DNA of 64,000 nucleotides from Kineosporia succinea (GTDB lineage Bacteria; Actinomycetota; Actinomycetes; Actinomycetales; Kineosporiaceae), in NCBI RefSeq assembly GCF_030811555.1, contig NZ_JAUSQZ010000001.1, forward strand, positions 7,065,241 to 7,129,240, given 5' to 3'. The notes beneath the pieces were generated by a model. It was not told the DNA's origin. It saw only the letters and a list, made by a program, of their open reading frames with translations, and made no database searches. Numbering within the stretch: the first letter of the stretch is position 1; each line of letters starts with the position of its first letter. The position numbers and the translations under genes are program-made. Of the stretch, positions 1 to 64,000 are shown in pieces.

Positions 1-447
1 GGTTCACCGGGGCCGGACCCGTCACCCGGTCCCCGTGGGACCTGGCCGTCGTCGTTCCCGCGCACGGGCGGTCATGTACCGCACCGCACGCGGAGGTCGA
101 ACGAGAAAGGTGGGACGAGTCGGCCCGGAACCGCTCAGGCGGAGGGCGGAACGGAGCTCGGGTGGCACTGGCGTCGGCCGTTCCCGCGGACGAGGGAGCC
201 GGAGAGCAGGTAAGACGTCATCAGCAGCCGTCGGCGTACGCCGCGGAGTGCGTATGCGCTCATTGCTCGTGCTCCTCTCTCGGATCGTCGGGGCGATCAC
301 TGCGGTGGAACTGGCCGACGCCGTCTCACTTCCCGGGCGCCGCGAGCCCAGAATGCCACGTTCCGTCACGACAGGCCAGCTTTCCGCCCTTACGGGCACG
401 TACCATGACGCCGACGGTCAGAGCCGGACGAACGGAGAGCGCCTCCC
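1..447. other. Leading stretch without a recognisable gene
   Basis: No convincing coding sequence is visible in the first 447 bases. Open frames exist on both strands, but they are rich in Arg, Pro and Gly and match no family I know. The stretch presumably holds the promoter of the gene starting at 448 and the end or upstream region of a gene outside the window. Confidence 0.5.
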
Positions 448-2592
448 GTGCTGCTGGAACGACTGACGCAGGCCGCGCGCGAGGGCACCCTGCTCGATCT
501 GGCCGGACCGGAGGCGTTCGACGCCCGCCGCCCCGACGTGATCTGGACGCCCGAGCGGGAGGTGACCGCCGCGTCCCTCATCGGCCTGCTCACCGCGACC
601 GAGGGCGTGCACCCCCGGGGTGTGCGGGTGCGCGGTGCGCGCATCGTCGGCGACCTGGACTGGGAGTGGCAGCACCTGCGGGTACCACTGAGCCTGAGCG
701 ACTGCGCGCTCGAGAGCCCGATGCGCCTGGACCAGGCCTCGGTCACCGGCCTGAGCCTGATCCGCTGCCGGGTGCCCGGACTGAGCGCCGGGCAGTTGCG
801 CAGTTCCAGCGGACTTCGCCTGAGCCGCAGCACGTTCGACGACACCGTGGTGCTGCGCGACGCCGTGGTCGAGGGGGACGTGGCCCTGGGCGGCGCCACG
901 ATCACGCCCTCCCGCCGGCACCAGAGCGCCCCGGTCGCCCTCGACGCGCACCGTCTGCGCCTGGCCGGTTCGCTGGTGCTGGAGCACCGCTTCCACGCGC
1001 TCGGCACCGTGAACCTGTCCGGCGCGCACATCGGCGGCAGCCTGCGGGGCTCCGGCGGGCACCTGGAGAATCCGGGCCACAACGCGCTCACCGCCTCGGA
1101 CGCCCAGGTACTCGGAAACGTGCACCTGAGCAACGGCTTCCGGTCGCAGGGGCGGGTCACCTTCAACCGTACCCGGATCGAGGGCAACCTCAGCTGCGAC
1201 GGGGGCACGTTCGAGAACCCGGACGGCGACGCCCTGGCGGCGGAACGGGTCTCGATCGGCGGCGCCCTGCAGATGCGCGGGCCGTTCCGCTCCCGGGGGC
1301 GGGTGCGGCTCGACGGGATCCGGGTCGGCGGCAACCTGGACTGCTCGAACGGCGAGTTCGACAGCGCCGGCAGCAGCGACTGCCTGCAGGCCGCGGGCAG
1401 CCACATCGAGGGAAACGTGGTCCTGCGCGGCCGGTTCCGTGCGACCGGGCGCATCGACCTGGACGACGCCCGGATCGGCGGGGCCCTGGACTGCGACGGC
1501 GCGACCCTGGTGAACCCCACCGGCCAGGCGCTGCGGGCGATGAACCTGACCGCCGGCGGCACCGTGCGCTTCGACGACGAGGACACCACCGCCCACTTCA
1601 GCGCCGAGGGGTCGGTGTGCCTGAACGGGGCCCGGGTACGCGGCTCGGTGGTGTGCGCGGGCGGCTCGTTCGTGAGTCCGGACGGGCCCGGCGGCACGGC
1701 CCTCGACCTGTCCGACACCGAGATCGACGGGAGCGTCTGGATCACCCAGAACGCTACCGTACGAGGCATTCTGCGGCTGACCCGGGGCCGGATCCGGGGC
1801 GACCTGAGTTTCCGCGACAGCACCCTCGACGGCTCGTTCAAGGGCCGCGGCATGCGGCTGGCCGGCAACTTCAGCTGGGCCCGCTCCCCCGCCCGGCCGC
1901 AGCGCGTCGACCTGCGCCGGGCCTCGGTCGGCCAGATCGACGACGACGAGAGCAGCTGGCCCCGCGCCGGGGGCCTGCTCATCGACGGCTTCACCTACGA
2001 CCGGCTCAGCACCCGCGCCCCCGGCTCCCCCGCGCAGCGCCTCGAATGGATCCGCCGGCAGCCGGGTTTCGTGCCCGAGTCGTACCAGCAGCTGGTCGCC
2101 GTCTACCGCCGCAACGGGCAGCTGGCGGAAGCGACCGTGGTGGCGATGGCCCAGCAGGACGACCTGCGGCGCCGCGGCGACCTGCACGCCCCGGCCCGGC
2201 TCTGGAACTGGTTCATCGGGCGCAGCATCGGGCACGGGTACCGCCCCGCCCGCGCGGCCTGGGCCCTGGTCGCGGTCTACCTGGTCACGTTCCTGGTGGT
2301 CTGGCTGGGCGCCCGCTCCGACGCGTTCCTGCAGACCGGTGACACCGCGCCCGTGCCGTCGGTGACCTCGTCGCGCTGCGGGCCGGAGTACCCTTGCTTC
2401 GTGCCGGCCGCCTACGCCCTCGAGAGCATCGTCCCGATCCTCAACCTGCACCAGCGCGACAAGTGGCAGCCGGTCTCCACGACCGTCGCCGACCGGGCGC
2501 TGCGCGACTGGCTGTTCCTGTCGACCGTGCTCGGGTACGCGGGCACCACGCTGCTGGCGGCCGGGCTGAGCGGGCTGGCCCGGAAGACCTAG
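448..2592 (+). CDS. Beta-solenoid repeat protein with C-terminal membrane anchor
   Basis: 714 residues. The first roughly 530 residues are short repeats of about 20 residues with regular Gly, Asn and hydrophobic spacing (IGGNLDCSNGEF, IGGALDCDGATL, VRGSVVCAGGSF), which suggests a right-handed beta-solenoid like the pentapeptide or bactofilin folds. A hydrophobic helix follows at about 605-630 (AWALVAVYLVTFLVVWLG), and a second lies near the C-terminus (WLFLSTVLGYAGTTLLAAGL). Homologues are often labelled membrane-associated oxidoreductase, but I see no Rossmann or other redox motif, so that label is not supported here. The GTG start is chosen because a purine-rich stretch precedes it and the repeats begin soon after. 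Likely a membrane-anchored scaffold or sensor; function unknown. Confidence 0.8.
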   Translation: MLLERLTQAAREGTLLDLAGPEAFDARRPDVIWTPEREVTAASLIGLLTATEGVHPRGVRVRGARIVGDLDWEWQHLRVPLSLSDCALESPMRLDQASVTGLSLIRCRVPGLSAGQLRSSSGLRLSRSTFDDTVVLRDAVVEGDVALGGATITPSRRHQSAPVALDAHRLRLAGSLVLEHRFHALGTVNLSGAHIGGSLRGSGGHLENPGHNALTASDAQVLGNVHLSNGFRSQGRVTFNRTRIEGNLSCDGGTFENPDGDALAAERVSIGGALQMRGPFRSRGRVRLDGIRVGGNLDCSNGEFDSAGSSDCLQAAGSHIEGNVVLRGRFRATGRIDLDDARIGGALDCDGATLVNPTGQALRAMNLTAGGTVRFDDEDTTAHFSAEGSVCLNGARVRGSVVCAGGSFVSPDGPGGTALDLSDTEIDGSVWITQNATVRGILRLTRGRIRGDLSFRDSTLDGSFKGRGMRLAGNFSWARSPARPQRVDLRRASVGQIDDDESSWPRAGGLLIDGFTYDRLSTRAPGSPAQRLEWIRRQPGFVPESYQQLVAVYRRNGQLAEATVVAMAQQDDLRRRGDLHAPARLWNWFIGRSIGHGYRPARAAWALVAVYLVTFLVVWLGARSDAFLQTGDTAPVPSVTSSRCGPEYPCFVPAAYALESIVPILNLHQRDKWQPVSTTVADRALRDWLFLSTVLGYAGTTLLAAGLSGLARKT

Positions 2593-2663
2593 ATCTGCTC
2601 GGTGCCACAACCGCACGACAGCGATGCCGGCAGAGCACGGGTGTCACCGGGGCCCATGACGAA

Positions 2664-2696
2664 GGGTGGACGCCGTGGTCACCACGACGTCCACCC
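2664..2696. terminator. Hairpin between convergent genes
   Basis: GGGTGGACG at 2664-2672 is repeated inverted as CGTCCACCC at 2688-2696. Between them GTGGT-C-ACCAC forms a second short stem. It lies between the solenoid gene and the convergent secreted protein, so a bidirectional terminator is likely. Its core GGTGGACGCCGTGGT recurs elsewhere in the window. Confidence 0.6.
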
Positions 2697-2707
2697 CTCG
2701 GTCGTGA

Positions 2708-4921
2708 TCAGGGATAGGAGACCACGTTACGCGGCACGGTGTTGCCCGCCGGGTTGGGCACGGCGCCGCCGGTGTTGTTGACGACGTTGCTGATCGTGCC
2801 CACGTCACCGAGCGAGACCGTGAGCAGGCTGCGCAGTTTCACCCCGCTCCGGTTCGGCACCTCGAAGGCGTGGTCGAGCTTCACCGCCGGGTTGGCGTTG
2901 AAGAAGGCGTACGAACCGGCGCCCCAGACCTCGTGATCGGTGACCGCGTCCGCGACCTTGTAGGCGGCGTAACCGTTCTGGGACCCGTTCATCCAGGCCG
3001 CCTGGTTCGGCACGTCGTAGGGCTTCTCGTTCTGGAAGAAGATCGTCTTGCCGCGGTTGCCGTTCCAGATCACCTCGTACTTCTGGTAGTGCTCCACGAA
3101 GAGACCGGTCGCGAGCACGTCGTCACCGTTGACGAGGAGGCCGGTGTCGCCGGTGTTCACCGACCATCCGGTCGCGGCCCCGCCGTGGTCGGCGCGCCAG
3201 GCCCAGATGTGGTCGATGATCGTGTCGTCACTGTGCACCGCGAGGGTGGTCGTGGCCTTGCCCTGCACGCTGCTGCCGACCCGGAAGAACACGTCCTGGA
3301 TGCTGATCGGGTTGGCCGCGTGGTCGGTGTGCGTGCCGGCGGTGCCGACCGTCATCAGGGTCGGGCTGTTGGTGGTGCCCGCGTCGAAGGTCAGGCCGCT
3401 GATCTTCACCCCGTTGACGTCCGCGACGCTCAGGGCCGTGACACCACCCGACGGGATCAGCGTGGGGAAGCCGATTCCGGTGACAACCGTGTCGGCCCGG
3501 GTGACCTTGATGGTCTCGCTGAGCGAGTAGGTGCCCGGCGTGAAGAACAGGTTCAGGCCCTGGGCCAGCGCCTGGTTGATGCGGGCCGCGCTGTCACCGG
3601 GTCTGGCCACGTAGAACTGGCTCATCGGGATCGACGAACCGGCCGAGTTCGGCCAGCTGGTGCCGGAGGAGTTGCGCTTCAGCGACGGGACGAACACCCG
3701 GTACTTGCCCGCGCCGTCCACGTACAGGTAAGGCTTTTCGCGGGTCACCGGCGTGCTGGCCAGCGTGGTGTGCGGCGGGCTCGGGAACGCGTTGGCCGGT
3801 GCGCCCTGAACGCCGGAGTAGACCATGTTCCAGACGCCGCCGCTCCAGCTGCCGATCGAGCTGTCGCGGGTGTACCACTGCTGCTGCGAGCCCGAGGTGA
3901 TGCTGCCGTCGACCTTGCTGTCGGCCAGGTACCCGCCGCTGGAGTAGCCCTGGCCGTTGTCCTGGTTGGACGGGCCGAGCGTCAGGTTGCCCTTGATGTG
4001 CACGCGCCGCATCGGCGCGGCCTGCGACACGGCCCAGCGGTCGGTGCCGCCCTCCGGCACCACGGACAGGTTCTCGGCGCTGCGCCAGAAGTTCTGGGTG
4101 GCGTTCGAGGTGTCGCCGTAGTTCCAGCCCGAGTCCACGTTGAGCGCGCCGTTGATCGTCACGTCGTCGGGGTTCAGGCCCAGCCCGGCCACGCTCGTGT
4201 AGAAGCCCAGGTTGGCCCAGACCCGCCCGTAGGTGCCGGGTTTGAACAGAAAGGCGTAGCGCTGCGTGCCGAACTGCGCCGTCGGGCTGACCAGCTGCGA
4301 GTTGAAGGCCGCGTCGACGGCCGACTGGATGGTGGCCGCGGACGTGCTCGAGTCGAAGATCTTGACGTTCGGGCCGAAGTCGGGGGTGTCGGACGTCGGG
4401 ATCGAGGTGTCGCTGCCCCCGAAGACCTTGAACTCGTAGAGCGAATACCCGTACGGCGTGGCCCGGCTCGTGCCGTTCATGCGCACGTAGCGCCCGCTGC
4501 CGGTGACCGCGATGCTCTGCACCCCGGCCTGGCCGGCGGTGGTCGGCGTGATGTTCGTCCAGCTGGTGCCGTTGGCCGAGGTCTGCACGGTGAAGGCCGA
4601 GGCGTAGGCGGCCTCCCAGTTCAGCTCGATCCGACTGATCGCCTGGGTGCTGCCCAGGTCGACCTGCAGCCACTGCGGGTCGGCGAACGCGCTCGACCAG
4701 CGGGTGGCGGTGTTGCCGTCGACGGCGAGCGCGGCCTCGGTGGCGGCGCCGTTCTCGCTGGAGGACGCGGTGGCGGGCCGGCCCTGGGAGAGCAGGGTCT
4801 CGGCGGCCTGGGCCGGGAGGGCCGGGGCGAGGGTGAGGAAGCCGACGACCAGGGCGAGGATCACCGGTATCGCCAGGCGGGCGCGCGCCGGACCGCGCGC
4901 AGGACGGGGTGCGGGAGGCAT
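2708..4921 (-). CDS. Secreted F5/8C (CBM32) plus right-handed beta-helix protein
   Basis: 737 residues. Residues about 12-40 are a signal peptide ending in PALPAQAAE. Residues about 41-170 are an F5/8 type C (CBM32-like) sugar-binding domain (ATASSSENG, LAVDGNTATRWSS, WLQVDLGSTQ). The remainder is a parallel beta-helix of the pectate-lyase/GH55-like kind with repeated strands such as VNGDDVLATGLFVEHYQKYEV. Close relatives in streptomycetes are annotated coagulation factor 5/8 type domain protein or, wrongly, adenylyl cyclase. It probably binds and acts on an extracellular glycan; the substrate is not known. AGGAGA lies 6 bases before the ATG. It stands alone on its strand, with a terminator-like hairpin after the stop. 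Confidence 0.88.
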   Translation of the reverse strand: MPPAPRPARGPARARLAIPVILALVVGFLTLAPALPAQAAETLLSQGRPATASSSENGAATEAALAVDGNTATRWSSAFADPQWLQVDLGSTQAISRIELNWEAAYASAFTVQTSANGTSWTNITPTTAGQAGVQSIAVTGSGRYVRMNGTSRATPYGYSLYEFKVFGGSDTSIPTSDTPDFGPNVKIFDSSTSAATIQSAVDAAFNSQLVSPTAQFGTQRYAFLFKPGTYGRVWANLGFYTSVAGLGLNPDDVTINGALNVDSGWNYGDTSNATQNFWRSAENLSVVPEGGTDRWAVSQAAPMRRVHIKGNLTLGPSNQDNGQGYSSGGYLADSKVDGSITSGSQQQWYTRDSSIGSWSGGVWNMVYSGVQGAPANAFPSPPHTTLASTPVTREKPYLYVDGAGKYRVFVPSLKRNSSGTSWPNSAGSSIPMSQFYVARPGDSAARINQALAQGLNLFFTPGTYSLSETIKVTRADTVVTGIGFPTLIPSGGVTALSVADVNGVKISGLTFDAGTTNSPTLMTVGTAGTHTDHAANPISIQDVFFRVGSSVQGKATTTLAVHSDDTIIDHIWAWRADHGGAATGWSVNTGDTGLLVNGDDVLATGLFVEHYQKYEVIWNGNRGKTIFFQNEKPYDVPNQAAWMNGSQNGYAAYKVADAVTDHEVWGAGSYAFFNANPAVKLDHAFEVPNRSGVKLRSLLTVSLGDVGTISNVVNNTGGAVPNPAGNTVPRNVVSYP

Positions 4922-5303
4922 CGTTGTCTCCTAGTTGAGCGATGACGAGGCAGGGACGAGCAGGAGCGCCGTGCGGGTCATTCAGGGAGGCTCACAGCGA
5001 AATCCCCCCATTGGTACCTTTCGGGCGCCTGAATGGCAACGTCCGATATCCGAGCGGTACCGGAGATGGGCCCTTCGGCCCAGGCGGGTCCCGGACGCGG
5101 ACGGCCCGGGTGCCGCCGGAGCCCTGAAGCTTCCCAAAACGGCCGCACCGGGCTGGAACCGGGTGATTTCCCGGCCGGCGTCGCGACACTCGGGGTCCAC
5201 CGGTCGACCGAGGTGGTGCGCCTGCGCGCGTTGGCGCACCGACGCGTCCCCCGTCGGCCCGTCGATGCACCTCGGGCGCGCCCGGATGCGGGACGATCGG
5301 CAC
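4922..5303. promoter_or_regulatory. Divergent intergenic region
   Basis: About 380 bases between two divergent genes. I see no gene. CATTCAGG at 4979-4986 is repeated inverted as CCTGAATG at 5028-5035, enclosing a less GC-rich stretch (AAATCCCCCCATTGGTACC). This could be a looped or paired operator for the secreted beta-helix protein. No consensus promoter is clear on either strand. Confidence 0.3.
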
Positions 5304-6092
5304 ATGATCGAGAAAGTGGTGTTCCCGAGCTCGCTGGGCCCGAAGCTCGCGGGTGTGCTCGAGGTGCCGGACGGCCCCGTGCGCGGCTGGGGGGTGTTCG
5401 CCCACGGGTTCACCCTGGGCAAGGACTCGCCCGCCGCGGCCCGCATCTGTCGGCGCCTGGCGAAGGAGGGCATCGGGATGCTGCGCTACGACAACCTGGG
5501 CCTGGGCGACTCGGAGGGCGACTGGGGCGACGGGTCGTTCACGGTCAAGATCGACGACACCGTGCAGGCGGCCCGGTTCATGGCCGACCGCGGCACCTCG
5601 GTCGAGCTGCTCGTGGGGCACTCCTGGGGTGGGGCGACCGTGATCGCGGGTGCCCGGCAGGTGCCCGGGGTGCGGGCGGTGGCGACGGTCGGGGCGCCGT
5701 TCGACCCGAGCCGGGTGGAACGGCACTACGACGCGGTGGTGGAGAAGGTGCTGGCCGAGGGATCGGCCGAGTGGCTCATCGGGGGCAAGGCGCTGACGCT
5801 GAAAAGGGCGTTCGTGGAAGACGTCCGGGGCTCGGAGCTGCGCGACCGGATCACCGAGCTGCGGATGCCGTTGCTGGTCATGCACTCGCCGACGGACAAC
5901 ACGGTGGGGATCGAGAACGCCAGCGAGATCTTCCGGGTCGCCCGGCACCCGCGCAGCTTCGTGTCGCTGGAGGGCTCGAACCACTTCCTGACCGGGGCCG
6001 GGCAGGCCGACCGGGCGGCGCGCATCATCAGCGCCTGGGCGGACCCCTACCTGGGGCATGCCGCTGCTCCCTCGCCCGTCCCCGGTGATTAA
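5304..6092 (+). CDS. Alpha/beta hydrolase
   Basis: 262 residues. The fold is a serine hydrolase: oxyanion-region HGF near the N-terminus (GVFAHGFTLGKDSPAA), nucleophile elbow GHSWGG with the catalytic Ser, an Asp in MHSPTDNTV and a terminal His in EGSNHFLTG. It resembles the hydrolase half of the hydrolase-OsmC fusions of actinobacteria, but no OsmC domain follows. The ATG at 5304 gives a normal N-terminus (MIEKVVFPSS); an in-frame ATG at 5286 is possible. The stop is 10 bases before pdxY, so the two are probably cotranscribed. Substrate unknown. Confidence 0.85.
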   Translation: MIEKVVFPSSLGPKLAGVLEVPDGPVRGWGVFAHGFTLGKDSPAAARICRRLAKEGIGMLRYDNLGLGDSEGDWGDGSFTVKIDDTVQAARFMADRGTSVELLVGHSWGGATVIAGARQVPGVRAVATVGAPFDPSRVERHYDAVVEKVLAEGSAEWLIGGKALTLKRAFVEDVRGSELRDRITELRMPLLVMHSPTDNTVGIENASEIFRVARHPRSFVSLEGSNHFLTGAGQADRAARIISAWADPYLGHAAAPSPVPGD

Positions 6093-6102
6093 GGTGGGCG
6101 GA

Positions 6103-6954
6103 ATGAAGGTTCTGTCGATCCAGTCGGCGGTCGCGCACGGGCACGTGGGTAACTCGGCCGCGGTGTTCCCGCTGCAGCGCATCGGTGTCGAGGTCGTTCC
6201 CGTGCACACGGTGAACTTCTCCAACCACACCGGGTACGGGGCCTGGCGCGGCCCGCTGATCCCGCCGTCCGAGGTGGCCGAGGTCATCCTGGGGGTCGAG
6301 GAGCGCGGCGTGTTCCCGCAGATCGACGTGGTGCTGTCCGGTTACCAGGGCGGGGCCGGCATCGCCGGGGTCATCGTCGACGCCGTGCGCCGGGTCAAGG
6401 AGGCCAACCCCTCGGCCCTGTACGCGTGCGACCCGGTGATGGGCAACGCCAAGTCCGGCTGTTTCGTGGCGCCGGAGATCCCCGACCTGCTGCGTGACGT
6501 GGTGGTGCCGGTGGCCGACATCCTCACGCCGAACCAGTTCGAGCTGGGGTTCCTGACCGGCACGTCGCCGGGCTCGCTGGAGACGACGCTGGCCTCGGCC
6601 GACCTGGCCCGTTCGATGGGCCCCTCCACCGTGCTGGTGACGAGCGTCGAGCGTCCCGACCGGCCCGAGAACACGGTCGAGATGCTGGTCGTGGACCCCG
6701 CCGGCGCCTGGATCGTGCAGACGCCCCAGCTGCCGTTCAAGGCCAACGGTTCCGGTGACGTCACGGCCGCGCTGTTCACCGCGCACCTGCGCCAGAGCGG
6801 CCAGGCGTCGGTGGCCCTGGCCCGCACCGCCTCCAGCGTGTTCGACCTGATCGACCTGACCTACCGCTCCGGCGAGCGGGAGCTGCAGCTGGTGCAGGCG
6901 CAGGAGTTCTACGCCGCGCCGCGTCTGCAGTTCGCGGTCGAGCAGGTGCGCTAG
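6103..6954 (+). CDS. pdxY: Pyridoxal kinase
   Basis: 283 residues, the usual PdxY length. It phosphorylates pyridoxal (and probably other B6 vitamers) with ATP in the salvage route to pyridoxal 5'-phosphate. Ribokinase-fold features are visible: N-terminal MKVLSIQSAVAHGHVGN, GYGAWRG, the CDPVMGN motif, LTPNQFELGFLTG and the anion-hole/catalytic GSGDVTAALF near the C-terminus. AAGGTG lies just before the chosen ATG; an upstream in-frame start would overlap the preceding hydrolase. The cytoplasmic enzyme forms a short operon with that hydrolase. Confidence 0.95.
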   Translation: MKVLSIQSAVAHGHVGNSAAVFPLQRIGVEVVPVHTVNFSNHTGYGAWRGPLIPPSEVAEVILGVEERGVFPQIDVVLSGYQGGAGIAGVIVDAVRRVKEANPSALYACDPVMGNAKSGCFVAPEIPDLLRDVVVPVADILTPNQFELGFLTGTSPGSLETTLASADLARSMGPSTVLVTSVERPDRPENTVEMLVVDPAGAWIVQTPQLPFKANGSGDVTAALFTAHLRQSGQASVALARTASSVFDLIDLTYRSGERELQLVQAQEFYAAPRLQFAVEQVR

Positions 6955-7003
6955 CCGAGTTCGCCATCAGGAAGAGAACCGACCTGATGGACCTCTAGCG
7001 TCG

Positions 7004-7030
7004 CCCTGGTCAGACGTTGTCGCACCAGGG
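7004..7030 (+). promoter_or_regulatory. Hairpin close to the ribosome binding site
   Basis: CCCTGGT (7004-7010) pairs with ACCAGGG (7024-7030) immediately before the next start at 7040. The right arm contains part of the AGGGAG ribosome binding site, so folding could limit translation of the following hydrolase. A TAGCGT -10-like hexamer lies at 6996-7001. Confidence 0.35.
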
Positions 7031-7039
7031 AGACCGCAC

Positions 7040-7738
7040 ATGTCCACGTACGTTCTGGTTCCGGGATTCTTCTTCGGCCCGTGGGTGTGGGAGGAGACCG
7101 GGCGGGTGCTCCGCGAGGCCGGGCACGAGGTGCGGATCGTGGCGCTGACCGGGCAGGGCTCGGGCAGCACCGAGGGGGTCGGCGTCGAGACGCACGTCGC
7201 CGACATCCTCGGCCGGATCGACGAGGACGTGGTGCTCGTGCTGCACAGCGGCGCGACCATCGCCGGTACGGCGGCGGCCGACCGCGTGCCCGGGAAGCTG
7301 CGGCACCTGGTCTACGTGGACACGGCGCCCTTCCCCGACGGCATGGCCCAGATCGAGTTCCTGCCGCCCGAGGTGCAGGCCGCCCAGCGCGAGCAGATCC
7401 GCGTCGAGGGGCACCTGCCGCCGCCGGCCTTCGACGACCCCTCCGTGCTGGGCGGTCTCACGCCGGACGACCTGGAGCGGATGCGCCGGCTCGCCACCGC
7501 GCAGCCCGCCCCGCTGGTGCTGGAACCGGCCCGGCGCCCCGATCCGGTGCCGGCCACCCCGCGCACCCTGATCGCGAGCTCCTTCTCCGTCGATCAGGTG
7601 CGGGCGATGGTGGACGCGGGGGTCCCGGCGTTCTCGATGCTCGCCGGGCCCGGCTGGACGATGCTCGACCTGCCGACCGGGCACTGGCCGATGCTGTCGA
7701 GGCCCGGGGATCTGGCCGGGATGCTGCGGCAGATCTGA
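7040..7738 (+). CDS. Alpha/beta hydrolase, EstA/salicylate-esterase-like
   Basis: 232 residues. It begins with the STYVLVPGFFFGPWVWEET pattern of small alpha/beta hydrolases related to plant methyl esterases. The nucleophile elbow is LHSGAT rather than GxSxG, still with a Ser after His. The terminal catalytic His is in LPTGHWPML. AGGGAG precedes the ATG by a normal distance. It is monocistronic, between pdxY and an MFS gene, with a hairpin after its stop. The substrate is not predictable; ester or lactone hydrolysis is the family norm. Confidence 0.85.
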   Translation: MSTYVLVPGFFFGPWVWEETGRVLREAGHEVRIVALTGQGSGSTEGVGVETHVADILGRIDEDVVLVLHSGATIAGTAAADRVPGKLRHLVYVDTAPFPDGMAQIEFLPPEVQAAQREQIRVEGHLPPPAFDDPSVLGGLTPDDLERMRRLATAQPAPLVLEPARRPDPVPATPRTLIASSFSVDQVRAMVDAGVPAFSMLAGPGWTMLDLPTGHWPMLSRPGDLAGMLRQI

Positions 7739-7829
7739 CGCGGGTCGGCAGGGGACGGCCTGGTCGGTGGTGGTGGCCCGGTGGCCCACGAGAGCGCGGT
7801 GGGTTCGCGTGGGTCGGGGCGGAGCACGG

Positions 7830-7846
7830 CTGGCAGCTTCTGCCAG
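7830..7846. terminator. Short hairpin after the hydrolase gene
   Basis: CTGGCAG-CTT-CTGCCAG is a perfect 7-base stem with a 3-base loop about 90 bases after the hydrolase stop. No T-run follows, as is common in high-GC actinobacteria. Just downstream, CTGACAGCG occurs twice about 23 bases apart, ahead of the MFS gene. Confidence 0.4.
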
Positions 7847-7981
7847 GTGCTGACAGCGGGGCGTGCGTGGTCTGACAGCGCGCGGGACGACTCTCTGGTG
7901 GCGGCCGAACCGGGCCGCGTCCACACCAGCACCGGCCACCACCTCTCCTGCGGGAGCGGCAGCCGAGAGAAGGGGGCGACC

Positions 7982-9442
7982 ATGACGTCCACGACCATCA
8001 CTCCTGACACCTCACCGCATACCTACCGATCACTGGGCGCGGCCTGGATCCCGCTCGCCGCGCTGTGCCTGGCCTTCTTCGTCGAGATGGTCGACAACAC
8101 CTTGCTCTCGATCGCACTGCCGACCATCGGCCGTGACCTGGGCAGCGGCACCACCGCCCTGCAGTGGGTCACCGGCGCCTACTCCCTGACCTTCGGCGGG
8201 CTGCTGCTCACCGCCGGGTCGATGGCCGACCGGCTCGGACGGCGGCGGGTGCTGCTCGTCGGGCTCAGCGTGTTCGGCCTGCTCAGCCTCGGCGTCATCG
8301 CGGTCACCGACACCAGCCAGCTGATCGTGCTGCGCGCCCTGCTCGGCATCGCGGCCGCGGCGATGGCACCGATCACCAACTCGCTGGTGTTCCGGCTCTT
8401 CGACGACCAGAAGCTGCGGATGCGGGCGATGACCATCATGATCATCGTCGGCATGTCCGGGTTCGTGCTCGGCCCGCTGCTCGGCGGCTCGGTGCTGATC
8501 CACTTCGAGTGGCAGTGGCTGCTCATCGTCAACGCGCCGATCGCCCTGATCGCGTTCGTCGGAGTGCGGCTCGGCGTCCCGGCCGACGACCCGGCCGGGC
8601 TGACCCACGACAAGCTCGACCTTCCCGGCGCAGTGCTCAGCGTCCTCGCCATCGGTCTCGCCTGCTACTCGCTGACCAGCGGGGTCGATCACGGCTGGCT
8701 CTCCGGCGTCACGATCGCCTCGGTGCTCGGCGCGATCGCCGCGGCCATCGGCTTCGTGGTGCGGGAACAGCGCAGCTCGGCCCCCATGCTCGACCTCACC
8801 CTGTTCCGCAACGGCACCGTGCGCGGCGCCACCATCGCCCAGGTCGGCACCTCGATCGCCATGGCCAGCGTGATGTTCGGCCTCATCCTGCACTTCCAGT
8901 ACGCCTACGGCTGGAGCCCGGTGCGCGCCGGTCTGGCCAACCTGCCGATCATCGTCACGATGCTGGTGGCCACTCCCCTGTCCGAGAGCCTGGTCAAGCA
9001 GTTCGGCCACCGCATCGCCTGCGTCATCGGCGCGCTGTTCCTGACCGGGTCGCTGGTCGGCCTGTCGTGGGGTGTCGAGCACGGGTACCTCGCCATCGCG
9101 GCGTCGATGGTCGCGATGACCGTCGGTCTGCGCACCGTCATGACGATCTGCGCCATCGCCCTGGTCGACGCCATGCCGGCCAACCGCACGTCGATCGGCA
9201 CGGCCCTGAACGACACCGCGCAGGAGGTCGGCACCAGCATCGGCACGGCCGTGGTCGGCACGCTGATCGCGGCGCTGGTCACCTCGCAGCTGCCGGCCGG
9301 GGTGTGGAGCGCCGACCTGGTGGCCTCGTTCTTCCACGGCGAGCGCATCACCTACGCGGTGCTGGCCGCGATCGTCGGGGTGGTCGCGATCGGCGGGGCG
9401 CTGACGCTGACGGACTCCCGCTCCACCGACGAACCGCACTGA
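7982..9442 (+). CDS. MFS drug exporter, DHA2 (EmrB/QacA) family
   Basis: 486 residues with about 14 hydrophobic segments, the DHA2 size. The N-terminal segment (LCLAFFVEMVDNTLLSIALPTIGRDL) carries the conserved helix-1 D-x3-L pattern. The loop motif GSMADRLGRRRVLLVGLSVF is the MFS motif A. It should export a cationic or amphipathic compound by proton antiport across the cytoplasmic membrane. GAGAAGGGGGC before the ATG at 7982 fixes this start over upstream in-frame codons. The convergent BTAD regulator follows; a local regulatory link is possible but not shown. Confidence 0.92.
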   Translation: MTSTTITPDTSPHTYRSLGAAWIPLAALCLAFFVEMVDNTLLSIALPTIGRDLGSGTTALQWVTGAYSLTFGGLLLTAGSMADRLGRRRVLLVGLSVFGLLSLGVIAVTDTSQLIVLRALLGIAAAAMAPITNSLVFRLFDDQKLRMRAMTIMIIVGMSGFVLGPLLGGSVLIHFEWQWLLIVNAPIALIAFVGVRLGVPADDPAGLTHDKLDLPGAVLSVLAIGLACYSLTSGVDHGWLSGVTIASVLGAIAAAIGFVVREQRSSAPMLDLTLFRNGTVRGATIAQVGTSIAMASVMFGLILHFQYAYGWSPVRAGLANLPIIVTMLVATPLSESLVKQFGHRIACVIGALFLTGSLVGLSWGVEHGYLAIAASMVAMTVGLRTVMTICAIALVDAMPANRTSIGTALNDTAQEVGTSIGTAVVGTLIAALVTSQLPAGVWSADLVASFFHGERITYAVLAAIVGVVAIGGALTLTDSRSTDEPH

Positions 9443-9463
9443 GCCGAGCCGTTCCGGGTCCGC

Positions 9464-9517
9464 GGGGCGGATCGGGCATGGTCACGAACGTCTTCGTGGC
9501 CAGGCCCGATCCGCCCC
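9464..9517. terminator. Nested hairpin between convergent genes
   Basis: GGGGCGGATCGGGC (9464-9477) and GCCCGATCCGCCCC (9504-9517) are a perfect 14-base inverted repeat. Inside the loop CACGAA-CGTC-TTCGTG forms a second stem (9483-9498). It sits between the convergent MFS and BTAD genes and is very likely a bidirectional terminator. Confidence 0.7.
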
Positions 9518-9548
9518 TCCGGCGTCGGCGCAGTCGATCAGCCACCGG

Positions 9549-11666
9549 TCAGGGGACGGGGTCCTCGCGCAGGATCGCGGTGTGCAGCTCGCGCAGGGGC
9601 CCGCCGGGGCGGGTGCCGAGTTCGTCGCGCAGGGCCGTGCGCAGCCGCTCGAACACGCGCAGGGCCTGGCCGGGCATCCCCTGCCGGTGCAGGGCACGCA
9701 TCAGGTCGGCGTGGAGCTGCTCGTCGAGCGGGTGCTCGCGCACGGCCTCGGTCAGCAGCTCACCGGCCGGCCCGGGCTGCCCGGCGAGCAGGTGGGCCCG
9801 GGCCAGTCCCTTCACCGCGCGCAGCCGCAGGCGGTCCAGCTGCTGGGCCTGCCCGTCGAGCCAGGGGTGGTTCTCCACGTCGGGCAGGGCGTTTCCGCGC
9901 CACAGGGCCAGTGCCTCGCGCAACGGCGCGACCTGCGGTGGGCGTTCCTCCCCGGCGCGGACGAGACGCTCGGCCCGGCCGGCGTCGACCGCGTCCGGGG
10001 GCAGGTCGAGCTGGTAGCCGTGCGAGCGGCCGAGGATGGGGGCGCCCGGGCCGAGGGCGCGGCGCAGGAACGAGACGTGGCTCTGCAGGGTGTTGGCGGC
10101 GGTGCGGGGGGCGTCGTCGCCCCAGACGATGTCGATGAGCCGGTCCGCGCTCACGAGGTGCCCGGCGTTCAGGGCCAGCACACCGAGCACCGTACGGCGG
10201 CGGGCGCCCGGTACCGGTCGCACGGTCCCGTCCACGACGATCCCGACCGGCCCCAGCAGGGTGATCCGGATGGCGGGCGGGGTCTCCGGGACGGCGGGAC
10301 GCCCGGGCAGGACCATCCCGAGGCGTTCGGCCTCCCGGTCCGCGCCGGCCAGCAGGCGCGTCCCCTCGTGCCGCTCGTCGGGGTCGCCGTGCTCGAGCAG
10401 GGCCTGCCCGAGACGCTGCTGCGACAGGCAGTGCGCGGGCCAGTGACCGAGCGCCAGGTTGTGCTCGACGGCGCGGCGCAGGTGCGCGATGCCGGCCCGG
10501 TGCTCGCCGGTGGTCAGGGCGGCCAGGCCGAGGGCGTGCCGGGCCGAGCCGAAGCAGGTCATGGCCAGGCTCCCGGTGACCGGCAGGTGGCCGTACGGCT
10601 CGAGCAGGCGGTACAGGGTCGCGGCGAAAGAGGCGTCCCCGAGCCGGTTCGCGGCCTCCGCCGCACCGTTGACCGTGACCAGCCAGGCGCTCGAGGCCGG
10701 CGTCCCGGCCAGTCCGGTGCCGCCGAGGCGGGCGATCGCCCCGGCCGCGACCAGGTCGTCGCCGGCGGCGACGGCCGACACCGCGAGCGCGGCCAGCAGC
10801 GAGTCGTCCTGCTCGCCGAGCGCGGTGTTGTCGACCTCTTCGCGCAGCGCGGGCAGCAGCTCGCCGAGGCGGCCCTGGAACCAGCGGATCGTGACGATCT
10901 GGCCCCGGTACCAGCCCGCCGCGTCGGCGTCGCCGCAGCGTTCGCCGCGAGCCGCGCAGTCGGCGGCCATCGTCTCGGCGCGGTCCAGGTCGCCGGCGCG
11001 GATGGCGAGCATGACCTCGACGGCCGCGGCGGCGTAACCGTAGGCCTGGTGGTCGTTCTGCGCGAGGGCGCGTCGCAGGCGGGCCCGGGTGCGCCCGGCG
11101 TGCGGGTCCCCGGCGAGGTACTGGTCGACGGTCAGCCAGAGCATGCCCGCGAGCATGTCGCCGGGGCGGGTGGTGCGGCCGGCGGTGAGCAGGAGCTCGC
11201 GGGCCAGGCGGGTGCGCAGTTCGGTGTGCTGCGGGCCGAGCAGGCAGTGGTGGGCCAGGCTCAGCACCTGGGCCAGGACCTCGGGATCGTCGGCGCACCG
11301 GGCCTCTTCGAGGGTCTCCAGGACGCGGTCGTGGGTGCCATCGACGTAGTCGAGCTCGGCGGCGACCCGGGCCCGCAGGGCCAGGGCCAAGCCGGCGGGG
11401 ACGTCCGGGTGCCGGGCGGCTCGTTCCTGGCGGGAGAGGACGCGGGCCCGGTCGGCGTCCTCGCGGTGCTCGTGCACCCACAGCCCGCCGAGGCCGAGAG
11501 CCGCGGCGGCCGCCGACGCCGGGTCGTCCTGCGCGACGGCCCGGGTCCAGGCCAGCTCGAACCAGGTCCGGGCCGAACGCAGGTCGCCGGCGGTCCACAG
11601 GGCGTGGTTGCCGCGGGCGACGAGGTCGGCGACCGCGGGCCGGGCCGGTGTGTGCGTGAGCGTCAT
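9549..11666 (-). CDS. BTAD-domain transcriptional regulator, DNA-binding end at the C-terminus
   Basis: 705 residues. Residues 1 to about 450 are alpha-helical repeats of the TPR kind. Residues about 463-545 are a winged-helix domain as in SARP/AfsR (ITLLGPVGIVVDG, RRTVLGVLALNAGHLVSADRLIDIVWG, ANTLQSHVSFLRRALG). Residues about 555-700 are the BTAD helical domain (LREALALWRG, GLARAHLLAGQPG, EHPLDEQLHADLMRAL). Classical SARPs have the DNA-binding domain at the N-terminus, so the order is reversed. No NB-ARC ATPase motif is present. GGGAGG before the ATG at 11666 supports the start. Likely a local or pathway-specific activator; the target is unknown. Confidence 0.88.
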   Translation of the reverse strand: MTLTHTPARPAVADLVARGNHALWTAGDLRSARTWFELAWTRAVAQDDPASAAAAALGLGGLWVHEHREDADRARVLSRQERAARHPDVPAGLALALRARVAAELDYVDGTHDRVLETLEEARCADDPEVLAQVLSLAHHCLLGPQHTELRTRLARELLLTAGRTTRPGDMLAGMLWLTVDQYLAGDPHAGRTRARLRRALAQNDHQAYGYAAAAVEVMLAIRAGDLDRAETMAADCAARGERCGDADAAGWYRGQIVTIRWFQGRLGELLPALREEVDNTALGEQDDSLLAALAVSAVAAGDDLVAAGAIARLGGTGLAGTPASSAWLVTVNGAAEAANRLGDASFAATLYRLLEPYGHLPVTGSLAMTCFGSARHALGLAALTTGEHRAGIAHLRRAVEHNLALGHWPAHCLSQQRLGQALLEHGDPDERHEGTRLLAGADREAERLGMVLPGRPAVPETPPAIRITLLGPVGIVVDGTVRPVPGARRRTVLGVLALNAGHLVSADRLIDIVWGDDAPRTAANTLQSHVSFLRRALGPGAPILGRSHGYQLDLPPDAVDAGRAERLVRAGEERPPQVAPLREALALWRGNALPDVENHPWLDGQAQQLDRLRLRAVKGLARAHLLAGQPGPAGELLTEAVREHPLDEQLHADLMRALHRQGMPGQALRVFERLRTALRDELGTRPGGPLRELHTAILREDPVP

Positions 11667-11768
11667 CGTTCCCTCCCGAACCGAAACGGTCGGGGCCGAT
11701 GATGCGCCGGTGACCACCGCGTCCACCATCGAATTGCCCGATGGTCCCGGCCCGTCGCCGGGAGGTAT

Positions 11769-12026
11769 CTACAGGCCGGAGAGGTCGTCCGGGACCGAGG
11801 CGACGACGATGTCGTCGCGGAACTGCTCGAGGGCCTCCTCCTGGAGGTAGCCGTCGACCGCGACCTCGGGGGCGATGGCGAGCCACCAGTCGAAGATCTC
11901 CTGCACGCGGGCCCGGGGCACCGTGACCGTCAGCGGCGGGCCGCTGAGGAACGTGCAGGACACCAGACCGGGCCGGAGCGGGTCGGGTTCCAGGCGCACG
12001 ACACCGGGAAGCACGACGGGTTCCAT
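11769..12026 (-). CDS. Small conserved-looking protein of unknown function
   Basis: 85 residues, acidic C-terminus, no signal peptide or membrane segment. A beta-rich start (VVLPGVVRLEPDPLRPG) is followed by a helix containing EIFDWWLAIAPEVAVDGYLQEEALEQF. I do not recognise the family. ATG at 12026 is preferred; a GTG one codon upstream is in frame. It lies upstream of, and in the same direction as, the BTAD regulator gene, and divergent from the transglycosylase-like gene. Confidence 0.6.
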   Translation of the reverse strand: MEPVVLPGVVRLEPDPLRPGLVSCTFLSGPPLTVTVPRARVQEIFDWWLAIAPEVAVDGYLQEEALEQFRDDIVVASVPDDLSGL

Positions 12027-12144
12027 CACCGGGCCAGCCTAACCATCGCCGTCCGTGACGCCGGATACACGCGGGGCGTCAAGCTTTTCCTAACTCTCTG
12101 CAGGGCGGTTGTGCTTCTTGTCCGTTTTCGTCACGGTGGGGGTC

Positions 12145-13422
12145 GTGACGACAAGTGTGCGACCGGAGCCGGCCTCAGACCTCGCGGAGCACTGGCTCGA
12201 CACCGGCGGCATCCCGGTCCTGGGTCACGACGGCGTCAAGACCTACCCCCGGCGTTCCGACCTGCGCCGCGCCGAGGCCCGGGCCGCCGCCCGGCGCGCC
12301 TCGCACGGCCGTCCCTCGGCCGGCAGCCGCCTGCCCAGCCGTCAGCGTCCGCCCGCCCCGGTCTCCGCGCCGCGCAGTGCCGAGGCCCTGCGCCGCGGCA
12401 CGCTGCAGTCGCGCTTCCAGCAGCCGCTGGCCCCGACCCCGGCGGTGCTGCCGATCCCCCGCGCGCACCCGGGTCGCCCGGCCGGCATCGACGTCCCGGT
12501 GCCCCCGGCTCCGGCCGACGCGTTCCACCGTCCCGGTCCGCAGACCCCGTCCGTCCCGCTGGCCGTCAACGCCGACTGGGGCCTGGACCTCGACGACGCC
12601 CCGGCCGGTGAGCCCACCTCCCGCCGCCGGCTCGGCCGCTTCCAGGGCACCGCCACCCGGCTGCTGGTGATGGCGCTGGTCGTCGGGGCCGAGGGCGTCG
12701 CGGTCGCGCAGTTCGCCGGGCCGATCGACACCGACAGCAGCGCCGCCACCGCGGCGTTCGCGCTCGACGGGGTGCAGGAGACCGCGAGCACCGACACCGC
12801 CGCCGCCGATGCGACTGCCGCAGCTGAGGCGGCCGAGGCGGCCGAGTTGAGGGCCGCCACGCTCAAGAGCGTCGAAGAGGGCACCTCGGCCAAGGCGCAG
12901 GCCGCGTCGCAGTCCCGCGAGGCGGGCGTCGAACAGGCCCGCAAGGCGAAGGCCGCGGCCGCCAAGGCGAAGAAGGAGGCCGAGGCGAAGGCCGCGAAGG
13001 CCGCCGCCGAGGCCAAGGCGGCGGCGAAGGCCAAGGCCGCCGCGGCGGCGGCCGCTGCCGCCGAGAGCGGGTCGAGCGAGACCTCCAGCGGCACGGGCGC
13101 GCTGTCACTGGCGAACTCCCGCAAGAACCCGCAGGCCGCCGCCAAGATCCTGCTCACCGACCGCGGCTGGTCGTCCGCGCAGTACACCTGCCTGGACTCG
13201 CTGTGGACGCGGGAGAGCAGCTGGAACTACCAGGCCACCAATCCCTCCTCCGGCGCCTACGGCATCCCGCAGTCACTGCCCGGCAGCAAGATGGCCGCGG
13301 CCGGTTCGGACTGGAAGACGAACCCGGTCACCCAGATGCGCTGGGGTCTGGACTACATCGCCGACCGCTACGGCACCCCGTGCGGTGCCTGGGAGCACAG
13401 CGAGTCGGTGGGCTGGTACTGA
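12145..13422 (+). CDS. Membrane-anchored transglycosylase-like protein with Ala/Lys coiled coil
   Basis: 425 residues. The N-terminal ~170 residues are Pro/Arg-rich and presumably cytoplasmic. A single hydrophobic segment (TRLLVMALVVGAEGVAVAQFAG) is followed by a long Ala/Lys/Glu coiled coil (about residues 210-310). The last ~100 residues resemble lysozyme-like transglycosylase domains: KILLTDRGWSSAQYTCLDSLWTRESSWNYQATNPSSGAYGIPQSLPG, shown here only to locate the ESSWN and GAYGIPQ motifs, with Glu as the probable acid. It should act on peptidoglycan outside the membrane. The GTG at 12145 follows GGTGGGGG; earlier in-frame starts are weaker. A repeat-rich region follows the stop. Confidence 0.85.
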   Translation: MTTSVRPEPASDLAEHWLDTGGIPVLGHDGVKTYPRRSDLRRAEARAAARRASHGRPSAGSRLPSRQRPPAPVSAPRSAEALRRGTLQSRFQQPLAPTPAVLPIPRAHPGRPAGIDVPVPPAPADAFHRPGPQTPSVPLAVNADWGLDLDDAPAGEPTSRRRLGRFQGTATRLLVMALVVGAEGVAVAQFAGPIDTDSSAATAAFALDGVQETASTDTAAADATAAAEAAEAAELRAATLKSVEEGTSAKAQAASQSREAGVEQARKAKAAAAKAKKEAEAKAAKAAAEAKAAAKAKAAAAAAAAAESGSSETSSGTGALSLANSRKNPQAAAKILLTDRGWSSAQYTCLDSLWTRESSWNYQATNPSSGAYGIPQSLPGSKMAAAGSDWKTNPVTQMRWGLDYIADRYGTPCGAWEHSESVGWY

Positions 13423-13456
13423 GGGCCGGCTCCTCCGGGGCTCTCTCCCCCGTAAC

Positions 13457-13545
13457 GGTCGCTCGGGCCGGTCGGTCGCTCGGGCCGGTCGGTCGCTCGG
13501 GCCGGTCGGTCGCTCGGGCCGGTCGCTCGGCCTGTCGCTCGGGCC
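13457..13545. repeat. 17-base tandem repeat
   Basis: Three perfect head-to-tail copies of GGTCGGTCGCTCGGGCC occupy 13470-13520. They are flanked by shortened copies at 13457-13469, 13521-13532 and 13533-13545. The array begins 35 bases after the transglycosylase-like stop and is not part of a recognisable gene. Confidence 0.85.
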
Positions 13546-13580
13546 GTTGCCGATGCGGCGCGACTCTCGTGACGAGATGC

Positions 13581-13669
13581 GGACCGGCCGATCGCGAGAC
13601 CAAGGCCCGATCCGATCGCGAGCCAGGCACGGTCCGACCGCGGGCCAGGCCCGATCCGACCGCAGGCCG
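13581..13669. repeat. 22-base degenerate tandem repeat
   Basis: Units of about 22 bases (GGCCCGATCCGATCGCGAGCCA type) lie at 13604-13625, 13626-13647 and 13648-13669, with a diverged unit at 13581-13603. Copies differ at a few positions, unlike the nearly perfect arrays on either side. Confidence 0.7.
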
Positions 13670-13785
13670 GCCTGTCCTCGTCGAAACCCGGCCCGGGCGC
13701 GGCGTGCCTGCCGGCCGAGGCGTCAGCGAGACCCCGGCTCGCACCGAACCGAGAGACCCGCGTCCTCCAGCCCCACCGCACTCCC

Positions 13786-13922
13786 GCTCAGCACTCCCGC
13801 CCAGCACCCCCGATCGGCACCCCCGATCGGCACCCCCGATCGGCACCCCCGATCGGCACCCCCACTCGGCACCCCCACTCGGCACCCCCACTCGGCACCC
13901 CCACTCGGCACCCCCACTCGGC
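13786..13922. repeat. 13-base tandem repeat
   Basis: Ten full copies and one partial copy of a 13-base unit follow each other: two diverged units at 13786-13811, four GATCGGCACCCCC units at 13812-13863, then ACTCGGCACCCCC units from 13864 to 13915 and a partial copy. The switch from GATC to ACTC halfway indicates stepwise expansion. Confidence 0.88.
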
Positions 13923-14037
13923 CCGGACGTGAGCCACCCGTCGAAGATCACCGGAATAGAACGACCGGGCCCCGAATTGGTCTCAACCTGTCAGCACGGC
14001 TCGTGACTGACGTGACGCAGCACACCACTGCGTACAG

Positions 14038-14082
14038 TTGAAGGTTCAATCATTCCGCCGAATGATTTACATGAATCTTCAA
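14038..14082. promoter_or_regulatory. Dyad operator before the riboflavin-type operon
   Basis: TTGAAGGTTCAA (14038-14049) is a palindrome with a GG centre. A second TTGAAG-A-TTCA site lies on the minus strand at 14072-14082. Between them TCATTC-CGCC-GAATGA (14050-14065) is another perfect inverted repeat. A TACAGT -10-like hexamer at 14033-14038 overlaps the left site. The stretch is much less GC-rich than its surroundings, as expected for a repressor operator; MarR-type proteins use such TTGAA half-sites. Confidence 0.6.
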
Positions 14083-14097
14083 GCACTTGGGGTCACG

Positions 14098-14754
14098 ATG
14101 ACGTTCACAACGAATGAGACGACCACTCCCGCGGCCGGGATCCGGACGCAGGTGACGGTCCCGCTGGCCTTCCCCGACGGCTACACGACCACGGCCGAGG
14201 TCTTCACCTTCACCGGGCTGACCGACGGGCGCGAGCACCTGGCCCTCGGCCTGGGCGACTGGCGGGCCCGGCTCGAGCACGGCCCGGCGCCGCTGGTGCG
14301 CCCGCACAGCGAGTGCCTGACCGGCGACGTGTTCGGCTCCCAGCGCTGCGACTGCGGTCCGCAGCTGCGCGAGGCGGCCGAGACCATCACCGAGGCCGGC
14401 GGTTTCCTGCTGTACCTGCGCCAGGAGGGGCGGGGCATCGGCCTGTACGCCAAGCTCGACGCCTACGCGCTGCAGGACCAGGGCCTGGACACCTACGAGG
14501 CCAACCTCGCCCTCGGGCGCGGTGAGGACGAGCGCGACTACACCGCCGCCGCGCAGATGCTGCTGGCGCTGGGCGCCGACCGGATCCGCCTGCTCAGCAA
14601 CAACCCGGACAAGGCACGGCAGCTGGAGTCCCGGGGGGTGCGGGTCACCGAGCACGTCCCCACCGGCGTGCACCTGTCGGAGGCGAACGAGCGCTACCTC
14701 CTGGCCAAGGTCACGCACACCCACCACACCATCGCTCTGCCGCTCGCCGGCTGA
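14098..14754 (+). CDS. ribA: GTP cyclohydrolase II
   Basis: 218 residues, a stand-alone RibA without the RibB domain. It opens the imidazole ring of GTP, releasing formate and pyrophosphate, as the first step of riboflavin synthesis. The zinc ligands are in HSECLTGD and QRCDCG; RQEGRGIGL, the Arg in DERDY and the Tyr in DAYALQDQG (equivalent to E. coli Tyr105) are all kept, so a canonical product is expected rather than the formylated variant seen in some actinobacterial paralogues. The ATG at 14098 is preferred; in-frame ATGs at 14062 and 14071 lie inside the operator. First gene of a four-gene operon. Confidence 0.92.
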   Translation: MTFTTNETTTPAAGIRTQVTVPLAFPDGYTTTAEVFTFTGLTDGREHLALGLGDWRARLEHGPAPLVRPHSECLTGDVFGSQRCDCGPQLREAAETITEAGGFLLYLRQEGRGIGLYAKLDAYALQDQGLDTYEANLALGRGEDERDYTAAAQMLLALGADRIRLLSNNPDKARQLESRGVRVTEHVPTGVHLSEANERYLLAKVTHTHHTIALPLAG

Positions 14755-14775
14755 ACCATCGCTGGGAGAACCACC

Positions 14776-15372
14776 ATGACGAGCACCACCCCGTCGTCCA
14801 CCGTCACCGAAAAGGCCGCCACCACGGCCGTTCCGCTGAACGACCTGCTGGCCCACCGCTGGAGCTCACGGGCCTTCGACCCGCAGCACGAGCTGAGCGA
14901 GCCGCAGGTCAGCGCGCTGCTCGAGGCCGCCCGCTGGGCGCCCAGCGCCTCCAACACCCAGCCCTGGCGGTTCGTCGTGGCCCGGCGCGGCACCGCCGAG
15001 TTCGACGCCGTGCTGGACACGCTCGCCGGAGGCAACCAGGTCTGGGCCCGGCACGCGTCCGCCCTGCTGGTCGTGGCCGCACAGGGCACCGACCGGCCGT
15101 GGGCGCTGTACGACACCGGCCAGTCCGTGGCACTGCTGTCCGTGCAGGCCGGGCACGAGGGCCTGGCCGCGCACCAGATGGGCGGTTTCGACCGCGAGCG
15201 CCTGCAGGCGGCACTGCCCGACGGCGTGACCCCGCTGGTGGTCGTCGCCCTGGTCCGGCGCAGCGAGCACACCCGGCTGCCCGAGCCGTTCGCGGGCCGG
15301 GAAACCGCCGGGCGCGAACGTCTTCCGCTGGAGCAACTGATGCTCTCGCTGCGCTTACCCACCGCGTCCTGA
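14776..15372 (+). CDS. Nitroreductase-family flavoprotein
   Basis: 198 residues. The FMN-binding RWSSRAFDP start, WAPSASNTQPWRF and the later AAHQMGGFD helix are those of the nitroreductase superfamily. Proteins of this fold use FMN to reduce nitro groups, quinones or other electron acceptors; BluB, which makes dimethylbenzimidazole from FMN, also belongs here, but I cannot assign that role from sequence alone. GGGAGAA stands 6 bases before the ATG. It lies 21 bases after ribA and 15 before the reductase gene, which ties it to flavin metabolism. Confidence 0.88.
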   Translation: MTSTTPSSTVTEKAATTAVPLNDLLAHRWSSRAFDPQHELSEPQVSALLEAARWAPSASNTQPWRFVVARRGTAEFDAVLDTLAGGNQVWARHASALLVVAAQGTDRPWALYDTGQSVALLSVQAGHEGLAAHQMGGFDRERLQAALPDGVTPLVVVALVRRSEHTRLPEPFAGRETAGRERLPLEQLMLSLRLPTAS

Positions 15373-15387
15373 GCGCCGGGGACCGCG

Positions 15388-16128
15388 ATGACTCGCATAC
15401 CCACCCAGACGCACGGTGAGGGACGCGCGTCGGCCCCACGGCGTCCGTTCGTGCTGCTCAGCTGTGCCGTCTCGATCGACGGTTACATCGACGACACCAC
15501 CCCGCAGCGCCTGCTGCTCTCGAACGACGCCGACTTCGAGCGGGTGGACGCCGAACGGGCCGCCTGCGACGCGATCCTGGTCGGGAGTTCGACGATCCGT
15601 CACGACAACCCCCGGCTCCAGGTGCGTTCGGAGGCGGCCCGCCGCGAACGTCAGGACCGCGGCCTGCCGCCCACCCCCCTGCGGGTGACGGTCACCGGCA
15701 GCGGCGATCTCGACGCCGGAGCACGCTTCTTCGATCCGGTGGACGGTGCGGGCCCGGTGGTCTACGCCTCCACCCCAGCACGTCACCGGGCCCAGGAACG
15801 GGTCGGGCACGTGGCCACCGTCGTCGACGCCGGTGACCCGCTCGACCTGCACCTGATGCTGGCCGACCTGACCGGGCGAGGGGTGCGCCGTCTGATGGTC
15901 GAGGGCGGCTCGGCCATGCACACCCAGTTCCTCGGGGCCGGGCTGGCCGACGAACTGCAGCTCGTGGTCGCGCCCGTCTTCGTCGGCGACTCCGGCGCAC
16001 CGCGTTTCGTGGGCGACGGCGAGTTCCCGTTCACCAGCGGCCATCGCGCCCAGCTGGCGGCGGCCACCCCCATCGGCGACGTGGTGCTGCTCCGATACAC
16101 CCTCAGCGACAGGACTTCTCCGGTATGA
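15388..16128 (+). CDS. RibD-type pyrimidine reductase
   Basis: 246 residues with the DHFR-like RibD C-terminal fold: VLLSCAVSIDGYIDD at the N-terminus, DAILVGSSTIRHDNPRLQVR, and the NADPH-binding MVEGGSAMHTQFL. In riboflavin synthesis this domain reduces the ribose of the deaminated pyrimidine to ribitol. Here it is a separate protein rather than the C-terminal half of RibD, and the deaminase follows with a 4-base ATGA overlap. It is cytoplasmic. Some proteins of this fold have other reductase roles, but the operon argues for a flavin-type substrate. Confidence 0.88.
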   Translation: MTRIPTQTHGEGRASAPRRPFVLLSCAVSIDGYIDDTTPQRLLLSNDADFERVDAERAACDAILVGSSTIRHDNPRLQVRSEAARRERQDRGLPPTPLRVTVTGSGDLDAGARFFDPVDGAGPVVYASTPARHRAQERVGHVATVVDAGDPLDLHLMLADLTGRGVRRLMVEGGSAMHTQFLGAGLADELQLVVAPVFVGDSGAPRFVGDGEFPFTSGHRAQLAAATPIGDVVLLRYTLSDRTSPV

Positions 16129-16625
16129 CCAGGATCGACGACACCGACCGGCGCCGGCTGACCCGGGCCGTCGAGCTGTCACGCCGCTCACCCCTGTCCC
16201 CGACCCACTACGCGGTCGGCGCCACGGTCTTCTCGGCCGAAGGCCAGCTTCTGGCCGGAGGTTTCACCGGCGAGACCGACCCGGCGTACCACGCCGAGGA
16301 GGCGGCGCTGGCCAAGCTGACCGGCACCGATCTGCGCGGCGCCACGATCTACACCTCGCTGGAGCCGTGCACCTTCCGCCGCTCGCGGCCGGTGCCGTGC
16401 ACGCAGCTGATCCTCGACGCCGGCCTCACACGCGTGGTGCTGGCCCTGCGCGAGCCGTCACTGTTCGCCGACTGTGTGGGGGTGCAGACGCTGGTGGACG
16501 CGGGGGTCGAGGTGCTCGAGATCGCGGATCTCGGGCCGGTGGTCCGGGAGATCAACGCACACCTGCTCCAGCACGGCGAAGAGGGCCGCCCCGGCGACCA
16601 GACGCCGGGACGACCCTCTTCGTAG
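16125..16625 (+). CDS. RibD-type pyrimidine deaminase
   Basis: 166 residues. It has the zinc-dependent cytidine deaminase fold with HAEE (His ligand and catalytic Glu) and PCTFRRSRPVPC (the two Cys ligands). SPLSPTHYAVGA is the substrate loop. It should deaminate the RibA product. The PC-x-x-R-x-x-x-x-PC spacing is close to that of RibD deaminases. It overlaps the reductase gene by 4 bases and is the last gene of the operon; the convergent deacetylase-like gene ends only 12 bases downstream. Confidence 0.88.
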   Translation: MTRIDDTDRRRLTRAVELSRRSPLSPTHYAVGATVFSAEGQLLAGGFTGETDPAYHAEEAALAKLTGTDLRGATIYTSLEPCTFRRSRPVPCTQLILDAGLTRVVLALREPSLFADCVGVQTLVDAGVEVLEIADLGPVVREINAHLLQHGEEGRPGDQTPGRPSS

Positions 16626-16637
16626 AACCGTTCGGGA

Positions 16638-19600
16638 CTACCGCACGGTCAGCGTGAACGACTGCAGTGCCGTCCCCGCGGTGCTCACCGCCGTGAGCGT
16701 CAGGCGGTAGGTGCCCCGGACCGTCGGCGTGCCCGACAGCGTCGCCGTCCCGTCGTTGTTGCTGACGAAACGCACTCCGCGCGGCAGGATCCCGAGCGCG
16801 TACAGCGTGGCGTCCGGGTAGCCGGCGGTGGTGACCGGGAAGGTGAACGCCGTGCCCGCCGTCGCCGTCGCGTTGTTCGCGCTGGTGAAGACCGGGCTCT
16901 GGCGCACCGCGACGGTCAGCGTCTGGGTGGCAGTGCCCGCACTGTTGGTCGCGGTCACCGTCACCGGGTAGCTGTCACCGCTGGTCGGCCGGCCGCTGAT
17001 CGTGCCGCCCCCCGTGGTGTTGGCCGTGAAGGTCAGGCCCGGGGGCAGGCCCTTCACGCTGACCACCGGGGTGGGCGAACCGGTGCTGGTGATCGCCTTG
17101 GAGAAGCTCAGCCCCACCGTCGCGGTCGCCGAGGCCGACGACGTGATCACCGGGGTCCTGACCACCGTCAGGGTGAACGCCTGGGTCACCGTGCCGGCGC
17201 TGTTCGTCGCCGTCAGCGTGAGCGGGAAAGTGCCGGTGGTGGAGGTCTTCCCGGCCAGGACGGCGGTGCCGCCGGTGCCGGGGGTGAAGGTCACGCCCGA
17301 GGGCAGGGTGCCCGTGCTGCGCAGCGTGGCCGCCGGGTAGCCGGACGTCCTGACCGCGAACGAGAACGCCGTGCCGGCGCTCGCCGCGGTGCCCGCCTCG
17401 CTGGTGAAGGCCGGGGGCCCGGCGACGGTCAGCGTGAACGCCTGGGTCGTCGTGCCCTGCGCGCCGACGGCGGTCAGGGTCAGCGGGTAGCTGCCCGCCG
17501 AGCCGGCCGCCGGGGTGCCGGCCAGGGTGGCGCTGCCGTTGCCGTTGTCGGTCAGGGTGACGCCGGCGGGCAGGTCACCGGTCGCGGTGATCGTGCGGGC
17601 CGCCGGGGCGGTGGTCACGGCGAAGGTGCCCGCGGTGCCGACGGTCAGGCCGGCGGTGGCGGCGCTGGTGAAGACCGGGCCGTTCGAGGGCAGCGTCAGC
17701 TGGGTGGAACCGCTGACCCAGCCGGACCATTCGCCGCCGTAGGAGGAACCGAACGCCGCGCCGTTGACCTTGGTGCCGGCGGGCACGGTGACCGGGGCGG
17801 CGGTCGAGCCGCTGCTGGTCACGGTGACCACACCGTCCTGCACGTAACCGGTGACCGAGGGGTTCGCGCCCATCCCGGCCCGGGCCCAGGCCTGCTGCTC
17901 CGACAGGACGGTGGAGGCCTCCTTCAGGGACAGGTTGACCAGCGGGGTGTCGGTGGTGAAGACGCTGCGGTACTGGCTGATGATGCTCGACATGAGCTGC
18001 AGGCCGAGGTAGTCCGGGCCGGTCAGGTTCGAGACGTGGGCGTAGAACGGCCGGGGGTCGTTCGAGAGGATGAAGCGCAGGTCGTTGGTCGTGTCGGTGG
18101 GCACGATGTACGACGCGAAACCGGTCTTCGGGTCCAGCGGGGCGGACAGGCAGGTGGCGGTGGCCGGGTTGTCCTCGCAGTAGCCGCTGCCGCCGTCGGC
18201 CCGGGACAGGTAGATCCAGTTGTACTCGTCGACCTGCTCCTCCTTGGTCGACACGTTGTAGTACACGGCGACCGGGTGACGGGGCACCGTGGTCGCGGCG
18301 CCGACGGGCCGGGCCCCGGTCTCGCGGGAGGCGTCCGCACCGGCGTACCGGATGCCGGTGGCGGTCAGGGCGGCGGCGAAGTTCGGGTTGTCGACCGGCT
18401 GCTCGGGCAGGCGGAACAGGCCCGAGTGCTCACCGGAGAGGTACTCGGTGGCGTCGAAGTCCAGGCCCAGCGCCTTGCCCCGGGCGATGTTGTCGCTGAT
18501 CTCGGAGCTGATCGCGGCCTGGCTGATCCACGAGATGTTGCTGCCGTCGGCCGCGACCGCCTTGCCGTCGGTGGTCTCGCACACCCACGGCACGACCGCC
18601 GTGTTCTGCTTACAGCCCTGGTAGATGTGCTGGTAGCCGTGGTTGAGCCAGCGGAACTGCGACTTGTTCGCGACCAGCGCCTTGGTCAGCTCGTCGGTGC
18701 CGTTCCAGGCGTTGCCGTCGCGGTCGTTCAGCGAGTAGTACCCGTTGAACGGCAGGGTGACGGTGTAGTCGTTGGCCTTCTGCCAGGCCACGACCTGGTT
18801 CACATCCGAGGCCGTCATGCGGATGTCGGGCGTGGTCACGGTGACCGACGCCGGGCAGTCCTCGGTCGGCGTGCAGTTGTTCGTGCTGTCCCAGCGCGCG
18901 TCGTAGCTGAACGCGTCGTCGTAGTGGAACGTGAAGTAGTTGCGGTTGATGCCGAAGTGGGTGCCCTTGGTGACCCAGCTGACGATGCCGTGGGCCAGCT
19001 GCCGGTACTGCGACAGGCTCGTGCTCATCGCGCCGGTGATCACCATCTTCTCGACGCCGCCGTTGGCGTAGACGCCGACGAGCGAGCCGGGGGCGCTCGA
19101 ACCGGGCACCGGCACGGTGACGAACGGGGTGAAGGTGCCGCCCGCGGGCATCACGTCGGCGCCCGCCGGGGTGGCGATGAACCCGTAGGTGCCGACGCCG
19201 ATCGTCAGGTTGCCGGACAGGTAGCCGAACCCGTCGGCCTTCGCGGCATCGGTCGCCGTGGCGGTCATCCCGGTCAGGTCACCGGCGAAACCGTTCGGGG
19301 CGGCCGCGTAGTTCAGGCCGACCGTGGGGTTCGCCCACTGGTAGCTGTCGACCTGGCGCACCCCGAACTGCGCCTCGTAGCTGGTGAGGGCGGCCAGTTC
19401 GGCGGCCGGCAGGCCCCCGCCGAGGTCGTCGGGCAGGACGACGGCGTTGAACTTGCCCTCGGTGCCGTCGGCCAGGTAGCCGGCGGTGATCGCGGGCCGG
19501 GAGGCGTCCGCGAGGTCGACCTCGGTGAACGGCACGCCCTCGGTGGTGAACTGGTCGGTGATGGCCTTGACCCACACGCTGCCGTCGTCGACCACCAGGG

Positions 19601-19760
19601 CGCGCAGGTTGATACGGGCACCGGCCGCGGAGGCGGGGCCGGCGGCGGTGACCGCGGCGGTGGCGGTCAGGCCGAGGGCCACCGCCACGCTGAGCAGCGC
19701 GGCGGCCGGGCGGCGGGTTCGGCGGCCCACCGGGCCGCGAGTGGGCAGGGACAATCGCAT
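16638..19760 (-). CDS. Secreted Agd3-like (CE18) polysaccharide deacetylase with Ig repeats
   Basis: 1040 residues. A signal peptide (about 18-46, ending ASAAG) is followed by an N-terminal alpha/beta domain and a deacetylase barrel. NYFTFHYDDAFSYD (Asp pair at 281-282) and WLNHGYQHIYQG (His374 and His378, HxxxH) match metal motifs 1 and 2 of the CE4/CE18 barrels. The overall layout resembles fungal Agd3, which deacetylates galactosaminogalactan. From about 665 there are four He_PIG-type Ig repeats of about 85-90 residues (GPVFTSA, GPPAFTSE, TPVITSS, SPVFTSA). GGTGGA before the ATG at 19760 supports the start. Likely an extracellular or wall-associated deacetylase of the neighbouring exopolysaccharide system. 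Confidence 0.8.
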   Translation of the reverse strand: MRLSLPTRGPVGRRTRRPAAALLSVAVALGLTATAAVTAAGPASAAGARINLRALVVDDGSVWVKAITDQFTTEGVPFTEVDLADASRPAITAGYLADGTEGKFNAVVLPDDLGGGLPAAELAALTSYEAQFGVRQVDSYQWANPTVGLNYAAAPNGFAGDLTGMTATATDAAKADGFGYLSGNLTIGVGTYGFIATPAGADVMPAGGTFTPFVTVPVPGSSAPGSLVGVYANGGVEKMVITGAMSTSLSQYRQLAHGIVSWVTKGTHFGINRNYFTFHYDDAFSYDARWDSTNNCTPTEDCPASVTVTTPDIRMTASDVNQVVAWQKANDYTVTLPFNGYYSLNDRDGNAWNGTDELTKALVANKSQFRWLNHGYQHIYQGCKQNTAVVPWVCETTDGKAVAADGSNISWISQAAISSEISDNIARGKALGLDFDATEYLSGEHSGLFRLPEQPVDNPNFAAALTATGIRYAGADASRETGARPVGAATTVPRHPVAVYYNVSTKEEQVDEYNWIYLSRADGGSGYCEDNPATATCLSAPLDPKTGFASYIVPTDTTNDLRFILSNDPRPFYAHVSNLTGPDYLGLQLMSSIISQYRSVFTTDTPLVNLSLKEASTVLSEQQAWARAGMGANPSVTGYVQDGVVTVTSSGSTAAPVTVPAGTKVNGAAFGSSYGGEWSGWVSGSTQLTLPSNGPVFTSAATAGLTVGTAGTFAVTTAPAARTITATGDLPAGVTLTDNGNGSATLAGTPAAGSAGSYPLTLTAVGAQGTTTQAFTLTVAGPPAFTSEAGTAASAGTAFSFAVRTSGYPAATLRSTGTLPSGVTFTPGTGGTAVLAGKTSTTGTFPLTLTATNSAGTVTQAFTLTVVRTPVITSSASATATVGLSFSKAITSTGSPTPVVSVKGLPPGLTFTANTTGGGTISGRPTSGDSYPVTVTATNSAGTATQTLTVAVRQSPVFTSANNATATAGTAFTFPVTTAGYPDATLYALGILPRGVRFVSNNDGTATLSGTPTVRGTYRLTLTAVSTAGTALQSFTLTVR

Positions 19761-19972
19761 CGGTCCACCAGACGGAGTCGGGTCAGGGCAGTGAGGTCCG
19801 ATGCTCAGTCGGCCACGGACAGTCACCGGTCCCCGAACCGTAGGACACCACTCCCACCCTCAGTGCCGGTCCGGAGCCGAAATCACCCGCCCGGCGTGGC
19901 ATTATGCACCGAAACCGGGCAGGCCCGGGTGACGCGTCGTGGCCCTCTACGACGATGGGGGACGCGCCGGGC

Positions 19973-20671
19973 TCAGTCGCCGATCAGGGTGGCCGCCGCC
20001 GAGGTGGCCGCCGAGCGGGCGAGCGCCGCGGTCGCGGCGGTCGCGCTGACCTGCACGAGGCGCTTGCGCACCACCGCGTTGACCTGGGCGGTCGTGACCG
20101 GCCCGGTGGTCACGACCGCTCCGGCCGACACCCGGCCCGTCTCCGGCGAGAACGACCGCGCCCCACTGCCGGCCGGGGGCAGCCCCTGCTCGACCAGGTC
20201 CTGGTCACCGGCGACGGCCACCTGCCAGACCAGGTAGCCCAGCCGCACTCCCCCGTCGGCCGAGTACGTGCAGCCGTCGAGCTGCCGCCGCCCGTCGGTG
20301 GCCGTGCGCGGATCCGGAACCCCCTCGCCGACGTCAGTTTTCAGCAGGCGGCCGACCTGGGCCGCGGTCAGGCCGGCACAGGTCGTGGCCGGTGCGCCGG
20401 TCCCGGTCCCGGTTCCGGTTCCGGCTCCGGGGCTGTCCGTGGTGGACGTGGTGGTCACGACCGGGCTCGCCGCACCGCTCGCGCCGGGCACCGCCGACGC
20501 ACCGGCTGCCGGTGACGGAGTGACGACCGCGCCGGCTTGCGCACCGGAGGACCCCGAGGAGCAGGCGGACATCAGTGCCGTCAATGCCGTCAATGCCACC
20601 GGGAGGGCCAGAACCGCCCACCGCCGGGACGATTCGGCACAACGGGACTCGGACCGGCGGGGCGCGGACAT
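19973..20671 (-). CDS. Lipoprotein of unknown function
   Basis: 232 residues. A hydrophobic signal ends in the lipobox LMSAC, followed by a Ser/Gly/Thr/Pro-rich linker with (GT) repeats to about residue 95. The C-terminal globular part contains two Cys (TTCAGLTAAQVG and DGCTYSADG), probably disulphide-bonded, like DUF3558-type lipoproteins of actinomycetes. AGGAG lies 8 bases before the chosen ATG. It is transcribed in the same direction as, and just upstream of, the Agd3-like gene, so it may act on the same surface polysaccharide; that is inference. Confidence 0.8.
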   Translation of the reverse strand: MSAPRRSESRCAESSRRWAVLALPVALTALTALMSACSSGSSGAQAGAVVTPSPAAGASAVPGASGAASPVVTTTSTTDSPGAGTGTGTGTGAPATTCAGLTAAQVGRLLKTDVGEGVPDPRTATDGRRQLDGCTYSADGGVRLGYLVWQVAVAGDQDLVEQGLPPAGSGARSFSPETGRVSAGAVVTTGPVTTAQVNAVVRKRLVQVSATAATAALARSAATSAAATLIGD

Positions 20672-21025
20672 GAGGGATGCTCCTGACCTGGATCGAGGCT
20701 GCTGCCGGCCCCGTGACGAGGCCGACATCAGATTGCCGCACGGTCACCGGAAAGCGGGGCGGACCGGTCGTGTGTCGCCGGTCCGCAACGATTCTCGTCC
20801 GGACGAACCGGGCATCCCGACCCGCCGGGCGCTTCGGGATGGGCGGATACGCGAACTCCGGACCGGAACGACCGTCACACCAGGTAGTCAGATCCTGCGT
20901 TCGGTGACTCCGTGCGTCAGCTGTGATGAAGCAACTCACTGGAGCATTGCCACCCTGCGCTGCCGTCACTCACTCTGAGTCGGCAGGCCGGAGAGCGGAC
21001 GAGGACGGACGAGGGGAGCCCACGG
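20672..21025. promoter_or_regulatory. Divergent promoter region of the exopolysaccharide locus
   Basis: About 350 bases between the lipoprotein (minus) and the PelF-like gene (plus). No gene is visible. It must carry promoters for both arms of the locus. The stretch around 20880-20985 is less GC-rich and is the likely control region, but I could not identify a clear -35/-10 pair. Confidence 0.4.
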
Positions 21026-22555
21026 GTGCGCATCGCACTGATCACCGAGGGCTCCTACCCGTTCTCGCACGGCGGCGTCAGCACCTGGTGCGACCAGCTG
21101 GTGCGCGGCCTGCCCGAACACGACTTCGAGGTGGTGGCCCTCACCGCGACGGGCACCGAGAAGCTCCAGTGGGACCTGCCCGGCAACGTCGGCGCCGTGC
21201 GGTCGCTGCCGATGTGGGGCGAGGCGCGCCGCACCGTGGGCCGGACCGGGTTCGCCCGCCGGTTCCGCCCGGGCCGGCGCCACGCCGTGCGCCCGCTGGT
21301 GCGGGGCGACCTCGACCCGGTGGCCCGCGCCGGGGCCCACGACCTCGTGCACGCCCTGATCGAGCCCGACCTGCAGCTGGCCGGGGACCGGTTCCGCTCG
21401 GCCCTGCGCACCTGGGCCCGGATCGCCCCCGACCACGACCTCGAGGGCGCCCTGCTCTCACCCGAGCTGATCAGCGTGCTCATGGACGCCTGGCCCGCCG
21501 AGGAACTGGCCGTCAACTGGGGCGGCTGCGAGCGCGGTGTGCCCACGGTGGCCGACGCGGTGACCGCGGCCCGCCTGCTGACCCACATGCTGCGTCCCCT
21601 GGAGCACCGCCCGCCGGTGGCCGACGTCGTGCACCTGGTCTCGAACGGCATCGCCGGCCTCGTCGGGCTGGCCGCGAAGTGGCGCCACGGCACACCTTTC
21701 GTGCTGTCCGAGCACGGCGTGTACCTGCGTGAGCGGTACCTGTCGTTCGGCCGCTCGACCTACGCGCGGCCGGTGAAGTGGCTGCTGCTGCGCTTCTACC
21801 GCCTGCTCTCCAGCGCGGTCTACGCGGAGGCGGCACTGGTCGCGCCGGGCAACGTGTACAACCAGCGGTGGGAGACGTGGGACGGCGTGCCCGACAACGT
21901 CATCCGCACCGTCTACAACGGCGTCGACCCGGCCGAGTTCACGCCGGCGGACACCGAGCCCGAGGTGCCGACCATCGCCTGGGTCGGGCGCATCGACCCG
22001 ATCAAGGACCTGGAGACGCTGGTGCGCGCGTTCGCGCTGGTGCGTCAGCGCTGCCCGCAGGCCCGCCTGCGGGTGTTCGGCGGCACGCCGGCCGGCAACG
22101 AGGACTACCGCAGCGCGCTCGAGCAGCTCGCGACCGACCTGGGCCTGGGTGACTCGGCCTGCTTCGAGGGCCGGGTCGAGTCGGTGCAGGACGCCTACGC
22201 CGCCGGTCACCTGGTCGCGCTCACGAGCATCTCCGAGGGATTCCCCTACACCGTGATCGAGGCGATGAGCTGCGGCCGGGCCACCGTGTCCACCGACGTC
22301 GGCGGCGTGGCCGAGGCCGTCGGGGACGCCGGCCTGGTCGTGCCGCCGCGCGACCCGGCGGCCTTCGCCGACGCCTGCGTGCAGCTGCTCACCGACGACG
22401 CCGAACGCCGCCGTCTGGCCGCGCGCGCCCGGGACCGGGTGATCGAGCTGTTCACGCTGGAGCAGTCCCTGACCGCGTTCCGCACCATCTACGCCGACGT
22501 CCGGAGCGGCGTCGACCGTGAGGGAGCCCTGGCCGGCCGGGAGGTGCTGGTGTGA
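21026..22555 (+). CDS. pelF: PelF-type GT4 glycosyltransferase
   Basis: 509 residues. The N-terminal DUF3492-type start (MRIALITEGSYPFSHGGVSTWCDQLVRGL) and the GT4 end are those of PelF, the cytoplasmic glycosyltransferase of Pel exopolysaccharide synthesis. IAWVGRIDPIKDLETLVRAF and EGFPYTVIEAMSCGRATVSTDVGG (E-x7-E) form the nucleotide-sugar site. In Pseudomonas Pel the donor is UDP-GalNAc or a related aminosugar; donor choice here is inferred. GAGGGGAG precedes the GTG start. It overlaps the membrane protein gene by 4 bases, as expected for a synthase complex. Confidence 0.9.
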   Translation: MRIALITEGSYPFSHGGVSTWCDQLVRGLPEHDFEVVALTATGTEKLQWDLPGNVGAVRSLPMWGEARRTVGRTGFARRFRPGRRHAVRPLVRGDLDPVARAGAHDLVHALIEPDLQLAGDRFRSALRTWARIAPDHDLEGALLSPELISVLMDAWPAEELAVNWGGCERGVPTVADAVTAARLLTHMLRPLEHRPPVADVVHLVSNGIAGLVGLAAKWRHGTPFVLSEHGVYLRERYLSFGRSTYARPVKWLLLRFYRLLSSAVYAEAALVAPGNVYNQRWETWDGVPDNVIRTVYNGVDPAEFTPADTEPEVPTIAWVGRIDPIKDLETLVRAFALVRQRCPQARLRVFGGTPAGNEDYRSALEQLATDLGLGDSACFEGRVESVQDAYAAGHLVALTSISEGFPYTVIEAMSCGRATVSTDVGGVAEAVGDAGLVVPPRDPAAFADACVQLLTDDAERRRLAARARDRVIELFTLEQSLTAFRTIYADVRSGVDREGALAGREVLV

Positions 22556-24054
22556 GCGCGCCCTCGATGATGGAGCCCACCGGCGCGGGCCCGGTCCGGA
22601 TCCCGCTGTCCGGCGCCCGCACCGTGCTGCCGGGCCTGCCCGGCTGGGCCGGCGCCCCGGCCACGGCCGTGCACCGCCGCTGGAACGGCCACGAGCGCCG
22701 CTCCCGGGAACGGCTGCGGCGCCTGAGCCGCGACTACGACGCGCTGTGCACCTCGGCGGTCGACGCCGCCGAGATCGCCGCCGGCCTGGAGGCCTCGGGC
22801 TTCACCGACGGCTCGGCCCGCGAGTACGGCTACCCGGGTGTCTTCGGCCTGGCCGAGGCCCTGTTCCGGCTCACGCCCCGTCTCGCCGACCGGCGCCCGG
22901 GCCGCCTCGCCAACCCGTGGGCCGAGCGTCCGCTGCGTCACCTGGCGCGGGGACTGACGTTCGCACTGCCGGGCCTGGTGCTGGTCGCCTGCCTGCCCGC
23001 CCTGAGCAGCGGCGCCGACCGGGTGACGCTCGTGCTGGCGATGCTGCTCGGGTGGCCGGCCAGCCAGGCCATGGCCTTCCTGGGGTACTCCCTGGAGGGC
23101 CGGCGCCACCCCCGCGCCGCGGCTGCCGTCCTGCTGCTCGGCCTGTGCGTGTCCGCGCTCGTCGCCGGGCTTCTCGCCCTCGCCGCCCACACCCTCGGCG
23201 CGTCCGCCCCGGTCGTCGCGATCGCGGCCGCCGAGATCGTCTACGTCACGTCCGCCGCGGTCGTGCTGGTGCTGGGCAACGAGCTGATCGTGCTCGGGGC
23301 CCTGGTGCCCGGGGTGGTCGCGGCGGCGTGCTCGCGGTGGGTGCCCGGTCTGCCCGACCCGGTGCTGGTCGCCGGGGCCGTCTCCAGCGTGGCCCTGGTG
23401 CTCGTCGCGGCGCTCGCCATCTGCGCCGGCGCGCGGATTCGCGACCTGCGCGGCGGTTTCCGGGTGCTGACCCGGCACGACCTGACCGAGGTGGTCTTCC
23501 ACCTGGGCTACGGTCTGGCCGGCGGCGTCCTGGTCACCCTGCCCGCCCTCGGCGGGTCGGCCACGGCCGCCGGCGGGCTGGCCCTGCTGCCGGTGATCTG
23601 GTCGATGGGCGGCGCCGAGTGGAGCGTCGTGTGGCTGCGCCGGCGCTCGTTCGACCTGCTCAACGAGACCATCTCGGTGCCCGGGTTCCAGCGTTCCGTG
23701 CGGCGTCTGGCCCTCACCGGCACGGTGCGGTACCTGCTCCAGCTCACCGTTCTCACCGGCCTGCTGGTGGCCGGGTTCCGCCTGACCGGCGGCGCGCTGC
23801 CCGACCGGCCGCTCACCGTCGCCCTGCTGGCCGGCTGGCTGCTCGGCGGTGGCCTCTACCTGGCCCTGACCCTCTCGTCGCTGTCGGGGGTACGCACCGT
23901 CGTGCCCTGCCTGCTGCTGGCGGTCGCGGTCGGCCTGGCCGCACACACCCTCCTGACCTCACCGTTCGCGATGCTCGCGGCCCCCGTGGCCCTGGTGATC
24001 GCTCTGGCCCCGGCGCTGCGTCGCACCGTGGCCGACCCGGTACGGCACATGTGA
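22552..24054 (+). CDS. Polytopic membrane protein paired with PelF
   Basis: 500 residues. After about 125 cytoplasmic residues there are some 10-12 hydrophobic segments (LTFALPGLVLVACLPAL onward to AMLAAPVALVIALAPAL). I do not find a definite family motif. Its 4-base overlap with the PelF-like gene and its size make it the likely functional counterpart of PelG, which with PelF forms the polymerising and export unit in the inner membrane. In the fungal enzyme Gt4c both parts are in one chain. A hairpin follows immediately after its stop. Confidence 0.78.
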   Translation: MSAPSMMEPTGAGPVRIPLSGARTVLPGLPGWAGAPATAVHRRWNGHERRSRERLRRLSRDYDALCTSAVDAAEIAAGLEASGFTDGSAREYGYPGVFGLAEALFRLTPRLADRRPGRLANPWAERPLRHLARGLTFALPGLVLVACLPALSSGADRVTLVLAMLLGWPASQAMAFLGYSLEGRRHPRAAAAVLLLGLCVSALVAGLLALAAHTLGASAPVVAIAAAEIVYVTSAAVVLVLGNELIVLGALVPGVVAAACSRWVPGLPDPVLVAGAVSSVALVLVAALAICAGARIRDLRGGFRVLTRHDLTEVVFHLGYGLAGGVLVTLPALGGSATAAGGLALLPVIWSMGGAEWSVVWLRRRSFDLLNETISVPGFQRSVRRLALTGTVRYLLQLTVLTGLLVAGFRLTGGALPDRPLTVALLAGWLLGGGLYLALTLSSLSGVRTVVPCLLLAVAVGLAAHTLLTSPFAMLAAPVALVIALAPALRRTVADPVRHM

Positions 24055-24073
24055 GAGGCGAGGCCCGCCTCTC
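24053..24073 (+). terminator. Hairpin splitting the exopolysaccharide operon
   Basis: GAGAGGCG (24053-24060) and CGCCTCTC (24066-24073) form a perfect 8-base stem with a 5-base loop, starting at the stop codon of the membrane protein. It is not followed by T residues. It may partly terminate transcription or protect the upstream mRNA, giving less of the downstream sugar enzymes. Confidence 0.5.
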
Positions 24074-24136
24074 CCGCCGTCCCCCGAAACCTCAGTCCGC
24101 GCGTCCCACATTTTCTGCCCCTGAAGGAGAATCAGC

Positions 24137-25141
24137 GTGAGCACCGAATCCACCCTGGTCGCTGTCACCGGAGCCGACGGCTTCATCGGGTCCCACCTGG
24201 TCGAGGCCCTCGTCGAGCGCGGCCACCGTGTGCGGGCGATGGGCCTGTACAACTCCTTCGGCAGCTACGGCTGGATGGACACCCTGCCGCAGGACGTCAT
24301 GGCCAACGTCGAGGTCGTGCTCGGTGACGTGCGCGACCCCGGCTGCGTCGAGCCGTTCCTGGCCGGCGTCGACACCGTCTACCACCTGGCCGCGCTGATC
24401 GCGATCCCGTACTCGTACACGGCGCCGCGCTCGTACGTCGAGACCAACGTGCTGGGCACCATGAACGTGCTGGACGCCGCCCGCCGTCACGGCACCGGCC
24501 GCGTCGTGCACACCTCGACCAGCGAGACCTACGGCACCGCCCGCACCGTCCCGATCAGCGAGGACCACCCGCTGCAGGCCCAGTCCCCCTACGCCGCCAG
24601 CAAACTCGCGGCCGACAAGCTGGCCGAGAGCTACCACCTGAGCTTCGAGACGCCCGTGGTGACGCTGCGCCCGTTCAACACCTACGGCCCCCGGCAGTCC
24701 AACCGGGCCGTGATCCCCACCGTCGTCGCGCAGCTCGCGGCCGGCAAGAAGGTCATCGACCTGGGCGCCGTCACCCCGACCCGCGACTTCCAGTTCGTCA
24801 AGGACACCGCCGCCGCGTTCGTCACCGTCGGCACCGCCGCCGCCGGGTCGGTGCTCGGCCAGGTCTTCAACGCCGGTACCGGCGGCGAGATCTCGGTCGG
24901 CGACCTGGTTCGCACCGTGGCCCGGATCATGGACGTGGACGCCGAGGTGCGCCTCGACCCGAACCGGATCCGCCCCGAGGGCTCGGAGGTGCAGCGCCTG
25001 GTCGCCGACCCCTCGCGCCTGACCGCCGCCACCGGCTGGTCGGCGCAGACCGACCTGGAGAAGGGCCTGGCCCAGACCATCGACTGGTTCCGCGACCCGG
25101 CCAACCTGGCCCGCTACCGCACCAGCGGCTACGTCATCTGA
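24137..25141 (+). CDS. NAD-dependent sugar dehydratase/epimerase, LegB-like
   Basis: 334 residues, extended SDR. TGADGFIGSHLVEAL binds NAD; STSETYG and YAASKLAAD contain the catalytic Thr/Ser, Tyr and Lys. AALIAIPYSYTAPRSYVETN and RPFNTYGPRQSNRAVIP are typical of the LegB group, UDP-aminosugar 4,6-dehydratases, rather than of GalE. It should form a 4-keto-6-deoxy (or 4-epimerised) nucleotide sugar. GAAGGAG precedes the GTG start. First of four tightly spaced genes that supply or modify the polymer. Confidence 0.88.
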   Translation: MSTESTLVAVTGADGFIGSHLVEALVERGHRVRAMGLYNSFGSYGWMDTLPQDVMANVEVVLGDVRDPGCVEPFLAGVDTVYHLAALIAIPYSYTAPRSYVETNVLGTMNVLDAARRHGTGRVVHTSTSETYGTARTVPISEDHPLQAQSPYAASKLAADKLAESYHLSFETPVVTLRPFNTYGPRQSNRAVIPTVVAQLAAGKKVIDLGAVTPTRDFQFVKDTAAAFVTVGTAAAGSVLGQVFNAGTGGEISVGDLVRTVARIMDVDAEVRLDPNRIRPEGSEVQRLVADPSRLTAATGWSAQTDLEKGLAQTIDWFRDPANLARYRTSGYVI

Positions 25142-25169
25142 GACCCCCCTCCTCGTAAAGGAACACGCC

Positions 25170-26033
25170 ATGCACGCAGTGATTCTCGCCGGGGGCCAGG
25201 GCGTCCGCCTGCGCCCGTACACCACCAGCCTGCCCAAGCCGCTGATGCCGATCGGCGACCGCTACTCGATCCTCGAGATCGTGCTGACCCAGCTCAGCGA
25301 CCAGGGTTTCACCGACGTGACCCTGGCCATCGGGCACCTCGGGCACCTGATCCGCTCGTTCATCGGCGACGGCTCGCGCTGGGGCCTGCGGGTGCGCTAC
25401 CTCGACGAGGACCGCCCGATGGGCACCATGGGCCCGGTCGTGCGGATGCTCGACGAGCTCCCGCAGGACGTCCTGGTGATGAACGGCGACATCCTCACCG
25501 ACATGAACTACGCCGAGCTCCTGCGCGGCCACCGGGCCGGCGGCCGCCCGCTGACGATCGCCACCTACCAGCGCTCGGTGAACATCGACTTCGGCGTGCT
25601 GGACATCGAGTCCGACCAGGTCGTGGCGTTCCGCGAGAAGCCGACCCACCACTACCGGGTCAGCATGGGCGTCTACGGCGTCTCGACCGCGGCCCTGCGC
25701 GGTTACGACGCGGGCCGGCACTTCGGTTTCGACGACCTCGTGCTCGACCTGCTCAGGGCCGAGACCCCGCCGTCCAGCTACGCGTTCGACGGGTTCTGGC
25801 TCGACATCGGGCGCCCCGACGACTACGACCGCGCCAACGAGGAGTTCGCCACGCTCGCGCCGGCCCTGCTGCCCGCGTCCGACCGGCACCGGGCCGGTGA
25901 GTGCCCGTCGGCGATTTCCACCACGGCGGTGTCCTTCACCCCGTCGGCCACCATCACCCTGCCGGACGCCGCCCCGATCAGCACCCCGATCGCCCCGTGG
26001 GACATCTCCCTGCCGGCGGCCGCCGCTTCATGA
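25170..26033 (+). CDS. Sugar-1-phosphate nucleotidyltransferase
   Basis: 287 residues. AVILAGGQGVRLRPYTTSLPKPLMPIGD is the nucleotidyltransferase signature (the core GG-x-G-x-R-L-x-P with PKP), and VMNGDILTDMNY holds the metal-binding Asp. It activates a sugar 1-phosphate with a nucleoside triphosphate; similarity to mannose-1-phosphate guanylyltransferases is general, so base and sugar are open. The fold ends near FATLAPALLP; the last ~40 residues are a Thr/Ala/Pro-rich tail reading into the next gene, which it overlaps by 4 bases. Confidence 0.9.
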   Translation: MHAVILAGGQGVRLRPYTTSLPKPLMPIGDRYSILEIVLTQLSDQGFTDVTLAIGHLGHLIRSFIGDGSRWGLRVRYLDEDRPMGTMGPVVRMLDELPQDVLVMNGDILTDMNYAELLRGHRAGGRPLTIATYQRSVNIDFGVLDIESDQVVAFREKPTHHYRVSMGVYGVSTAALRGYDAGRHFGFDDLVLDLLRAETPPSSYAFDGFWLDIGRPDDYDRANEEFATLAPALLPASDRHRAGECPSAISTTAVSFTPSATITLPDAAPISTPIAPWDISLPAAAAS

Positions 26034-26896
26034 CCAGCGTTCTCGTGCTGGGCGCCGGGGGCTTCCTCGGCGCCCACACCGTGCGGTCCCTGAAAGACGC
26101 CGGAGCCGACGTCATCCCGGGCCCCTCCCGCGCCCAGCTGGATCTGGCCGGTGACCCCGGAGCCGTGGAAGCCTTCTTCGGGCGGATCGAGCCGGACGCG
26201 GTGGTGAACGCCACCGGTCAGGTCGGCGGCTCTCCCGAGGAGCTGGAGCGCGGCAACGTCCTGGTGACGCGGCGCCTGCTGCGGGCCGTGGCCCCCGGCA
26301 CGCGTTTCGTGCAGCTGGGATCGCTGGCCGAGTACGGCGACCCGGCCACCGGACCCTGGTCGGAAGACACCGTGGCACAACCGGTCTCGGACTACGGGCG
26401 GGCCAAGCTGCGCGCGGGCACGCTCGTGCTCGAGTCGCCGCGGGTCGAGGGGGTCGTGCTGCGCGTGGCCAACCCGGTCGGTTCCGGGCAGCCCGCGGGC
26501 AGTCTCGTCGGCGCGGTGATCGGCCAGCTGCTCGCCCCCGGTCACGAGGTGCGGCTCGGGGCGCTGGACGCGCGCCGGGACATCGTGTCGGCGCGGGACG
26601 TCGGCCGGGCCGCCGCCGCGGCCGCGATGCTGCCGGACCCGCCGTCGCACCGGCTGATGAACGTCGGCACCGGGCGCTCGCACCCGCTGCGGGACGTGGT
26701 CGGCGCCGTTCTGCGGCAGGCCGGCGGTGACGTGACCCTGATCGAGGGCGTCCTGCCCGGATCAGCTCGCTCCGCAGCGGTTCTCGACGCGGTGCCCGAC
26801 GTCGGGCGGGCCGCGGCCGCGCTCGGCTGGGTGGCGCAGGACGACCTGGAGACGGCGGTCCGGGACGCACTGGACGGCGCCGGTCTGCTGCCGTGA
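26030..26896 (+). CDS. NAD(P)-dependent SDR sugar reductase/epimerase
   Basis: 288 residues. VLVLGAGGFLGAHTVRSL is the Rossmann glycine motif. LGSLAEYGDPATGPWSED carries the Ser and a Tyr, and SDYGRAKLRAG the catalytic YxxxK. It belongs to the same extended-SDR group as GDP/UDP-4-keto-sugar reductases and could act on the product of the upstream dehydratase. ATG at 26030 overlaps the previous stop by 4 bases. The next gene overlaps by 4 again, so all four proteins are probably made in similar amounts. Confidence 0.87.
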   Translation: MTSVLVLGAGGFLGAHTVRSLKDAGADVIPGPSRAQLDLAGDPGAVEAFFGRIEPDAVVNATGQVGGSPEELERGNVLVTRRLLRAVAPGTRFVQLGSLAEYGDPATGPWSEDTVAQPVSDYGRAKLRAGTLVLESPRVEGVVLRVANPVGSGQPAGSLVGAVIGQLLAPGHEVRLGALDARRDIVSARDVGRAAAAAAMLPDPPSHRLMNVGTGRSHPLRDVVGAVLRQAGGDVTLIEGVLPGSARSAAVLDAVPDVGRAAAALGWVAQDDLETAVRDALDGAGLLP

Positions 26897-27570
26897 TCGG
26901 GCCCTTCCGACGCCGGCCCCGGCCGCTGGGCCTGGCCGTTCCGCTCTACGTGCACCCGGTGCTGGCGCCGGAGGCCTGGCGGGCGCTGGGCGGTGCCGAC
27001 CTGGGCCGGGGTTTCGCCGTGGCGAACGTCGCCAGCGGCCCGGGCAGCGCACCCGACCCGGTCTACCAGGACGCCCTCGGTGCGCTCACGGCCGCCGGCA
27101 CTCCCCTGGCCGGGTACGTCGACTCGTCGTACGGGCAGCGCGCTCCCGAGCTGCTCGTGGCCGAACTCCGGCTGTGGAGAGAGCTTTACGGGATCACCGG
27201 CGTCTTCGTGGACCAGATCACCTCGCACCCGCGCGACGAGCGCGAGGCCCGCACGCTGATCGGGCGGCTGCGGGACGCGGGGGCGAGCCGGGTCGTCGTC
27301 AACGCCGGGGTCCCGGCTGCGGCGGTGTGGTGCGAAACGGCGGACGTGGTGGTCACGTTCGAGGGTCCGTGGGACCGGTACCGGGGTCACCACGAGAGCG
27401 GTGGCTCCCCCGGGCGACGGTGTCACCTCGTGCACAGCATCCCGGCCGACGTACCCACCACCGAGGTCGCGGCGCGGATCGCGGCGGCGGGTGCGGGGAT
27501 CGCCGGGGTCAGCCACGGTCTGATGCCCAACCCGTGGACCATCGAAGGTGGTACATCCTGGCCCCGGTGA
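26893..27570 (+). CDS. Spherulin-4 family protein (GH135/Sph3-like)
   Basis: 225 residues. AVPLYVHPVLAPEAW, ANVASGPGSAPDPVYQDAL, LAGYVDSSYGQRAPELL and LYGITGVFVDQI follow the TIM-barrel pattern of Spherulin-4 proteins. Fungal Sph3 of this family is a GH135 hydrolase needed for galactosaminogalactan synthesis. The usual strand-end Asp-Glu pair is Asp-Gln here (VDQ), so the proposed catalytic Glu is missing. No signal peptide or membrane segment is present, so the protein looks cytoplasmic unless exported otherwise. GTGA overlap with the previous gene. Last gene of the arm. Confidence 0.82.
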   Translation: MIGPFRRRPRPLGLAVPLYVHPVLAPEAWRALGGADLGRGFAVANVASGPGSAPDPVYQDALGALTAAGTPLAGYVDSSYGQRAPELLVAELRLWRELYGITGVFVDQITSHPRDEREARTLIGRLRDAGASRVVVNAGVPAAAVWCETADVVVTFEGPWDRYRGHHESGGSPGRRCHLVHSIPADVPTTEVAARIAAAGAGIAGVSHGLMPNPWTIEGGTSWPR

Positions 27571-27571
27571 G

Positions 27572-27596
27572 ACGACGCGTCCACCCCTAGCGTCGT
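27572..27596 (+). terminator. Hairpin ending the exopolysaccharide operon
   Basis: ACGACGC (27572-27578) and GCGTCGT (27590-27596) form a 7-base stem right after the Spherulin-4 stop. The region also contains TAGCGT at 27588-27593, placed about 7 bases before the next ATG, as for a promoter of a leaderless transcript. Confidence 0.5.
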
Positions 27597-27600
27597 AGCC

Positions 27601-27987
27601 ATGAGCACTTCACTGGTAGAGCGCCTGATCAGCGCACTGAACGAGCACGACCTCGACGCCGTGGCAGCCTGTTTCGGGCCGGACTTCTCGGGCGAGTGGC
27701 CCGCCCACCCGGGCCGGTCCTTCACCGGCCCCGAGCAGGTGCGCCGCAACTGGGACATGATCTTCAGGATGTCGCCCGGCATCACGGTCGCGATGACCGA
27801 GGCGGTCGAGGTCGGCGACGACGTCTGGGGAGAGTGGCACTACACGCAGGCGGCCGGGCAGGAGCTGAGGGGCGTCATCGTCATCACGGTTCGTGACGGC
27901 CTGATCCGCCGGTCACGGTTCTACATGGAGCCGGTCGACTCCGCCGACGCCGCGGTGCCGGGCGGGCCGCGCCTGGCGCGCGACTGA
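27601..27987 (+). CDS. SnoaL-like/NTF2-fold protein
   Basis: 128 residues. The alpha+beta cone is recognisable: VERLISALNEHDLDAVAACFGPDF, FTGPEQVRRNWDMIFRM and a C-terminal IRRSRFYMEPV. This fold includes polyketide cyclases, isomerases and many small-ligand binding proteins, so activity is open. No ribosome binding site is evident, and a TAGCGT element 7 bases upstream suggests a leaderless mRNA. The next gene is an MLTR regulator whose paired operators begin right at this stop. Confidence 0.8.
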   Translation: MSTSLVERLISALNEHDLDAVAACFGPDFSGEWPAHPGRSFTGPEQVRRNWDMIFRMSPGITVAMTEAVEVGDDVWGEWHYTQAAGQELRGVIVITVRDGLIRRSRFYMEPVDSADAAVPGGPRLARD

Positions 27988-27989
27988 CG

Positions 27990-28034
27990 TCAGCCGCGGC
28001 TGACGGGCGCCCGACCGGCCTCAGCCACGGCTGA
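27990..28034. promoter_or_regulatory. Paired operator before an MLTR regulator
   Basis: TCAGCCGCGGCTGA (27990-28003, inside an 18-base perfect palindrome 27988-28005) and TCAGCCACGGCTGA (28021-28034) share the half-site TCAGCC-N2-GGCTGA. Their starts are 31 bases apart, three helical turns, so two dimers would sit on one face. A CACAAT -10-like hexamer and the regulator start at 28047 follow directly. Autoregulation is very likely. Confidence 0.7.
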
Positions 28035-28046
28035 CACAATGGCCGG

Positions 28047-28832
28047 GTGCGGCGGGACGACGACTTCGGGACCGCGCTGCGGACCCTGCGGCAGCGGCTC
28101 ACTCCAGGAGATGCCGGGGTGCCGGCGTCGTTACCCGCCGTGCGGCGCGTGCCCGGCCTGCGCCGCGACGAGCTCGCGGGCCTGGTGGGCGTGTCCGAGG
28201 AGCACGTCAAACGTCTGGAGCAGGGCCGGCGCCGTCCGTCCCCGGGGGTGGTCGACGCGCTGGCCCGGGCTCTGCGGCTGAGCTCTCCCGAGCACGCCCG
28301 GCTGCGCACGCTGGCCGGGTTCGCCACCTCCCCCGCACCCGGTGGCCTGGTACCGCGTGAGGTCACCGCCCCGGCCCGGCGGATGCTGAACCGGCTCACC
28401 GAGGTCGCGGTCTGCGTGTGCGACGCGACCTGGACGGTTCTCGACGCGAACGACCTGTGGCACACCGACGTCTGCACCGTGCCCGACGAACGCGGCCGCG
28501 CCCGCAACGTGGTCTGGCGGGCCTTCACCGAGGGCGGCCCCTCCCCGTTCCGGGCGCCCGAGCGGCTCGACGGTTTCCGCGCCACCGTCGTCACCGAGCT
28601 GCGCGAGGCCGCGCGCCGCTACCCGGCCGACGCCGAGCTGTCGTCGATGATCGCCGACCTGCGCACCCGCAGCCCCGAGTTCGTGGAGCTGTGGGACGCA
28701 CCTCCGGCCCAGAGCGGCCCGGCCGACCGTCTGCGGGTGCCGAGTCCGGTGCACGGCCACCTCGACCTGGACCTCGACGTGATGACGATCAACCCGGGCG
28801 ACCTGCGCGTCGTGGTCTACACGGCGGCGTAG
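28047..28832 (+). CDS. XRE/MmyB-like (MLTR) transcriptional regulator
   Basis: 261 residues. The N-terminal helix-turn-helix (VPGLRRDELAGLVGVSEEHVKRLEQGRRRPSPGVVDALARAL) is the RRE-x-x-A-x-A-G-V pattern of this family. The C-terminal part is the PAS-like MLTR ligand-binding domain that senses fatty acids or other lipids in known members (VCVCDATWTVLDANDLW, ELREAARRYPADAELSSMIADLRTRSPEFVELW). GTG at 28047 immediately follows the operator pair. MLTR proteins usually control an adjacent oxidoreductase gene; here the neighbour is the SnoaL-like gene. Confidence 0.9.
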   Translation: MRRDDDFGTALRTLRQRLTPGDAGVPASLPAVRRVPGLRRDELAGLVGVSEEHVKRLEQGRRRPSPGVVDALARALRLSSPEHARLRTLAGFATSPAPGGLVPREVTAPARRMLNRLTEVAVCVCDATWTVLDANDLWHTDVCTVPDERGRARNVVWRAFTEGGPSPFRAPERLDGFRATVVTELREAARRYPADAELSSMIADLRTRSPEFVELWDAPPAQSGPADRLRVPSPVHGHLDLDLDVMTINPGDLRVVVYTAA

Positions 28833-29428
28833 TCCCACTGCCCGAAGTCCGGGGCGTGGGCGGTGTCGAGGTCCACGGCCGCCCCGTCGAGCCTGCTCTC
28901 CACCTCGACCTGCCGCAGCTGGGCCCGGTCGTCCCACCGGCCCCGCGACCAGGCCCGGGTCTGCCAGCCGTAGGTGATCAGCTGCTGGTCGAAGAGATGC
29001 GTGATGGTCGTGATGCCGCCGTAGACGCCGGTTCTCGCCAGACCCAGCACCTGGGCGACGCCCTGCGCATATCCGGCGATCGTGTCCAGCTGAGCGGGGC
29101 GGGGATCGAAGTCGACGGCGAAGTAGATCGGCGCGGCGGCCGGCCCTCCGCAGGCCGCCAGTCTTTCGGCGGCCCGGGTGGCGTGCTCGGCGCCCTTCGC
29201 CCGGCCGCCGCTCAGGTCGTGCTTCCAGTCGCCGTAGGCCTGCCAGACGCAGACGACGTCGAGGCCGGCTGCCCGTAGCTGCCCGGCCTCACTGCGGGTC
29301 AGGGCCTTGCCGCTGCCCTCCGGGGCGAGATAGCGCACGACGAAGGAGTACCCGGCCCGCCGGACGGCCTGCGGCGACGGGCGGTCGAACGAGTAGTCGA
29401 TTCCCTGCTTCATCGTCACAGCCGTCAT
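28817..29428 (-). CDS. DUF1906 glycoside-hydrolase-like protein
   Basis: 203 residues. KQGIDYSFDRPSPQAVRRAGYSFVVRYLAPEG begins the TIM-barrel of DUF1906, the Rv2525c-like group related to GH25. IYFAVDFDPRPAQLDTIAGY holds the conserved Asp pair, followed by YGGITTITHLF and WQTRAWS. In Mycobacterium the relative is linked to the cell envelope, but no activity is firmly established. No signal peptide is visible with this start; the alternative ATG is at 29413. Its 3' end overlaps the convergent MLTR gene by 16 bases. Confidence 0.85.
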   Translation of the reverse strand: MTAVTMKQGIDYSFDRPSPQAVRRAGYSFVVRYLAPEGSGKALTRSEAGQLRAAGLDVVCVWQAYGDWKHDLSGGRAKGAEHATRAAERLAACGGPAAAPIYFAVDFDPRPAQLDTIAGYAQGVAQVLGLARTGVYGGITTITHLFDQQLITYGWQTRAWSRGRWDDRAQLRQVEVESRLDGAAVDLDTAHAPDFGQWDYAAV

Positions 29429-29470
29429 GGTCGCAGCCTGCCCGGCCACGGCCTCCGGCAGACTGGCGGC

Positions 29471-29851
29471 ATGACTGACCGGATCGTCCGTGGCCTCTGG
29501 GTGGCCGTGTTCTGCGTCGGCACGATCAGTCACGTCGCCGACCTGATCCGCGGTGGGTTCGACGTGTACGCCTGGGCACCTCGGGTGCTGGAACCGTTCT
29601 ACCTGGCGCTGGTCGTGCTCGACGCTCTCGTGGTCGCACTGCTGCTGACCCGCCGACGGGCCGGGGCCGGGCTGGGGTGCGTCGTCATCGTGCTCGACGT
29701 CGTCGCCAACTGGTGGGTGACGCTCGACGGCAGTGCCCCGAACGACGTGCCCCTGATCGCCCTGGCCCCGCTCACCGCCGTCGGCCTGTTCGTCGTGGCC
29801 ACCACACTCCGGCTGTCGCGGGCCTGCGACATCCGGACAGAAACGCCGTAA
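29471..29851 (+). CDS. Small four-helix membrane protein
   Basis: 126 residues with four hydrophobic segments (IVRGLWVAVFCVGTISHVADLI, FYLALVVLDALVVALLL, LGCVVIVLDVVANWWVTL, LIALAPLTAVGLFVVATTL). No family that I know. It is divergent from the DUF1906 gene. Function unknown; the acidic residues within the helices (HVAD, VLD) may be functional. Confidence 0.7.
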   Translation: MTDRIVRGLWVAVFCVGTISHVADLIRGGFDVYAWAPRVLEPFYLALVVLDALVVALLLTRRRAGAGLGCVVIVLDVVANWWVTLDGSAPNDVPLIALAPLTAVGLFVVATTLRLSRACDIRTETP

Positions 29852-29868
29852 CGAGGTTATACAGGGAC

Positions 29869-30006
29869 ATGAGCGCCACGGCGGCCCGCCGGCTCGGGTG
29901 GCTGCCGGGGATGCTCGCGGTGGCGGCGCTGATCCCGTGCCCGTTTCTCGTCGTGGTCCCGGTCGCGCTCGGGCAGAACATGGCACACCACACCGTCAGC
30001 CCTTAG
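29869..30006 (+). CDS. Possible 45-residue membrane peptide
   Basis: A short frame starts with ATG after CAGGGAC and encodes Arg-rich residues, then one hydrophobic segment (MLAVAALIPCPFLVVVPVALG) and a short tail. It lies 17 bases after the four-helix protein and overlaps the convergent reductase stop by 4 bases. Size and position fit a small membrane protein cotranscribed with its neighbour, but chance is not excluded. Confidence 0.35.
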   Translation: MSATAARRLGWLPGMLAVAALIPCPFLVVVPVALGQNMAHHTVSP

Positions 30007-30575
30007 CGCCGGGCGCGCACGTACTCGGCCAGCATCACTCCCGACTCGAACGGCCGCACCGCCACCCGCTCGAAAGCGGTCGGGGCATAACCGATTCCAC
30101 CGAACAGCGGAATGCCGTCACCCAGCACCACCGGGTTGATCTTCAGCACCAGCCGGTCGATCTCGTCGAGCACGGCCCCGGCCAGGGTTCCGCCGCCGGC
30201 CACCCAGATCCCGCCACCGTCGTCGTCTTTCAGTTCTCGCAGGCGCCGCACCGGTTCGGCCGTCACCTCCAGCCCGTCCGGCACCACGCGCGGCCGCCGT
30301 GAGGCGATGACCTGCCGCAGATGCTGATACGGGCTGTCGATGCCCTCTTTCAGCGCGGGGGTGTACGTGTTCCAGCCCATGAGCACGGTGTCGAACAGGG
30401 TGTTCGTCGCGGTCAGGCCCAGCATCTGCTGAATGTGCGTGGGGATGGTGTCCGTGTACTCGTGCATGAGGGCCTGCATGTGGTCGCCCTCCATCGGGAA
30501 CGCGTCCCAGGCACCGTCCGGGGCCGCGATCCGCCCGTCCAGGCTCGTGGCCACGTAGTACGTCACTTCACGCAT
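30003..30575 (-). CDS. Dihydrofolate reductase-family (RibD C-terminal) protein
   Basis: 190 residues. REVTYYVATSLDGRIAAPDGAWD is the family start; TVLMGWNTYTPAL and GGGIWVAGGGTLAGAVLDEID are the NADPH-binding elements; PVVLGDGIPLFGG follows. Small proteins of this group are widespread in actinomycetes and reduce unknown substrates. GGGAG precedes the ATG. A 36-base palindrome lies about 40 bases upstream. It is unrelated by position to the riboflavin-type operon at 14-16 kb. Confidence 0.87.
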   Translation of the reverse strand: MREVTYYVATSLDGRIAAPDGAWDAFPMEGDHMQALMHEYTDTIPTHIQQMLGLTATNTLFDTVLMGWNTYTPALKEGIDSPYQHLRQVIASRRPRVVPDGLEVTAEPVRRLRELKDDDGGGIWVAGGGTLAGAVLDEIDRLVLKINPVVLGDGIPLFGGIGYAPTAFERVAVRPFESGVMLAEYVRARR

Positions 30576-30615
30576 CGACTGCTCCCGTCCCGTTCCTCCA
30601 CCTCACGAAAACATA

Positions 30616-30651
30616 ACGGTGGACGCGGTGGTGCACCACCGCGTCCACCGT
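30616..30651. terminator. 36-base perfect palindrome
   Basis: ACGGTGGACGCGGTGGTG is followed directly by its own reverse complement, giving an uninterrupted 36-base palindrome. It lies between the lipase-like gene (ending at 30666 on the minus strand) and the start of the reductase gene. A terminator for the former is likely; an operator for the latter is possible. Confidence 0.6.
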
Positions 30652-30665
30652 CGGCCCGTCGGAAA

Positions 30666-31910
30666 TCACCCCAGCCGGTCGAGCAGCCACTGCCCCAGTT
30701 CTTCGGAAACCTGGGCGTGGAGCTGGTTCTCGCGGGCGAGGACGAAGTCGTCGAGGTCGCCGTAGGAAGGATCGATGTCGTCGACGATCGTGTAGAGATC
30801 GTCTTCGGTATCGAAGTCCCGCACCGAGACCGCACTCACGGACGGGACGAAGCAGTGCGAGCGGATCGGGGCGGCGACCTTGAGGCCGGCCCACGCACTG
30901 AGCTGGTTGAGACGGTCGGCCAGGATACCGAAGCCCTCCAGGGTGCCGCCGGGCGCACCGTCGATCGCGGGCAGGCCGGAGGTGGAGACCTCCCGGCTGC
31001 CGTTGAGCAGCACGCGCAGCTTCGCCACGAGCTGGTCGTCGCCGGCCGGCTGCGTGTTCAGCGACGTCCCGAGGATGTTCAGGCCCTTGCCCTCGAGAGC
31101 CACCTGCCCGGGCTGGATCCCGTTGCCCGCACCGGAACCGACACCGTTGGCCAGGCCGAGCAGCCGCGGCCGGCGCGGCCACCGGCCGACCCGTTCCAGT
31201 TCGGCCAGGAACGCGGTGCGCTCGGGCGCGACGCCGGGCGCCGCGTCCCACTCGGCCAGGTGCCAGCGCAACAGCTGGCGGGCGGCCGGGCTGTTGATCT
31301 GGTCGGAGAAGCGCGGATCGAGATTGCGGACGTAGTGCGCGAAAGCCTGCAGGGCGAGCGGGATCCAGGCGCCCCGGTGCGGACTGTCGAAGCTCCAGTA
31401 GACGCTGGTCTGGTGGTCGATCCCGTCGTGCTCCATCTTGGCCAGCGCGTACCGGGTGACCAGGCCGCCCATGCTGAAGCCCCCCACGGCCAGCGGCTCG
31501 GACCCCAGACGGGAGGCGACGGCCCGGAAAATCGCCTCCCGCGCGGTCCGGGCGTTGTCGAGGATCGAGGCGCTGCGCTCGTCGTAGCCGAGCAGCACCA
31601 CGTCCTTACCGGCCTGCCGCAGACCGCTCAGGAGCCGGAACCGGCCGAACTCGAGCCCGGCCCAGAGGAACTCGGGCGAGGTCGGGCCGGAGTTGAACCC
31701 GTCGGACATGATGACCGGAGCCTGCAGGCCCTGATGTCCCGGGGCCCGGTAGACCCAGGCCGTGCCGCCGTCCAGCCGCCACACCTCGTCCGGCTCCGGC
31801 GGCCGCTCGCCGGTACCGCCGCTCACCGTCGGCGCCAGCACGATCGGCGGCGCCCCCCGGAGCTCGGTCATGATGCCCTGCTCGTCCTGCTGTTCCTGCT
31901 GTGTCGTCAC
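30666..31910 (-). CDS. Lipase/PGAP1-like alpha/beta hydrolase
   Basis: 414 residues. After an N-terminal beta domain, PVIMSDGFNSGPTSPEFLW holds the oxyanion loop and GGFSMGGLVTRYAL the nucleophile elbow with the catalytic Ser. YWSFDSPHRGAWIPLALQAF is typical of lipases that act on large substrates, and a C-terminal SHCFVPSVSAVSV may hold the His. No signal peptide is seen. It begins with GTG after GGGGGG. On the minus strand a TATAAG hexamer lies at 31949-31954, about 40 bases upstream. Substrate unknown. Confidence 0.8.
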   Translation of the reverse strand: MTTQQEQQDEQGIMTELRGAPPIVLAPTVSGGTGERPPEPDEVWRLDGGTAWVYRAPGHQGLQAPVIMSDGFNSGPTSPEFLWAGLEFGRFRLLSGLRQAGKDVVLLGYDERSASILDNARTAREAIFRAVASRLGSEPLAVGGFSMGGLVTRYALAKMEHDGIDHQTSVYWSFDSPHRGAWIPLALQAFAHYVRNLDPRFSDQINSPAARQLLRWHLAEWDAAPGVAPERTAFLAELERVGRWPRRPRLLGLANGVGSGAGNGIQPGQVALEGKGLNILGTSLNTQPAGDDQLVAKLRVLLNGSREVSTSGLPAIDGAPGGTLEGFGILADRLNQLSAWAGLKVAAPIRSHCFVPSVSAVSVRDFDTEDDLYTIVDDIDPSYGDLDDFVLARENQLHAQVSEELGQWLLDRLG

Positions 31911-31994
31911 GTTTCAACCCCCCGGATTGACTACGTTGCGCTGATGATCTTATACACACAGTGATTCCATCTGACGCGCCTCGCCGTGGGACCC

Positions 31995-32036
31995 TTGACA
32001 ATTCGGGCGCCTGCCCATGGACTGTGACCGGTCACA
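31995..32036 (+). promoter_or_regulatory. Promoter and palindrome of the galactanase gene
   Basis: TTGACA (31995-32000), a 17-base spacer and TGGACT (32018-32023) form a plausible sigma-70-type promoter. TGTGACCGGTCACA (32023-32036) is a perfect 14-base palindrome over the expected transcription start, well placed for a repressor. The galactanase ATG is at 32091. Confidence 0.55.
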
Positions 32037-32090
32037 CCGCCCCGTCCCCCGCTCGTGCCGGATCCGGCGCGCGCCCTCCGGAGGTCATCG

Positions 32091-33296
32091 ATGCCCTCAC
32101 CCCGCGCCGCCCACGACACCGCCTCAGGGTCGCCACATACCCCGCCGCAGAACGGATCTGGCCCGGTCACCCGTCGCACGGTGCTGACCGCGGCGGCCGG
32201 CGGCCTGGCCCTGACCGGCTTCGCCGCGGCTCCTGCCCAGGCCCGGGGCTCGACCGCGCTGAGCGTGCGTGGGGCCGACCTGTCGTTCCTGCCCCAGCTC
32301 GAGGAGGTCGGCGTCACCTACCGCGACCTCAAGGGCCGTGTGCGCCCGGCCGAGCGCATCCTCGCCGACGCCGGAGCCACCTACCAGCGCATCCGGGTCT
32401 GGGTGAACCCTCCGGCCGGCTACACCGACCGCACCCGGGCCCTGCTCCTGGCCCGGCGGGCCCATCGGTCCGGGCTCAGAATCGTTCTCGACCCGCACTT
32501 CTGCGACTTCTGGGCCGACCCCAGCAAGCAGCCGATCCCGGCCGGGTGGCCCACCACCCTGCCCGAGCTCAGCGAGAAGGTGCGCACCTACACGCGCGAC
32601 CTGGTGCGGGCCTTCGCCGCCCAGGGCACGCCGGTCGACATCGTCCAGATGGGCAACGAGATCACGGCCGGGATCCTGTGGCCGGTCGGGCAGCTCTACC
32701 CGGCCGACGGCTCGCAGCGCTGGAGCGAGTTCACCACCCTGCTGAAGGCCGGGATCACCGGTGCCCGTCAGGGAGCCGGGCGGCGGCCGCCGCGCATCAT
32801 GCTGCACATCGACCGGGGCGGGAAACTCGGTGACACGCAGTGGTTCTTCGACAACATCGTCGACCGGCAGGTGCCCTTCGACATCATCGGCCAGTCGTAC
32901 TACCCGATGTGGCACGGCTCCCTCGCCGACCTGCAGGCCAATCTGAACGACTCGGTGACTCGTTACGGCAAGCCGGTTCTGGTGGCCGAGACCAGCTACC
33001 CGTGGACGCTCGAAGACGGTGACGGCTACGAGAACCTCATCACGGACGCCTCGGGACTGCCCGACGTGGAACGCTTTCCGGCGACCCCGGCCGGGCAGGC
33101 CGGCTTCTACGAGGCCCTGCGTGACGTGCTGACCGGCATTCCCGGCGGCCAGGGTCTGGGGTTCCTCGCCTGGGAGCCGGAGTGGATCCCGGGCGTCGGC
33201 TGGGAGCCCGGTGCCGGGGCGCCCAACGACAACCTCACCCAGTTCGACTTCACCGGCCGCGCCCTGCCCTCGATCCGGGCCTACCGGCGGCCCTAG
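32091..33296 (+). CDS. Arabinogalactan endo-beta-1,4-galactanase (GH53)
   Basis: 401 residues. A long twin-arginine-type leader (TRRTVLTAAAGGLALTGFAAAPAQA) directs export. RGADLSFLPQLEEVGVTYRD starts the GH53 barrel; IVQMGNEITAGILWP holds the acid/base Glu and VLVAETSYPWT the nucleophile Glu. It cuts beta-1,4-galactan side chains of type I arabinogalactan and pectin outside the cell. GGAGGT precedes the ATG. The GH42 beta-galactosidase about 12 kb away could finish the degradation inside the cell. Confidence 0.93.
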   Translation: MPSPRAAHDTASGSPHTPPQNGSGPVTRRTVLTAAAGGLALTGFAAAPAQARGSTALSVRGADLSFLPQLEEVGVTYRDLKGRVRPAERILADAGATYQRIRVWVNPPAGYTDRTRALLLARRAHRSGLRIVLDPHFCDFWADPSKQPIPAGWPTTLPELSEKVRTYTRDLVRAFAAQGTPVDIVQMGNEITAGILWPVGQLYPADGSQRWSEFTTLLKAGITGARQGAGRRPPRIMLHIDRGGKLGDTQWFFDNIVDRQVPFDIIGQSYYPMWHGSLADLQANLNDSVTRYGKPVLVAETSYPWTLEDGDGYENLITDASGLPDVERFPATPAGQAGFYEALRDVLTGIPGGQGLGFLAWEPEWIPGVGWEPGAGAPNDNLTQFDFTGRALPSIRAYRRP

Positions 33297-33297
33297 C

Positions 33298-35166
<1,869 letters not shown>

Positions 35167-35218
35167 GACGGATCGGCCTTCCTGATCGTGCTTCTCACGG
35201 GAGGACTAGGTGGTCGGG

Positions 35219-35821
35219 TCAGGGACGCAGGGCCCGCAGGCCGATGGCGACGGTGCGGCGCAGCACAGCGACCGGAGCTCCGGCCTGGGCGTTCACCCGG
35301 ATGCCGGAGATCAGGCCGGACACCGCCCAGGCGATGTCGTCGGGATCGTCGTCGGACGTGACCGAGCCGTCGGCCTGCCCGTCGCGGGCCGCCTGCGCGA
35401 CCCAGGCGTGCTGGCGGCGCCGGTCGTCGTCGAGCAGCGCCCCGATGCGCGCGTCGCGCGAGCGCAGGTCGGGCGACATCAGGGTCGCGACGCTGATGCA
35501 GCCGGCGGCGTGCCCGTCGCGGGCGGCCTCCGCCTCCTCCCCGAGGACCACCTCGAGCAGGTCGTGCAGACGCTCGGCGCCGGTGCGCCCGGGACTGCAC
35601 AGGACCTGACGCTGGATCTCGCCCAGGGCCCGCAGGTAGGTGCCGAGCGCCCGCACGAACAGCTCGTCCTTGGAGGTGAAGGCGTTGTAGAGGCTGCCGC
35701 GGCCGACTCCGACCGCACCGCAGAGCTGTTCGGTGGTGGTGTCGGCGTAGCCGTGACGGCGGAAGGTGCGGGCGGCCGACATCAGCGCGGTCGTCTCGTC
35801 GAACGTGCGGGGGCGGGCCAT
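35219..35821 (-). CDS. TetR-family regulator
   Basis: 200 residues. ARPRTFDETTALMSAARTFRRHGYADTTTEQLCGAVGVGRGSLYNAFTSKDELF is the TetR DNA-binding domain, helix-turn-helix at about 27-48. The ligand domain has CISVATLMSPDL and VSGLISGIRVNAQAG. GAGGAG before the ATG at 35821 sets the start. It is followed on the same strand after 52 bases by the fusion flavoprotein gene, and a 24-base palindromic operator lies just upstream. Confidence 0.9.
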   Translation of the reverse strand: MARPRTFDETTALMSAARTFRRHGYADTTTEQLCGAVGVGRGSLYNAFTSKDELFVRALGTYLRALGEIQRQVLCSPGRTGAERLHDLLEVVLGEEAEAARDGHAAGCISVATLMSPDLRSRDARIGALLDDDRRRQHAWVAQAARDGQADGSVTSDDDPDDIAWAVSGLISGIRVNAQAGAPVAVLRRTVAIGLRALRP

Positions 35822-36242
35822 CAGGAACTCCTCTGCTCGAGCCCTGACGCTACTCGTTATGGACTTCAAAGTACAGAACTAGCCGGGCGCACTCCTCATC
35901 CTGCCGACCGGACATTGACGGACGATCGACGAGCCGGCGGGCTCCCGTACGTCCAGGTGAACTGGGCGACGGCGAGTTCGATCCCCGGCAGGCCGGGACG
36001 TGAGGACCCACCCGGTCGCGCACGGCGGCGGCCGACTGGGCGAGAAGCTCGGTCTGGCGCACCAGTTCGGCGCCCCGGGGGTCGTGCTGCGCCTCGCCGC
36101 CCCGGGCCCGGTAGGCCAGGCCGGCCTCTCGAGCAGGAAGGTGGTCAGGATCCCGGGATGGTGGACGAGGTGGTCGCCGGGCGTGGACACCGGCACCGGG
36201 CCGGTGGCGAGCTCTGGACGGCGTCCTGCGCGCACGCCTCGA
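35822..36242. other. Intergenic region, possibly with a decayed gene
   Basis: About 420 bases with no intact gene I can support. On the minus strand, coding-like segments occur in different frames: GDHLVHHPGILTTFLLE at about 36120-36180, then EAGLAYRARGGEAQHDP and ELVRQTELLAQSAAAVRDRVG one frame over, then IELAVAQFTWTYGSP in another. This is what a small gene with frameshifts would look like. No family is recognised. The operator at 35856-35879 is in this region. Confidence 0.35.
35856..35879. promoter_or_regulatory. TetR operator
   Basis: GTTATGGACTT-CA-AAGTACAGAAC is a 24-base inverted repeat matching at 9 of 11 positions per arm. It is AT-rich for this genome and begins 35 bases before the TetR ATG. 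Autoregulation of the TetR-flavoprotein operon is the likely role. Confidence 0.65.
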
Positions 36243-37676
36243 TCAGGAGGCTTCCAGGGCCTGGACGAGACGCGGCCTCACGCTCTGCACGTCGGACCGC
36301 GAGCGCCAGCGTTTCAGGGATTCGCCGAGGTGGCGCAGGTCGTGCCGGAGGGTGGCGGAGTCGACGTAGACCGCGTCGTCGAGAACCTCGTGGGCCAGGA
36401 CGCAGGCGGTGGCCGGGTCACCGGCGCCGGCGGTGGCCAGGGCGAGGCGACCGAGGACGCGGGTGCGGGCGCGGGCGGCGCCCGCGGGGACGCGGGCCAG
36501 GTGACGTCGCAGGACCGGCACGGCGTCTTCGGAGCGGCCGAGGTCGTGCAGGCACCAGCCGAGCACCAGGTCGCCCGGATCGGCGACGGTCGTGGTGCCC
36601 AGCACGGTGCCCGAGGTGCCGGGGGTGAGCTGCTCGAAGAGCTCGTCGGCCTCGTCGAGGGCGCGGCGGCAGTCGTCGTGACGGCCGCGCAGGGCGTACC
36701 CCTGGGCCTGGCGCTGCCGGGCGAGGGCCTGGATGCGGCGGCCTCCCGGACCGGCCGGAGCGGTGTGGGCGGCGCGGGCGGCCAGGTCGACGGTGGTCTC
36801 GGCGTCGGCCCGGTAGAGCGCGGCGTTGGCGTGGCGGATGTGGGCGTAGGCGGCCAGTTCCCGGTCGCCCGCGGCGTCGGCGCAGCGCACGGCCAGGTGG
36901 GTCCAGCGGGCCATGGCCCGGTCGTCACCCGACTCCTGCGCCATCCAGCCGGTGAACTCGGCGAAGCGCGAGGTGAGCATGAGCAGCGGGGCCCGGTCGG
37001 CCGGCCGGGCGGCCTTGGCCAGGGACATCAGGCTGCGGACCTGGGCGTCGAGGATCGGCAGCAGCACGCCCGGGGGCTGGCTCTGGCCGAGATGACGCAG
37101 CTGCTGCAGCATCACGGTGAAGGCGGCGGTGACGGTGCCGTCGGCAGCGGGGGCCGGGGCGGCCACGGCCAGGAGCGGCAGCGACCCGCCGATGGCGAGC
37201 ACCTCGCGGCGGCCCAGACCCGGCCGGTCGCCGGTCATCTCGGTGAACCAGTCCGGCGCGCCGGCCACGACGGTGCGGGGTGCGGCCCGGGTGTCAGGTG
37301 CGGCCCAGGTGGCGGCGTCGCCGGGACCCGACCCGCACGTGCCGCTGGGCCCACCCCGGTCACCCGACTCGGCCCGGTCACCCGACTCGGCCCGGCCACC
37401 CGACTCGGCCCGGCCACCCGGCTCGGTCGCGGTTGCGGGTTCGCCCCAGGCCCGCAGTTGTCCCTGGGCGCCGAGCGCGGCGTCACAGAGGCGGACGAGC
37501 TCGGGGCTGGCCGTCTTGCTGCCGTTCTCGACCCGGCTGAGATAGCCCTTGGTGTAATGGACGCGGGCCGCGAGGGCACCGAGCGACCAGCCGGCCGCCA
37601 GACGCCGCCGCCGGATCTCGGCGCCCACAGCAACGACAGCTCCGGCCGGCGCCTGCGAGCTCGGTTCTGACGACAT
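36243..37676 (-). CDS. XRE-family regulator with TPR-like C-terminus
   Basis: 477 residues. Residues about 17-75 are a helix-turn-helix (GAEIRRRRLAAGWSLGALAARVHYTKGYLSRVENGSKTASPELVRLCDAAL). A low-complexity linker (GRAESGDRAESGD) follows, then a hydrophobic stretch (LAIGGSLPLLAVAAPAPA) and alpha-helical TPR-like repeats to the end. Such proteins are numerous in streptomycetes and relatives and resemble the helical repeat regulators of development or conjugation. A 287-base region with hairpins separates it from the TIR gene upstream. Target unknown. Confidence 0.85.
   Translation of the reverse strand: MSSEPSSQAPAGAVVAVGAEIRRRRLAAGWSLGALAARVHYTKGYLSRVENGSKTASPELVRLCDAALGAQGQLRAWGEPATATEPGGRAESGGRAESGDRAESGDRGGPSGTCGSGPGDAATWAAPDTRAAPRTVVAGAPDWFTEMTGDRPGLGRREVLAIGGSLPLLAVAAPAPAADGTVTAAFTVMLQQLRHLGQSQPPGVLLPILDAQVRSLMSLAKAARPADRAPLLMLTSRFAEFTGWMAQESGDDRAMARWTHLAVRCADAAGDRELAAYAHIRHANAALYRADAETTVDLAARAAHTAPAGPGGRRIQALARQRQAQGYALRGRHDDCRRALDEADELFEQLTPGTSGTVLGTTTVADPGDLVLGWCLHDLGRSEDAVPVLRRHLARVPAGAARARTRVLGRLALATAGAGDPATACVLAHEVLDDAVYVDSATLRHDLRHLGESLKRWRSRSDVQSVRPRLVQALEAS
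37361..37426 (-). repeat. 18-base in-frame tandem repeat
   Basis: CACCCGACTCGGCCCGGT-type units at 37361-37378, 37379-37396, 37397-37414 and a partial copy to 37426 encode the Gly-Asp/Gly-Arg-Ala-Glu-Ser linker of the XRE regulator. Linker length could change by slippage without breaking the frame. Confidence 0.8.
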
Positions 37677-37834
37677 GAGCGCTCCCGGTCACCTGCGGTC
37701 AGGGTGAAGTCGTGCGTTCGGCACGGATCCTGGATCTTCTCGACGTTCATCACGGTAGTCATCTCGGCACACATCCGTCCGGTTCCCGGCGCCCGGCTGT
37801 CGATGACGATCGTGCGCGCGGCCCGCGCACCGCA

Positions 37835-37901
37835 CCAGGGGTTTCCCAGTGCCTTCCGCCGGGGCCGGGCCGACCTGCCCCGGGCAATGGGAAACCCCTG
37901 G
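37835..37901. repeat. Nested hairpins after the TIR gene
   Basis: CCAGGGGTTTCCCA (37835-37848) and TGGGAAACCCCTGG (37888-37901) are a perfect 14-base inverted repeat. The loop contains CCGGGGC and GCCCCGG as an inner stem. Toward the TIR gene stop, GCTCCC...GGGAGC and GGGGACGTCCCC add further hairpins. The cluster lies after the minus-strand TIR gene and may be its terminator, but it is more complex than one needs for that. Confidence 0.65.
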
Positions 37902-37963
37902 CCCTCGCTCGGGCTCCCGCGCGAGGCTGGGAGCGACCGGGAGGGGACGTCCCCGGGGCAGGC

Positions 37964-39217
37964 TCAGCGAGTTCGCTGGGGTGCCCCGGGGACGCGCGCC
38001 GGCCGGCTCAGCGCGATCCACAGACCCAGCGCCGAGACCACGTTCAGCACGATCCGGCCCATCGAGTCGGTGAGCGAGGCGTCGTAGTCGTGATGCAGCG
38101 CGACGTAGTTCACGGCGGCCGCCACCGAGACGAGGGCCAGCATCGTGAAACCGGAAAGGGCCGCTCCCCGAACCGGTTCGGGAATGCGCGCCGGGACCAG
38201 GACAAGAGCGGCGACGGTCACCACGGCCGCGGCCACGAACGTGGTGAACCCATGGTGGTGACTCGCGACCTCCAGCAGCTGCCCGAGCAGGATCAGCACG
38301 GCACCCGCCACGGCGGTGACCACCCGGCGCCCGTGACGCAGCTCGGACGCCGGTAGCTGCCGGGCCCAGGCCCCGACCGCGCCGAGCAGCAGGAAACCGG
38401 CCAGAACACACGTCCACAAGCCGGTTCCGATGGTGTACACGTACTCGTCGGGATCTTCGACGAGCTCGCGCCAGACCCACAGCGGGTCCACGACCGCCAG
38501 GAACCCGGCGACGCCCACCAGCCCCATGGCCACGGCCTCGAACTGCCCGCGCAGCAACCAGAGCAGGGCCAGCCCCAGCCCGGCCAGCGCCAGCACCCCG
38601 CGCGGGAACAACATCGAGTAGGCCCACTCGGTCCAGCCCAGCTCGACCACCCGCTCGCCGTCCACCCAGGGCAGCCACATCGACAGCAGCACCGTCGCCA
38701 GCCCGGCCGTCACCAGCCACAGCGCCGGCGTCTCGGCCGCGCGCGCCGGGGCGAGCTCCAGCTCGGGCACCCGCTGACGCAGCCGGGCGATCAGCAGGCC
38801 GATGTCGGCGTCGGCCTCCTTGTGGCCCAGGCGGATGTACTGCCGGTCGGCGATCGGCCGGACGTCGGCCGGGAGGTCCTCGGCGATCAGCGGCCGCACC
38901 CCGTCCACCAGGACCGGCACGATCAGCAGCCCGCTCTCCAGGGCCAGCCGGATCTCGCGGCGCACCCAGTCGTCCGGGTCGTCGATACGGCGCCGGCCGT
39001 CCTCACCGGGTTCGAGCCAGCGGGGCCCGATGACGGCCAGCAGCACGGACGCGTCCCTCACGCCCCGGCGGATCCGCTCGGGGAACGACTCACCCATCTG
39101 CATGGTGCGGCTGGCCCGGAACACCTGCTCGGCGCCGAAGACCTTGCCCAGCTCCCGGTCGAGCACCACCGACCAGCCCGGGTCCTCGCTGCGGTAGGTG
39201 ATGAAGATGCGCGCCAC
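37964..39217 (-). CDS. TIR-domain protein with polytopic membrane domain
   Basis: 417 residues. Residues 1 to about 140 are a bacterial TIR domain: ARIFITYRSEDPGWSVVLDRELGKVFG, VRDASVLLAVIGPRWLEPGEDGRRRIDDPDDWVRREIRLALESGLLIVPVLVDG. From about 170 there are seven or so membrane segments (ALWLVTAGLATVLLSMWLPW to VLNVVSALGLWIALS). TIR domains in bacteria serve either as adaptors or as NAD-cleaving enzymes in phage defence; the membrane half could anchor or sense. The GTG at 39217 has GAGGGGGCGG before it. No partner gene of a known defence system is adjacent. Confidence 0.85.
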   Translation of the reverse strand: MARIFITYRSEDPGWSVVLDRELGKVFGAEQVFRASRTMQMGESFPERIRRGVRDASVLLAVIGPRWLEPGEDGRRRIDDPDDWVRREIRLALESGLLIVPVLVDGVRPLIAEDLPADVRPIADRQYIRLGHKEADADIGLLIARLRQRVPELELAPARAAETPALWLVTAGLATVLLSMWLPWVDGERVVELGWTEWAYSMLFPRGVLALAGLGLALLWLLRGQFEAVAMGLVGVAGFLAVVDPLWVWRELVEDPDEYVYTIGTGLWTCVLAGFLLLGAVGAWARQLPASELRHGRRVVTAVAGAVLILLGQLLEVASHHHGFTTFVAAAVVTVAALVLVPARIPEPVRGAALSGFTMLALVSVAAAVNYVALHHDYDASLTDSMGRIVLNVVSALGLWIALSRPARVPGAPQRTR

Positions 39218-39665
39218 TGACCGCCCCCTCGACGGTGCCCCCGCTTTCGTGTACGGCGGCACGAACCGAGCAGTTTAGACGAAAGCGCGCGATACCGGAC
39301 GCCCGTCCCGCCACCGGGCCGAAAGGGCTGACAGGACGGGCATCAGGACGCCCCTGGGTGGCGCTGCCGACCAAGGCCGGGACCGTGCGCCAGGGAACGT
39401 ATTTCGACTTCTCCCACCACGAAGCCCGAGCGGGTCACCGCGGCGGCGGCCGGGTCGGACGTCCCGCCGACCCGGGCCGAGCGGTACGAGCCGTTCCGGG
39501 CCGCCGGGTACCGCGTCCCCCGAAACACCCACGGCCGCCTGGAGCAACCGCGGTTCCCGGAAACATCCCCGCCGGTAAGCGGGTGCGCGGGCCCTGCGCG
39601 GCATACACTTCCTCCCGGTCCATTTTGTCGGGAATCAGCGCGCACCGTTCGCCGGAGGGCAGGAC
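39218..39665. promoter_or_regulatory. Divergent intergenic region
   Basis: About 450 bases between the TIR gene and the DHCR24-like gene, with no recognisable gene. TACACT at 39604-39609 is a possible -10 for the plus-strand gene at 39666, and a less GC-rich TAAACT on the minus strand near 39272-39277 could serve the TIR gene. I see no strong palindrome. Confidence 0.35.
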
Positions 39666-41057
39666 ATGACCGAACGCTGGAGCAATCTCGTCGCAGCTCT
39701 TCTGCACCGCCCCGCAACCGATTACGAGACCAGCGTCCAGCGTCTGCGTGAGCAGTGGACGCCGGGCGAGGGGCAGCTGAGGCTGCACAAACGCACGATC
39801 TCCAACCTGTTCAGGTACCAGCCCCGGGCCTCCGACCGCCCGGTCCGGCGGGTCAGCCTCGACGACTTCAACGTCGTCATCGGGCTCGACCCGCAGGCCC
39901 GCACGATGGACGTCGGGGGTCTGACCACCTTCGAGAGCGTGGTGCGGCACTCGCTGCCGCGCGGCTTCCTGCCCCTGGTGACGCCCGAGCTCAAGCACAT
40001 CACGGTGGGCGGGGCGATCGTCGGCATCGGGGTCGAGTCGACCGGCTTCCGGCACGGTTTCGTGCACGACGGCCTGCTCGAGGCCGACGTGCTGCTGCCC
40101 TCGGGCGAGATCGTCACCGCCAACGCGGACAACGAGCACGCCGATCTCTTCCACGCGCTGCCCAACTCCTACGGCACGCTGGGCTACGTGCTGCGGGCCC
40201 GGATCCGGCTGCAGCCGGCTCCCGGCTACGTGCACCTGCGCAACGAGTCGTTCGGCACGGCCGGTGAGTTCCTGCAGGCGATGAAGGCCGCCACCGAGCG
40301 CGACGACATCGACTTCGTCGAGGGGCTCTTCCACGGCGACGGGCGTTTCCGGCTCTCCACCGGGCGGATGGTCGGGGGCCCGGTCGCGACCGACGACATC
40401 ATCCGGAAGCACCTCTACTACCGACTGGTGGACGAGCAGGCCGACGTCCACCTGTCCACGTTCGACTACATCTTCCGGTTCGACGCGGACTGGTTCTGGA
40501 ACGTGCCCGAGGGCGGGGTCTACGACTGGTTCCGCCGCTACGCCCCGGCCCGCATGCGCACGTCGGGCTTCTACACCCGGTTCGCGGCCCTCAAGACCGC
40601 GTACATGGAGCGCACCGGGCGCGGCGACCCGCAGGTGGAGCCCCTGATCCAGGACTGGCAGGTGCGCTGGGACGACGCCGAAGAACTGGTGCGCTTCTGC
40701 CTGGAGCACGTCGACCTGGGCGGGCGGCCGTGGGCGGTCATCCCGATCCGCAGCCCCGGCCAGGCCACCCTGTACCCGGTCAAGCCCGGCGAGCTGTACC
40801 TGAATCTCGGCTCCTACTGCCAGGTCCGGCGCCCCGAGGGGATGGAGCCGTTCACCTGGACCCGCATCGTCGACCGCAAGTGCCTCGAGCTGGGCGGGAT
40901 CAAGATGCTGTACTCGTCGACGTTCCTGACCCGGGCCGAGTTCGACGAGACCTACAACGGGGCCGACTACCGGCGTCTGAAGGCGAAGTACGATCCGCAG
41001 GCGCAGGCGATGGACCTCTTCGAGAAGACGGTGTACCAGGCGCAGGGGGCGCAGTGA
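39666..41057 (+). CDS. DHCR24-like FAD-binding oxidoreductase
   Basis: 463 residues. VRRVSLDDFNVVIGLDPQARTMDVGGLTTFESVV and LVTPELKHITVGGAIVGIGVESTGFRHGFVHDGL are the FAD-binding PCMH elements of the vanillyl-alcohol-oxidase fold, closest in pattern to delta-24 sterol reductase (DHCR24). In actinomycetes similar flavoproteins reduce methylene fatty acyl chains together with a SAM-dependent methyltransferase (TmsA/UfaA type). No methyltransferase is adjacent here, so substrate is open. The gene overlaps the next small membrane peptide by one base. Confidence 0.87.
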   Translation: MTERWSNLVAALLHRPATDYETSVQRLREQWTPGEGQLRLHKRTISNLFRYQPRASDRPVRRVSLDDFNVVIGLDPQARTMDVGGLTTFESVVRHSLPRGFLPLVTPELKHITVGGAIVGIGVESTGFRHGFVHDGLLEADVLLPSGEIVTANADNEHADLFHALPNSYGTLGYVLRARIRLQPAPGYVHLRNESFGTAGEFLQAMKAATERDDIDFVEGLFHGDGRFRLSTGRMVGGPVATDDIIRKHLYYRLVDEQADVHLSTFDYIFRFDADWFWNVPEGGVYDWFRRYAPARMRTSGFYTRFAALKTAYMERTGRGDPQVEPLIQDWQVRWDDAEELVRFCLEHVDLGGRPWAVIPIRSPGQATLYPVKPGELYLNLGSYCQVRRPEGMEPFTWTRIVDRKCLELGGIKMLYSSTFLTRAEFDETYNGADYRRLKAKYDPQAQAMDLFEKTVYQAQGAQ

Positions 41058-41179
41058 TGAAGAAGGTTCTCGGCCTGGCCGCGGTGCTGGCCGTGGCGGT
41101 GGGGGTGCTGGTGACCCGGCGCTCCCGCGAGCACGACGAGGTGGACATCTCGATGTACCGCCCCTGGCCCCCGCGGTAG
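41057..41179 (+). CDS. 40-residue single-pass membrane peptide
   Basis: The frame starts in the TGATG junction with the DHCR24-like stop, so translation is coupled. It encodes a Lys-Lys start, one hydrophobic helix (VLGLAAVLAVAVGVLV), then RRSREHDEVDISMYRPWPPR. GGGGGC in the upstream gene can serve as ribosome binding site. The strict coupling and the sensible topology argue for a real gene, perhaps a membrane anchor or partner of the flavoprotein. Confidence 0.65.
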   Translation: MKKVLGLAAVLAVAVGVLVTRRSREHDEVDISMYRPWPPR

Positions 41180-41278
41180 TCGCGGGCGGCGCGGATCCCG
41201 GCCGGTGTTCAGGCGCGGCCCCCGGGCGCCGACAACGACCGGGTCCGCGCGTCCGCAGTCGAGGGGGATCGGCCGACC

Positions 41279-42865
41279 ATGGTCAGTGCGCCGCGCCGCC
41301 GGGCCCGCGTCCGGCGGCTGCCGTCGATCGCCACGTACGCGGTCCTGGTGCTCGTCGTGCTCGTCGACGTCGTCGCGTCCCTCACGGGGCACCGCGGTCC
41401 CGCGCTGCTCGGGGCGATGTTCCTGCCCGTCATGCTCATCTCCGTGGGCTGGACGGTGCGGGCCGCCCGGCATCCGTCCCTCGATCCGCGGAGCCGAAGA
41501 CCCTGGCGGTTCCTGGCTCTCGCGTTCGTCATCCACTCCGTGTACGGCACCCTGATCGGGATGTCGATCCAGAACGCCCGGCTCACCGAGAGCGACTTCG
41601 ACGGCCCGGTGGTCGCGGCCGTGGTCCTGCGCCTGGTCGAGGTCCCCGTGCTGCTGGCCGGGCTTCTGGCGTTCTCCGGTGAGCCCCCGACCGTCTGGGT
41701 GCGGCGGAAACTGGCCCTGGACGTCACCACCGTCGTGGGGCTGGCCACCATGGGCGTCTGGTACTGGTTCGTCGGACCCGGCCTGTTCGCCGAGGAGTCG
41801 CTGTCCGGCATGAGCCGCCTGGGGATCGTGCTCCTGCCCGTCTGCGACACGGTGCTCCTGCTCGGCATCGTCACCGTGCTCATGCGGGGTGTCGTCACCA
41901 CCGCGCGCCGCCCGGTCACGCTCCTGCTCGCCGGTCTCACCGCCAATCTGGCCGTCGACTCGCTGCTCACCTTCGAGGCCGTCTTCCGGGGAACCGGCCG
42001 CACCGCACTGTTCACCGACCTGATGACCCTCACCCCGCTCGTGCTCACCACCGCGGCCGCGCTCGAGCAGTGCCGGCTGGCGTCCGGGGAACGCCGCGCG
42101 GACCCGGTGCCCGAGCGGCTGCGTCCCTACACCGCCCTGCCCTACGTCGCCCTGGCCCTCGGCTACACGCTGCTGTTCGTGGTCGCCGTGCGGGCGGGCT
42201 CGTTCCCCTGGCCCGGCCTGGTGCTCGGCGCGATGGTGATGACCGGGGCGGTGGCCGCGCGGCAGCTGGTCTCGCTGCAGGAGAACCACCAGCTCGCCGT
42301 CACCGACCTGCTCACCGGTCTGGCGAACCGGCGTCTGCTGCGCGACCACATGCTCCGGGCCGCCGATCGCGGCCGCCGCACCGGGCGTCCCCACGCCCTG
42401 CTGCTCCTCGACCTCGACGGCTTCAAGCAGATCAACGACACCCACGGCCACGACGCCGGCGACGCCGTGCTCGTCGCCTTCGCCCGGCTCCTGCGACGGC
42501 ACACCCGCGCCGCCGACACCCCGGCCCGGCTCGGCGGCGACGAGTTCGCGATGCTGCTCAACGGGATCACCGATCACCGCGACGCCGTCGACGTGGCCGA
42601 GCGCCTGCTGACCGAGCTGCGCCAGGGGCCACTGGTGCCGGCCGACGGGAGGGTCCCGGCGCTCACGACCGGGTGCAGCATCGGGATCGTGCTGTCCGAC
42701 CCGCAGGCCCCCGAGGACCCGCACCAGCTGCTGCGCCGGGCCGACCAGGCGATGTACGAGGCCAAGCGCGCGAAAACCCAGGGCTGGCTGGTCTTCCGTG
42801 AGATCCCGGCGCCGAGGAGCAGCACCCGCGACGAACTGACCGGCTCCGGCCCCCAGGACGCGTAG
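41279..42865 (+). CDS. Membrane-bound diguanylate cyclase (GGDEF)
   Basis: 528 residues. About ten hydrophobic segments fill residues 15-345, followed by a GGDEF domain (VTDLLTGLANRRLLRDHML, LLLLDLDGFKQINDTHGHDAGD, RLGGDEFAML). The active-site GGDEF is at 419-423. RAAD sits five residues before it, the correct place for the inhibitory I-site, so product feedback is expected. It makes cyclic di-GMP from two GTP. The N-terminal region is probably a ligand-sensing membrane domain. c-di-GMP could influence the exopolysaccharide system, but no PilZ or PelD receptor is visible in the window. Confidence 0.92.
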   Translation: MVSAPRRRARVRRLPSIATYAVLVLVVLVDVVASLTGHRGPALLGAMFLPVMLISVGWTVRAARHPSLDPRSRRPWRFLALAFVIHSVYGTLIGMSIQNARLTESDFDGPVVAAVVLRLVEVPVLLAGLLAFSGEPPTVWVRRKLALDVTTVVGLATMGVWYWFVGPGLFAEESLSGMSRLGIVLLPVCDTVLLLGIVTVLMRGVVTTARRPVTLLLAGLTANLAVDSLLTFEAVFRGTGRTALFTDLMTLTPLVLTTAAALEQCRLASGERRADPVPERLRPYTALPYVALALGYTLLFVVAVRAGSFPWPGLVLGAMVMTGAVAARQLVSLQENHQLAVTDLLTGLANRRLLRDHMLRAADRGRRTGRPHALLLLDLDGFKQINDTHGHDAGDAVLVAFARLLRRHTRAADTPARLGGDEFAMLLNGITDHRDAVDVAERLLTELRQGPLVPADGRVPALTTGCSIGIVLSDPQAPEDPHQLLRRADQAMYEAKRAKTQGWLVFREIPAPRSSTRDELTGSGPQDA

Positions 42866-42871
42866 AGCGGC

Positions 42872-43837
42872 TCAGGCGAACGCGTTCACCTCGGTGAGCT
42901 CGGCGGAGAACGCCCAGAGACGTCGTGCCTCGGCCGGGTCCACCGCGTGCCGCATCACCCCGGGCCGCGAGAAGTCGAACGCGTCCGTCAGCGGCGCCAC
43001 GTCGCAGTCCTCGAGGTACAGCCCTCCCAGGCCGTCGAGGGTGGACGACGTGGCCGCCCAGACCGAGGTGGCCGCGCCCTGGGAGGGGGTCTTGAACGGG
43101 TGGCCGGGCGCGGGTCCGCCGTCGGCGTCCAGCCAGCCCATGGCGATCTGCTCGGCCTTGGGCAGGAACCGCTGCAGTTCGGTGTCGATCACGCCCGGGT
43201 GCACCGAGAACGCGCGCACGCCGTGGTCCCGCGCGAGCCGGTCCAGCTGCACCGCGAACAGGCTGACCGCCGACTTGGCCTGGGCGTAGGCGGCCCACTT
43301 GTCGTACGGGGAGGTCTCGAAGTGTGGGTCGTCCCAGCGGATCCCACCGCCCCGGTGACCGCGGGAACCGACCGCCACCACCCGCGTCCGCACGCCCCGC
43401 TCCAGCGCCGGCCACAGCCGGTTCACCAGGGCGAAGTGCCCCAGGTGATTGACCGCGAACTGCGACTCCCAGCCCGGGCCGACCCGCCGCAGGGGTGGGG
43501 CCATGATCCCGGCGGAGGTGACGAGGATGTCGAGGGCGCGGCCGGTCGCCAGGAACTCCGCGGCGAAGCGGGCGACGCTGCCGAGGTCGGCCAGGTCCAT
43601 CGCGCTGACCTCGGCCCCGGTGCCGGCCAGCGCCTGCCGGGCCGGCTCGAGGCGGCGGGCGGGTACGACGACGGTGGCCCCGGCCCCGGCCAGGGCCTGC
43701 GTGGTGGCCAGGCCGATCCCGGAGTAGCCGCCCGTGACGATCGCGGTGCGGCCGGTCAGGTCGATGCCCTTGAGCACGTCGTCGGTGGTCGTGTGCGCGC
43801 CGAGGCCGGTGCCCAGGGGTTGCTGCGGTGTGTTCAC
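42872..43837 (-). CDS. Short-chain dehydrogenase/reductase
   Basis: 321 residues, classical-to-WWOX-like SDR. TGRTAIVTGGYSGIGLATTQAL is the cofactor motif, NHLGHFALVNRL the central helix, and YAQAKSA the catalytic YxxxK; VGSRGHRGGG contributes the Ser. GAGGAGAACC precedes the GTG. It is divergent from an MLTR regulator at 43961, and such SDR/MLTR pairs are a common arrangement in which the regulator represses the SDR. Confidence 0.9.
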   Translation of the reverse strand: MNTPQQPLGTGLGAHTTTDDVLKGIDLTGRTAIVTGGYSGIGLATTQALAGAGATVVVPARRLEPARQALAGTGAEVSAMDLADLGSVARFAAEFLATGRALDILVTSAGIMAPPLRRVGPGWESQFAVNHLGHFALVNRLWPALERGVRTRVVAVGSRGHRGGGIRWDDPHFETSPYDKWAAYAQAKSAVSLFAVQLDRLARDHGVRAFSVHPGVIDTELQRFLPKAEQIAMGWLDADGGPAPGHPFKTPSQGAATSVWAATSSTLDGLGGLYLEDCDVAPLTDAFDFSRPGVMRHAVDPAEARRLWAFSAELTEVNAFA

Positions 43838-43874
43838 GGTTCTCCTCGATGAGCGGTGGAGCTCCCAGGAAAGA

Positions 43875-43928
43875 CCGGTGGCACACCGGGCGACAGACTC
43901 TGCGAAGGGGGTACTGCTGGTGTCTGTC
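43875..43928. promoter_or_regulatory. Operators between the divergent SDR and MLTR genes
   Basis: CCGGTG-GCA-CACCGG (43875-43889) is a perfect interrupted palindrome. GACAGAC (43892-43898) recurs inverted as GTCTGTC (43922-43928). Both lie in the 123-base divergent promoter region, where an MLTR regulator would be expected to bind. Confidence 0.5.
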
Positions 43929-43960
43929 CCGGCGTCCGCTCAGGCCGTAGGGTGCTGGCG

Positions 43961-44983
43961 GTGGGAGATCCTCAGCACGCCCGGGCCGAGATGCGCCGCT
44001 CGATCGGTGAGTTCCTGACCACCCGCCGGGCCCGGCTCCAACCGGGGCGGCTGGGGCTCGGTGCGGGCCCGAACCGGCGGGTGAAAGGACTGCGCCGCGA
44101 GGAGGTCGCGGCGCTGGCCGGGATCAGCGTCGAGTACTACGTGCGGCTCGAGCGCGGGCGGGTGCACGGCGCCTCGGACGCCGTGCTGGAGGGCGTCAGC
44201 CGGGCGCTGCAGTTCGGCGACGCCGAACGCGAGCACCTGAGCGCCCTTCTCGACGCCGGCAGCGGCACCCGGCCCTGCCGCCTGATCACCGCGCCGGCCA
44301 CGTTGCGTCCCACCCTGCAGCGCATCCTCGACTCGATGAGCACCACCCCCGCCCTGGTGCTGAACGGGCGGCTGCGGGTGGTCGGGGGCAACGCGGCCGG
44401 GCGGGCGCTGCTCCCGGTCGACGACCTGGCCCGCCACGTCTTCCTCGGGCCCCCGGGCTTCTGGCGCGACTGGGACGACATCGCGATCGACGTCGTCAAC
44501 CGGCTGCGCGCCGAGAGCGGCCGCAACCCGTGCGACCGGGTGCTCGGCGATCTGGTGCAGGAGCTCTCGTCGAGAAGCCCGGCCTTCGCGCGGAACTGGG
44601 CCCGGCACGACGTGCACGTGCGCACCCACGGCGTGCACCACGTGCGTCACCCGCTGGCCGGCGACCTCGACCTGCCCTACGAGATCACGCCGCTGGCCTC
44701 GGATCCGGGGCTGACGCTGGTGATGTTCAGCCCCGAACCGGGCAGCGCCTCCGAGGAGGCGCTGCACCGGCTGGTCTCACGAGGTCCGGACGAAGGCGAA
44801 CTGCTGCGGGGCCAGCTCGCGGGTGCCGAAGGCCGTGCCGGTGCGCAGATCGGTGCCCTCGAGCGTGACCGTGGCCGGTTCGGCGCCGTGGTTGATCACG
44901 GTGACGATGCCTGCGCGGCGGGCGATCTCGACACCCGCGGGCAGGTCGAGGCCCGCCACGCCCGAGGCCTCGAGCAGCCGTGA
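43961..44983 (+). CDS. XRE/MmyB-like (MLTR) regulator with extended C-terminus
   Basis: 340 residues. RRSIGEFLTTRRARLQPGRLGLGAGPNRRVKGLRREEVAALAGISVEYYVRLERG is the standard MLTR DNA-binding region; the PAS-like domain follows (ALVLNGRLRVVGGNAAGRALLP, DLVQELSSRSPAFARNWARHDVH). The family normally ends soon after MFSPEPGSASEEALHRL, near 44780. Here the frame stays open for another ~65 residues, antisense to the end of the GH42 gene. A lost stop or a small frameshift could explain this. GTG at 43961 is chosen; ATG at 43991 is an alternative. It probably controls the divergent SDR. Confidence 0.82.
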   Translation: MGDPQHARAEMRRSIGEFLTTRRARLQPGRLGLGAGPNRRVKGLRREEVAALAGISVEYYVRLERGRVHGASDAVLEGVSRALQFGDAEREHLSALLDAGSGTRPCRLITAPATLRPTLQRILDSMSTTPALVLNGRLRVVGGNAAGRALLPVDDLARHVFLGPPGFWRDWDDIAIDVVNRLRAESGRNPCDRVLGDLVQELSSRSPAFARNWARHDVHVRTHGVHHVRHPLAGDLDLPYEITPLASDPGLTLVMFSPEPGSASEEALHRLVSRGPDEGELLRGQLAGAEGRAGAQIGALERDRGRFGAVVDHGDDACAAGDLDTRGQVEARHARGLEQP

Positions 44984-46843
44984 GGTGACCGCGTCGAGCC
45001 CCGCCGCGTCGGGCATGGTGGCGATGTACCAGGCCTGCCCCTGGCCGTGCTCGCGCCGGGTCAGGGCCGGACGGCCCTTCGACGGCCCGGTGGTGAACGT
45101 GGCGAGCACGTCGGCGTCGTCGGCCCACAGCGCCTCAGCGACGTAGGTCGCGCCGAAAACACCCTCCCCGCCGTTGAATCCGGCCAGCGCCGCCGGTGCG
45201 CCCGGGGAGACCGGGTCGTCGTCCAGCACCTGCTCCCCCGCCCGGTCGGCCCCGTGCGCGCGGGCCGGCGGCGGCAGCGGGCGGAAGTCCTCGAGGCCGA
45301 CACCGAGCACCGGCCCGAGCCGGGTCAGGTAGCCGCCCTCGCGGAAGCGGTCGCACCCGTCCACGATGTCGCTGAACGGGCCGGTCAGCAGCACACCGCC
45401 GCCCTCGACGAACGTCGTCAGCGCCGGGCCGCCGGAGTCACGCAGCAGGTACAGGAACGGCGCGACCGCCAGACGGTAGCGGCTGTCGACCTTCTCGGGC
45501 GGGACCACGTCGACGCTCACGCCGCGCCGGTAGAGCGCGCCGTACCACTCACGGATCAGGGCCAGGTAGTCGAGAACCGTCGGATGGTCGGGGTTCTCGA
45601 TCGCCCACCAGTTCTCCCAGTCGAAGACCAGGGCGACCCGGGCGTCGTCGCCGGGCGGCGGGAGCTCGGGCAGCGCGGCCAGATCGGCCCCCAGGGTGGA
45701 CGCCTCCTGCCAGGTCCGGGTGCGGGTCCCGGCGTGCGGGAGCATGGCCGAGTGGAACTTCTCGCTGCCCGCGCGGGACTGGCGCCACTGGAAGTAGAAG
45801 ATCCCGTCGGCGCCCCGCCCGACCGACTGCGCGGTCTCGGCCGCGAGCTGGCCGGGCTGCTTGGACAGGTTGGCCGGGCGCCAGTTCACCGCGTCGGTGG
45901 CCTGTTCCATCAGCAGCCAGGGCTGCCCCCGCTTCAGCGAGCGCACCAGGTCACGCTGGAAGGCGGTGTTGCGCGGGCGTTCCGGGTCGCCCGGGTCCGG
46001 GTAGCAGTCGTCGGTGATGACGTCGATGTACGGCGCCCAGTCGGCGTAGTTGCCGGGCTTGAACGCGCCCATCATGTTGGTCGAGATCGGCTGGGTGGCC
46101 CCGGCGGCGCGGATGATGTCGTACTCGGCCCGGTAGCACTCGAGCCACATGTCGGACATGAAGCGCTGATAGTCGAGCAGCTGGGCGGGGTTACGGCTGT
46201 AGGGGGCCTTGAGCGGGGGCATGACCTGGTCCCAGTCGCCGTACCGCTGCGACCAGAAGGCCGTGCCCCAGGCCTCGTTGAGCCCCTCGACGCTGTGGTA
46301 CCGGCGAATCAGCCAGTCCCGGAACGCCTTCTGCGCCGACGAGGAGTACTCGGCGGGCAGGTGACACCCGTATTCGTTGTTGACGTGCCACATCACGATC
46401 GCCGGGTGCTGCGCGTAGCGCTCGGCCAGGCGCCTGACCAGTTCGGCGGCCAGCCGCCGGTAGGTGGGCGAGGCGGGCGAGTAGTGCTGGCGGGACCCGT
46501 GCCAGTAGGTGGCGCCGTTCTCGTCGGTGGCCAGCACGTCCGGGTGCTGGACGCTCACCCACGGCGGCGGGGAGGCCGTGGCGGTGGCCAGGTTGATCCC
46601 GATGCCGGCGGCGTGCAGCTTGCCGATCACGGTGTCGAGCCAGGTGAAGTCCCAGACATCGGGCGCGGGCTGGATGCGCGACCAGGAGAAGATGCCCAGG
46701 CTGACGGTGGTCACGTTCGCCTCGCGCATCAGGCGTACATCGTCGTCCCAGACGGGCTCGGGCCATTGTTCGGGGTTGTAGTCGGCGCCGTAGAGCATGG
46801 GTTCGTCAGCATCCTTGCCGTCGGGTCTGAGGCTGTCGTTCAC
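44777..46843 (-). CDS. Beta-galactosidase (GH42)
   Basis: 688 residues, the full GH42 three-domain length. LYGADYNPEQWPEPVWDDDVRLMREANV starts the barrel; WHVNNEYGCH holds the acid/base Glu and LLMEQATDAVNW the nucleophile Glu. The trimerisation and C-terminal beta domains follow. There is no signal peptide, so it hydrolyses imported beta-galactosides or galacto-oligosaccharides in the cytoplasm, for example those made by the GH53 enzyme. It begins with GTG. The last 207 bases overlap the convergent MLTR frame. Confidence 0.93.
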   Translation of the reverse strand: MNDSLRPDGKDADEPMLYGADYNPEQWPEPVWDDDVRLMREANVTTVSLGIFSWSRIQPAPDVWDFTWLDTVIGKLHAAGIGINLATATASPPPWVSVQHPDVLATDENGATYWHGSRQHYSPASPTYRRLAAELVRRLAERYAQHPAIVMWHVNNEYGCHLPAEYSSSAQKAFRDWLIRRYHSVEGLNEAWGTAFWSQRYGDWDQVMPPLKAPYSRNPAQLLDYQRFMSDMWLECYRAEYDIIRAAGATQPISTNMMGAFKPGNYADWAPYIDVITDDCYPDPGDPERPRNTAFQRDLVRSLKRGQPWLLMEQATDAVNWRPANLSKQPGQLAAETAQSVGRGADGIFYFQWRQSRAGSEKFHSAMLPHAGTRTRTWQEASTLGADLAALPELPPPGDDARVALVFDWENWWAIENPDHPTVLDYLALIREWYGALYRRGVSVDVVPPEKVDSRYRLAVAPFLYLLRDSGGPALTTFVEGGGVLLTGPFSDIVDGCDRFREGGYLTRLGPVLGVGLEDFRPLPPPARAHGADRAGEQVLDDDPVSPGAPAALAGFNGGEGVFGATYVAEALWADDADVLATFTTGPSKGRPALTRREHGQGQAWYIATMPDAAGLDAVTSRLLEASGVAGLDLPAGVEIARRAGIVTVINHGAEPATVTLEGTDLRTGTAFGTRELAPQQFAFVRTS

Positions 46844-47141
46844 AACCTAATGGCGGACGCGCCAGTGCCTCACAGTGACCGTCACCACCCGCGGTGGCCG
46901 GGGAGGGCGAAGGACCCGTCGGACCTCCTGGGCGCGAGCACAGAACACCCCCTATACCGATGAGGTATAGGGGGTGTTGTGCGGCCGGGCGTGGATGGAT
47001 GCCGCTCGTCGCCAGCCGGCCGGAGCGGCAGTCGCCCGCCGGTACGGTTCGTCCCCGAATGCCGCGGCGAAAGGCCGTCCGTGTGTCTCAGACCACGCCC
47101 AGGATCCTCTTCGGCGCGGATCGGCGACCTATTCTGCCCGC
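46844..47141. promoter_or_regulatory. Divergent region with a perfect hairpin and the pyc promoter
   Basis: About 300 bases between GH42 and pyruvate carboxylase, with no gene. AACACCCCCTATACC (46944-46958) and GGTATAGGGGGTGTT (46964-46978) form a perfect 15-base stem with a GATGA loop. TATTCT at 47130-47135 lies 6 bases before the GTG of pyc and no ribosome binding site is visible, so pyc looks leaderless. Confidence 0.6.
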
Positions 47142-50100
47142 GTGTTCTCAAAGATTCTTGTGGCCAACCGGGGCGAGATCGCCGTCCGGGCGTTCCGCGC
47201 CGCCTACGAGGTGGGCGCCCGCACGGTGGCGGTCTTCCCGTACGAGGACCGGTGGAGCGAGCACCGGCTGAAGGCCGACGAGTCGTACGAGATCGGCGAG
47301 CGCGGTCACCCCGTGCGGGCCTACCTCGATCCGGAGGCCATCGTCGCGACGGCCGTGCGGGCCGGGGCCGACGCGATCTACCCCGGCTACGGGTTCCTGT
47401 CCGAGAACCCGGCGCTGGCCGAGGCCTGCGCCCGGGCGGGCATCACGTTCGTCGGGCCGGGCGCGGACGTTCTGGAGCTGACGGGCAACAAGGCCCGCGC
47501 GATCGCGGCGGCCAAGGCCGCGGGCGTCCCCACGCTCGCCAGCATCCCGCCCTCGCGGGACCCCGACGAGCTGATCGCCGCGTCCGCCGAACTGCCCTAC
47601 CCGCTCTTCGTGAAGGCCGTGGCCGGGGGCGGCGGACGCGGGATGCGGCGGGTGGACCGGCCCGAGGACCTGCGCGCGGCCGTCGAGGTGTGCATGCGCG
47701 AGGCGGACGGCGCGTTCGGTGACCCGACGGTCTTCATCGAGCAGGCCGTGGTCGACCCGCGCCACATCGAGGTGCAGATCCTCGCCGACGGCGAGGGCGA
47801 CGTCATCCATCTGTTCGAGCGTGACTGCTCGGTGCAGCGGCGGCACCAGAAGGTCGTCGAGATCGCGCCGGCACCGAATCTGGATCCGGCGCTGCGCGAC
47901 CGGATGTGCGCGGACGCGGTGCGTTTCGCGCGGGAGATCGGCTACCGGAACGCCGGGACGGTGGAGTTCCTGCTGGCTCCCGACGGAACCTATGTCTTCA
48001 TCGAGATGAACCCGCGCATCCAGGTCGAGCACACCGTGACCGAGGAGGTCACCGACGTCGACCTGGTGCAGTCGCAGCTGCGCATCGCCTCCGGCGAGAC
48101 TCTCTCGGACCTCGGCCTGTCGCAGGACACCGTGCGGCTGCGGGGTGCCGCGCTGCAGTGCCGGATCACCACCGAGGACCCGGCCAACAACTTCCGACCG
48201 GACACGGGCGTCATCACCACCTACCGCTCCCCCGGTGGTGGCGGCGTGCGGCTCGACGGCGGCACCGTGTACACCGGCGCCGAGGTCAGCGCGCACTTCG
48301 ACTCGATGCTGGCCAAGCTGACCTGCCGGGGCCGCACGTTCGAGAAGGCGGTGGAGAAGGCCCGGCGGGCGGTGGCCGAGTTCCGCATCCGGGGCGTCTC
48401 CACGAACATCCCCTTCCTGCAGGCGGTTCTGGACGACGAGGACTTCGCCGCGGGGCGCGTCACCACGTCGTTCATCGAGACGCACCCGCAGCTGCTGCAG
48501 GCGCGCGGCTCGGGCGACCGCGGCAGCAAGATGCTGACCTACCTGGCCGGGGTGACGGTGAACCAGCCGCACGGGCCCGCGCCGGTGACGCTCGACCCGG
48601 CGCTGAAGCTGCCGGCCGTCGACCTGGTGGCGCCCGGGGCCGGAACCCGGCAGCTGCTGCGGAAACTCGGCCCGGAACAGTTCGCCCGGCGGCTGCGTGA
48701 GCAGAAGGACGTCGCCGTCACCGACACGACGTTCCGGGACGCCCACCAGTCGTTGCTGGCCACCCGCGTCCGTACCCGGGACCTGCTGACCGTCGCGCCC
48801 TACGTGGCCCAGACCACCCCGCAACTGTGGTCGCTGGAGGCCTGGGGCGGCGCGACCTACGACGTGGCGCTGCGGTTCCTCGCCGAGGACCCGTGGGAGC
48901 GGCTGGAGAAGCTGCGCGAGGCCGTTCCCAACATCGCGCTGCAGATGCTGCTGCGCGGGCGCAACACCGTGGGCTACACGCCCTACCCGACCAAGGTGAC
49001 CGACGCGTTCGTGGCCGAGGCCGCGTCCACCGGCATCGACGTGTTCCGGATCTTCGACGCCCTGAACGACGTCGAGCAGATGCGGCCCGCGATCGAGGCG
49101 GTGCGCGCGACCGGCACCACCGTGGCCGAGGTGGCGCTGTGCTACACCGGCGACCTGTCCGACCCGGGCGAGAAGCTCTACACGCTGGACTACTACCTGC
49201 GGCTGGCGTCCCGGATCGTCGAGGCGGGTGCGCACGTGCTGTGCATCAAGGACATGGCCGGGCTGTTGCGCGCCCCGGCGGCGACCCGGTTGGTCACCGC
49301 CCTGCGCAGCGAGTTCGACCTGCCGGTGCACCTGCACACCCACGACACCGCGGGCGGGCAGCTGGCCACGCTCACCGCGGCGATCGCGGCCGGGGTGGAC
49401 GCCGTGGACGCGGCCACCGCCTCGATGGCCGGCACCACCTCCCAGCCGCCGCTGTCGGCGCTGGTCGCGGCGACCGACTTCGGCGAGCGCGAGACCGGCC
49501 TGTCGCTGAAGGCCGTGAACGCGCTGGAGCCGTACTGGGAGGCCGTGCGCCGGGTCTACGCACCGTTCGAGTCCGGCCTCGACTCGCCCACGGGACGCGT
49601 GTACCGGCACGAGATCCCGGGCGGGCAGCTGTCGAACCTGCGCCAGCAGGCGATCGCGCTCGGGCTGGGCGAGAAGTTCGAGCAGATCGAGGACATGTAC
49701 GCGGCCGCGAACGACATCCTCGGCAACGTGCCCAAGGTGACGCCGTCGTCCAAGGTGATCGGCGACCTGGCGCTGGCCCTGGTGGCGGCCGGCGCCGATC
49801 CGGCCGGGTTCGCCGAGCACCCGGGCTCGTTCGACATCCCGGCCTCGGTGATCGGGTTCCTCAACGGCGAGCTGGGTGACCCGCCCGGCGGCTGGCCCGA
49901 GCCGTTCCGCACGAAGGCGCTCGAGGGACGCCCGTGGACCGCCCCGGCCTCGGACCTGACGCCCGAGCAGGAGGCGGCGCTGGCCGCGGATCCCCGCAAG
50001 ACGCTGAACGAGCTGCTCTTCCCCGGCCCGACGCGGATCTTCACCGAGGCCCGCTCGACCTACGGCGACACCTCGGCGCTGCCCACGCTCGACTACCTCT

Positions 50101-50516
50101 ACGGGCTGCGGCGCGGCGAGGAGCACGTCGTGGAACTGAGCGAGGGCAAGACGCTGATCATGGGCCTGCAGTCGATCAGCGAGCCGGACGAGAAGGGCTT
50201 CCGCACCGTGATGGCGCGGCTCAACGGGCAGATGCGGCCGATCAGCGTGCGTGACACCCGGATCGCGGCCGAGATCCCGTCGGCCGAGAAGGCGGACACC
50301 TCGCGGCCCGGGCACGTGGCGGCGCCGTTCCAGGGCGTGGTGACGGTGGTCGTGGCGGCCGGCGACAAGGTGGCCGCGGGCGACACGGTGGCGACGATCG
50401 AGGCGATGAAGATGGAGGCCTCGATCACCGCACCGGTCGAGGGTGTGGTCAAGCGCCTGGCGGTCAGCGGGGTGCAGAGCGTGGACGGCGGTGACCTCGT
50501 TCTGGAAGTGGGGTGA
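47142..50516 (+). CDS. pyc: Pyruvate carboxylase
   Basis: 1124 residues, the normal single-chain size. It makes oxaloacetate from pyruvate, bicarbonate and ATP to refill the TCA cycle. Biotin carboxylase (about 1-450): FSKILVANRGEIAVRAFRA, GGGGRGMRRV, HIEVQILAD, EMNPRIQVEH. Carboxyltransferase (about 530-820): TDTTFRDAHQSLLATRVR, CIKDMAGLL, HTHDTAGGQ. C-terminal biotinyl domain with EAMKM, biotinylated Lys at 1090. GTG at 47142 is fixed by the conserved N-terminus; an upstream frame extension is not conserved-looking. Confidence 0.97.
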   Translation: MFSKILVANRGEIAVRAFRAAYEVGARTVAVFPYEDRWSEHRLKADESYEIGERGHPVRAYLDPEAIVATAVRAGADAIYPGYGFLSENPALAEACARAGITFVGPGADVLELTGNKARAIAAAKAAGVPTLASIPPSRDPDELIAASAELPYPLFVKAVAGGGGRGMRRVDRPEDLRAAVEVCMREADGAFGDPTVFIEQAVVDPRHIEVQILADGEGDVIHLFERDCSVQRRHQKVVEIAPAPNLDPALRDRMCADAVRFAREIGYRNAGTVEFLLAPDGTYVFIEMNPRIQVEHTVTEEVTDVDLVQSQLRIASGETLSDLGLSQDTVRLRGAALQCRITTEDPANNFRPDTGVITTYRSPGGGGVRLDGGTVYTGAEVSAHFDSMLAKLTCRGRTFEKAVEKARRAVAEFRIRGVSTNIPFLQAVLDDEDFAAGRVTTSFIETHPQLLQARGSGDRGSKMLTYLAGVTVNQPHGPAPVTLDPALKLPAVDLVAPGAGTRQLLRKLGPEQFARRLREQKDVAVTDTTFRDAHQSLLATRVRTRDLLTVAPYVAQTTPQLWSLEAWGGATYDVALRFLAEDPWERLEKLREAVPNIALQMLLRGRNTVGYTPYPTKVTDAFVAEAASTGIDVFRIFDALNDVEQMRPAIEAVRATGTTVAEVALCYTGDLSDPGEKLYTLDYYLRLASRIVEAGAHVLCIKDMAGLLRAPAATRLVTALRSEFDLPVHLHTHDTAGGQLATLTAAIAAGVDAVDAATASMAGTTSQPPLSALVAATDFGERETGLSLKAVNALEPYWEAVRRVYAPFESGLDSPTGRVYRHEIPGGQLSNLRQQAIALGLGEKFEQIEDMYAAANDILGNVPKVTPSSKVIGDLALALVAAGADPAGFAEHPGSFDIPASVIGFLNGELGDPPGGWPEPFRTKALEGRPWTAPASDLTPEQEAALAADPRKTLNELLFPGPTRIFTEARSTYGDTSALPTLDYLYGLRRGEEHVVELSEGKTLIMGLQSISEPDEKGFRTVMARLNGQMRPISVRDTRIAAEIPSAEKADTSRPGHVAAPFQGVVTVVVAAGDKVAAGDTVATIEAMKMEASITAPVEGVVKRLAVSGVQSVDGGDLVLEVG

Positions 50517-50588
50517 ATTGTCCTTTTTGGGAGGTCCACGGAACGATTCTGTGAAACGCTCGGGCCTCCCGATACGAGTGAGGTCTGG

Positions 50589-51881
50589 GTGTCGATGTCA
50601 GCGGTGGACCGGGCCAGGCACGCGTCGTCACCCTCACCTCTGAGACATCGCACGCAGGTCGGCCTCATCGCGCTGCTGACCCTGCTGGTCTCCGTCAGCG
50701 TGATCGGGCCCCTGACACCGGCTCTCGAGGGCGTGCACCCCACCGCCGGCCAGCTCTCCTGGCAGGGAACGGCCCAGTTCCTGCCGGGAGTGCTGCTGGT
50801 GCCGGTGCTCAGCCGGGCCCGGCGCCGGCGGCTGGCCGCCCTCGCCGTGCTGGCCCTGGTCCTGGCCGGTGAGTTCCTCGTCGCCCTGGCCCCCACCTAC
50901 GACGTGGTCATGGTCGGCACCGCCCTGACCGGGCTGTCGGTGGCGGTGCTGCCGGTGTGCCTGGCCGCCGCCCACCGCACCGCGGGCGACGGGGCGGCCG
51001 GTGCGGTCGCGGTCGTCGCGGCGATCGGGCCGCTGCTGGAATGGCCGGTGTTCTGGGGCTTCTACGACTCCGCACACCTCCCCCTCACCCCCTGGGTGCC
51101 GGTGGCCTTCGCCGGCGCCGCGCTCACCCTGGCCCCGTTCGCCCTGGTGCCGCCCGCCGTGGCCACCGACCGCCCCTCGGCCGGCGGCATCCTGCTCCTC
51201 GCGCTGATACCGGCCCTGGCCGTGACCTACCTGCACACGCTGCCCCACACCCCGCTGCCGACAGCCCTTTTCGCGGTCGCCACCGTGGCGCTGCTGGTGC
51301 TCGCCCGGCGGGTCGCGATGCCGCACCGGCCGCTGCGGGCCGTGCTCCCGGTGCCCGTGATCGCCGTGGCCCTGGCCGGCGCCGTGACCCTGCTGAGCCT
51401 GCTCGCGAACACCCTTCCCGCCACGAGCGTGGTGTTCCCCCGCGGCGTGCTGTGCATCGTGGTCGCGGCGGTGCTCGGCGGGCTGCTCTCGGCCGCGCTC
51501 GCCTCGCCCCTGTTCTGCCTGCGCACCGGCCTGGCCCTGCTCACCGCCGCGAGCGGGTGGCTGGCGCTGATGCACGAACACTGGTGGTCGATCGTGGGCG
51601 GCCTGACCGCGGTGGGGCTGGGGGCCGGGTTCGCCCTGGCGGCCGTGACCCAGATGTCGCTGCGGGGCAGCCTGGCCCAGGCCCCGGGTGCCCTGGCCCT
51701 GCTGCAGCTGCTCGGCGCGGCCGGCGGCTACGTCGCCTCCGGCCTGTTCTTCCAGCTCTACCGCCAGTCGCAGCAGGACCTGCGCACGATGCTGCTGGTG
51801 GCGGCCGGCCTGCTGCTGCTGACCGGCCTCACCACCGTCGGGCGTTCACGCCGCCCCGCTCGAGATCTCCGCCGGGGCTGA
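50589..51881 (+). CDS. MFS-type transporter
   Basis: 430 residues with about 12-13 hydrophobic segments. GLIALLTLLVSVSVIGPLTPALEGVHPTAGQLSW fits MFS helix 1 and the following loop, but motif A is degenerate. No substrate can be assigned. GAGG precedes the GTG at 50589; ATG at 50595 is an alternative. A GGGAGG/CCTCCC hairpin spans 50529-50570 between pyc and this gene. It is convergent with deoC. Confidence 0.78.
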   Translation: MSMSAVDRARHASSPSPLRHRTQVGLIALLTLLVSVSVIGPLTPALEGVHPTAGQLSWQGTAQFLPGVLLVPVLSRARRRRLAALAVLALVLAGEFLVALAPTYDVVMVGTALTGLSVAVLPVCLAAAHRTAGDGAAGAVAVVAAIGPLLEWPVFWGFYDSAHLPLTPWVPVAFAGAALTLAPFALVPPAVATDRPSAGGILLLALIPALAVTYLHTLPHTPLPTALFAVATVALLVLARRVAMPHRPLRAVLPVPVIAVALAGAVTLLSLLANTLPATSVVFPRGVLCIVVAAVLGGLLSAALASPLFCLRTGLALLTAASGWLALMHEHWWSIVGGLTAVGLGAGFALAAVTQMSLRGSLAQAPGALALLQLLGAAGGYVASGLFFQLYRQSQQDLRTMLLVAAGLLLLTGLTTVGRSRRPARDLRRG

Positions 51882-51905
51882 CGAACTCGCGTCCGGGGAC
51901 AGCGC

Positions 51906-52580
51906 CTAGTACGAGCTGTCGCCCGGCTTGCCCTCGAGCACGGCGCGGGCCGAGGAGACGCCGAGCCGGGTGGCGCCGGCGGCGACCAGGGCCTGGGCGT
52001 CCTGCGGGGTGCGGATGCCGCCGGAGGCCTTGATCCGCACGTCCGGCCCGATCGCCGCGCGCATCACCTCGACGGCGTGCACCGTGGCGCCGCCGGCGGG
52101 GTGGAAACCGGTGGAGGTCTTGACGAAGTCGGCCCCGGCGCGGGTGGCGGCCCGGCAGACGGCGGTGAGCTGCTCGTCGGTCAGCGCGGCCGACTCGACG
52201 ATCACCTTGAGCAGGTTCGGGGCGGGCACGGCGGCGCGGACGGCGGCGATCTCGTCGTAGGTGGTGTCGAAGTCACCGGTCACCGCGGCACCGACGTTGA
52301 TCACCATGTCGATCTCGACCGCGCCCTCGGCGACGGAACGGCGGGCCTCCTCGGCCTTCACGGCGGCGCCGTGGGCTCCGCTGGGGAATCCGCACACCGT
52401 GACGACCGCGAGGTCCGAACCGGCCGCGGCCTCCTTGGCGACGGTCACGAGCGTCGGGGAGACGCAGACGCCGAACACGGCCAGCTCCCGGGCGTCGGCC
52501 ACCAGCGCGCGCACCTGGTCAGGGGTCGCCTCGGGCTTCAGCAGGGTCTGGTCGATGTATCGGGCGAGGTTCTCGGTCAT
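51906..52580 (-). CDS. deoC: Deoxyribose-phosphate aldolase
   Basis: 224 residues. It splits 2-deoxyribose 5-phosphate into glyceraldehyde 3-phosphate and acetaldehyde in deoxynucleoside breakdown. [56 protein letters not shown] (the Schiff-base Lys) and [15 protein letters not shown] are all present. The ATG at 52580 gives the standard N-terminus; a longer frame upstream is not conserved-looking. Cytoplasmic, monocistronic. Confidence 0.96.
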
Positions 52581-52730
52581 GGCGCGCAGTTTACGGGTCC
52601 GGGGCACCGGGCTCGAGGACGCGGTGGCCACCGCCCGCTCGCCGGTCACCGGCGGTGGTCGTCGGGGGACGCCGGTGCGCCCCGACCGCACGACGGTCAC
52701 CCGATGCCCCCACGGGCTCACGTTCCGCTC

Positions 52731-52759
52731 TTGACGGGTCACCGGCCGCCGCCTAGGTT
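52731..52759 (+). promoter_or_regulatory. Promoter of the rhamnogalacturonan lyase gene
   Basis: TTGACG (52731-52736), a 17-base spacer and TAGGTT (52754-52759) form one of the best sigma-70-type promoters in the window. The expected start is near 52766, giving a leader of about 90 bases that contains the operator. Confidence 0.6.
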
Positions 52760-52807
52760 TGCGCCTCACGGCCACCTTTCGGGTGAGCCGTCCTTTTACG
52801 CCCACTG

Positions 52808-52821
52808 GGAAAGCGCTTTCC
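52808..52821. promoter_or_regulatory. LacI-type operator
   Basis: GGAAAGCGCTTTCC is a perfect 14-base palindrome with the central CG expected for LacI/GalR-family regulators. It lies about 45 bases downstream of the predicted transcription start and 32 before the PL11 ATG. No LacI gene is present in the window. Confidence 0.75.
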
Positions 52822-52853
52822 GCCCGTTACAGCGACGTACACGGAGGAACTTG

Positions 52854-54773
52854 ATGTCCTGGAAGAAACGCGCCGGCCTCGGCGCGGTCGCCCTGTTCGC
52901 CGCCACCCTCGCCCCCCTGACCGCCAGTGCCGCCGTGACCACCCCGTCCGCCGTCGGCGACCCCGCGGACGCGATCACGTCGTCCACCGTGGGCAGCCCC
53001 GCGAGCGTGACCACGTCGTCCACCGTCGGCGGCCGGAAGACCGTGACCGTCGACGGCCGGCAGGCCGAGAAGATCGACCGCGGGCTGGTGGCCCTGCCCA
53101 CCGGCGACGGGGTGCTGGTCAGCTGGCGGCTGCTGACGCCCGGGGATCCGGCGTTCCACGTCTACCGCAACGGGAAACGCATCACCACGAAACCCGTGAG
53201 CGGGCGCTCGAACTACACCGACGCCAAGGGCCGGGCCGGTGACCGGTACGCGGTCCAGCCGGTCGGCGGCGCCCGCACCCCGGCCGTGAAGGCCTGGGGC
53301 GCCGACCATCTCGACATCCCGCTGGACAAGCCCGGCGAGGGCTACAAGGCCAACGACGCCGGCGTGGGCGACCTCGACGGCGACGGGCAGTACGAGATCG
53401 TGCTGAAGTGGGACCCGGCGGTCTCCAAGGACAACTCGCAGTCGGGCGTGACCGGCGAGGTCTACCTCGACGCCTACGAGCTCACCGGCAAGAAGCTCTG
53501 GCGCATCGCGCTGGGCCGGAACATCCGGGCCGGAGCGCATTACACGCAGTTCCTGGTCTACGACCTGGACGGCGACGGGCGCTCGGAGATCGTGTCCAAG
53601 ACCGCCGACGGCACGATCGACGGCACCGGCACGGTGATCGGCGACGCCGCGGCCGACCACCGCAACGCCGCCGGTTACGTCCTGACCGGGCCGGAGTACC
53701 TCACCGTGTTCGCGGGCCGCACCGGAAAAGCGCTGAGCACCGTCGATTACGAACCCCCGCGCGGCACCGTGACCGACTGGGGCGACGGCTACGGCAACCG
53801 CGTCGACCGGTTCCTCGCCGGGGTGGCCTACCTCGACGGCCGGCGGCCGAGCTTCGTCATGGCCCGCGGCTACTACACCCGCACCGTGCTGGTGGCCTAC
53901 GACTGGCGCGGCGGCAAGCTGACGAAACGCTGGACGTTCGACAGCAACAGCGCCGGCAAGCAGTACGAGGGACAGGGCAACCACGAGCTCTCGGTGGCCG
54001 ACGTCGACTCGGACGGGCGCGACGAGATCGTCTACGGAGCACTCACCCTCGACGACGACGGCACCGTGCTCCACAGCACCGGACTCGGCCACGGAGACGC
54101 CCTGCACGTCGGCGACCTCGACCCGGCCCGGCCCGGTCTCGAGGTGTTCGGCGTGCACGAGAGCAAGAGCGCCACCTACGGCCTGGAGATGCACGACGCC
54201 CGGACCGGCGAGATCCTCTTCGGCCAGAACACCGGGATCGACACCGGCCGGGGACTTTCCGCCGACATCGACCCGTCCCACCCGGGCGAGGAGGTCTGGG
54301 CCGTCAACGGCGCCTGGAACTCCCCCACCGGCTGGCTGTTCAGCGCTGCGGGCGAGCTGATCTCGAACACCGTCCCGTCGGCGAACTTCGCGATCTGGTG
54401 GGACGGCGACCTGAACCGCGAGCTCCTCGACCACACCTGGGACGCCACCACCGAGACCGGCGTGGGCACGATCGGTACGTGGGACCCGGCCACCCTGAGC
54501 ACGAAGAACCTGCTCACCGCGACCGGGACACTGTCGAACAACCACACCAAGGGCACGCCGTCGCTGCAGGCCGACATTCTCGGCGACTGGCGCGAGGAGG
54601 TGCTGTGGCGCACCGCCGACAGCACCGCCCTGCGCCTGTTCGCCACGCCCTACCCGAGCGCGTACGGCTTCCGCACCCTGATGCGTGATCCCGTGTACCG
54701 CCTCGGGATCGCGTGGCAGAACGTGTCCTACAACCAGCCGCCGCACACCGGTTTCTACCTGGGCACGCCCTGA
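52854..54773 (+). CDS. Rhamnogalacturonan lyase (PL11)
   Basis: 639 residues. A signal peptide ends at TASAAV; a Thr/Ser-rich stretch follows. [30 protein letters not shown] is the family start, and [33 protein letters not shown] and [15 protein letters not shown] are calcium-binding loops of the eight-bladed propeller; [16 protein letters not shown] is near the end. It cleaves the rhamnogalacturonan I backbone of pectin outside the cell. GGAGGAAC precedes the ATG. Sugar-dependent control through the LacI-type operator is likely. Confidence 0.93.
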
Positions 54774-55342
54774 GGCACGCCCTGAGGCACGCCCTGAGAC
54801 AGGCCCTCAGCCCACTCCTGGACGGTGATCACCGAGGCCTGCATCGGGAAGACCTTCCGCATCAGCACCTCGTGGACCTCCGGATCCGCGTCCAGGCAGC
54901 CGTCTTCGAGCACGGTGATCCCGTAGTCGAGGTCGGCCGCCTGGCGCAGGGTCGAGAGCACCACGCCGCTCGTGGCCACCCCGGTGAGCACGAGGTGCTC
55001 GACGCCCTGCGCCCGCAGCACCATCTCGAGGTCGCTGCCGGCGAAGGCGGAGACCCGGCGCTTGAGGACGACGACCTCACCGGGGCGCGGTGTCACCTCC
55101 GCGACGATCTCGTTGGGCGGTGCACTGTTACCGGCCCGGGCCGGCAATCCACCGAACATCTTGTTGCGGGAATGGATCTCGGGATATCCCGGCCGGAAAC
55201 CGACCTTGGCGTAGATCACCGGGACCTCCTGCGACCGGGCGGCCTCCACGGCCCCGGCCAGGCGTTGCGCGTACCCCTCGTCCGGGTAGCGGGCGACGAC
55301 CAGGTCCTGCACGTCCATGACGAGCAGTGCGGTACGGGACAT
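54755..55342 (-). CDS. Isochorismatase-like protein lacking the catalytic Cys
   Basis: 195 residues. TALLVMDVQDLVVARYP carries the family Asp, and VVLKRRVSAFAGSDLEMVLRAQG the Lys. The position of the nucleophilic Cys reads TGVATSGVVLSTLRQAADLDY, with Gly in place of Cys, so cysteine hydrolase activity is doubtful; this SGVVLST version recurs in a subgroup. The C-terminus ends in repeated QGVP from a 12-base repeat and overlaps the PL11 gene by 19 bases. The TetR and SDR genes follow upstream on the same strand. Confidence 0.85.
   Translation of the reverse strand: MSRTALLVMDVQDLVVARYPDEGYAQRLAGAVEAARSQEVPVIYAKVGFRPGYPEIHSRNKMFGGLPARAGNSAPPNEIVAEVTPRPGEVVVLKRRVSAFAGSDLEMVLRAQGVEHLVLTGVATSGVVLSTLRQAADLDYGITVLEDGCLDADPEVHEVLMRKVFPMQASVITVQEWAEGLSQGVPQGVPQGVPR
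54760..54807. repeat. 12-base tandem repeat at the overlap of two genes
   Basis: Four units of the GAGGCACGCCCT type (54760-54771, 54772-54783, 54784-54795, 54796-54807) span the PL11 stop and the end of the isochorismatase-like frame. They add QGVP repeats to the latter. Copy number could change without breaking either gene. Confidence 0.8.
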
Positions 55343-55360
55343 CCTGTTCCCTCTCCTGTT

Positions 55361-55915
55361 TCAGTGGAAGAGCTGCCGGGCGGTGGCCAGCAGCTCCCGT
55401 CTCAGCACATCGTCGGGCAGACCCGCCAGCAACGGGTCGACACCGCTCAGCATCAGCCCTCCCCCGAGCACCGACAGGGCCACCCGCCGGGCCGGTGACG
55501 GATCGGCGCCGAGCAGCAGGTCCTGCAGGCGCTGCACCCGGCCGGGCAGATCGGTGAACGCCCGCAGCACCGGCTCGACGCCCGGGTCGCCGTGCAGCAC
55601 CGCGGCCAGGGTGCGCTGCTCGACAACCAGGTCGACCATGCCGCGCAGCAGCACGTCGAGCTGCCCGGCGCGGTCGGCGATGCTCTCGGCCTCGTCGACC
55701 AGCGCACCCACCGCGTCGGTGGCCGGTTGCACGACCGCGACGACCATCGCGTCCTTCGTGGGGAACTGATGGTAGACGGACGCCTTGGCGACACCGAGAC
55801 GGTCGGCGATCTGCTGCAGCGAGGTGCCGTGCACCCCGTTCTCGGCGAACAGCTCCAGCGCCGCGGCCAGGATGCGCTCGCGGGTCTCGCCCCGCCGGCC
55901 GACCGGTCTTGCCAC
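55361..55915 (-). CDS. TetR-family regulator
   Basis: 184 residues. RRGETRERILAAALELFAENGVHGTSLQQIADRLGVAKASVYHQFPTKDAMV is the DNA-binding domain. The ligand domain is compact (VVEQRTLAAVLHGDPGVEPVLRAF, LSVLGGGLMLSGVDPLLAGL). GTG at 55915 is the only start that keeps the arm; the frame upstream overlaps the SDR gene out of register. It lies 10 bases after the SDR gene on the same strand and probably represses that operon through the sites at 56808-56848. Confidence 0.9.
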   Translation of the reverse strand: MARPVGRRGETRERILAAALELFAENGVHGTSLQQIADRLGVAKASVYHQFPTKDAMVVAVVQPATDAVGALVDEAESIADRAGQLDVLLRGMVDLVVEQRTLAAVLHGDPGVEPVLRAFTDLPGRVQRLQDLLLGADPSPARRVALSVLGGGLMLSGVDPLLAGLPDDVLRRELLATARQLFH

Positions 55916-55925
55916 TAGACGGCCA

Positions 55926-56780
55926 TCAGCGGTTCGTGCGCCCCAGGTCGACGGGCAGCTGGATGCCCGTGACGTGCCGCGCCTCGTCGGAGGCCAGCCA
56001 GGCGACGGCCGCGGCGATGTCCTCGCTCTGGCTGACACCGTCGGGCAGGCTCCCCATGAACATGGGCGCCAGCAGCGGGTACTCGGCCGAGTAGGTGCGG
56101 ACCTCGGTCATCTGCAGACCGGTCATCACCCCGTGCGGGTGCACACTGTTCACCCGGATACGGTACTCGGCCAGCTCGTTCGCCAGCGTCTTGGACAGGC
56201 CGGTGACGCCGTGCTTGGCCGCCGCGTAGTCCCCCAGGAACGGCAGCCCGACCAGACCGGCCACCGAGCTGGTGAAGACGATCGCCCCACCGGTGTTCTG
56301 CTCGATCATGATCGGGATCGCGGCCTTGGCGGTGTGGAAGGCACCGGTCAGGTTGATGTCGATCGTGGTCCGCCAGTGCTCCGCATCGATCTCCCAGACC
56401 CGCGCGGCCGTGGTCATCCCCGCGTTCGCGATCACCACGTCGAGGCGGCCCAGCTCGGCGACGGCGTCCTGCAGGCCGCTCCGCACGGCGTCGAAGTCGC
56501 GGACGTCGGCCTGGACCGTGACGATGCGCCGATCGAGTTTCTCGACCTGGGAGGCGGTCTCGGCCAGATCCTCCGGGGTGGCGCCGGAGTAGGTGGTGGT
56601 CGGGATGTCCTGGCAGATGTCGAGGGCGATGATGTCCGCGCCCTCGGCCGCCAGGCGCACGGCCTCGGCCCGGCCCTGCCCGCGCGCGGCGCCGGTGATG
56701 AACGCGACCTTGCCCACGTAACGCCGGGCGATCGGCTCGGAGGGGACGGGCGGGGCAGGTGGCACGGGATGCTCGCTCAT
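55926..56780 (-). CDS. Mycofactocin-coupled SDR oxidoreductase
   Basis: 284 residues. GKVAFITGAARGQGRAEAVRLAAEGADIIALDICQD is the signature of the mycofactocin-dependent SDR group, whose tightly held NAD is thought to be recycled through mycofactocin. NAGMTTAARVWEI, SSVAGLVGLPFLGDYAAAKHG (YxxxK) and VNSVHPHGVMT follow; relatives include carveol dehydrogenase. GGGAGGA before the ATG at 56780 fixes the start. First gene of an SDR-TetR operon. No mftA-F genes are in the window. Confidence 0.9.
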   Translation of the reverse strand: MSEHPVPPAPPVPSEPIARRYVGKVAFITGAARGQGRAEAVRLAAEGADIIALDICQDIPTTTYSGATPEDLAETASQVEKLDRRIVTVQADVRDFDAVRSGLQDAVAELGRLDVVIANAGMTTAARVWEIDAEHWRTTIDINLTGAFHTAKAAIPIMIEQNTGGAIVFTSSVAGLVGLPFLGDYAAAKHGVTGLSKTLANELAEYRIRVNSVHPHGVMTGLQMTEVRTYSAEYPLLAPMFMGSLPDGVSQSEDIAAAVAWLASDEARHVTGIQLPVDLGRTNR

Positions 56781-56805
56781 GGGGTCCTCCCGGGGGTAGA
56801 GGTGA

Positions 56806-56850
56806 GAGTCTGCCGTTCGGCTGACCAAAAGCTAGCCGCTCGGCAGACTC
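56806..56850. promoter_or_regulatory. Paired TetR operators
   Basis: GTCTGCCGTTCGGCTGAC (56808-56825) and GCTAGCCGCTCGGCAGAC (56831-56848) are similar imperfect palindromes of the GTCnGCCG-n2-CGGCnGAC type. Their outer arms form a perfect 10-base inverted repeat (56806-56815 and 56841-56850). They lie 26 bases before the mycofactocin SDR start. Confidence 0.6.
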
Positions 56851-56947
56851 GTTGTCTGTACCGCGCTCGCGGTAGGCCGTTGGTTCATCCCGGGACGGAT
56901 CTGCTCCTATGGTGATCAAGCACGACCCGTCCCCCATCGGAGGATCC

Positions 56948-57760
56948 ATGACCTGGCAGACCGGCAAGTCGGTTCCCGAGCTGATCGGTGCGGCCGAGGG
57001 GCTGTGGGCGCAGGACCCGGCCGTCAACACGATCCTGCTGACGCTCACCAGCAATGCCCAGGCCCCGCACACCGGGGGCTGGTGGAGCGAGACCGACGGC
57101 ACCGTGACCGGCAGCTACCTGCGCAGCACCATCGAGACCGTGCTGCTCGGCGCGATGCCGGCCGGGGTCGCCCGGGTGCTCGCGGCGCACCTGGCGGACG
57201 TGCGGGTGCGGGCCGTGCAAGGGCCACGGGAGAGCGTCGAGGAGTTCAGCGCCGTGCGGGAGCGCGTCACCGGAGCCCGCCGCGACCGCCAGATCGCGAT
57301 GGCCCTGCACCGGCTCGGCACGCTCACCCCGCCCCGGCCGCGGCCGGCGGGCTCGCCCCGTCCCGCCGGCCCGCACGACCGCACCCTGCTGCTCGGCTGG
57401 TTCGACGCCTTCGGGCGGGAGACCCACACCCCGGTCGACCTGCCCGCCGCGGTGGACGACCGGCTGGCCTCCGGTTCCCTGCTGATCTGGGAGCACGACG
57501 GCCGCCCGGTGTCCCTGGCCGGCAGCACCGGCCCGCACCGGGGCAGCTCCCGCATCATCTCCGTCTACACGCCACCCGCACTGCGGGGCAACGGTTTTGC
57601 CGGCGGGGTGGTGACCGCGAGCGTCGAGGCCGCCCTGGCCCGGGGCGCGGCCGGCGTCGTGCTGTTCACCGACCTGGACAACCCGACGAGCAACGCGCTG
57701 TACCGGCGGCTGGGCTTCGAGCGGGCCGGGGACTTCCTGCAGGTCCAGTACGACAGCTGA
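56948..57760 (+). CDS. GNAT-family acetyltransferase
   Basis: 270 residues. The C-terminal half is a GNAT fold: IISVYTPPALRGNGFAGGVVTASVEAAL contains the acetyl-CoA loop (RGNGFAG), and LFTDLDNPTSNALYRRLGFERAGDF is the typical last helix and strand. The N-terminal half is a helical domain of unknown partner. GGAGG precedes the ATG at 56948. A 20-base palindrome at 57778-57797 follows the stop. Substrate unknown. Confidence 0.87.
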   Translation: MTWQTGKSVPELIGAAEGLWAQDPAVNTILLTLTSNAQAPHTGGWWSETDGTVTGSYLRSTIETVLLGAMPAGVARVLAAHLADVRVRAVQGPRESVEEFSAVRERVTGARRDRQIAMALHRLGTLTPPRPRPAGSPRPAGPHDRTLLLGWFDAFGRETHTPVDLPAAVDDRLASGSLLIWEHDGRPVSLAGSTGPHRGSSRIISVYTPPALRGNGFAGGVVTASVEAALARGAAGVVLFTDLDNPTSNALYRRLGFERAGDFLQVQYDS

Positions 57761-57777
57761 CAGCCCGTCCGGCCCTT

Positions 57778-57797
57778 GCGCGGCGGCGCCGCCGCGC
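57778..57797. terminator. 20-base palindrome after the GNAT gene
   Basis: GCGCGGCGGCGCCGCCGCGC is a perfect palindrome starting 17 bases after the GNAT stop. As RNA it would fold into a very GC-rich hairpin, fitting a terminator. Confidence 0.6.
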
Positions 57798-57827
57798 GCC
57801 ACCTCCCGAACCGGTTTCCGGCTCGGG

Positions 57828-57928
57828 TTGCGACGCCGCCCGAAGGGGATACGGTCGGAACCCGAACAGCCGCCCTGCAACGCTTTTCGTAGGCCGACCG
57901 GTGAGGCGCCCGCAGCGTTCAGGTGAAC
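57828..57928 (+). promoter_or_regulatory. Promoter and operator-like site before the glucoamylase cluster
   Basis: TTGCGA (57828-57833), 16 bases and TACGGT (57850-57855) form a possible promoter. GTTCA-GG-TGAAC (57917-57928) is an interrupted palindrome in the leader. The first gene starts at 58044. Confidence 0.4.
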
Positions 57929-58043
57929 ACCCCCGCCGTTCGCCGCGCTTTGCCGTTGTTCATCCGCTGGTGCCGGATTCAAGCCGCACCCCCACGCGGA
58001 CGAGGCTTGTGACACACCTCTCACCATCTCCCAAGGGGATGCC

Positions 58044-58475
58044 GTGTCCGAAACCTTGCGTGGCGCGTGGAAACTCATCAGCTGGCGGCGGATCGCCCAG
58101 GACGCCTCCGTGACCTACCCCCTGGGCCCGGACGCGATCGGCGAGCTCATCTACGCCCCCGCGGGCCGGATGGCCGTGCAGATGGTGGCCGGCACCCGGC
58201 CCCCGCTCGACAGCACCGACCCGCTCGGGGGCACCCCCGAGGAGCGGGCCGCGGCGTACTCCGGGTATCTGGCCTATTTCGGCCGCTACTCCTTCACCGC
58301 CGAGACCGTGACCCACCTGATCGAGGGCAGTTCGTACCCGAACTGGTCGGGCGCCGAGCAGGCCCGCCCGTACACGCTCGACGGCGGGCGCCTGGTGCTG
58401 CGTACCCCGCCCACCACCCTGCCCTCCGGCGGGGTCGTCATCAACGAGATGACCTGGGCGCACGCGGGTTCCTGA
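58044..58475 (+). CDS. Lipocalin-like domain protein
   Basis: 143 residues, close to the size of the lipocalin_5 family. TLRGAWKLISWR at the start, YPLGPDAIGELIYAPAGRMAVQMV and FGRYSFTAETVTHLIEGSSYPNW follow the beta-barrel strands. No signal peptide. AAGGGG precedes the GTG. It is 44 bases before the glucoamylase gene and probably cotranscribed with it; a small-molecule binding role is inferred from the fold only. Confidence 0.83.
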   Translation: MSETLRGAWKLISWRRIAQDASVTYPLGPDAIGELIYAPAGRMAVQMVAGTRPPLDSTDPLGGTPEERAAAYSGYLAYFGRYSFTAETVTHLIEGSSYPNWSGAEQARPYTLDGGRLVLRTPPTTLPSGGVVINEMTWAHAGS

Positions 58476-58519
58476 ACCACCCCAGACCTGAGCAGCACCA
58501 CCGACGAAGGAGTCCAGTC

Positions 58520-59923
58520 ATGACGGCAACGATCCTGGAACCGGGCACGCACGTGCGGGCCCGGGCCGCCTCCGGGTACGCCGGCCTGCGCGCCGAGCAC
58601 ACCCAGTCGGTGGTGCACCGCAGCGACTTCGGCGTCATCGCCCAGCACATGTTCACCCTGATGATGCGCAACGTCGCCAGCGACGGGTTCCTGTTCTCCG
58701 ACCCGATGGACCCCGGCCGGTTCTCCACCCCCGGCGCCGTCATCGCGGCCCCCTCGTTCCCGGCCAACTCCCCCGGGGTCGACCAGGACTACGTGTTCAA
58801 CTGGACCCGCGACGCCGCGATCGTGGCGATGGAACTGTCGGCGGCGAACCTGCCCGCCCGCGGCGACAGCGGCGTCGAGCCGCTCGAGGACTACGTCCGC
58901 TTCGCCTCGATCTGCCAGGGCAACGCCATCCCCACCCTGGCGCACGCCTGCTTCACGATCGAGGGCGCCTCGCGGCCGTGGACCGAGCAGAACGACGGCC
59001 CGGCCCTGCAGACCAGTGCGATCCTGCAGGCGTTCGGCCAGCTCGACGAGCCCACCCAGGGTCTGGCCCGGCAGGTGATGGCCCGCAACGTCGAGTTCCT
59101 GCTCGGGGCCTACCGGGAGCCGACCACGAACCTGTGGGAGGAGCACTCCGGGTACTCGTTCTTCGCCCGCTCGGTGCAGCTGCGGGCCCTGCGCGAGATC
59201 GCCACGAACACGGTCGGTGTCACCGTGCCCGACGGACTCCAGGAGGCCACGGACTGGCTGGAGCACGCACTGTCGCAGCACTGGGACGGCAGCCGCTACC
59301 TGAGCCTGATCACCGACACGCAACCCCCGCAAGACCCGGCCGGCCCCGGTTACGACCCGAACATCGACGTGGTCATGGCCGCGATCTACGGCGCCGTGCC
59401 CCTCACCGACACCCGTCTGCTCGCGACGGCCGCCCAGTTGCGCGCCCAGTGGTCCGACGCGTCCTCCCCCTCGGTGTACCCGGTGAACCTGGCCGACGCC
59501 GACCTCGCGATCGGGCCGATGGTGGGCCGCTACCCCGGCGACACCTACGACGGCGACATGTCCGACCACGTGCAGGGTGGCCACCCCTGGGCCCTCACCA
59601 CCGCCAACTTCGCCGAGCTGTACTACCGGCTCGCCGACGGGATCCGGGCCTACAACACCGTTCCCCACGACGAGCTCTCGGCCCCGTTCTTCACGCAGGT
59701 CGGCATCGGCCCGGACACCGCCCCGCACGACGCCGTGACCGCGCTCGAGCAGGCCGGCGACCAGATGCTCGAGGCCGTGGTCTACCACAGCGACAACCTC
59801 GAGCTCAGCGAGCAGTTCGACGGCACGACCGGGTTCTGCCGCAGCGTGCGCAACCTGACCTGGAGCTACGCCGCCTACCTCTCGGCCGTCCGGGCCAAGA
59901 CCGGTCTCACGGTGAAGGGCTGA
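58520..59923 (+). CDS. Glucoamylase (GH15)
   Basis: 467 residues with only the catalytic (alpha/alpha)6 barrel. VDQDYVFNWTRDAAIVAMEL and NLWEEHSGYSFFARSVQLRAL (acid Glu in WEEHSG) and SDNLELSEQFDGTTGF (base Glu in SEQFD) match fungal- and bacterial-type glucan 1,4-alpha-glucosidases. It releases glucose from alpha-glucan ends. No signal peptide or starch-binding domain is seen, so it may be cytoplasmic. GAAGGAG precedes the ATG. The tight link to sugar-dehydrogenase-like genes is unusual. Confidence 0.9.
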   Translation: MTATILEPGTHVRARAASGYAGLRAEHTQSVVHRSDFGVIAQHMFTLMMRNVASDGFLFSDPMDPGRFSTPGAVIAAPSFPANSPGVDQDYVFNWTRDAAIVAMELSAANLPARGDSGVEPLEDYVRFASICQGNAIPTLAHACFTIEGASRPWTEQNDGPALQTSAILQAFGQLDEPTQGLARQVMARNVEFLLGAYREPTTNLWEEHSGYSFFARSVQLRALREIATNTVGVTVPDGLQEATDWLEHALSQHWDGSRYLSLITDTQPPQDPAGPGYDPNIDVVMAAIYGAVPLTDTRLLATAAQLRAQWSDASSPSVYPVNLADADLAIGPMVGRYPGDTYDGDMSDHVQGGHPWALTTANFAELYYRLADGIRAYNTVPHDELSAPFFTQVGIGPDTAPHDAVTALEQAGDQMLEAVVYHSDNLELSEQFDGTTGFCRSVRNLTWSYAAYLSAVRAKTGLTVKG

Positions 59924-59926
59924 GCG

Positions 59927-60367
59927 GTGGACGCGTTCCTCGACCTGTCGGTGACTCTCACCGGGTTCAACCACTTCCAGCTGCTGGGCACCGGCAACGC
60001 GGCCGTGCTGCGGGCCGAGCTGGACCAGATCGTGCCCGCCGACCTCGTCGCCCGGCTGCTCGGGAGCACCGATCCGGAGGCGACTCTCGCCGATCCGGAC
60101 CTCGGCCCGCCGGCCCGCGACCTCGTCCTCATGTGGTACTCGGGTACCTGGGCGCAACTGCCGGACGACTGGCGCGAACGCCACGGCGCCCATCCCCGCG
60201 ACACCCGCCACGTGGTGTCCGCCGAGGCCTACCGCGGCGGCCTGCAGTGGATCGTCGCGGGCGCACACCCGGCCGGTGCCCACCAGCAGGGTTTCGGGGC
60301 CTGGGCGATGCCGCCCGGCGCCCTGGCCCCGGGCACCTCACCCCTGGCCGGCAGGAGCGTGGCGTGA
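59927..60367 (+). CDS. Sorbitol-dehydrogenase-type small subunit
   Basis: 146 residues. FLDLSVTLTGFNHFQLLGTGNAAVLRAELDQI is the start of the FAD-SLDH small-subunit family, the partners of GMC-type sugar and polyol dehydrogenases. No signal peptide is visible, whereas proteobacterial versions are often Tat-exported. It is 3 bases after the glucoamylase stop and overlaps the GMC gene by 4 bases, so small and large subunits should be made together. Confidence 0.8.
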   Translation: MDAFLDLSVTLTGFNHFQLLGTGNAAVLRAELDQIVPADLVARLLGSTDPEATLADPDLGPPARDLVLMWYSGTWAQLPDDWRERHGAHPRDTRHVVSAEAYRGGLQWIVAGAHPAGAHQQGFGAWAMPPGALAPGTSPLAGRSVA

Positions 60368-62142
60368 GCGGACTCGATGCCGACGTGGTGATCGTCGGCG
60401 GCGGGGTCAACGGTGCCCTGCTGGCGAAGCAGCTGACCCGCGAGGGGGTGCGGGTGCTCGTGCTCGAGGCCGGGCCCGGCACCGCCTGGGACTACGAGAG
60501 CTACAACCAGCACCTGGACACGTTCTTCAACGCCACCCCCAAGAGCGTCGAGTCGCCCTGGCCGGCGGCGGCGGGCGCACCCCAGCCCGACACCGCCGAC
60601 GTGCGGCTCGCCAACGGCTATTTCGTGCAGACCGGCCCGGACCGCTTCGGCAGCAGCTACTCCCGCACCCTCGGCGGATCCACCCTGCACTGGCTGGGCG
60701 TGTGCCTGCGCATGCTGCCCGAGGACTTCCGGATGCACACCGAGCACGGCGTCGGGCTGGACTGGCCGATCGGCTACGACGATCTGGAGCCGTTCTACCG
60801 GGAGGCCGAGCACGAGCTCGGCGTCTCGGCCGACGTCTCCGAACAGGCGCATCTGGGCATCACTTTCGCCGAGGGTTACGACTACCCGATGCACCGGCTG
60901 CCACCGAGCTGGTCGGACGAGCTGCTGGCGAGGTCCGTGGACGGGCTCGAGGTCCCGCTCGGCGACGAGACCTTCACGCTGAAGGTGCGCGGCTACCCCG
61001 CGGCCCGCAACAGCGTGCCGCGCGCGGGCTACCGCCCGGCCGGGGCCGTCGGCGAACCGGGCGAGGAGCTCTCGCTGCACCGCGGTCTGGGCCAGCGCTG
61101 CCAGGGCAACACCAGCTGCACGCCGATCTGCCCGGTGCAGGCCAAGTACAACGCGCAGAAGAGCCTCGCCCAGGCCGACCGCGACCTCCTCGAGATCCGT
61201 TCGCAGAGCGTGGTGTCGAAGGTGCTCGTCGACCCGGTCAACGGCACCGTGACCGGGCTGGAGTACCAGCACTACGACGAGCCCGGATCGGCGCGGCACA
61301 CCGTGCGCACCGCCACCGGGCGGCTGTACGTCCTCGCGGCGCACGCCGTGGAGAACGCCAAGATCCTGCTCGCCTCCGGGCTGGACGAGGGGCGTACAGG
61401 GCGGGGTCTCATGGACCACCCCGCCCTGTACGCCTGGGGTTACGGCCCCACCCCGGTCGGCGCGTTCCGCGGGCCGCAGTCGACGGCCGGCATCGACGAC
61501 CTGCGCGGTGGCCGGTTCCGCAGCAGCCACGCGGCCTTCCGCCTCGACATCGGCAACGACGGCTGGCGGGCGACCACGGGCGCGCCCGACTCCGACGTGG
61601 CCGCCGCGGTCTCGCAGGGCCTGTACGGCGACCGGCTGCGCGACCACCTCCAGCGGACCCTGCCCCGCCAGGTGCGCTTCTCGGTGGCCGTGGAGCAGCT
61701 GCACGACCCGGCCAACACCGTCACGATCGACCCGGCACACGTCGACGAGCTCGGCAACCCGCGCCCGGTGATCGACTACCGCATCGACGACTACACCAAG
61801 GCCGGCATGGCCGCCGGTAAACGGGTGTACCGGCAGATGTTCGCGCGGGCGGGCATCGAGGACCACTCCGAGGACGCGGGAGGCAACTGGTTCCCGTCCG
61901 TCACCTACGAGGGTGAGGAGTACCACTACCACGGCATGGGCCACTTCGCGGGGACGCACGTGATGGGCCCGGACCCGGCCACCTCCGTCGTGGACGCCGA
62001 CCAGCGCAGCTGGGCCCACCGGAACCTCTTCGTCGTGGGATCGGGCAGCTTTCCCACGATGGGCACCTCGAACCCGACGCTGACCATGGCCGCCCTAACC
62101 CTGCGCACCGCGCGGCGGGTGCTGGCCGAGCTCGGCGACTAG
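60364..62142 (+). CDS. GMC oxidoreductase, sugar/polyol dehydrogenase-like
   Basis: 592 residues. VVIVGGGVNGALLAKQLTREGVRVLVLEAG binds FAD; GGSTLHWLGV and the C-terminal HYHGMGHFAGTHVMG and NLFVVGSGSFPTMGTSNPTLTMAAL are GMC motifs with the catalytic His region. Cys246, Cys252 and Cys256 (CQGNTSCTPICP) match the Cys cluster of fructose-dehydrogenase-like enzymes that hold a 3Fe-4S centre. It should oxidise a sugar or polyol and pass electrons on. GTGA overlap with the small subunit. No signal peptide. Confidence 0.88.
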   Translation: MSGLDADVVIVGGGVNGALLAKQLTREGVRVLVLEAGPGTAWDYESYNQHLDTFFNATPKSVESPWPAAAGAPQPDTADVRLANGYFVQTGPDRFGSSYSRTLGGSTLHWLGVCLRMLPEDFRMHTEHGVGLDWPIGYDDLEPFYREAEHELGVSADVSEQAHLGITFAEGYDYPMHRLPPSWSDELLARSVDGLEVPLGDETFTLKVRGYPAARNSVPRAGYRPAGAVGEPGEELSLHRGLGQRCQGNTSCTPICPVQAKYNAQKSLAQADRDLLEIRSQSVVSKVLVDPVNGTVTGLEYQHYDEPGSARHTVRTATGRLYVLAAHAVENAKILLASGLDEGRTGRGLMDHPALYAWGYGPTPVGAFRGPQSTAGIDDLRGGRFRSSHAAFRLDIGNDGWRATTGAPDSDVAAAVSQGLYGDRLRDHLQRTLPRQVRFSVAVEQLHDPANTVTIDPAHVDELGNPRPVIDYRIDDYTKAGMAAGKRVYRQMFARAGIEDHSEDAGGNWFPSVTYEGEEYHYHGMGHFAGTHVMGPDPATSVVDADQRSWAHRNLFVVGSGSFPTMGTSNPTLTMAALTLRTARRVLAELGD

Positions 62143-62154
62143 AAGGGACGCACC

Positions 62155-64000
62155 GTGATCTTTCCCCAGGGCGCCAGCATCCGCACCACGCCGGCCGCCG
62201 TCAGCGAGACCGTCTACGACGTCGTGATCGTCGGCGGTGGCATCTGCGGCGCCGTGACGGCCGACCACCTGAGCCGGCAGGGCCGGTCCGTGCTCGTGCT
62301 CGAGGCCGGGCCGGCCAACGACCTCGACATCAAGGACTACGAGGCGTATCTCACCGAGTTCTACTCGGCCGCGAGCAAGGACAACCAGTCGCCGTACCCG
62401 GCCTACCCGACCTCGCCGATGCCCCGCAGCTCCGACGCCGAGCACCGGGCCGACGACAGCGGCTACCTGGTGCAGCGCGGCCCCCACACCACCGACACCA
62501 CCTACACCCGGGTGCTGGGCGGCACCACGATGCACTGGGAGGCCAAGATCCTCCGGATGCTGCCGGAGGACTTCCAGCTGGCCGAGCGCTACCAGCAGGG
62601 CCCGCGGTGGCCGGTGGACTACGCCGACCTGGAACCGCTCTACCGCGAGATGGAACGCGAGATCGGGGTCAGCGCGGACGTGGGCGACCAGGCCTACGGC
62701 GGCATCACCTTCCCCCGCGACTACGTGTTCCCGATGAAGGGCCTGCCGCCGTCGTACCTCGACCGGGTGGTGGCCCGGGACGTCGACGGCACCAGGGTGC
62801 AGCTCGGCGGCGAGGAGTTCGAGCTGAAGGTGCGCCCGTTCCCGCAGGGCCGCAACGGCATCCCGAACCCGGCCTACGACCACGGACGCGGTTTCGTGCC
62901 CGTCGGTGCTGTCAGCACCCACCAGGTCGAGGAGGGAGAACGCTGCCAGGGCAACAACAACTGCGTGCCGCTGTGCCCGGTGCAGGCCAAGTACCACGCC
63001 GGCAAGACCCTCTCGCGGGCCCTGCAGCGCGGTGTCGACATGCTCACCCAGGCCGTGGCCCACCAGGTGCACACGGCTGAGAACGGGCGGGTCGAGAGCA
63101 TCGAGTACCGCCGCTACCGGCATCCCGGATCCACCGAGTTCGAGACCGGTTTCGCCCGGGGCCGCACCTACGTGCTGGCCACCAACGCGATCGAGAACGC
63201 CCGGCTGATGCTGGCCTCCGGCCTGCAGAACCGCAGCGACCTGGTGGGCCGCAACCTGATGGACCACGCCTACCTGCTCACCTGGGGCCTGCTGCCCGAG
63301 GTGGCCGGCACCGGCCGCGGCACGAACTGCACCTCCGGCATCGTCGACCTGCGGGGCGGCGCGTTCCGGCGGGAACAGGCCAGTTTCAGCACCGACATCC
63401 ACAACGACGGCTGGGGCTGGGCCACCGGCTCACCGATCACCGACCTGATCCAGATCGTCGACGACGGCACCCGCGGGTTCGACCTGCGGCGTGCCCTGGT
63501 CGACCGGATCAGCCGGCAGCTGCTGATGGCGCACATGATCGAGGTACTGCCCGAGCGCCACAACACCGTCACCGTCGACCCGGCCTTCCGCGACGGGCTG
63601 GGCAACCTGCGCCCGGTGATCACCTTCGAGGTCCCGGACTACTCGATGAAGGGCGCGGCCTTCGCCCGCTCCCTCTCGAAGCGGCTGTTCGCCCGGCTCG
63701 GCGTCGAGGACTTCACCGAGTACCCGTCGGACCAGTACGGTTTCGTCGAGTTCGAGGGGCAGGGCTACCGCATCCTGGGCGGCAACCACCTGGCCGGCAC
63801 GCACATCATGGGCACCAGCCCGGGCACGTCGGTGGTCGACGACGTGCAGCGCAGCTGGGAGCACGACAACCTCTACCTGGTCGGCGGGGGCAGCATGCCG
63901 ACCATCGGCACGGCCAACATCACCCTGACCGCGGCGGCGCTGACCCTGCGCACGGCCCGGCACCTGGAGCGGGAGCTGGCGAAGCAGGACCAGCCCTACG
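62155..64000 (+). CDS. Second GMC oxidoreductase, cut by the window end
   Basis: At least 615 residues; no stop is reached before the window ends. It starts with GTG after AAGGGA, 12 bases after the first GMC gene. YDVVIVGGGICGAVTADHLSRQGRSVLVLEAG binds FAD; RVLGGTTMHWEAKILRMLPEDF, the Cys cluster at 264, 270 and 274 (CQGNNNCVPLCP), NHLAGTHIMG and NLYLVGGGSMPTIGTANITLTAAAL match the first copy. The two are clear paralogues from a tandem duplication that has diverged a good deal. They may use different substrates or form a heteromer with the small subunit. Confidence 0.9.
   Translation, partial: MIFPQGASIRTTPAAVSETVYDVVIVGGGICGAVTADHLSRQGRSVLVLEAGPANDLDIKDYEAYLTEFYSAASKDNQSPYPAYPTSPMPRSSDAEHRADDSGYLVQRGPHTTDTTYTRVLGGTTMHWEAKILRMLPEDFQLAERYQQGPRWPVDYADLEPLYREMEREIGVSADVGDQAYGGITFPRDYVFPMKGLPPSYLDRVVARDVDGTRVQLGGEEFELKVRPFPQGRNGIPNPAYDHGRGFVPVGAVSTHQVEEGERCQGNNNCVPLCPVQAKYHAGKTLSRALQRGVDMLTQAVAHQVHTAENGRVESIEYRRYRHPGSTEFETGFARGRTYVLATNAIENARLMLASGLQNRSDLVGRNLMDHAYLLTWGLLPEVAGTGRGTNCTSGIVDLRGGAFRREQASFSTDIHNDGWGWATGSPITDLIQIVDDGTRGFDLRRALVDRISRQLLMAHMIEVLPERHNTVTVDPAFRDGLGNLRPVITFEVPDYSMKGAAFARSLSKRLFARLGVEDFTEYPSDQYGFVEFEGQGYRILGGNHLAGTHIMGTSPGTSVVDDVQRSWEHDNLYLVGGGSMPTIGTANITLTAAALTLRTARHLERELAKQDQPY

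Follow-up and report, generated by a model that had tools for sequence, protein, structure and literature searches.

A gene grouping at positions 16638..27570 of the window (the whole 64,000-nt stretch of Kineosporia succinea DNA analyzed), first noted from the sequence alone and confirmed here to be real, raises the question of what its products make together. Judged from protein families or folds, gene coupling and linkage, signal sequences and motifs, as shown by sequence comparison or modelling, this conserved actinomycete cluster seems equipped to synthesize and export a sticky amino-sugar polymer, and to deacetylate it in part; the polymer would resemble the biofilm polymers galactosaminogalactan (GAG, fungal) and Pel (bacterial). 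We think it fairly probable (roughly 0.6) that the locus is a synthase-dependent Agd3/PelF exopolysaccharide operon of the GAG/Pel-like kind, in a variant with its own sugar-nucleotide cassette.

The gene at 16638..19760 (minus strand), whose start codon was set by comparing it with its Kineosporia babensis counterpart, encodes a 1040-aa putative Agd3-like (CE18) secreted polysaccharide deacetylase. In order, the protein comprises a Sec-type signal, a CBM87-like domain, a deacetylase barrel, a C-terminal beta domain and four Ig-like (He_PIG) stretches; the CBM87, barrel and beta domains together make up the three-domain Agd3 fold. A direct PDB sequence search gave matches confined to the C-terminal Ig-like part, and profile and fold searches were therefore needed; in the fold-match lists, for this protein as for the exporter, absence of a family does not exclude it. 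The Pfam cut-offs for Agd3_CE and CBM87_Agd3 were not reached (14.1 against 27.6 bits for CBM87, with Agd3_CE unlisted), and 10 of 14 homologues matched Agd3_CE at E 0.1 or better. The profile and fold matches lead us to read the sub-cut-off score as limited sensitivity of the Pfam models. Using the CE18 motif definitions (CM1–CM4) in the text of PMC7229062, and assigning motifs by pattern and order rather than by residue alignment to Agd3, we found CM1 (DD) at D271 D272, CM2 (HxxxH) at H364 and H368, and the CM4 His at H565 (numbering counts from 19730). These residues are invariant in alignments of 14 and 30 rows. The CM3 region holds invariant arginines at R469, R474 and R484, placed by region and not residue by residue against Agd3 R613. 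The predicted activity would be metal-dependent de-N-acetylation of a GalNAc-type polymer. A small lipoprotein is encoded at 19973..20671 (minus strand; lipobox LMSAC, no Pfam match). Among loci numbered L083 and above its gene has a match in the K. babensis locus only (52% identity), and its belonging to the system is uncertain.

Polymerization would fall to the sole glycosyltransferase found in the operon, a PelF-type GT4 polysaccharide synthase of 509 aa (21026..22555, plus strand). It scored 174.9 bits for NF038011 (cut-off 100) and 169.1 bits for the DUF3492 domain (cut-off 23.3), and E404 and E412, which we take to be the E-x7-E motif, are invariant in 95/95 aligned rows. The candidate exporter (22552..24054, plus strand) is a polytopic protein with a MATE/Wzx/MurJ fold of the MOP superfamily and an N-terminal soluble helical part at about residues 47–107; Pfam returned no convincing family for it or for 13 homologues. 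PelG (PF16933) had no match among 14 homologues, nor in 6 of 7 genomes, K. succinea included, in a search that did match the Thermotoga control; a single sub-cut-off match lies elsewhere in genome G057, leaving 0/7 over the cut-off. PelD_GGDEF had no match in the genomes tested, in a search that matched in no control either.

At the other end of the operon, a 225-residue protein (26893..27570, plus strand, with a 4-base overlap with the preceding gene) is by sequence Spherulin-4/GH135-like: it scored 79.1 bits for PF12138 (cut-off 30.2) and matched the Sph3 structure 5c5g in sequence (E 0.0012). No signal peptide was seen on it by a crude signal test, and the same test on 63 Spherulin-4 genes (62 named loci plus the window) does not favour export as for fungal Sph3. 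The reading-frame relation to the upstream gene is identical in 62/63, and in 58/63 an ATG or GTG codon falls precisely on the 4-base overlap, no start having been chosen beforehand. When the start nearest this overlap was picked for each gene, 59/63 overlap, partly by construction, and 1/63 is signal-like. With no start chosen, 11/63 pass the crude test from some upstream ATG or GTG; by eye, what passes as hydrophobic is the first strand of the domain itself in 10 of them and an inner stretch in L107. These sequences suggest that the GH135-like protein works inside the cell. We took the Sph3 catalytic residues from a review's text (Asp-166, Glu-167 and Glu-222), keeping its Asp-166 where PMC12054363 prints Asp196/Glu222. 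The window protein has 2/3 of this acidic triad, with Gln in place of Glu-167. Spherulin-4 sequences from cassette loci have Gln or Arg at the Glu-167 position in 66/66 cases, and the Asp-166 and Glu-222 equivalents are present in 66/66 (this comparison omitted L083, and the 18 rows it took from linkage-search loci are those that passed its own cut). The two SDR-only loci have also lost the Glu-222 equivalent. Together with the missing signal peptide, these losses would fit a partner of PelF that is non-catalytic or transferase-like rather than a hydrolase. Against this, the retained Asp/Glu pair matches the nucleophile and acid/base of the Spherulin-4-type fold (text of PMC12054363). We regard a non-hydrolytic partner, which is compatible with our main reading, as rather unlikely. 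The original prediction's likeness to Sph3 thus stands at the level of family, but the role need not be that of the fungal enzyme, since both the signal peptide and the Glu-167 equivalent are missing.

The remaining plus-strand genes encode a LegB-type NAD-dependent sugar-nucleotide 4,6-dehydratase (24137..25141; T-S-E and YxxxK present), a GMPP/RmlA-like sugar-1-phosphate nucleotidyltransferase (25170..26033) and a second SDR (26030..26896), which is GalE/RmlD-like and would be an epimerase or a 4-keto reductase. The dehydratase scored 454.2 bits for TIGR04180 (LegB), 21 bits under the cut-off of 475, and 20/20 homologues matched the same model at E 1e-30 or better. The sequence does not fix its substrate, possibly GDP- or UDP-GlcNAc. 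We compared 80 named loci, the best 80 of 532 relatives and thus leaning to close relatives. To be counted, a locus needed either 7.5 kb of sequence flanking Agd3 on each side or PelF, exporter and Spherulin-4 already in evidence, a rule that favours presence and set aside 14/80; score thresholds for the gene calls were set in the present analysis. The cassette occurs in 55/66 loci, in all of which (55/55) the dehydratase accompanies PelF and Spherulin-4; the other 11/66 lack it, and the core therefore does not need the cassette. Streptomyces griseofuscus DSM 40191 is among the carriers of the cassette operon (locus L127). In L083/L107 the SDR is fused to the nucleotidyltransferase, in L101 and L102 it adjoins PelF and Spherulin-4 without the other two genes, and L099 has nucleotidyltransferase and SDR without a LegB-type gene. 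A GH114 lipoprotein gene is linked in 44/66 relatives' loci; the window has no linked GH114 gene, and in the K. succinea genome GH114 is unlinked. The three genes are a dedicated, optional cassette, which probably supplies an unusual sugar.

The locus might instead be a plain GAG/Pel-like one, in which UDP-GalNAc, alone or together with Gal, is what PelF polymerises, the cassette is an ordinary precursor supply, the SDR is a GalE-type epimerase and the polymer is not chemically new. The SDR may indeed be an epimerase, since GalE profiles are nearest to it (matched by 19/22), and a UDP-glucose 4-epimerase is described for the Neurospora GAG cluster in the text of PMC11356417. Core-only loci exist, and 35/55 cassette loci likewise have a linked gene of the galactosaminidase family GH114. 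However, an epimerase alone would suffice for such a polymer, and UDP-GalNAc supply has no obvious place for a nucleotidyltransferase and a 4,6-dehydratase whose T-S-E is intact in 58/58 sequences. Moreover, cassette state follows PelF type: on a PelF tree the cassette label needs 8 changes against a shuffled mean of 24.4 (counted against all other rows), though this is a quick tree with long-branch warnings. The tree excludes L083 (which duplicates L107), any locus lacking PelF, and PelF fragments shorter than 430 residues. Eleven PelF positions differ between cassette and core-only rows; as almost all core-only rows fall into a single clade, we make no claim about specificity from them. On balance the plain locus seems improbable, though not greatly so. 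In the text passages of the literature searched, the genes listed for GAG or Pel do not include the cassette, and for this reason the polymer of our preferred reading is probably chemically different from GAG. The GAG/Pel-like kind that had been predicted holds up; that the product is galactosaminogalactan itself is less likely, since the dedicated cassette probably points to a different one.

Known legionaminic acid cassettes pair a LegB-type dehydratase with a nucleotidyltransferase, as here; unlike in those pathways, aminotransferase and NeuB are absent among the operon genes scanned, and the cassette sits inside a PelF operon. The cassette could still act in making some other glycan, be it a nonulosonic acid, a wall polymer or a secondary metabolite, with the operon merely housing it, and NeuB does occur elsewhere in 6/7 genomes tested. 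Genome G203 (95% complete), which has the cassette and no NeuB match, speaks against NeuB as the dehydratase's partner. Dehydratase orthologues of at least 67% lie in PelF clusters only (13/13, among the matches listed), and with the constant company of PelF and Spherulin-4 noted above this makes another glycan quite unlikely. Searches scored at most 7 dehydratases (E 1e-80 or better), 8 nucleotidyltransferases (E 1e-60 or better) and 3 Agd3 candidates per genome, so that the counts from these searches are lower bounds. Chance neighbourhood, for which we found no supporting point, is ruled out by linkage, with 20/22 observed against about 0.2 expected, gene order conserved in several genera and 4-base overlaps within the operon.

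The original prediction therefore survives a search of relatives for linkage, and its PelF, CE18/Agd3 and Spherulin-4 calls agree with profile, motif and fold evidence (Spherulin-4 by sequence only), the 1040-residue protein included; a locus predicted to make and deacetylate a GAG/Pel-like amino-sugar polymer is supported. Its "bacterial counterpart" of the fungal system, though, is not new: Bamford et al. 2020 (PMC7229062) already describe in their text bacterial agd3 operons in which an Agd3 homologue goes with a cytoplasmic glycosyltransferase and a membrane protein with multiple spans, often also with GH114, and with Spherulin-4 in those of some Actinobacteria, a gene set that the present operon shares except for GH114. 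That text on bacterial operons does not mention the dehydratase-nucleotidyltransferase-SDR cassette, which may be drawn in Fig. 8c or the supplements, nor a signal-less Spherulin-4 or a MOP fold. The fungal GAG cluster (uge3, gtb3, sph3, ega3, agd3) shares a synthase, CE18, GH135 and an epimerase/SDR with the operon, and GH114 with many relatives' loci; 4,6-dehydratase and nucleotidyltransferase are not among these five named genes. Fungal Sph3 is membrane-bound and probably cleaves polymer leaving the cell (text of PMC12054363), unlike the signal-less protein here, and the synthase name Gt4c was the prediction's own, the A. fumigatus enzyme being Gtb3 in the literature seen. The Gram-positive pelDEADAFG operon (text of PMC7112168) likewise combines a PelF synthase with a membrane exporter and a deacetylase, but the present deacetylase is CE18, the GH135 and GH114 proteins are separate genes, and PelG and PelD_GGDEF gave the results above. 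In the literature searched (see also the text of PMC4817252, PMC7112194, PMC10485009 and PMC7439481), we found no polymer assigned to bacterial CE18 operons.

We infer a pathway in which substrates, sugar identity and the order of steps are all provisional. A hexosamine-1-phosphate would be activated by the nucleotidyltransferase, possibly with GTP, and the LegB-type dehydratase would form an NDP-4-keto-6-deoxy-HexNAc, which the second SDR may reduce or epimerise to NDP-6-deoxy-HexNAc. PelF would polymerise 6-deoxy-HexNAc in the cytosol, alone or with GalNAc, and the chain may cross the membrane via the MOP-fold protein. Outside, the secreted CE18 enzyme would remove N-acetyl groups, giving a cationic adhesive polymer. 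The Spherulin-4 protein, presumed inside the cell, would probably trim or release chains at PelF, and in relatives the linked GH114 lipoprotein may trim outside.

In Aspergillus and Pseudomonas, cationic amino-sugar polymers control how cells adhere and form biofilms, and hyphal pellet formation and adhesion matter in fermentation with non-pathogenic Streptomyces. Our analysis sets apart two operon types and identifies a cassette from which a distinct sugar is predicted. Tentatively, and at somewhat less than even odds, the cassette may supply PelF with an NDP (perhaps GDP)-6-deoxy-N-acetylhexosamine, and a cytosolic GH135-like protein may act on the chain; many actinomycetes would then make an undescribed, CE18-deacetylated, cationic 6-deoxyhexosamine polymer, and in some of them a second, core-only operon would yield a separate polymer of the plain GAG/Pel type.

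In the window, part of an 8.07-Mb genome in a single contig, eight genes lie between 16638 and 27570. An Agd3-like protein (CE18-type deacetylase; 16638–19760) and a lipoprotein (19973–20671) lie on the minus strand, and a plus-strand series contains, in order, the synthase PelF, a polytopic protein (MOP-fold exporter), a LegB-like dehydratase, a nucleotidyltransferase, an SDR and Spherulin-4. Four-base overlaps join PelF to the polytopic gene, the nucleotidyltransferase to the SDR, and the SDR to Spherulin-4. Among the best 80 of 532 relatives, the deacetylase's closest named match is from Kineosporia babensis (79% identity in the best segment). Its C-terminus (16638–17700, minus strand) carries four Ig-like He_PIG stretches, matched in the window protein only among 14 homologues; one other has fibronectin-type repeats instead. 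Adjoining the locus, 9549–16625 encodes BTAD-type regulator, GTP cyclohydrolase II, nitroreductase-like, RibD_C and cytidine-deaminase-like proteins, a gene set as for a riboflavin/pteridine-type secondary metabolite locus, and directly downstream (28817–29419, minus strand) lies an Rv2525c-like glycoside-hydrolase-like protein.

The original prediction proposed looking for Agd3, PelF and Spherulin-4 within 15 kb of one another, and this co-occurrence was found: 20 of 22 Agd3 hits had PelF, 20 had Spherulin-4 and 19 had both, versus 0.24 (PelF) and 0.21 (Spherulin-4) expected by random placement. Three hits break the linkage: one stands alone (G243:C6), one lacks Spherulin-4 (G173), and one, on a 5-kb contig, lacks PelF (G009). 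Across 296 genomes of the class, Spherulin-4 is present in 23, PelF-type DUF3492 in 33, Agd3 in at least 17 and all three in at least 16; at most three Agd3 candidates were scored per genome, and Agd3 counts are lower bounds. The best 80 of 532 stretches encoding deacetylase relatives include some from Streptomyces, Kitasatospora, Streptacidiphilus, Actinomadura, Acrocarpospora, Kutzneria, Lentzea, Goodfellowiella, Planosporangium, Kineosporia and genome bins. Sixty-six loci were usable, having either 7.5 kb on both sides of Agd3 or PelF, exporter and Spherulin-4 already seen; under this rule, which favours presence, 62 held all three, two lacked only Spherulin-4 and two held Agd3 by itself. 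Galactosaminidase-family GH114 genes were linked in 44 of the 66 (35+7+2); the window locus has none, and two lie elsewhere in the same genome. One relative (L121, 10001–16817) has a tandem pair of deacetylase genes with more Agd3-like stretches in between. The locus is a real, conserved exopolysaccharide operon. The linkage is not new, however, because bacterial Agd3 operons were described by Bamford et al. 2020 (PMC7229062), with homologues reported in 45 bacterial species; the operon kind is already known, and that paper also discusses bacteria as the source of the fungal gene cluster.

The cassette of dehydratase, nucleotidyltransferase and SDR is not mentioned in that paper's text section on bacterial agd3 operons. 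Here it is complete in 55 of 66 usable loci and wholly missing in 11. At least 13 of the 296 genomes have dehydratase orthologues (≥67% identity), each within 4 kb of PelF; the remaining matches among those listed are at most 58% identical and located elsewhere. Nucleotidyltransferase orthologues (≥60% identity) occur in at least 15 of the 296, 13 of them in dehydratase/PelF clusters. The fourteenth (G095) belongs to a different PelF cluster with an SDR and a UDP-glucose-dehydrogenase-type gene, and the fifteenth (G196) to a genome without a PelF hit in the DUF3492 search. The G095 cluster (L099), comprising Agd3, PelF and exporter with these genes and a divergent SDR/dehydratase, is a possible uronic-acid variant. 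In a 2.2-Mb environmental bin (L083/L107, two copies of one locus) the nucleotidyltransferase and SDR form a single protein; the locus is complete, its deacetylase is 52–60% identical and a GH114 gene lies on either side. Two loci without Agd3 (L101, L102) have an SDR but neither dehydratase nor nucleotidyltransferase. Locus L098 gave a weak SDR match. L101 and L102 represent another cluster type, with divergent PelF, SDR and a Spherulin-4 that has lost an active-site Glu, followed by a ThiF/rhodanese protein (Pfam scan: L102 only). A quick PelF tree with 95 rows, among them 67 cassette and 15 core-only (without the cassette), carries a long-branch warning; it explains cassette versus core-only with two changes. 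When each label is set against every other row, cassette takes 8 changes (24.4 on average after shuffling) and core-only takes 4 (14.1). Several genomes hold both operon types (G057, G143, G182).

All 58 dehydratases keep Thr-Ser-Glu and YxxxK, motifs typical of 4,6-dehydratases. The SDR lacks the dehydratase acid and has GalE and RmlD as closest profiles, so it would be an epimerase or 4-keto reductase. The dehydratase scores 454 bits against LegB (cut-off 475, not reached) versus 165 against dTDP-glucose dehydratase, and the nucleotidyltransferase's nearest model is mannose-1-phosphate guanylyltransferase (120 bits, far under the cut-off of 440). Campylobacter LegB dehydrates GDP-GlcNAc, according to PMC7439481. 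The original prediction of an operon for a galactosaminogalactan/Pel-like amino-sugar polymer holds up, but the polymer is probably chemically different from galactosaminogalactan itself, as the cassette would supply a 6-deoxy-HexNAc. No glycosyltransferase other than PelF was found in the operon, and PelF would most simply be the enzyme that uses this product.

Spherulin-4 keeps the same frame relative to its upstream gene in 62 of 63 cases, and in 58 an ATG or GTG sits precisely at the four-base overlap (ATGA 18, GTGA 40); from this start the protein enters the first strand of its domain after a few residues. A crude signal test was passed from some upstream start by 11 of the 63; judged by eye, the hydrophobic stretch in these coincides with the first strand of the domain itself, except in L107, where it lies further inside. 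A looser test was passed by 44 of 46 GH114 proteins (43 with a lipobox), 75 of 81 Agd3, 1 of 73 PelF, 0 of 58 dehydratases and again 11 of 63 Spherulin-4. In fungal Sph3 numbering, none of 17 core-only Spherulin-4 sequences has Glu at the Glu-167 position, as is also the case for those from cassette loci, and one of the 17 has Asp for Glu-222. PMC12054363 describes fungal Sph3 as membrane-bound and probably cleaving polymer that leaves the synthase, on the outside, whereas Spherulin-4 here has no evident signal peptide; the text section of PMC7229062 on bacterial operons has no mention of a signal-less Spherulin-4. Relative to the published text examined, two features appear to be new: the operon variant with the cassette, and a Spherulin-4 that lacks a signal peptide.
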